From the IMG/VR virus record IMGVR_UViG_3300026521_000065, positions 1-24,802 of that record: a stretch of DNA of 24,802 bases, one strand, 5' to 3'. The stretch comes from a virus. The notes below the pieces were generated by a model. That model was not told the DNA's origin, made no database searches, and saw nothing but the letters and a program-made list of their open reading frames with translations. Shown in pieces: positions 1 through 24,802 of this stretch; position 1 is the stretch's first letter, and every line of letters starts with the position of its first letter. The position numbers and the translations under genes are program-made.

Positions 1-3000
1 GTTGGTGTACTCTTTCTTAGGTAATCCGAATTTATCGATTTGTACTGTTTTATCTTTCAGTATATTAATAGGTGTTCCAACTGAATTAATAAATTTTTTC
101 ATATTATCTAAATCTGTGATTAATGCTTCTTTGTTCTCTTCACTAGCAGCAAAGAAACTTTTGAAACTACTAGGTAACATCTCAATTATTTTATCCGTAT
201 CTTCGTTGAATAGGTTATCCACTTGATCAAATATTGATGTTTTAGTAGTTTGGAATATTTTACCAATTATTGACGGTGCATATACGTTACCGTTTTCTCC
301 ATCTTTATAATTCATTAAGTTATGAATTATGCTACCTTGTAAGGTGTTTTTGTCATACTTCTCTAATTCTTGTCTTGACAGCTCTTGCATTATCTCATGT
401 AGCTCTTTTTTTGACTCATTACCTGTAAGTATTTTTCTTGACTTACCAACTATTGATACTTTAACATCGTACACTGTATCGATATTCGATGCTGTTTTAC
501 CAAGTAGTGTTTTAGTGGTTTTTATATCATTAGCCTTATTGAACTCTCTTTCTAGTTGATTAAGCCTATCAATTTGTGCATTCAGCTGTCTCATTACTCC
601 GTATTTTATTACTAATGTCTTAGCTCTGTTCTTAATGTAGTCTGTTAATCTCTTGATATTCTTGTAAACATTTATTAACGCTTTAAGGTATTTTTTCTTG
701 TGTACTAATTGTACCTTATCCTTTTTCTCCGTTACTTTAGTTTGCTCTTGAATATCCTGTTTTATTCTTCTGATTTTGTTAGCTACATGACCTTTTATTA
801 CTTTAGCCATATCTTTTAATTCGATGTCGTGTGAATTGTCTAGTTTTTGTTCCATTGCTCTTAGCTCAGCTTTAACCTCTTTATTTAATTCATGCTTATT
901 CTCCATCTGAATTATTCGTTTTAGGTTTTTACGGATTTGCTTTATCTCTTCTTTCGGAGGTAGCGGTTCTTGTTCCGCCAGTCTCGTTTCAGTAGTAGTT
1001 GGTGTAGTACCATTCGGCTCCTCAGGAGTTTCTGGTCCTGGTTTACTTGAGTTTTGAGGTATCTCTTCATTATCATTAGGTGCTTGTTGTGATTGTTCGT
1101 ACTCCCGCTCTTTTTCAAGGAAATTGAACTCTTCTTCGCTCATACCGTTTAACGCATCTTTTGTAGCACTACTATCTGGTTTTTGATTAACTGTAGGTTT
1201 TGTCTGATCATATTCTCTTTCCTTTTCTAGGAACTCTAGTTCTTCAGCACTCATACTGCCCAATCCCTCAATAGGAGTATTATCACTGTTTGGTATGCGG
1301 TTAGTGTGAGGTTGTTGAGATTGTTGAGATTGTTGAGATTGTTGAGATTGTTGAGATTGTTCTCCGTATTTATTAACTAATCTATCATATTCCGGTGTAT
1401 TAACCCATTCACCTTCTTGTTTTATCTTAATTGGTGTGAATGCAGTTCTACCATCTTCTCCATTTTTACCCTCATTTACTCCGATATATTCAGTTCCGTC
1501 TCTATGGAGTACTCTAGCTATATGTGCTTTAGGTACTACTTTCTGAATTTCATCCATTACAGGTTTAATCTCAGTACCAATTTCAGTTGATTTATCAATT
1601 AGTCTGTCCCAACCATCTAGTTTAGCATTGTATTTAGTTTTTAATTCATCACTAAGTGTAGTATCATTGTTTACTGCGGTCCTAATACTGTCTATTTGTT
1701 CCTTTAATGCACTATTCTCAGTAACTATGTTATTAAGGAATTCGGTATCATTATATAGTGAATCAGCTCCTATTTGCGGTTCTACTAATTTATTTACCCT
1801 ACTTGTAAATATTCTGTCTAACCCTACTACTGGATGTTCTTTACCTTTAACCGCTTGAGCTTTATCATCTAACAGTAGCTCTTTTTTACCCTCAGTACTT
1901 AGTATGTCATGTATTTCTTTAGTGAAGGTTTCAACACCTTTTCTGTCACTCTCGACTAATTTACCATCTTGCATTTTCATCATTCCGGATTTCATTAATT
2001 GGTCATTAACTTCCTCAAATGTACCACCTTGTATGTATGTCGTAATAGGAGGTATTATTGCCTCTATCTCTTCTTTAGCCTTTGTGAATGAGTCACTACC
2101 CCTTAAGTCTTCTGGGAAATTATTCAAGTACGATTCTAACGTCTCCTTACGTTTTTTCATTATCTCAATATTTTCTTTAGTAGCAGTTTTAGCTCTTTCT
2201 TCATTTTCAGTGATATTTAACTTAGGTTTATTACTTATCTCTTGTTTTAACGCTAACGTAGTTTTACGTACTAATGAGTCAGTAGTATCGTCTATTTGGT
2301 AGTCAATTGATTTATCTTTATGTAGTTTACCGACTGTATTCATTATTTTAGTAACATCTTCTTCAGTCTCTGCTTTATTAAGCATCTCATCTATACCACC
2401 GATTATGATATCTTTGTCTGCTATCCAGCCTTTTTTATCGTGCTGTTTAGCTTGTTTAACTACGTTTATTATATCTTCAGGAGTACTGTTTACATGTAAG
2501 TTTTCTCTTAATGTAGTATCCATTTTGTTAACTACTGCATTATATTCTTTAGCATCAACAGGCTTATCGGGCATTACTGAACTAATTACATCTTTACCTA
2601 TACCACCCATCTTCATTTGAGCGCCCCCTGCAGCACCCATTACTCCAGCACCAAGTACTTCTGCTGTAGCATCATCTAATATTGTTTCTAACGATTGGTC
2701 TTTGTATTTATCAGTACCGTATCTAGCTACCGCTGTTTGAAATATCTGTTCAGTCATCTCTTGAGCACCTTCGTACCCTGTAGCTTTTAGTATATCGACA
2801 GTAGCTTGTTTGGCTTTATTCAAGGCTTTGCCTAATTTAGCTTGAGTAGTTACAGCTTCTAACGACTGTTCCGCTGTTTTTAATCCCTTTGTACCAAATT
2901 TTATAGCAGCTACTTCTGGGAAACCTAAGGCAGTTGATGTTATTACCGTAGCAGTGTACTTGGGCAATGACATCCCCTCGCCGTTATTGTTTTCCTTATA

Positions 3001-4560
3001 TTCATTGTTTAATTGATTAGCTGTAGCGAAACCATAACCAATCTCCATACTGTATTTAGTACCGGCGAGTTTATTCAGTCTAGCCTCATACATCCCTACT
3101 GCCTTACTAGATAACCTTGAGGCTGACCCTTTAGCTGCTCTTTCAGCTACTTTCTTTGCTAAAGTTTTTGAAGTGGCTTTTAGTATTAATTTTATGGCCC
3201 CTTTAGCAAGTGCTCCATACCCTAATCCATCACCAGCTAACGAACCCAATGATTCGGCCATCATATTAGGGTCTTGTAGCTGTGACATGAACAGTGTAGC
3301 AGTGGCACCCCAATCTATGTTTTTGTAAGTTGACGGACTTGTTATTTTTACGTTATCGAATGCTTTATTATATAATGCTTCAGCCTCAGCTTGTCTATAA
3401 GCATCATCTTTTGGATCAATCCCCATTGCTTTACCTATCGCCTCTCGTGTAGAGTCTATCGCTTCTTTACCGAATACACCTTCTTTGAAGTCTGCACCAA
3501 ATGCCGCGTTTACTGCTTTTACTACTAACGAATCAGCACCATCTACTAGCTCCATTCCTCCCGATACTAATCCTCTAGTAACACTTCCTGGTAAATCTTT
3601 AATGTTTTCCCATGTACTAGGTTTATGAGATGTAGCGTCCCAATTAGCATATTTTTTTCTATGGGCATATTGTATTTCGTTTTGAGCATCCAGTATTCTA
3701 GGATCTACCCCAGTATCTCCCCAGTTACCCGCATGGGCAGCTTGTGCTTGTTTCATTAATTTTTCTTGTCTAGCATATTCAGCAGGGTCTTCTGATGAAG
3801 GTACGCCATAACCAGCTAATAACATTCTATCAACGAAAGTATTATTAGTTTTTGGGTCTACTTTGCTTTTGGTTAATAGTCTACCGAATGCACCTTTCTT
3901 TTGTACACCGTTGTTATCAAGTACAGGGTCGGTGTTATAGTAAGCACTTTGCGGGTGCTCCACGGCATCTCTTAGCGCTTCATTTTGATTGTACTGACCT
4001 GCTGCATATACATCAAAGGCATTCAAAGGCTCACTAGAGGGTATTGTGCCATTGTTTCTGTATTTAACTACGGCTTTACTTAATGAATCTGTTTGATAGT
4101 ACGGATCATCAGGATCAGCCGCTGCTTTGTCCACAGCAAACTGTGGACTATTTCTGTATTCTTGATCTATTAATGCGGCTTGTGTTTGCCTATCAACGTC
4201 GTTTACCATCGCAGGTGTTGGGACATTATTAATGTATGCTAGCGTTTCATACACTTTCTTACGTTCATTATTCGGTGTGCCATTTGCTTGGTTTGGATGT
4301 ATCACTTCTGTTGCATCATACCCTAGCAATCTAGTGTTCTCATCGCTGTCACTGTCTGCTCCAGGTCCCCTGTACGTTTCTGGCACACCTGCTTCGTCGA
4401 ATGTAGGTATCCAATTAAGTCTTTGTTGTTTCTCTACTGTTCGTTGAGCTAATTGTTGTTGTTTTTGTGTTACTAAGTCATCTCGAAATAGTTGATTATC
4501 TATTTCGTTTTGAATTTGTGCATCTGCACCTATATAGGCATTCCATTCATTTTGAGTCAT
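1..4560 (-). CDS. Giant internal virion / DNA-ejection protein, 3' end beyond window
   Basis: An open frame of 1520 codons starts at ATG 4558-4560 and runs to position 1 without a stop, so the C-terminus is missing. The start follows TGTAAGGA with a 7-nt spacer. Visible regions: a polar Gln-rich N-terminus (1-60); a mixed region; Gly/Ala-rich hydrophobic stretches around 435-470 and 600-650, the latter containing EGAQEMTEQ and then LGAGVMGAAGGAQ; a charged helical region; a (Ser-Gln-Gln)5 linker at 1069-1083; two copies of a FLEKEREY motif near 1110 and 1145; and a Lys/Glu-rich, probably coiled-coil region from about 1190. Very large size, hydrophobic segments inside a mostly helical chain, and position after two smaller internal-protein candidates match the largest ejection protein of podoviruses (T7 gp16-like role: forming the conduit across the cell envelope). 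I see no transglycosylase motif. Family membership is inferred from architecture and context, not from a specific domain. Confidence 0.75.
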   Translation of the reverse strand, partial: MTQNEWNAYIGADAQIQNEIDNQLFRDDLVTQKQQQLAQRTVEKQQRLNWIPTFDEAGVPETYRGPGADSDSDENTRLLGYDATEVIHPNQANGTPNNERKKVYETLAYINNVPTPAMVNDVDRQTQAALIDQEYRNSPQFAVDKAAADPDDPYYQTDSLSKAVVKYRNNGTIPSSEPLNAFDVYAAGQYNQNEALRDAVEHPQSAYYNTDPVLDNNGVQKKGAFGRLLTKSKVDPKTNNTFVDRMLLAGYGVPSSEDPAEYARQEKLMKQAQAAHAGNWGDTGVDPRILDAQNEIQYAHRKKYANWDATSHKPSTWENIKDLPGSVTRGLVSGGMELVDGADSLVVKAVNAAFGADFKEGVFGKEAIDSTREAIGKAMGIDPKDDAYRQAEAEALYNKAFDNVKITSPSTYKNIDWGATATLFMSQLQDPNMMAESLGSLAGDGLGYGALAKGAIKLILKATSKTLAKKVAERAAKGSASRLSSKAVGMYEARLNKLAGTKYSMEIGYGFATANQLNNEYKENNNGEGMSLPKYTATVITSTALGFPEVAAIKFGTKGLKTAEQSLEAVTTQAKLGKALNKAKQATVDILKATGYEGAQEMTEQIFQTAVARYGTDKYKDQSLETILDDATAEVLGAGVMGAAGGAQMKMGGIGKDVISSVMPDKPVDAKEYNAVVNKMDTTLRENLHVNSTPEDIINVVKQAKQHDKKGWIADKDIIIGGIDEMLNKAETEEDVTKIMNTVGKLHKDKSIDYQIDDTTDSLVRKTTLALKQEISNKPKLNITENEERAKTATKENIEIMKKRKETLESYLNNFPEDLRGSDSFTKAKEEIEAIIPPITTYIQGGTFEEVNDQLMKSGMMKMQDGKLVESDRKGVETFTKEIHDILSTEGKKELLLDDKAQAVKGKEHPVVGLDRIFTSRVNKLVEPQIGADSLYNDTEFLNNIVTENSALKEQIDSIRTAVNNDTTLSDELKTKYNAKLDGWDRLIDKSTEIGTEIKPVMDEIQKVVPKAHIARVLHRDGTEYIGVNEGKNGEDGRTAFTPIKIKQEGEWVNTPEYDRLVNKYGEQSQQSQQSQQSQQSQQPHTNRIPNSDNTPIEGLGSMSAEELEFLEKEREYDQTKPTVNQKPDSSATKDALNGMSEEEFNFLEKEREYEQSQQAPNDNEEIPQNSSKPGPETPEEPNGTTPTTTETRLAEQEPLPPKEEIKQIRKNLKRIIQMENKHELNKEVKAELRAMEQKLDNSHDIELKDMAKVIKGHVANKIRRIKQDIQEQTKVTEKKDKVQLVHKKKYLKALINVYKNIKRLTDYIKNRAKTLVIKYGVMRQLNAQIDRLNQLEREFNKANDIKTTKTLLGKTASNIDTVYDVKVSIVGKSRKILTGNESKKELHEIMQELSRQELEKYDKNTLQGSIIHNLMNYKDGENGNVYAPSIIGKIFQTTKTSIFDQVDNLFNEDTDKIIEMLPSSFKSFFAASEENKEALITDLDNMKKFINSVGTPINILKDKTVQIDKFGLPKKEYTN
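1312..1356 (-). repeat. Five perfect 9-bp tandem repeats, (SQQ)5 linker
   Basis: The unit TTGTTGAGA (plus strand) occurs five times without a mismatch, with a partial unit following at 1357-1361. Read on the coding strand it is TCT CAA CAA, giving Ser-Gln-Gln five times in the giant ejection protein. Identical codons in every unit point to recent slippage expansion. Each gain or loss changes the protein by three residues and leaves the frame intact. Confidence 0.95.
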
Positions 4561-4569
4561 AGGTAAATC

Positions 4570-4587
4570 CTTACAATTTTATGTAAG
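4570..4587 (-). promoter_or_regulatory. Hairpin overlapping the ribosome binding site of the giant ejection gene
   Basis: On the coding strand CTTACA-TAAAAT-TGTAAG forms a perfect 6-bp stem with a 6-nt loop. The 3' arm supplies the AAG of the AAGGA ribosome binding site for the ATG at 4560. There is no U-tract, so it is not a standard terminator. It could lower or time translation of the giant protein relative to the gene upstream. The stem is A/T rich and modest in strength. Confidence 0.45.
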
Positions 4588-4612
4588 CATTTTACCCTAA
4601 CTCTACTTAATA

Positions 4613-6433
4613 TTATCTTTTACTATTTTTATCGGTGTACATTTTAATACCTTTTTCACCCATCACCGTTCTTAATGCATCTTCATAAGGCATTCCAGCT
4701 GCTGTTAATTTAGCCACCGTGTTTTCGTCCGTACCGTCTATTTTTGAACGTACAGTAAATTCAGCTTTGGCTCCCTTGTCTCCAATATAAGTAAGTATTG
4801 AGTCTATTGTTGAACCGATTGCTTTCCACTCTTGTTTACTACTGTCACTCATTAGTTTATTCCGCCCCAATGGATTAACCAATGATGTCACCTCTTTACT
4901 ATTTTGCTTTTGACTAACTACTCTGCTTAATAGGTTTGCTTCATCATTATCAACACCGAATACCTTAGTTAATTGCGTAGGGCTGCTTATACCTAAGTCG
5001 ATTGCTTTAGCCTTTATCTCTTCTGGGTTGTATTGCACCCTACTCATTACATCGTCTAAGGTACCTCCGCCAAGTAACCTATTCGTTTGTTGTTGAGGTG
5101 TAGCAAATTCTATGGGTTTTTGGGGGATTGTAGTATTAACTGGAGTCATTAGCCCGTTATTATTTGTATTTATAGGTACAGTGTCATTACTAGTTGTAGG
5201 TTGTTGACTGGGAGTGTTAGGTATTACGTTGTTCAAATCAGCAAACAGTTTATTGGGATCTACTTGCTTATCCTTATCTTTACTAAGTAACCTGTCAATT
5301 TCGGCATTTACTGATGCTAGTGCATCTTTATCCACCTTAGCGCTACTGTTAGGCTTAGTATAACCTTTAAACAATCCTTGTGGTATTTTACCGTCCTTAT
5401 CTAGTTTCAGGTCAAAGTAGCCAGTCTCCACTTTTGGTTTGTAGTTTTGTTGTATAGCATTATGAATATCATCACGTGATGCTCCAGCCTGTATTCCCTG
5501 GTTTATCAGGTTTAATAGATCTGAATCGAGCATTTCACCACGTTTACCAATCTTACCGTTAAGGTTTTTATATATACTGTTAATATCTTTTGATGATGCT
5601 GGTTTGAATGTACTATTTGTATTATTACTACTATTATTTTTTGTGTTACCAGTCAATAGTTTGACCTTTCTATCTTGAGCATCTTTCAACAGTTTGGCAT
5701 TACTAACAGCCTCAGCAGCTTTTAGTTTATCGACCTGCTCTTGAGCGTATAAGTTATTTGGGTTATTAATTACTGCATTTATAGCTCTCTCTTTAGGTGT
5801 CGCTACCCTACTTTTACTGTACTCTTGGCTTAACTTAAATAGTTTATCCTGATACTCTTGTTCTTGTTGTGGAGTCACTCCAGGAAGTAACTTACCTTGT
5901 TTATCGTAAATTTTGTCTAAACCCCAATCTTTATCAGTACGATTACTTGCAGCCAGTAACTGCTCATTGGTAGCTGAAGCGTCCGGAGAGTACGAGTTAA
6001 CTCTACTCTGAAGTTTCGAATTTATATAGTGAGTACCGTTTTCCTGATTGTAGTACTCTTTCTCAGGTGCTTCTTTTTCGGCTAGTAGCTTCTTTTGATA
6101 TTCTCTGTTATTATTAGTAACCTCTGCTTGATGTGCCCAGACCTTATCTTGGTCTAACAGCTTCTGCTTGTGATATTTGGCTTTCTGACCCTCCGTATAT
6201 TTACGTTGATCTTCTAGTAGCTTCTTTTGATATTCTCTAGCTTCTAACAGTTTGGCTTTTTCTTCTTCTTTTTGCTGTTTTAGTCGTTGTTCAGTTATCT
6301 TCTGATCACTCATATGGGACAACTGTTTAGCTAACCCTCCAATAGCATCAATACCAGCTCTTTGAAATGGAGCGGCACTAGTGACTGTACTGTAGGGTGC
6401 TGCTGTATTAGTGGTTTTGAACCAGGTACTCAT
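4613..6433 (-). CDS. Probable internal virion (ejection) protein, 606 aa
   Basis: ATG at 6433 follows AAAGGA with a 6-nt spacer. Residues about 45-130 are a Lys/Gln/Glu-rich helical segment with two copies of a REYQKKLL motif. Residues 260-275 are an Asn/Ser-rich linker, and another Asn/Thr/Pro/Gln-rich linker lies near 410-450. The C-terminal part is helical with motifs such as DLGISSPTQL. No transmembrane helix or catalytic motif is evident. It lies between a 259-aa and a more than 1520-aa protein, as T7 gp15 lies between gp14 and gp16, so the middle ejection protein is the likeliest role. It could be another elongated internal head protein. The assignment rests on order, size and composition only. 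Confidence 0.6.
   Translation of the reverse strand: MSTWFKTTNTAAPYSTVTSAAPFQRAGIDAIGGLAKQLSHMSDQKITEQRLKQQKEEEKAKLLEAREYQKKLLEDQRKYTEGQKAKYHKQKLLDQDKVWAHQAEVTNNNREYQKKLLAEKEAPEKEYYNQENGTHYINSKLQSRVNSYSPDASATNEQLLAASNRTDKDWGLDKIYDKQGKLLPGVTPQQEQEYQDKLFKLSQEYSKSRVATPKERAINAVINNPNNLYAQEQVDKLKAAEAVSNAKLLKDAQDRKVKLLTGNTKNNSSNNTNSTFKPASSKDINSIYKNLNGKIGKRGEMLDSDLLNLINQGIQAGASRDDIHNAIQQNYKPKVETGYFDLKLDKDGKIPQGLFKGYTKPNSSAKVDKDALASVNAEIDRLLSKDKDKQVDPNKLFADLNNVIPNTPSQQPTTSNDTVPINTNNNGLMTPVNTTIPQKPIEFATPQQQTNRLLGGGTLDDVMSRVQYNPEEIKAKAIDLGISSPTQLTKVFGVDNDEANLLSRVVSQKQNSKEVTSLVNPLGRNKLMSDSSKQEWKAIGSTIDSILTYIGDKGAKAEFTVRSKIDGTDENTVAKLTAAGMPYEDALRTVMGEKGIKMYTDKNSKR
6082..6238 (-). repeat. Pair of perfect 25-bp direct repeats inside the 606-aa gene
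   Basis: Positions 6082-6106 and 6214-6238 are identical over 25 bp, with starts 132 bp (44 codons) apart. Both encode the REYQKKLL motif, in the same frame. They lie in the N-terminal helical region and fit an internal duplication or a recombination-prone segment. Confidence 0.9.
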
Positions 6434-6444
6434 CTATCATCCTT

Positions 6445-7224
6445 TTATCTATTCGACATATTAACGAAATGTTGATATAATCCAGAGTTCTTGACACCGT
6501 TATGCATTGCATCACTCATTTTTCCACGTCTCGCCTTTTCTGCTGCTATATCATTTCTTGTATCGTTATACTCAGTCTTGTGTTGCGCCAGTTGTTGGCG
6601 TTGTAAATCAAGAGCGGCATTAGCTTGCTTGTCGGCTTTATGCATACCGTACAGATTAGCCCCTAGAGCGGCCCACGCTGCCCAGTTCGTACCATTATTT
6701 TTGGCATTATTTTTGCCTAATACGCTTTTACCCGCTGCGGTATAATTACCTTGGGCATCTGCTAGCTTAGTGTCAAAAAAAGTTCCTTCTTGCATTAGGT
6801 TACCGGATCCGTCATAAAATTGTGTACCAGCCTGTCTACCGCTAAAATTAAGTAGATCACCAAGAGACCCTCCGAAATTTTCGCCTTGAGCTAATCCATA
6901 ATCTGCACCTTGTATTGCCTGACCTGTAGTGGGATCAAGCATCACACCGTTATAACTTACAGCCCCACCCACACCAGTACCAGGTTGCATTATAGGTTGT
7001 TGAACACCTGCCTGAAATATGCCTTGTGCATTGTTGACCGAAGGGGTGCCGGGACTATTAATTGTGGGGATATTTGAATTTAACGAGTCTCCCATCATAT
7101 CGCTATAATCGGTTGTATCGTTTGTACTTAGGTATTCTGTAGGGTCCCATGTAGACGTCTGCTTAGGTTTAGGGAGCCTCCAGTTACTAGAAGCCACTGG
7201 GTTTTGATAGTACGGATCTGCCAT
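6445..7224 (-). CDS. Probable small internal virion / ejection protein, 259 aa
   Basis: ATG at 7224 follows AAGGA with an 8-nt spacer. The first 160 residues are low-complexity and rich in Gly, Asn, Gln, Thr and Pro. A short hydrophobic stretch WAAWAALGANLYGM lies near 181-194. It is followed by a charged helix (QANAALDLQRQQLAQHKTEY onward, 199-235). One hydrophobic segment next to a coiled helix is the usual plan of the smallest podovirus ejection protein (T7 gp14-like), which enters the host outer membrane. The gene is first in the run 259 - 606 - more than 1520 aa. It ends 11 nt before the next start. Role inferred from this architecture and order; no family-specific motif is recognised. 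Confidence 0.6.
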   Translation of the reverse strand: MADPYYQNPVASSNWRLPKPKQTSTWDPTEYLSTNDTTDYSDMMGDSLNSNIPTINSPGTPSVNNAQGIFQAGVQQPIMQPGTGVGGAVSYNGVMLDPTTGQAIQGADYGLAQGENFGGSLGDLLNFSGRQAGTQFYDGSGNLMQEGTFFDTKLADAQGNYTAAGKSVLGKNNAKNNGTNWAAWAALGANLYGMHKADKQANAALDLQRQQLAQHKTEYNDTRNDIAAEKARRGKMSDAMHNGVKNSGLYQHFVNMSNR

Positions 7225-7296
7225 GATTATATTCCTTGTTTTTGTTTTTGTTTCTGTTTTTATTATTGTAGTATTACTTTACTTATGTTTTGCTTA
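7225..7296 (-). promoter_or_regulatory. A-rich, unstructured 5' leader of the 259-aa gene
   Basis: This 72-nt gap is the longest gap in the window together with 17383-17468. On the coding strand it is almost free of G and contains repeated A4-5C units just before the ribosome binding site. I see no hairpin, terminator or convincing -35/-10 pair. A purine-rich, unfolded leader of this kind may favour translation of the first ejection gene. Confidence 0.35.
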
Positions 7297-8391
7297 TTAA
7301 AATGTGAGAAATTCTCCATACATGATCATGTCTTCCATATCTTCATCAAACGGTTCTGGTATATTATTAAATATCACGTGTACATTTTGGGTGCTCACTC
7401 TAAAATTCCCATGGAAATCGTTTATGCTTTTTCCAAACTTTAGATATAGACTTAAATGGAAAGGGCTAGGATGTCCGTTCATACTGCGAGTATGGATGTT
7501 TGGTATTAACTTATCAGGTATCTTTTCATAAAAAGATATAGTTTCTCTGAAAGGTATTATTAAGGAATAATCATGTGGTTCGTATAAAATCCATAAAGAC
7601 ACATCACCATCTTTTTCCTGAAAATCTACATCTTTTAAGTTTATGTCCTCGGAATCGCCATGTCGCCAGTAAATTTCTCCGTCTTTACAACTGTCATTAT
7701 TGGTAGAGTCTCTAATATACACTATATCACCGTAGTTAATTGTTATTTTGTTGTCATTATCATCTTCTCTAATATAATCAATATGTCGGTTGTAATCTTT
7801 ACTATTATCCTCAGATTTCAGTTCGCCATAATCTATCACCAGATCACTATTTGGTACAGTAGAGTACGGTAACATTGTACTGAAGTGTACATCGCCGTAT
7901 CTAAAGTCTGAACAATGGACTCTAACCCCCTTCTTAAGTTTTACATCCTTATCATAAGGATTTAGTAAAGCTATCTCGCCTATTACAGTAATGGTAGGTA
8001 TCGGGTTACTAAAACTAAGTAACGACTCAGTATGCCTATAAATATCATCTTTATAACGTAGTTTAATCGACCAATTTGGGGATGCACTGGTTACGTCATA
8101 AATTAAGATATCGTCATCAACGTAATCATCATCAGTGATGTCTATAAGGATAGACCTTTCTCTGTAAGCTAAATGTGTAGTATTATAAAGATATATATCT
8201 TCGGCTAAGTGTCTAGCTGTAACTTTAGTCTTTATGTGACTACTCTTTATTAGTGAACCAGTTATTGTCTTCCCAGAAATTGTAGTACCAGTAATTTTTT
8301 CAGCGTCAACACTGCCTGCGTGTATGCCCGCTGCATTTAATTGATGTATGTTTAATTTACCTAAAGCTGCTTTGCTTTTGTCTTTTGCCAT
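7297..8391 (-). CDS. Tail-fibre-like or appendage protein, 364 aa
   Basis: ATG at 8391 follows AAGGA, which sits inside the end of the upstream gene; only 1 nt separates the two genes. Residues 20-65 show short Gly/Thr/Ser/Ile-rich repeats (GTTISGKTITGSLIKSSHIK), the kind of pattern seen where tail-fibre proteins have beta-helical or triple-stranded N-terminal segments. The rest is beta-rich and unusually rich in Asp and aromatic residues (for example DITDDDYVDDD). No enzymatic motif and no membrane segment is visible. Its place between a giant structural protein and the ejection genes supports a virion role, perhaps receptor binding or fibre attachment. It is not recognised as any named family. 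Confidence 0.45.
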   Translation of the reverse strand: MAKDKSKAALGKLNIHQLNAAGIHAGSVDAEKITGTTISGKTITGSLIKSSHIKTKVTARHLAEDIYLYNTTHLAYRERSILIDITDDDYVDDDILIYDVTSASPNWSIKLRYKDDIYRHTESLLSFSNPIPTITVIGEIALLNPYDKDVKLKKGVRVHCSDFRYGDVHFSTMLPYSTVPNSDLVIDYGELKSEDNSKDYNRHIDYIREDDNDNKITINYGDIVYIRDSTNNDSCKDGEIYWRHGDSEDINLKDVDFQEKDGDVSLWILYEPHDYSLIIPFRETISFYEKIPDKLIPNIHTRSMNGHPSPFHLSLYLKFGKSINDFHGNFRVSTQNVHVIFNNIPEPFDEDMEDMIMYGEFLTF

Positions 8392-8392
8392 G

Positions 8393-11300
8393 TTATAAAT
8401 CCTTAGTAAGTTTTTCTTTTTCTTTTTTTATCATCTCAAGTTTATCTTGTAACTTTTTTATTTCACCGCCGGATATATCAGTGTTTAATAATCCCCGAGT
8501 CATGTTACCCGCCTTGTTATAGAGTATACCCGCACCTACGGATCCAGCGTAGGCGATGGCTTGATTGCCTGTGACTATACTACCCGCTGCAGAAGCTATA
8601 GTGACAATATCACCAGTAATTTTGTAGGCAGCCGCCATACCAGCATCTTTGAAATAGTCTTTTGTACCAGTCAGTTTCTCATAGTCTGCACTCATCTTAC
8701 TTAAGTAATCATTAGCCTTATTACCTACCGCTCCACACATATGTTTATCATTCATGAAATCTACCAACGCTTTTTGATGATCATTTAGCGATTTAATATC
8801 AGTATTAATATCTGATATTATACTATTTGCTGTAGTATGGTTAATATTGTCAGGCACGTTGTTGACTACTTTAGTAGTATTCTTGTTTGTAATATTATCA
8901 TTATTATCCTTAGGAGTATCTTTAGAGTCCCCTATTAATTCATTTATTTTTTTATTAATAGTATCAGCTGCTTGAGATTTTTTAGCAGCTTTTGCGAAAT
9001 TAGCCGTTACATCCCCTTTTATATGAGACTTTTCAGCTATGTTGGTACCATTGTGAGAATTCCAATAATCATTCTGGTCTAGAAGCTGTTTACTTAACTC
9101 GGGTTCCAAAGTTTTAATATTTACTGATTCATTAATACCTTTATTAATAGGAGTGAGCACGTGAAATCTGTCACCACCAGCTATATAATTATCATAATTA
9201 TAAGATCCAGCCATATGAGATGTATCTTCACTAGAATGGTGTAGAGGTTGAAACCCTCCTTGCATATACATACTCAGAGTCTGCATTTTATTTTGTAGTG
9301 CAATTGAATCCACTTTTAATGTGTACGGTTCAAAACTGTTACTGGCGAAATGTGGCTGAAGTACAGCACACGCAGGGTTACCGACCGCTACGGCAAATTT
9401 AACCCCTGCATCTACTATATCTTGTAAACCAGTAGTCTTTAAATCATCGCCTACTTTGTTTACATCTTTGGATGTCTTGTGCGCAAATGAAGTCCAGTCA
9501 TCACCAACATCATGCGTTATATCACTTGCGCTCTTACCTCTAGCGGTATCGTCAACTATAGTCCCAACGGTTTTTACCACTGTAGCAGCCGTACCAACAG
9601 TTGCATCAGCTATTACTACAGCTGTATCCATACTAAGCTGAACATAATCCTGAAGATTAGACAAAGGGTGTTCTGCAATATCTTTTGCTTCTTCCCGAAC
9701 AGCGTCACCTAAATCTTTAGCTGCGTCATAACTATTTTCAGCCCAGGTTTCAGTATCACTATATGCTTTCTCTACGACCTTCTCTGCTTTATGGTAGGTT
9801 TCTCTTGGATGTGTAGCGGCATAGTATGTTTTATTTGTTATATTAACAGCGGATTTTACGACGGCTTTTCCACCTTTTTGAATTACATCATTAGCGTCAT
9901 CCAACCAATCAAATACATCTTTCTGATACCATTTTTTACTTTTTTTAGTATGAGCTTCTTTATATTTTTCAGTATCAGTTTTTTCATTATCGTACTCTGT
10001 CGTAAATAAACTGTTTAATTTATTATCAATATCCTTATCAGTATAACCGTTGACATATTTCATTAAATTATCTTGCTGAACTTTAGAGTAAGTATTTTTA
10101 AGTAGCATAGACTGTATTTTTTGGAATCTCTCATTTCTAATCTTATCTAAATTATTACCTTCATTTACTGTCTTTTTAATTTTCTCCCACATCTTACTTT
10201 TTCGTTTAGTATTCACAGCCTTATTAATTATATCTTTACTGGCAAATATATCCTTACGTTTGAGCCTATCTGCAGTCTCTTTTGCGACATCTTTTACCTT
10301 TTCTGTATGGAATTCACCTAACACTTTAGTAGTGGTGGTAGTCTTTGTACTCTTTGATTGATATTTGTCATTGTCATATTCTAGAGTAGCCTTATACTCT
10401 CCATCCACTTTATTGCCGTTTATAAACACTTCTGTACCAGTTATATGCTTAACCTTATATTGTGTTATGGTTGATTCAGTGACTTTTTTAGTTATGTATT
10501 GTTGTGTTATACCGTTGTCTAGTTCGTTCTCATTAGCTTCATAATGAACATCTCTTGTGTCGCGAGTTTTAGCGCCATAAATATAAGCTCTACCAGAGGC
10601 GTCTGATTCTATTTTATCTACACTCTTTATATGGACTTTTTCTAATAGATTACTATAAAAAGTGGATGCATCATGTTTTATGAAATCAAGTGCATCTGTT
10701 TTAGACATGTGTTTATCTGCTATAGTCTTCAAGACTGCCTTAGTATGTAAACTTGTGTATTTGTCAATAAAAGTGTTGTCATACACCTTATTTTTTTCAC
10801 CTATTGATTGAGTATGGTAGTATTGAGTTTTTACTGCATCGTAGAAGTGTGATAAATCATCTAATTTCAGTAACCCTTTATCAATATTATCATTTACTAC
10901 CTTTAATTGAGATGTGCTGTTGGTATATTTTTCTGTATGCTTACCATCAAAGTTTAATAAAGAACTAGTGTACTGACTCTTTTCATCTATTTTTATATCT
11001 TTCGCTAATTTATCAGTCAGTGCCTTAGCCTGATCTTTAATTTTTAATTTTATCTCTTTTGTGACATCGGTTAAGCTAAGCTTAGATTCCCCATTGGCTT
11101 TTTTGATTAAATTATTTAACGATGTTAATTTCTTTGATAGGTCTAAATCATTGAAAAGTTTATCAGTTAATAACTGTTCAGTATCCTTAGATAATAGGTC
11201 AGTAGTATCTATATTTTCACCATTAAGTGAAATATTGTATTTATAGTTTTCCCATTCGTAAGGTGTTCTATATTCTTGCTCAGCGGCTGAACTACTATCT

Positions 11301-12058
11301 ATAAATTTATTGATGTTTATAGAGTTAACGAGCTCCGTATATGCCGAATTTGCCTTATCAGCCTCTTTTATCTCTTGTTCGTGTTGTTTTCTTTTATATA
11401 TATCAGTTTTTACTTTATCATATAAAGTATTACTATGCAGAGATTTTCGTAATTTTATTAAATCTTTATTATACTTACTTTGGTATATCCTACGGATACT
11501 GTATTTTGCGTGTGTTTCTTCGTGTTTAATTCTATTATCAAATCTATGAATTAAATTATTATAATAAGAATCACTGACTACTCCTCGTCCATGTAATTTA
11601 TGTTGCCATTTACGTTCTAGTGTACGTTGTGCCATCATCTTATTATAGGAAGCCCTATCAGTGATCCTACTAACGGCTTTTTGATTGTTTAGATGTTTTA
11701 ACGTACCATCTTTATTTTTGTCTTGAGCTATTAAAGTCTTTCTATTAGTATATCGTTCTTTTATAGGATCTAAATAGTGGGCTTCAATTTTATCAGCTAG
11801 AGACTTATACTCATCTGTAGACTCAATGTGTTTTAAATAATTTAAGTCATTACTAATAGTTGTAAAATCATTTTGTATATCTGTACTTTTTACATTACTG
11901 AACACGGACTTAATATCAGCAGTTGTGAAACCACTGAATATATCCGTACCTTTTACACTATCTTGAATAAATTTAATATTCGCTGTAAAATCATTTTGTA
12001 TATCTGTACTTTTTACATTATTTATTACAGCTCCCGTGGTTTCAATTGAAGATTTCAT
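8393..12058 (-). CDS. Giant helical structural protein, 1221 aa, with N-terminal repeats
   Basis: ATG at 12058 has only a weak ribosome binding site but lies 5 nt after the preceding stop, so translational coupling is likely. The N-terminus has three copies of a 12-residue motif: NVKSTDIQNDFT at 14-25 and 55-66, and the divergent SVKGTDIFSGFT at 34-45. Residues about 70-700 are Lys/Asp/Glu-rich and mostly helical. Two less polar stretches follow, near 815-850 (rich in Ala/Val/Thr) and 1140-1190 (GDIVTIASAAGSIVTG and on). The last 25 residues are a charged helix. It could be an elongated tail component, a tape-measure-like protein or a further ejected protein, since the two hydrophobic regions could contact membranes. 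No catalytic motif is seen, and I do not recognise the family. Confidence 0.55.
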   Translation of the reverse strand: MKSSIETTGAVINNVKSTDIQNDFTANIKFIQDSVKGTDIFSGFTTADIKSVFSNVKSTDIQNDFTTISNDLNYLKHIESTDEYKSLADKIEAHYLDPIKERYTNRKTLIAQDKNKDGTLKHLNNQKAVSRITDRASYNKMMAQRTLERKWQHKLHGRGVVSDSYYNNLIHRFDNRIKHEETHAKYSIRRIYQSKYNKDLIKLRKSLHSNTLYDKVKTDIYKRKQHEQEIKEADKANSAYTELVNSININKFIDSSSAAEQEYRTPYEWENYKYNISLNGENIDTTDLLSKDTEQLLTDKLFNDLDLSKKLTSLNNLIKKANGESKLSLTDVTKEIKLKIKDQAKALTDKLAKDIKIDEKSQYTSSLLNFDGKHTEKYTNSTSQLKVVNDNIDKGLLKLDDLSHFYDAVKTQYYHTQSIGEKNKVYDNTFIDKYTSLHTKAVLKTIADKHMSKTDALDFIKHDASTFYSNLLEKVHIKSVDKIESDASGRAYIYGAKTRDTRDVHYEANENELDNGITQQYITKKVTESTITQYKVKHITGTEVFINGNKVDGEYKATLEYDNDKYQSKSTKTTTTTKVLGEFHTEKVKDVAKETADRLKRKDIFASKDIINKAVNTKRKSKMWEKIKKTVNEGNNLDKIRNERFQKIQSMLLKNTYSKVQQDNLMKYVNGYTDKDIDNKLNSLFTTEYDNEKTDTEKYKEAHTKKSKKWYQKDVFDWLDDANDVIQKGGKAVVKSAVNITNKTYYAATHPRETYHKAEKVVEKAYSDTETWAENSYDAAKDLGDAVREEAKDIAEHPLSNLQDYVQLSMDTAVVIADATVGTAATVVKTVGTIVDDTARGKSASDITHDVGDDWTSFAHKTSKDVNKVGDDLKTTGLQDIVDAGVKFAVAVGNPACAVLQPHFASNSFEPYTLKVDSIALQNKMQTLSMYMQGGFQPLHHSSEDTSHMAGSYNYDNYIAGGDRFHVLTPINKGINESVNIKTLEPELSKQLLDQNDYWNSHNGTNIAEKSHIKGDVTANFAKAAKKSQAADTINKKINELIGDSKDTPKDNNDNITNKNTTKVVNNVPDNINHTTANSIISDINTDIKSLNDHQKALVDFMNDKHMCGAVGNKANDYLSKMSADYEKLTGTKDYFKDAGMAAAYKITGDIVTIASAAGSIVTGNQAIAYAGSVGAGILYNKAGNMTRGLLNTDISGGEIKKLQDKLEMIKKEKEKLTKDL
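11861..12020 (-). repeat. Pair of perfect 37-bp direct repeats near the 5' end of the 1221-aa gene
   Basis: Positions 11861-11897 and 11984-12020 are identical over 37 bp, with starts 123 bp (41 codons) apart. They encode the two exact NVKSTDIQNDFT motifs. A third, diverged copy lies between them at about 11923-11960. The protein units recur every 20-21 residues. Identity at DNA level, including third codon positions, indicates recent duplication or gene conversion. Confidence 0.95.
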
Positions 12059-12063
12059 TTATT

Positions 12064-13077
12064 TTACACTTTTTTTGCTCCAACATTTGTAGGAGCTGTT
12101 ACAGTAGTTAGAGCAGTGATGGCAGCATAATAGGTATTCCATTGGTCCTCGTCTACATCAAGACCTCCAGCCCCGAATGTACCCATAGTATCTCCCATAG
12201 CATCGATAGCTTTAATTAGTTTATTATCTCTTACTTGTTCAGCCATAGATTCTTTCTGCTGTATTACTAACTGTGTATCAGCCTCCGCTTTATTTAATTG
12301 AGCTTCAGCTGCTACTATCTGTCGTTCTACTAAAGTTTGTTGTGATGCCATAGTAGCTAATTCTTGTGGGCGCTTTTCTTTTCTGTCTTCAATTTGTTCT
12401 TGTAATGATTCTATTTGTTTTTCGACAACGGCAGTTTCTCTATTTAATTTCTGTAGTTGTGCTTGAGTACTAATGTTTTTGCGTTTGGTGTTTTCTTTTA
12501 ATTCAGTTAACGATGCTTCACTTATTTCTATATCTTTTTCTATTTTAACTATATGACGTTCTCCAGCTAAATTTTCAATATTCTTGGCTTTTATCTCTAC
12601 GTCAGTCAGGTTTCTACTATGAACGATGTCTTCTTCAGTTTTAACTATCTGTCTCTCTAATAGTACATGTTGAATATCTGACCCCTCACGTTCTTTTATA
12701 CCGTTCAATTTCATTTCTTCTTTTTGTACATCCTTTAGTTCTCTATCTTTAGCGCCACTTAACTTTAGCTCCTCTTTTTGAGTTTCAAGCATTTCAATTT
12801 CTTTTTCATCTTTGGCTATCTGTCTTTGAGCTGCTATTATCTGGACTTCGTTCATCTCTAATTGTTTCTCTCTAAGTTTTAAGTCACTCTCTAAGGAGTC
12901 TTGTTGTTGGACTATCTGAGCCGAAGCCAAAGTGACTTTGTCTATTATATCAGCTAGTATTTTAGCGTAAGTATCTGAATCTATTTTATCGTCATCATAA
13001 GCGTCATCTAACGTTTTAGATGCCTTAGCTATTAATATATCATACACTGCACTTATTTTATTAGTATCTATAGCCAT
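12064..13077 (-). CDS. Coiled-coil phage protein, 337 aa, long paralogue of the upstream gene
   Basis: ATG at 13077 overlaps the preceding stop by one base (TAATG) and follows a strong AGGAAGGAG site. Residues 1-60 form a domain matching residues 15-70 of the 128-aa protein just upstream: both have V-x-D-x-L near the start, a LD-x-x-Y segment, Y-A two-thirds through, and S-x-Q near the end. Residues 60-290 are a long run of heptad-like helices with repeated ERQIV, EKQI and ERHIV motifs. The C-terminus (290-337) is less charged and contains GTFGAGGLDVDEDQW. A very long coiled coil in a virion operon suggests a fibrous or neck/tail role. Proteins with this pattern are common hypotheticals in phage structural modules; the exact job is not known to me. 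Confidence 0.6.
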   Translation of the reverse strand: MAIDTNKISAVYDILIAKASKTLDDAYDDDKIDSDTYAKILADIIDKVTLASAQIVQQQDSLESDLKLREKQLEMNEVQIIAAQRQIAKDEKEIEMLETQKEELKLSGAKDRELKDVQKEEMKLNGIKEREGSDIQHVLLERQIVKTEEDIVHSRNLTDVEIKAKNIENLAGERHIVKIEKDIEISEASLTELKENTKRKNISTQAQLQKLNRETAVVEKQIESLQEQIEDRKEKRPQELATMASQQTLVERQIVAAEAQLNKAEADTQLVIQQKESMAEQVRDNKLIKAIDAMGDTMGTFGAGGLDVDEDQWNTYYAAITALTTVTAPTNVGAKKV

Positions 13078-13463
13078 TACTGACTCCTTCCTATTTTACT
13101 TTGATTCATAATTTCTATTTCAGTACCTAATTTGTCTATACTCATTTCTGCTAATGCTAATTGTCTTTCCAAAGTATTTTTTTGTACTTCCGCTGATTTA
13201 ATTTGTATATCTTTTAGTTCAATATCTTTAGTCGCGGCATCGATCTGTTTTTCTATGATGCCCTCCTGCAGTGCAAATTGTACTGATTCTGCAATGACAC
13301 TTTGTACACTCCCTAAGTATACGTTAGCATACTCCGCCCCTTTTATTCTACCTAAGTTGTACTGTTTATCTAAATGGGCTGTAACTGCTTTCATTAATTG
13401 ATCAAACACACCTGTACCATCAACCACCCCTGTAGTGATATCTTCAATACTAATATTTGTCAT
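13077..13463 (-). CDS. Conserved hypothetical phage structural protein, 128 aa
   Basis: The sequence has FDQLMKAVTAHLDKQY, then GRIKGAEYANVYLGS, then a Gln/Ile/Leu-rich helix to the end. I have the impression of short phage proteins with the pattern FD-x-L-M, H-L, GRI-x-G-x-x-YA, usually of unassigned function, near head and tail genes. ATG at 13463 has a weak upstream AGGT. It is translationally coupled to its larger paralogue downstream. All-helical, no membrane segment, no catalytic residues visible. A head-completion, neck or tail-associated role is the reasonable guess from context. Confidence 0.6.
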   Translation of the reverse strand: MTNISIEDITTGVVDGTGVFDQLMKAVTAHLDKQYNLGRIKGAEYANVYLGSVQSVIAESVQFALQEGIIEKQIDAATKDIELKDIQIKSAEVQKNTLERQLALAEMSIDKLGTEIEIMNQSKIGRSQ

Positions 13464-13471
13464 TTTTATAC

Positions 13472-13861
13472 CTATAAATCTTGTGCAATATAAATTACAT
13501 TAAAGTCTGCTGCTGCACTTAACAAATTCTTGAATGTTAGTGTACCACATGCGTCAAGTTTAGCGCCGACTGTAGGCTTAGCACTTACGTAAATATCATA
13601 ACCATCAGATGCTGTCTTATTTGGATCTTCAGTAACTCTAGCCAGTCTAGCCGCGGTTACTATATCTGCATCAGCGTTTGGATCTACGTATATTTCATAA
13701 CTTCTATAAGTTACATCACTAGTAGTTTTTGTTGTTTCAGATGAATACATTTTACGTTGCGCCATATCTGTAGCATTTTCGATGCTAATTTCAGCTCCTG
13801 AGTCCTTATTTAATTCATCAATACCGAAAAATCTTGTAGATTTGAATGTGATTGTGCCCAT
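13472..13861 (-). CDS. Small virion-protein candidate, 129 aa
   Basis: ATG at 13861 follows AAAGGA with a 7-nt spacer, directly downstream of an intergenic hairpin. The protein is mixed alpha/beta with a balanced charge: a beta-like MGTITFKSTRFF start, a central TYRSYEIYVDPNADADI segment, and an Ala-rich C-terminal region ending in NVIYIAQDL. Its size and its place two genes after the major capsid protein fit a capsid decoration, head-completion or tail-completion protein, but no family-specific motif is visible. Function not recognised. Confidence 0.45.
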   Translation of the reverse strand: MGTITFKSTRFFGIDELNKDSGAEISIENATDMAQRKMYSSETTKTTSDVTYRSYEIYVDPNADADIVTAARLARVTEDPNKTASDGYDIYVSAKPTVGAKLDACGTLTFKNLLSAAADFNVIYIAQDL

Positions 13862-13885
13862 TATTATTCCTTTGTTAGTGTATAC

Positions 13886-13909
13886 TCAAACCTACCAAAG
13901 TAGGCTTGA
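13886..13909 (-). promoter_or_regulatory. Intergenic hairpin between the HeH/SAP-like gene and the 129-aa gene
   Basis: On the coding strand TCAAGCCTAC and GTAGGTTTGA pair over 10 bp (one G-U) around a TTTG loop. Flanking TATA elements could extend the stem past one bulged base. No run of U follows, so read-through is expected. It sits about 25 nt before the next start codon. Probable processing, stability or weak attenuation element. Confidence 0.6.
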
Positions 13910-13915
13910 TATATA

Positions 13916-14470
13916 CTATTTTTTAATACTTATATTCTCATATGATACAGCATATTTTCTAGTAAGCTTAGGTACTTTATTACCTGTTCGTCTACCATTA
14001 ACTATCTCATCTACATGATTTACCATTTTAGTTTCCACAGCTACATCTATTAGACATTGCTCCAACTCAATTGGTACATCTAATGGTACCGATCTACTAA
14101 TTCCAAAGTACTCATTTTCGCATGATAAGTAAGCAGTTGTAGTCATATGACTATCTCTTTTATCATTGTTAGTGATTGTAACTACTCTAGTTTTCATTGC
14201 TCTTGCTTTAGCATCTCTAATAGCAAATCTGATTCTTGCTTCTTTACTTATTGGTTTCTTATTTGATTTCACAGGAGTAGAAACTGTTTCATCCTTTTCT
14301 TCTTCTTCTTCTGTTTCTTCAACTTTAGCTGTTGGGATGTCCGAGTCATTTGATTGTTCGTTGTAGTAAGCATCAATAAGTTTTTGCATATCTACTTTAC
14401 TTTTTACACCTTTGAAATCAATTCCAAGCTCTGTAGCTTCTTTTTTTAATTCTTCCATACTTTTTTCCAT
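13916..14470 (-). CDS. Head-associated protein with HeH/SAP-like N-terminus, 184 aa
   Basis: ATG at 14470 follows AGAGGA with a 6-nt spacer. Residues 4-37 (MEELKKEATELGIDF, then a Lys/Val linker and LIDAYYNE) look like the small helix-extended-helix module of the HeH/LEM, SAP or Rho-N type, often present in phage structural proteins. A strongly acidic linker with a run of Glu (about 48-60) follows, then a basic patch (70-92). The C-terminal domain (95-184) begins RVVTITNND and contains ISRSVPLDVPIELEQCLID, recalling conserved phage proteins encoded next to capsid genes. Its position directly after the capsid gene supports a head role such as capsid binding, decoration or connector work. The N-terminal module may bind nucleic acid or protein; this is inference. 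Confidence 0.55.
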   Translation of the reverse strand: MEKSMEELKKEATELGIDFKGVKSKVDMQKLIDAYYNEQSNDSDIPTAKVEETEEEEEKDETVSTPVKSNKKPISKEARIRFAIRDAKARAMKTRVVTITNNDKRDSHMTTTAYLSCENEYFGISRSVPLDVPIELEQCLIDVAVETKMVNHVDEIVNGRRTGNKVPKLTRKYAVSYENISIKK

Positions 14471-14508
14471 ATTAATTCCTCTTGGGTTCTTTAATTATAT
14501 CATTAGTT

Positions 14509-14526
14509 GAGAGGGTCACCCCTCTC
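14509..14526 (-). promoter_or_regulatory. GNRA-loop hairpin just after the major capsid gene
   Basis: On the coding strand GAGAGGG-GTGA-CCCTCTC forms a perfect 7-bp G/C-rich stem closed by a GTGA loop, which fits the stable GNRA tetraloop class. It begins 11 nt after the capsid stop codon. An AT-rich stretch without a U-tract follows, so an intrinsic terminator of normal strength is unlikely. It probably protects the 3' end of a processed capsid mRNA or partly attenuates transcription. Confidence 0.65.
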
Positions 14527-14537
14527 GTCATCATCTA

Positions 14538-15740
14538 TTATCTAGACGCTAATACATTTACTTTTAGTAAAGTTGTTTCATTTAGTATAATTCCTGCGTA
14601 GAAGAAGTTATAACTGAAGAAACCTAGTGTACCGTATGGGTTTTCATTTGATACTTTAGCTGGAGATGCACTGTTGAATTTGATTTTACCATGACCTCTC
14701 AACCCAACTGTTGCAAATGAACCTTTTGTTGGGAATAAAATTGGGAATACATCAAAGTGACCTCTTGTACCATCATCTCCAGATGCAGCACCAGTGAATG
14801 ATAGTTCTCCTGCATAGTCTTTTGGCACTTCAGTACCTTTTCCTCTATACACTAACGCACTTTCAGATTCAATGAATCTAACATCATGCATAGCACCAAC
14901 TTCACCCTCAGCTAAGTTTGAAGCCCCCGCATATTTGAACGCAGGAATAAATACATAGTCATCTGTACCTCTAGTTAATGACTCTAGGTCATATTTAACT
15001 TCTGGACCTACTATCGCATAAAACGCTTTATTAATTGTTCTAGTGTCAATTTTTGTTGAACCAGTAACGATTGATGTATTTTTCTCAGCTCTATTTCTAA
15101 CTAATTTTCTAGCAGCTTTTCTGATTAAGTTGTAACTTACTCTATAGATATCATCATCTGAACCATCCGCAGCCTCTACTAACTCACCCATTGTATTTTC
15201 TGTTCCACCACCAGCGTATAACACATTTGTTGTTGATAACATATCCAATTGGATTAAGTCTTCTTGACGTCTGTTAGCTAAAGCACCTAATGCCTCTCTA
15301 TATCTAACTTGCATAGCATCTTCTGACCATAGCTCTACTTCATCAGTATAATCCATCATTTCACCGTATCTAGCAAAGCTAGCTTCGAATGTAACTTTTT
15401 GTAGTTTAACTTTATTAGTTGCACCCGCACCTTCTGTTAACCCTGCACCATTACCAGTTGTATCTGTAATGTTAGCCAATAACTCATCATAACTTCTTGA
15501 AGACAAGTATCCAAGTGTAGCAAAATCTGGGTGATCAGTTGTTCTATCATAAATGTTTAGAAATTTACTAATCTTGAATGTTTTACCCATTTTTGTAGGC
15601 ATTGATTTTCTGTCTGCCCATTGACCATAGATATTAACTTCTGTTGCTGCTTTTAACCCAGCCCTGTCATAGTAGTGAGTTATTGTATTAGCACCTGCTG
15701 TTGCTGTTGTTGTTCCATTTCCGTATGCGTTTGTTGCCAT
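14538..15740 (-). CDS. Major capsid protein, N4-gp56 family, 400 aa
   Basis: This is the HK97-fold shell protein, of the family named after coliphage N4 gp56. The pattern fits: an N-terminal YDRAGLKAATEVNIYGQWAD segment (about 24-43), KSMPTKMGKTFKISKF (45-60), a segment around residues 110-145 ending in DYTDEVELWSEDAM, REALGALANRRQEDL at about 150, a central domain with IVGPEVKYDLESL, and the late GTLGFFSYNFFYAGIILN (about 370-387). At 400 aa it has the family's usual length. I chose ATG 15740 over an in-frame TTG six codons upstream because AGGAGG at 15750-15755 sits 9 nt before the ATG and would lie inside the longer frame. The gene is flanked by hairpins, and its ribosome binding site is the strongest in the window, fitting high expression. 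It follows the scaffold gene. Confidence 0.9.
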   Translation of the reverse strand: MATNAYGNGTTTATAGANTITHYYDRAGLKAATEVNIYGQWADRKSMPTKMGKTFKISKFLNIYDRTTDHPDFATLGYLSSRSYDELLANITDTTGNGAGLTEGAGATNKVKLQKVTFEASFARYGEMMDYTDEVELWSEDAMQVRYREALGALANRRQEDLIQLDMLSTTNVLYAGGGTENTMGELVEAADGSDDDIYRVSYNLIRKAARKLVRNRAEKNTSIVTGSTKIDTRTINKAFYAIVGPEVKYDLESLTRGTDDYVFIPAFKYAGASNLAEGEVGAMHDVRFIESESALVYRGKGTEVPKDYAGELSFTGAASGDDGTRGHFDVFPILFPTKGSFATVGLRGHGKIKFNSASPAKVSNENPYGTLGFFSYNFFYAGIILNETTLLKVNVLASR

Positions 15741-15749
15741 ATTATTGTG

Positions 15750-15755
15750 CCTCCT
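15750..15755 (-). promoter_or_regulatory. Very strong ribosome binding site (AGGAGG) of the capsid gene
   Basis: A full AGGAGG lies 9 nt before ATG 15740. Most other genes here carry only AAAGGA or weaker. It decides the capsid start and fits the need for hundreds of copies per virion. Confidence 0.85.
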
Positions 15756-15765
15756 CAAGCACGCC

Positions 15766-15783
15766 GTAGGTCATTTGACCTAC
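15766..15783 (-). promoter_or_regulatory. Hairpin at the scaffold stop, upstream of the capsid gene
   Basis: On the coding strand GTAGGTC-AAAT-GACCTAC forms a perfect 7-bp stem with a 4-nt loop. The scaffold stop codon TAG is part of the 5' arm, and the 3' arm ends 10 nt before the AGGAGG of the capsid gene. With no U-tract, a processing or 5'-stabilising element for capsid mRNA is more likely than a terminator. Confidence 0.65.
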
Positions 15784-17033
15784 ATCTTAGCCTGTAGTTC
15801 TTTATACCACTGTTCGTAAGCTTCGTCGCTATCGTCCAGATAATCCACTACCGACTTAGTTCCAGCCTTATTTTTTGTTGGGGCTGCAGCCTTACGGCTA
15901 TTAGCTTTCTCTTTTACTTGGCGTTGCTTTGTTTTTTGTTTCTTAGCTTCATCGACTTGCTGTTTTTGTTGTGTCAACAAGGCCTCTTGTTCTTTTTGTT
16001 GGTTATTAATTTGCTCTTGCTGTTGTTTTTGTTGCTCCGCTTGTTGAGCGAAGTATTCCCGTTCAGCCTGAATATAATATTCAACATCAGATAACTTAGC
16101 ACCGTCAAGTACTTTATACTTCATAGCCGTTGGTGCGATTTTATCGTACACACCATTTCTTATCTCTGAATGCAATTCTGCGATCATAGCAGGGTTCTGT
16201 GCAAGTATTTCTCTTGACTTACTATCCCACTGAGTATCCACGACATGCTGCGTGATAGCATATTCTTTGTCTGTAGATATTGACGATATCACATCATCTA
16301 ATGCAATTTGTCTTTCATCTTTACCGTACACGTTCGGTACATAAGGTTGTCTAGGAGTATCATCATCTACACCTAAGTCAGCGATAGGATCTATCTCATG
16401 ACGTTTAAGTATTTCAGCGATGGCTTCTTTATTACCTTTAAACACATCGATCATCATATTAACATCTTGCTCAGTAAGTTTAGCTTCTTCCAATGCACTT
16501 ATCGATCTTCTCCAAGGCGCAATAGCTTGTGCTTTTTTGGTGTAATCAATAGCCTGTGGAGCCATTCTCTGTAGCTCTTCTACTGTGAACTCATAGTCCA
16601 TTCCATTAGCTCTAATCTTATATGTTTTATCTTGTGTTGTATCCTCAGAATCTAATTCAGGGACTTCAGGTTCGGGTGTTTGTTCATCTGCCGGTTCTAC
16701 GGGATCGTCATCCTTTAAATCCTTGTCATTTGAATCATCTTTGCCTTCGTCATCTTCATTATCATCATCGGCAGCATTATCGGAGTCCTCATCGGGTTGT
16801 TCCGTACCACTGTCTTTATCTTCCTCTGAATCATTGTCATTATCAAGTTCTTCACTTGAGTCTGGCTCATTACCATCTTCACTGTTATCAGTAACTTCTG
16901 GATCCACATTATCTATATCCGGATCTGCCAGTTCACTTTTAGCTTCTTTCATAGCTGCCTCAAGTTCTTCATCACTCATCTCATATAACTCAGCTTCCTC
17001 AGCACTTATTTCGTAGTTATCTACATCTTCCAT
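15780..17033 (-). CDS. Capsid assembly scaffolding protein, 417 aa
   Basis: Scaffolds direct procapsid assembly and leave or are degraded before DNA packaging. Residues 1-135 are extremely acidic, with long Asp/Glu runs. A folded region follows (about 137-290, containing YKIRANGMDYEFTVEELQRM). A Gln/Lys/Glu-rich coiled coil comes next (about 325-375), then a basic segment and a C-terminal AYEQWYKELQAKM helix. An acidic head, central coil and short C-terminal helix between portal and capsid genes is the usual scaffold plan. ATG at 17033 follows TAAGGA with a 7-nt spacer; this site overlaps the upstream stop codon. The stop codon lies within a hairpin. No protease motif is seen, so this appears to be a scaffold alone, not a protease-scaffold fusion. 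Confidence 0.8.
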   Translation of the reverse strand: MEDVDNYEISAEEAELYEMSDEELEAAMKEAKSELADPDIDNVDPEVTDNSEDGNEPDSSEELDNDNDSEEDKDSGTEQPDEDSDNAADDDNEDDEGKDDSNDKDLKDDDPVEPADEQTPEPEVPELDSEDTTQDKTYKIRANGMDYEFTVEELQRMAPQAIDYTKKAQAIAPWRRSISALEEAKLTEQDVNMMIDVFKGNKEAIAEILKRHEIDPIADLGVDDDTPRQPYVPNVYGKDERQIALDDVISSISTDKEYAITQHVVDTQWDSKSREILAQNPAMIAELHSEIRNGVYDKIAPTAMKYKVLDGAKLSDVEYYIQAEREYFAQQAEQQKQQQEQINNQQKEQEALLTQQKQQVDEAKKQKTKQRQVKEKANSRKAAAPTKNKAGTKSVVDYLDDSDEAYEQWYKELQAKM

Positions 17034-17043
17034 GTGCTAGTCC

Positions 17044-17382
17044 TTACGCTTCATCTTCCACTTCTGGGCCTTCTAATTCAGCTAAGTCTGCCTTAGCACC
17101 TGCACCTAATTGTTTTATCATCATTAGATGGTATTGTAGATTACTGATTGCTACTAAGTCTTCCATTACATCAGTTCTTTTGCCACCAGCTTTGATATCT
17201 GGTACTGCTAACAGACTAACACTGTCTAATGCTTTTTGTTTCATGTAACCTTCTTCGATTACTTTTTTCCAGTCTGGGTTTTTCTCCAGTCTTTCAACTG
17301 CATCCGCTAGATCTGCCCAGTGAGCAATCTCTTGTGTTTCTAATTCTAATTGTTCATTAGTTGGTTGGTTGTTTTCGTTCAT
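17044..17382 (-). CDS. Small acidic helical protein between portal and scaffold, 112 aa
   Basis: ATG at 17382 is preferred over an in-frame TTG at 17397 because AAAGGA with a 6-nt spacer lies directly before the ATG and would be inside the longer frame. The protein is helical and acidic: NEQLELETQEIAHWADL near residues 10-26, NPDWKKVIEEGY near 35-46, a central segment with LLAVPDIKAGGKRTD, and an acidic EGPEVEDEA tail. Small genes at this place in podovirus genomes often encode head-assembly accessory proteins, but no specific family is recognised. It is separated from the portal gene by an 86-nt region holding a hairpin and a candidate promoter. Confidence 0.6.
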   Translation of the reverse strand: MNENNQPTNEQLELETQEIAHWADLADAVERLEKNPDWKKVIEEGYMKQKALDSVSLLAVPDIKAGGKRTDVMEDLVAISNLQYHLMMIKQLGAGAKADLAELEGPEVEDEA

Positions 17383-17439
17383 CGAAAATCCTTTCAATTG
17401 TTAATTTACACAGTGTAGAAACTTCTATCCTGATGTAGA

Positions 17440-17448
17440 ATCATATCA
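17440..17448 (-). promoter_or_regulatory. Candidate extended -10 promoter before the small acidic protein gene
   Basis: On the coding strand TGATATGAT matches an extended -10 element (TGn-TATGAT) about 60 nt before ATG 17382, in one of the two largest gaps of the window. No good -35 is seen 17 nt upstream. Its place just after a hairpin would suit an internal promoter boosting scaffold and capsid genes. The match could be chance in AT-rich DNA. Confidence 0.25.
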
Positions 17449-17461
17449 CAATGACTCTTAA

Positions 17462-17483
17462 GTAGCCCTTAATCTCGGGCTAC
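17462..17483 (-). promoter_or_regulatory. Hairpin spanning the portal stop codon
   Basis: On the coding strand arms GTAGCCC and GGGCTAC form a perfect 7-bp stem around an 8-nt loop (GAGATTAA) that contains the portal stop codon. It is followed by TTAAGAGTC and not by a U-tract. Terminating ribosomes would melt it, so it may act only when translation is slow, or serve as a processing site. Confidence 0.6.
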
Positions 17484-19454
17484 ACCTAAATTTTTATCTC
17501 CGTGCATTGCTTGGAAAGCCATCTGATCTAAGTTTGATAGCCTATCAAAATTTTTCTTTTCAAGTTCTTTTTCATGATCTCTACCTGACTGTTTCTCAAG
17601 GAAATCTAAATCAATCTTATCAGCTTCACTAGCTACCTTACGAGCCTGTTGTTCTTTAAGTACCGCTTCAGCAGTTTTCTTACGAACATCAACATAGTTT
17701 TCTTCAGCCATGCTATACAACTTTCCTACTTCAGCTTTTAGTTTAGCATTTTCTAACATCGCATTTTCCAATTGCACTTGTTGTAGTTTCACTTGCATTG
17801 GATCTGGTTGTGGAGGTTGTGGTTGATACTCCATTATTCTACGAGCCAATTCAGGCATTTTTTGTAATCTTGCTATTTCACTTCTAATCATTCTGACCTC
17901 AACAGGATCCATTGTTTGTTGACCCGTCTGTAACATGAAGCTTAGTTCCTGGGCTTTAGCGCTATTATCTTCCGCTGTACTAACATGTATTGATATATCA
18001 ATCGCACCACCTAAATCACCTCTATTAATATCAACGAACTCTTCGTTTGTTATCCTAACCACTTCTTTTTCATCTAGGAATACGGCATCATAAGCCAACC
18101 ATTTACGCATCAACGGTTTAACCAGATTTTCTGCTATGTTACGTACTGTATTTAATCTACGTACACTAGTAGCATCTAATACACCGTGGGCTGACGTAGC
18201 CGAACCGTTACCAATTGCACTGGTGTTAATACCACCACTGAACCCTTTCACTCCAGTAATACTTTCTATTTCATTGTTCATCATATCAAGCATATTGAAG
18301 GCACTACCAGGTATTTGATTATAGTGTCCATCGTAAAAGTCATTGGCTGACGTATTAAATTCGAAGTTCTGACCTGACAGGAACTTTCTCCTATTAGCCA
18401 CATCTAATGCACCTTTCTTAATACCTTTCTGTCCGTTATTACTTTGAGCCATATTATCAATAATACCCCTAGTAATAGCTGTCTTTATCTTTTGATTATC
18501 ACTAATCAATTCAGCGTTACTTTCCCCGTGCAACTGGAACGGTACGGCATTAAACGGTACTACCAGAAAAGGTAACTCACCATTAGGATATGGATTATCC
18601 TGTAGTCTAATTATAGTATCGTTTACCCATGCACACACTATCGGTTTTGCTATACCATCTCCTTGGATATCGTAGTTACCCCAATATTCATACACTATTA
18701 TCTTTTTTCTAGGGTCATCTTCAAACTTAAACTCTGTATCATCCTCACTGTCATAATCTACATCCGTAGATACATCAGCATCTTGTATATTTATTTTATC
18801 TAAGTTCTTATAACGCCCGTCTTGTCTTAACGTACTAAGATCTGTCTCATATCTATATATTACGAATTGGCAGTTACTCATATCATCTTGACACGTAGGA
18901 TCTATGTATATATCTTCATTACGGCAAACCTTAGCTGTTGGCCTATTAAGTAGTACGCGGGTTTCAGTAACCATTTCAGTGCCGATTATAGCCTCTTGTC
19001 CAGTGGTTGGGTCAATACCAATTATCGGAGCTTCCACCTCAACTTCTTCATCCCTATATTCCCAACCTGTTTGAATTATGCACGTACCTTCCCTATCAAG
19101 TACTTTTACGGCCTTACTCATGAAGTTATATCTAGGGAATTGTCTGCAGAATTGCGTATTCAGTAGCACTTCCGCTTGTCTAGCTCCTGGACCATCTTCA
19201 TATGTCACAGGCATAGCCTTTATAATATCATCTGAACTGACAAATGGGTCTATAATACTGGCATGTTGCCATTCACTTTGTTTTTTAATATCCCTAGTGA
19301 CTACCCTACTTTTGCCAGGTTGTTCATTACCGTATGGTTTACCGTCATACTCGTCTACCCATTTAGCAATCTTAGCCATCTGATCATCGTGAAACGGTTT
19401 AGCAGCTGTATAGTCTGCTTTTAACGCTTTTAATATTTTTCTTTTATTAATCAT
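17469..19454 (-). CDS. Portal protein, P22-like, 661 aa
   Basis: The portal is a dodecameric ring at one capsid vertex through which DNA is packaged and ejected. Supporting features: a length in the range of podovirus portals, the N-terminal pattern SRVVTRDIKKQSEWQHASI followed by DPF (about 49-70), NEDIYIDPTCQDDMSNCQFV (about 180-199) followed by IYRYETDLSTL, a central ESITGVKGFSGGIN segment (near 400), and an extended Gln/Glu/Lys-rich C-terminal helix (about 550-640) like the barrel helices of P22-type portals. ATG at 19454 follows AAAGGA with a 7-nt spacer. It leads the head module, before the small acidic protein, scaffold and capsid genes. Distinguishing P22-like from other podovirus portals by eye is less sure than the portal call itself. 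Confidence 0.85.
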   Translation of the reverse strand: MINKRKILKALKADYTAAKPFHDDQMAKIAKWVDEYDGKPYGNEQPGKSRVVTRDIKKQSEWQHASIIDPFVSSDDIIKAMPVTYEDGPGARQAEVLLNTQFCRQFPRYNFMSKAVKVLDREGTCIIQTGWEYRDEEVEVEAPIIGIDPTTGQEAIIGTEMVTETRVLLNRPTAKVCRNEDIYIDPTCQDDMSNCQFVIYRYETDLSTLRQDGRYKNLDKINIQDADVSTDVDYDSEDDTEFKFEDDPRKKIIVYEYWGNYDIQGDGIAKPIVCAWVNDTIIRLQDNPYPNGELPFLVVPFNAVPFQLHGESNAELISDNQKIKTAITRGIIDNMAQSNNGQKGIKKGALDVANRRKFLSGQNFEFNTSANDFYDGHYNQIPGSAFNMLDMMNNEIESITGVKGFSGGINTSAIGNGSATSAHGVLDATSVRRLNTVRNIAENLVKPLMRKWLAYDAVFLDEKEVVRITNEEFVDINRGDLGGAIDISIHVSTAEDNSAKAQELSFMLQTGQQTMDPVEVRMIRSEIARLQKMPELARRIMEYQPQPPQPDPMQVKLQQVQLENAMLENAKLKAEVGKLYSMAEENYVDVRKKTAEAVLKEQQARKVASEADKIDLDFLEKQSGRDHEKELEKKNFDRLSNLDQMAFQAMHGDKNLGVARD

Positions 19455-19464
19455 TTATATTCCT

Positions 19465-19803
19465 TTAATTAGCTCTTAGCCCTGGTGTGATTGTTAATGT
19501 CCAATTGATTTCCCGATTAAATACTAAGGTACCGTTATCATCGGTTTTCTGCAAATCAGCTACTATAATGAATGAACCTACACCGAGATTATCGGTATCA
19601 GCAGGGCTTAACCCAAAGTAGAAGCCTTCATCACCAGTAGGGTCTATATCTCTAACCATACCGGTAGACGTATTATCCGCTATATTTAACACATCCGTTT
19701 TTAATTTATAATTTGAGTAGTCAGTAACTGGAGTACCATCAATTATATGAGTTATTTTTTGTACATTTGTACTATCACCTTTAGTAACTTTTATTACTCC
19801 CAT
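19465..19803 (-). CDS. Beta-sandwich virion-accessory candidate, 112 aa
   Basis: ATG at 19803 follows AAAAGGA with a 6-nt spacer. The sequence alternates short beta strands and turns. The segment FGLSPADTDNLGVGSFIIVA (about 68-87) followed by ADLQK and REINWTLTI resembles the small Ig-like/BppU-N-type domains that phages use as adaptors in tails or baseplates (pattern: L-x-x-A-D-T, G-x-Y/F, then a terminal L-T-I/V strand). No signal peptide, membrane segment or catalytic motif is visible. It sits directly before the portal gene and after three other small structural candidates. The similarity is a by-eye pattern, so the call is tentative. Confidence 0.45.
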   Translation of the reverse strand: MGVIKVTKGDSTNVQKITHIIDGTPVTDYSNYKLKTDVLNIADNTSTGMVRDIDPTGDEGFYFGLSPADTDNLGVGSFIIVADLQKTDDNGTLVFNREINWTLTITPGLRAN

Positions 19804-19806
19804 TGT

Positions 19807-20049
19807 CTATCCTTTTATTTCTATTATTCTGACTTCATCACCAACGACATCTACTATTACTTGATCAATCACCGATTTGACATCTATTATTTCAATTACC
19901 TCATCGATTTTAATCTCTTCCGTTATTTCCATGATCTTATAATCAGCCATTATACCATGCATTGTAAAGGACATAGCTTGTAAATGTTCCAAAGCGGTAT
20001 GCCCAGCACCTAGGGAACTGCGGTTTTTAATGAAGTCTGCTAATGTCAT
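19807..20049 (-). CDS. Small acidic protein of unknown function, 80 aa
   Basis: ATG at 20049 overlaps the upstream stop by one base (TAATG), with AAGGTG just ahead, so translation is coupled to the 319-aa gene. The N-terminal half (MTLADFIKNRSSLGAGHTAL) looks helical. The C-terminal half is a run of Ile/Val/Glu/Asp strands (EITEEIKIDEVIEII, VIVDVVGDEVRIIEI). No family is recognised. Tight coupling and position among virion genes suggest a structural accessory or small chaperone. The ORF has a proper start and clean junctions on both sides, so it is very likely real. Confidence 0.6.
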   Translation of the reverse strand: MTLADFIKNRSSLGAGHTALEHLQAMSFTMHGIMADYKIMEITEEIKIDEVIEIIDVKSVIDQVIVDVVGDEVRIIEIKG

Positions 20050-21008
20050 TATAACACCTTACCTAATGTTGCGTCATATACTGCACCTGGTAATGCGTTA
20101 ATTTTATCGACTAGGGCATTGTAATCATCAGTTATCGCTTGTTTAGTATCCATTAGTGTGTTATGTTCATCATCAGTTAATGTAGCAGTAGGAAGATTGT
20201 CAATTAACGCTTTTATCGTATCTAACGCTGATTGAACATCATCTACCTTATCGCTAACATTACCAATTAAATCTTTTATTGTGGTATCATCGTAGTTAAT
20301 CAATGTATCCGTATGTTCTTTACTATCTGTAGTAATGGATTTTAATTCAGCCAATTTATCGTTTACTGCCGCTAAATCCGTATTAACCACTGTTGTCTCT
20401 ACTTTAGTTACTTTGGCTACTACATCATTGTCAGGATCGAAATTATGTAATTCACCAATAGCTGTTTGTATGTCCGCTACACCTGTTTTTATCACAGTGA
20501 GATCTGAATCACTAGCCTTGAAGTCATCTACTGATGTAACATCAACACCGTTAACTGCTTTGATGTTAACACCTGCCTCTATACTCGTTAAATCAGCTTT
20601 GTATAAATCTTTATTATTGTACCCTGTCATTAATTGATCAAACTCAGCTTGTGTCATCTTAGCATTAGCACCAACAACACTGGTAACATTGTAGGAGTAG
20701 TCGCTACTAACAGGCAGATAAGGCGTATCCAATCCACCGTATACCAGTAAGTTACCTTGCACTTCAACGGATATATTATCATCAGGCCATTTAACTCTCC
20801 AGCCATTCATTAAATAAAAGTAAGTAGGTATATCCTCATCAGAAGTAATGGGGTCACCTCCCACTGTGGTGAATGTTTGTGGGTACTTCATATTATCATC
20901 TTGTAGTATCCAACGTTTCCATTCTGAATATACATACTTAATATTAAATACTCCAGTAGGATCTGCTGGTAATACCAGTCTGTTAGTACCATCAAAACTC
21001 ACTTCCAT
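20049..21008 (-). CDS. Conserved phage virion protein with coiled-coil C-terminus, 319 aa
   Basis: Residues 1-110 form a domain with FNIKYVYSEWKRWILQDDN, TTVGGDPITSDEDI, FYLMNGWRVKWP and VQGNLLVYGG. I have seen this pattern (Y-S-x-W-K-x-W, then GGDP, then GWR and G-N-L-x-V) in hypothetical virion proteins of many tailed phages, usually near tail or neck genes. Residues about 115-319 are Asp/Thr/Lys-rich with repeated aliphatic spacing (VADIQTAIGEL, DDVQSALDTIKALIDNL), suggesting a trimeric coiled coil that leads away from the folded head. ATG at 21008 lies 1 nt after the stop of the 50-aa gene. A tail-appendage or neck-fibre role fits; the exact position in the virion is unknown. Confidence 0.6.
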   Translation of the reverse strand: MEVSFDGTNRLVLPADPTGVFNIKYVYSEWKRWILQDDNMKYPQTFTTVGGDPITSDEDIPTYFYLMNGWRVKWPDDNISVEVQGNLLVYGGLDTPYLPVSSDYSYNVTSVVGANAKMTQAEFDQLMTGYNNKDLYKADLTSIEAGVNIKAVNGVDVTSVDDFKASDSDLTVIKTGVADIQTAIGELHNFDPDNDVVAKVTKVETTVVNTDLAAVNDKLAELKSITTDSKEHTDTLINYDDTTIKDLIGNVSDKVDDVQSALDTIKALIDNLPTATLTDDEHNTLMDTKQAITDDYNALVDKINALPGAVYDATLGKVL

Positions 21009-21009
21009 A

Positions 21010-21162
21010 TTACAGCCCTATATATGTTCTCTTACCATCTTTAGCAAATACTTTTTGGTTGTCTTTAGTTTTTAAATATTGCCAACCCTCTAGTAGTAAG
21101 TCTTCTTCAGTAACTACTTTGAAGGCCTTTTTAGTTTTCTGTCTTTTTCTGATTTTAGCCAT
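21010..21162 (-). CDS. Small basic protein, 50 aa
   Basis: This reading frame of 50 codons is short but well supported. ATG 21160-21162 follows AAAGGA with a 6-nt spacer. The stop TAA at 21010-21012 is followed after 1 nt by the ATG of the 319-aa gene, and the frame fills the only gap between two real genes. An earlier in-frame ATG at 21180 overlaps the upstream stop but lacks a good site. The protein is strongly basic at its start (MAKIRKRQKTKKAF) with EEDLLLEGWQYLKTKDNQ in the middle and ends in KRTYIGL. It may bind nucleic acid or acidic partners; no family is recognised. Confidence 0.75.
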   Translation of the reverse strand: MAKIRKRQKTKKAFKVVTEEDLLLEGWQYLKTKDNQKVFAKDGKRTYIGL

Positions 21163-21176
21163 TAGCCATCCTTTAA

Positions 21177-21707
21177 TCATATTACTTTACCCTCTTGGTC
21201 AAATGATTCATATCTCATGTAACTGCCACCATGAAGACACTTGAATCCAAACTCTTTATCGAAATTCCATCCATCAAGGAATATAAATAATCTTTTACGT
21301 TCGCTATAATCAAATGGTAATGGTCCACCAAACCCATTGTCGGGGATTTTATTTATCAGTTTCCATTCTTTATGTAACGCGTAAAAGAGTTGTTCATATG
21401 TACAGTCTTTTCGTACTTGAATCTCCTTAGTCTCGAAGTATATATCAAAGTCTTTATTCACTGTTAGTGGTTCATCTTCTTTAACTACCTCTGGTGTGAC
21501 ATCCATGATACTCAATACCCATGTATCAATACCATGAGCACCATCTTCAACTAAATTCAGTATCTTACCGATTTGAGTAACAGTAAATACGCTACCTAGT
21601 AAATGAAACGTAGCCCCTACCTTTACATCAGGTGCCACTATATCCAACTCTATTCCATTAAATGAGTTCTTACTATCACCAACTACTTTAAATTTTTTCT
21701 TCATCAT
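21177..21707 (-). CDS. Hypothetical protein of unknown function, about 176 aa
   Basis: An ATG at 21734 opens the frame, but no ribosome binding site precedes it. AAGGG followed by TGAT lies directly before the ATG pair at 21707 and 21704, so one of these is the likely start. The protein has a beta-rich first half (FKVVGDSKNSFNGIELDIV, GATFHLLGSVFTVTQIGKIL) and a helical segment CTYEQLFYALHKEWKLIN, then a Phe/Gly-rich C-terminal part (FIFLDGWNFDKEFGFKCL). The first half resembles a small SH3/OB-like barrel in strand spacing only. No catalytic motif or membrane helix. Its neighbours are virion appendage candidates. Confidence 0.6.
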   Translation of the reverse strand: MMKKKFKVVGDSKNSFNGIELDIVAPDVKVGATFHLLGSVFTVTQIGKILNLVEDGAHGIDTWVLSIMDVTPEVVKEDEPLTVNKDFDIYFETKEIQVRKDCTYEQLFYALHKEWKLINKIPDNGFGGPLPFDYSERKRLFIFLDGWNFDKEFGFKCLHGGSYMRYESFDQEGKVI

Positions 21708-21751
21708 ATCACCCTTATTATAATATTTCATCATTATACTACTATTGAGCT

Positions 21752-22654
21752 TTAATCATTCTTATACCATCTGTCTTTTTGTTGTTGTATAGGAATACTG
21801 TTATCACTACTTCCCAGTGTTAATTCAATTCTTATAGGATTGTAACCAACGGCATACACTACTACTATGATATCCACATCTTCAGTGTAGTTGTAGTTAT
21901 ATGTAAACGATGAGCCACTATCTTCGATTCCCGCTAACTCGCTCATATCAGACTTTTTATACACTCGTACCTCACTGTTATCTTGTAGTCCTGTAAGTCC
22001 AAAAGTCACTAATACTCCATTTATATCTCTAACTTTAGCACTTGTACTACCTGAGTTACTTAGAGTGAAAGTATTATTATGCATATCAATGTACTTCCCA
22101 GTACCTGCTAGGTTAACCCCGTCTACAGTCAAATCATATACTAACGTATAGTCTGATCCATTATTAGTGGTAAGTATACCTTCTGGAAACTCTTTTATAG
22201 GGTTCTGTGTCATATCATATTGACAGTAATCGTATAACTCATTGACAGTATGTCCTTCGGTAATCGTGATGATCTTATTAGTATGATCTATATCTATCCC
22301 TGTGTATCCAGCTACAGTAGCAGCATCACTTTCTGTTACATACGGATTATTACTAATATAGAATGTATCCACTCTAGATGATACAAAGGCTATGTTTAAC
22401 GCCTTAGGTGTTACACCGTATTTACATATACTAAGTACATGTGGTGTATGTTTATTCTCTGTAACATCATCTGTATTATCAATAGTGTAATCCGCTTCTG
22501 TCATATATGCAGAATTACTGCCATTTGAATCTGTGACAATATGGGTGATTACTCCGGCAGTGTTCCATAGGTATACATTAACATCAGCTTCCCCAGTTCC
22601 ATCGTTTACTGTTGATAAGTCCCATGCCCATTGCTTGTTAAGATAGCTGCTCAT
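21752..22654 (-). CDS. Beta-rich appendage / tail protein, 300 aa
   Basis: ATG at 22654 overlaps the end of the LipM-like gene by 17 nt, following AAAGGG. Strand-rich segments alternate throughout. Two patterns recall domains seen in phage appendage proteins: VTESDAATVAGYTGIDIDH with KIITITEGHTVNELYDYCQY (about 103-145), and VTFGLTGLQDNSEVRVY through IVVVYAVGYNPIRIEL (about 210-275). The C-terminus SIPIQQQKDRWYKND matches a Q-Q-Q-x-D-R-x-Y ending I recall in such proteins. No hydrolase or lyase motif is seen. A tail-spike-like or baseplate-adaptor structural role is the best guess. Translational overlap with the LipM-like gene links the two in expression. Confidence 0.55.
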   Translation of the reverse strand: MSSYLNKQWAWDLSTVNDGTGEADVNVYLWNTAGVITHIVTDSNGSNSAYMTEADYTIDNTDDVTENKHTPHVLSICKYGVTPKALNIAFVSSRVDTFYISNNPYVTESDAATVAGYTGIDIDHTNKIITITEGHTVNELYDYCQYDMTQNPIKEFPEGILTTNNGSDYTLVYDLTVDGVNLAGTGKYIDMHNNTFTLSNSGSTSAKVRDINGVLVTFGLTGLQDNSEVRVYKKSDMSELAGIEDSGSSFTYNYNYTEDVDIIVVVYAVGYNPIRIELTLGSSDNSIPIQQQKDRWYKND

Positions 22655-23309
22655 CCATTACCCTTTCTTTAAATAATTGCATGAATTCTTTTACGGTAGT
22701 ATATACGTTTATCTCCTGTAAGCTTATAGGTTTAACCGTATGTTCAGCTTCACTTGGTAAGTACTTATATAATTCTTCATACGATGGTTCCATGTACATC
22801 ATTACATGCCCTACTAACTTGTCTTCTACTCTAGTGAAACTACTGCCGACTAGTTTCCTACCATTATAGGAAATCTCGTTCTTAGTTAACGCATTGAAGC
22901 AGCCGTACGGTAAATAACCGTGTCTCGACCCGGTGTCCACTAATACTGTAGATTTAGTATAATTAGTATTTAATATATCATTTATCAATGTCATGAATTC
23001 TCTGTGTTTTACAGATGGTACGGTGCTATTCATTGTATCCTTACCACATATGACGGTAAATGATATCTCCTTCCCTGTAAATATAACGGCTGTTCCCTTA
23101 GTGAGTTTTCTTATTACCTCTATTGATGTATCTGCTATGTTGAGATTTTGTTGTTTACCTATAGCTATGGTAGGTTTGTTTATCCTAAAGAACACTATTC
23201 TAACCTCATTATCAGCGCAGGTAGCAGCGTGGAATTCATCGTACTTTGTAGCTATAGATGCATGTCTTTCTTCAAATAGTGTAATGATATCTATATTATC
23301 TTTAAACAT
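22638..23309 (-). CDS. LipM/LplA-fold protein (lipoate ligase / octanoyltransferase-like), 223 aa
   Basis: The sequence follows the BPL/LplA/LipM fold in order: ATKYDEFHAA (20-29) for the family's N-x-A-x-DE helix; VRIVFFRINKPTIAIGKQQN (36-55) for the PxIRFYxWxPxTxxxGxxQN strands; VIRKLTKGTAV (65-75) for the RRxTGGxAV ligand loop; ISFTVI (82-87) for the LTYSVI strand; GCFNALTKNEISYNGRKLVG (136-155) and then SS, for the CF-x-x-P-S-x-YE-x-x-x-x-GRK-x-x-GSA block; and H168 for the conserved QHG His. Cys137 aligns with the acyl-thioester Cys of LipM, and Lys152 with the conserved lysine. In the ligand loop one Gly is Lys71 and the usual His is Phe77. It is a little shorter than LipM. ATG at 23309 follows AGAGGA; it overlaps the upstream gene by 8 nt and the downstream gene by 17 nt. 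Enzyme or exapted structural fold is undecided. Confidence 0.7.
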   Translation of the reverse strand: MFKDNIDIITLFEERHASIATKYDEFHAATCADNEVRIVFFRINKPTIAIGKQQNLNIADTSIEVIRKLTKGTAVIFTGKEISFTVICGKDTMNSTVPSVKHREFMTLINDILNTNYTKSTVLVDTGSRHGYLPYGCFNALTKNEISYNGRKLVGSSFTRVEDKLVGHVMMYMEPSYEELYKYLPSEAEHTVKPISLQEINVYTTVKEFMQLFKERVMDEQLS

Positions 23310-23865
23310 AATAATCCTCTATCGTTAAATAATCAATATCTTTTAAATCCGCTCTTAATGGTTTATTTAAAAATCTAAATTGATTTTTGATATTACTCTG
23401 CACACAAGACACCACTTTTCGTTCAAATAGATCAAGTGCCATAATCATATCATTTTTTAACATTTCATTTGTAGTATTTTCTAAAAGCTGTTCTGCTATA
23501 TACTTCATTTTATAGACTCTGGTATTAGTTTTATTAAACATTTCATTATATAACTTTACCATAAAGTCCTGACTTTTAACAAAATATTCTACATATTTGT
23601 CACCTTCTACGAGTTTTATTTCTATATAATCACTCATTTTAGGGGCAATCACTCTTTGTACATAATAAATCTCTTTTTGGAGTCTTACTTGAAGTTCTGC
23701 CCACATATCTTTTCTTTTTTCATACTCTCGTGCTGTATCTTCATCTTTAGCTGTTATTTGTAGGTATTGTAGTTCATCTTTAATTCTAGCTATTACTTTT
23801 CTATCTTCTGTTGCTTCTTTAAAACTTAACTCTAATATCTCTTTACCTTGTTTTAGTAACGACAT
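23302..23865 (-). CDS. Helical protein of unknown function, 187 aa
   Basis: ATG at 23865 follows AAGGAGA inside the end of the upstream gene. Residues 1-75 form a charged, probably coiled helix (KEATEDRKVIARIKDELQYL, then KDEDTAREYEKRKDMWAELQ). A short beta hairpin (YIEIKLVEGDKYVEYFV, about 79-95) and further helices up to LTIEDYYV follow. Two cysteines but no metal-binding or catalytic pattern. Its last 8 nt overlap the start of the LipM-like gene, so the two are co-translated and may work together. No family recognised. Confidence 0.6.
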   Translation of the reverse strand: MSLLKQGKEILELSFKEATEDRKVIARIKDELQYLQITAKDEDTAREYEKRKDMWAELQVRLQKEIYYVQRVIAPKMSDYIEIKLVEGDKYVEYFVKSQDFMVKLYNEMFNKTNTRVYKMKYIAEQLLENTTNEMLKNDMIMALDLFERKVVSCVQSNIKNQFRFLNKPLRADLKDIDYLTIEDYYV

Positions 23866-23868
23866 TTA

Positions 23869-24802
23869 TTAACTTCTCCTTACTGTTGAATATGTAGCAT
23901 TATCAATAGTTGCTGTTTTACTGTCTATAATATCTAAATCATAGCCTGTATTATCAAGTAGTTTAAGATTGTTTAATTCGCTATTTTCCGAAAATCTTAT
24001 ACCGTCTTTACATCTATAAAGTAATATATCATTAGTTAAGTTAAAAACTGATAAAACTTCCATAGCATAATCGTATAAGTTATTTATACTATCGTGTATT
24101 GATATATGTTCTATTGAGTTATTATTGCTATTAAATTTAACTAACTCACAACTATCAAAATCAACCAAATTTAAACTACAAGTTCCGTTAAATTCTATCA
24201 CTTCCCATCGATAAAATTTACTATTATATACTTCAAAGACTCCGTTTGTATCCACTAAAATACTAGCTGTCATTCCTTGTGGTTTTACAATTTGGCATCC
24301 ATCAAGTGGCTTATTATTTTCTATTTTACCTATTCTAAATGTTCCATCTGTAATAGTGATATTATGCTTAACTTCGTTACTTAATTGATTAAATAGCAGG
24401 TATATATTTTCAGCACTTACATAACCACCATTGTTAATAGTTAAACCACTCTTAATATTAGCTAATTTACCACTCATTTCAACAGTACCGATAGGAAAGC
24501 TACGAGTATTAAAAGTATAATCTGCTATATCTTCAATAGTAATGGGGTCTGTATTATCTCCACCATTTATAGTAATTGTATTGCCAACAAAAAAGGCATC
24601 AATGTTTAAATCTACATCAACTTTAACTGCACAATTTAATCTAAACTCTATTCTGTGTATATCTAAGTCAAAATCGCTACCGCCATTATGTCCGCCACCT
24701 GTTGCACCGCCATTTAATTCAGTACCACTACACATTAACATTTGCCAACCAAATTTTAAAGATAAATCCCCTTTTTCAGTTACTCTATATTCTGCATATT
24801 TA
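23869..24802 (-). CDS. Beta-rich, possibly beta-helical virion protein, 5' end beyond window
   Basis: The frame stays open from its stop at 23869 to the window edge, passing ATG 24741 without a ribosome binding site before it. The protein therefore almost certainly begins outside the window. The visible 310 residues begin with YRVTEKGDLSLKFGWQM and a Gly-rich GGATGGGHNGGSDF loop. Short strands and turns then repeat about every 20-25 residues (ITINGGDNTDPITIED, NIKSGLTINNGGYVSAENI, HNITITDGTFRIGKIENN, SLNLVDFDSCELVKFNSN), the look of a right-handed parallel beta-helix as in tail spikes and fibres. No pectate-lyase or depolymerase active-site pattern is evident. A tail fibre, spike or baseplate component is likely; an enzymatic spike cannot be excluded without the N-terminus. 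Confidence 0.5.
   Translation of the reverse strand, partial: KYAEYRVTEKGDLSLKFGWQMLMCSGTELNGGATGGGHNGGSDFDLDIHRIEFRLNCAVKVDVDLNIDAFFVGNTITINGGDNTDPITIEDIADYTFNTRSFPIGTVEMSGKLANIKSGLTINNGGYVSAENIYLLFNQLSNEVKHNITITDGTFRIGKIENNKPLDGCQIVKPQGMTASILVDTNGVFEVYNSKFYRWEVIEFNGTCSLNLVDFDSCELVKFNSNNNSIEHISIHDSINNLYDYAMEVLSVFNLTNDILLYRCKDGIRFSENSELNNLKLLDNTGYDLDIIDSKTATIDNATYSTVRRS

Follow-up and report, generated by a model that had tools for sequence, protein, structure and literature searches.

A highly diverged LipM-like protein encoded among the tail genes of an N4-like podovirus

Introduction

What is a protein with the fold of lipoate ligases and octanoyltransferases doing among the tail genes of a phage, and is it still an enzyme? 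Lipoylation controls entry into the TCA cycle as well as glycine cleavage, which supplies one-carbon units for nucleotide synthesis. In LipM the cysteine serves as the acyl carrier. LipM of the Bacillota is a single-domain ACP:GcvH octanoyltransferase of PF03099 that works without ATP (PMC6067878). Here, we ask whether the phage protein belongs to this superfamily, which branch it resembles, and what its most plausible role is.

The virus and the locus

The window, which is the whole stretch of DNA analyzed, is the 24,802-base record of an uncultured virus, and every gene considered is encoded on the minus strand. Two of them identify the type of virus:

14538..15758, minus strand, major head protein (phrog_1357)
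17469..19454, minus strand, portal protein (PF23899, 4e-148; phrog_1216)

Since the portal and the major head protein are of the N4-like type, the virus has been assigned to the N4-like podoviruses. By the portal, the closest named relatives are the Alteromonas phages AD45 (59% identity), followed by R22Y and PT11-V19. Several other features of the window have been recorded. Gene 1-4560 (minus strand) encodes a 1520-residue protein with no family match and contains a five-copy 9-nt tandem repeat at 1307-1369, giving a stretch of SQQ units. Four large genes (606, 259, 364, and 1221 residues) lie downstream of the head module, at 4613-12058; none of them scores above cut-off with a Pfam family or matches the related loci fetched. 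The similarity suspected between genes 21177-21734 and 20049-21008, as a tail domain repeat, is not significant.

The lipoyl-type gene sits between two genes that it overlaps:

23302..23865, minus strand, upstream overlapping gene, 187 residues, mostly helical, GC 0.28 (ORF list, scans)
22638..23309, minus strand, LipM/LplA-superfamily gene, 223 residues (PF21948, PF03099, alignments, model and Foldseek)
21752..22654, minus strand, downstream overlapping gene, 300 residues, of which 94-300 match residues 600-845 of an 845-residue protein of the closest related phage

The coordinates of the lipoyl-type gene and its overlaps of 8 nt with the upstream and 17 nt with the downstream gene are as first reported in a sequence-only reading; the strand, which had not been given, is minus. 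The gene starts with an ATG at 23309 behind a Shine-Dalgarno-like sequence (AGAGG-ATTATT-ATG), and the downstream gene has AAAGGG ahead of its own ATG. The GC content of the lipoyl-type gene is 0.35, and its GC and codon usage are in line with the window. An overlapping gene with a Shine-Dalgarno-like sequence and window-like codon usage is not a misassembled bacterial piece. Direct scans with the two overlapping neighbors have returned no relatives, and the predicted structure of the 187-residue neighbor is poor (pLDDT 56). Upstream of the lipoyl-type gene, the two genes at 23302-24801 have GC contents of 0.28 and 0.30, compared with 0.36 for the remainder of the window. They have no relatives in the searches made, and this low-GC block has possibly been acquired separately.

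Family membership and fold

The phage protein matches PF21948 (LplA-B_cat) with E = 3.6e-12 and 47.1 bits (curated cut-off 27) and PF03099 with E = 2.9e-5 and 24.4 bits (curated cut-off 21). These profile matches confirm the 223-residue protein as a real member of the lipoate-ligase/octanoyltransferase (BPL/LplA/LipB) superfamily. All five collinear blocks proposed from the letters alone have been located: helix 17-30 (in the model), I50-G-K-Q-Q-N55, R67-K-L-T-K-G72, C137-F138 with G150-R-K-L-V-G-S156, and H168. By the Pfam scores, they lie far beyond chance.

A structure model has been obtained with a pLDDT of 71 and a pTM of 0.71, weak at residues 124-135 and 189-196. In a Foldseek search of the PDB, the first 34 matches are of the LplA/LipB/LipL type and are followed by biotin ligases. 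The best matches are 2c8m, 5t8u, and 2art (TM up to 0.73), with LplA structures best. The alignment from which the model was built included 27 LipM relatives, so this structural support is not fully independent, and because the model leans on LipM sequences the profiles are the primary evidence. With profiles and Foldseek matches in agreement, the fold originally claimed for this gene stands. The likeness to LipB is in fold only: among the Pfam and NCBIfam matches at E up to 10 there is no LipB-specific model. LipB structures (1w66 and 2qhs, Foldseek E 8e-8 and 2.5e-7) share the fold and the single domain but only 11% identity in structural alignment. The catalytic Cys of LipB is placed elsewhere than in the LipM type.

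Divergence from LipM and the question of catalysis

Alignment of the phage protein with 27 LipM-type proteins, to which it is ~21% identical overall, identifies 16 columns that are the same in all: D24, T47, G51, Q54, R67, T70, G72, V75, E81, C137, F138, E145, K152, G155, S156, and H168. C137 and K152, earlier proposed as the catalytic residues, align on the catalytic positions and are both invariant across this set. The codons of interest are as follows:

22896..22901, minus strand, C137-F138, position of the acyl-accepting Cys of LipM (alignment with 27 LipM-type proteins; coordinates counted from the ATG)
22842..22862, minus strand, G150-R-K-L-V-G-S156, with the family lysine K152 (alignments)
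23091..23111, minus strand, ligand loop R67-K-L-T-K-G-T73, altered from RR-x-[TS]-GG-[RG] (alignment, profile comparison)

The phage protein resembles LipM (PF21948/PF03099) in its single catalytic domain and in the Cys-Phe pair, the GRK lysine, and the R, T, E, and H at invariant positions. It differs from LipM in its length (223 versus ~278 residues), in the altered RR-x-T-G-G loop, and in being encoded by a phage among tail genes. About seven residues after N55 are missing, and the protein ends before the C-terminal KY...W segment of LipM. In the ligand loop, RKLTKGTAVIFT replaces RRxTGGRAVLHD. R67, T70, and G72 are retained, while R68K, G71K, and T73 in place of R/G are changes, giving TKGT where the family has TGGR/G. 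The loop histidine (H77F) and the glycine of the HG pair (G169V) have been lost. In total, 13 of the 28 near-invariant columns of the Cys group are retained, including the C, K, H, R, T, and E, and 15 are changed. In the tree, the phage branch measures 6.25 changes per column and is paired with another long branch at a support of 35/26; the placement is weak because the branch is so long.

A very long branch, a changed ligand loop, the lost His and Gly, and a position among tail genes could all be read as signs that the fold of an enzyme has been recruited, without catalysis, for a structural or assembly role, perhaps as a tail assembly factor, and the loop changes make a non-catalytic role possible. 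We consider this reading unlikely, although it is the alternative that survives best, since the active-site Cys, Lys, His, Arg, Thr, and Glu have all been retained at ~21% identity, and no related phage has a lipoyl-type protein as a conserved tail part. The retention of active-site residues in an otherwise strongly changed sequence favors an enzyme.

An accessory gene at a variable site among the tail genes

PF21948 has been searched for in 50 related records, including AD45-P1, PT11-V19, and R22Y, several of which are fragments. There was no match in any of them, and the control genomes were positive. All 50 records, the closest one included, thus lack the gene. This closest record (L002/L177, 97 kb) has a head protein 71% identical to that of the window and is syntenic in this neighborhood up to the portal. 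The 845-residue counterpart of the downstream gene is a tail-region protein (L177:15515-18049), and two further phages (L175/L176) carry 147-195-residue versions of the same tail module, which is thus shuffled between phages. At the corresponding site, the closest record has a different, longer tail gene. As the lipoyl-type gene lies 5' of this conserved C-terminal tail module, in a region that varies between relatives, it is an accessory gene in a variable tail region.

The gene had been described as made with virion proteins and not as a separate cargo gene. The overlaps and the coupling point to one transcript, and co-expression with the tail genes is probable from the operon position, but this does not amount to a virion role. 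The absence from the 50 related records is the behavior expected of an accessory (cargo) gene, and the virion inference comes from gene position only.

Translational coupling to the tail-region genes, together with the residues kept at the catalytic positions, would also fit an enzyme that modifies the virion by attaching an octanoyl or lipoyl group to a lysine of a virion protein, such as a tail protein, from the same operon. Against this improbable reading, no lipoyl/biotinyl domain has been detected by Pfam in any protein of the window, which covers 24.8 kb of the virus. The known members of the family modify lipoyl domains, and related phages have the downstream tail module without the lipoyl-type gene. 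That a lipoyl-attachment enzyme made with the tail proteins would place octanoyl or lipoyl on a virion protein is doubtful; acylation of virions is not known in phages.

Cys-type or LplA-type

In an alignment of 54 proteins, the Cys of the CF motif is present in 34, and 20 have a gap. The LplA-type proteins of this set lack CF and mostly have N or V at position 81, so C137-F138 and E81 together distinguish Cys-type proteins from the majority of the LplA type. A profile of the 34 Cys-type sequences scores 54.1 bits on the phage protein; with the 20 non-Cys sequences, the match breaks into two fragments scoring 20.2 and 23.1 bits. Because of the CF motif, E81, and the better Cys-profile score, the phage protein is best described, as judged by its sequence, as Cys-type and LipM-like rather than as an ATP-dependent LplA. 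A bacterial genome scan has found 80 LipM-type loci, nearly all in Bacillota and only ~21–28% identical; because S. aureus LipM had contributed to the scan pattern, this result is no proof of a Bacillota origin.

The IGxxQ strand and an arginine, a lysine, and a histidine are common to the phage protein, E. coli LplA, Listeria LplA2, and S. aureus LipM. LplA/LplJ proteins thus share with the phage protein the fold, these family residues, and the IGxxQN strand. They differ in lacking the CF and in possessing a GGG loop plus an accessory domain at the C-terminus, whereas the phage protein has the CF and lacks the other two. An ATP-dependent LplA-type ligase that salvages free lipoate would be suggested by the top BLAST match in the phage and plasmid collections, which is Listeria LplA2 (28%), by the NCBIfam lipoate ligase model TIGR00545 (4e-8), and by N55 and N144, which resemble LplA motifs. 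However, the TIGR00545 score of 32.5 bits is far under the cut-off of 280, the C-terminal LplA domain is missing, and the CF motif, E81, and profile scores are those of the Cys type. We regard an LplA-type ligase as a poor candidate.

A proposed host-directed Cys-dependent transferase

The best explanation, which we hold tentatively and at somewhat less than an even chance, is that the gene encodes an accessory, single-domain, highly diverged Cys-type lipoyl/octanoyl transferase (LipM-like) that acts on host lipoyl-domain acceptors. On its retained residues, the protein is probably an active Cys-dependent octanoyl/lipoyl transferase, and its single-domain length, with no LplA C-terminal domain, agrees with this. 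By analogy with the characterized family members, host lipoyl-domain proteins are more likely acceptors than virion proteins. They are taken as the default because the known members modify lipoyl domains.

In the proposed mechanism, an acyl donor, for instance octanoyl-ACP, would hand its octanoyl (or lipoyl) group to C137 as a thioester, and K152 would help to position or activate the carbonyl. The acyl group would then be passed to a lysine of the acceptor protein without ATP. The likeliest acceptors would be host GcvH or E2 subunits, and the benefit may be that glycine cleavage and the 2-oxoacid dehydrogenases stay charged during infection. Catalysis, donor, acceptor, and benefit are all inferred here from the family. 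Several points speak against this reading: the extreme divergence, with the altered loop and more than half of the near-invariant columns changed; the lack of an encoded lipoyl-domain protein in the window; and a position among virion genes, where a metabolic gene is less expected than among early genes. A counter-defense or host take-over factor that binds or mis-acylates host lipoyl proteins and so shuts down or redirects metabolism is very improbable: it would suit an accessory gene located where relatives vary, but nothing specific speaks for it, and early expression would be expected of it.

Rarity among phages

The phage protein has no match in PHROGs (best E 0.45 over an 11-residue stretch), and reference LplA, LipM, LipB, and BirA sequences have no convincing match there either (best E 0.007), so PHROGs holds no phage family of the lipoyl-attachment kind. 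In tblastn searches of 50,697 phage records with LplA, two LipM proteins, and the phage protein itself as queries, no genuine phage match was obtained. The matches in this collection, mostly unannotated Listeria, Staphylococcus, Enterococcus, or Salmonella wastewater contigs or bacterial assemblies, were rejected by their names and annotation; this covers the matches other than a few 'Bacteriophage sp.' fecal records. Some entries filed as phages, among them OR844991, OR846870, OR850194, and AFYI01000007, look like bacterial chromosome pieces or assemblies carrying LplA and LipM genes of Listeria, Staphylococcus, and Salmonella.

A single-sequence search of IMG/VR viral contigs and GTDB contigs has found no close homologue. 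In the IMG/VR viral contigs, a mixed alignment also gave no close homologue and a LipM-type alignment gave no match. An LplA-type alignment gave six loci, most of the matches lying near a contig end; this position makes them likely bacterial flanks or prophage edges. No report of a phage lipoylation enzyme has been found in the literature searched, and the main text of a survey of N4-like viruses names many cofactor genes and does not mention lipoate.

Predicted structures change this picture in part. BFVD holds at least two tailed-phage proteins with an LplA-like predicted fold, one of them already named lipoate-protein ligase A, as well as a 682-residue unnamed viral protein (A0A516LAG4) with such a fold. 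The BFVD phage proteins A0A8S5URE8 (Siphoviridae sp. ctg6c78; 229 residues) and A0A8S5QKT7 (ctVCm11; 187 residues) have the same fold as the protein described here but only 10–11% identity, and by name they belong to another phage type. The best viral structural match is the lipoate-protein ligase of Bodo saltans virus (A0A2H4UVX5, E 7e-11), which differs in its 396 residues and in coming from a giant virus of a eukaryote. The earlier view that no phage module with this fold is known thus agrees with the PHROGs and tblastn results and fails on the tailed-phage proteins of BFVD. The lipoyl-attachment fold is rare in phages, not unknown.

Implications

In the phage and IMG/VR collections searched, hardly any genuine phage examples of this family occur, and none exists as a PHROG. 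If the protein is active, this would suggest that the phage controls host lipoyl enzymes or that its virions are acylated. As an unusually diverged member of the family, it may also serve as a test of which residues are essential.
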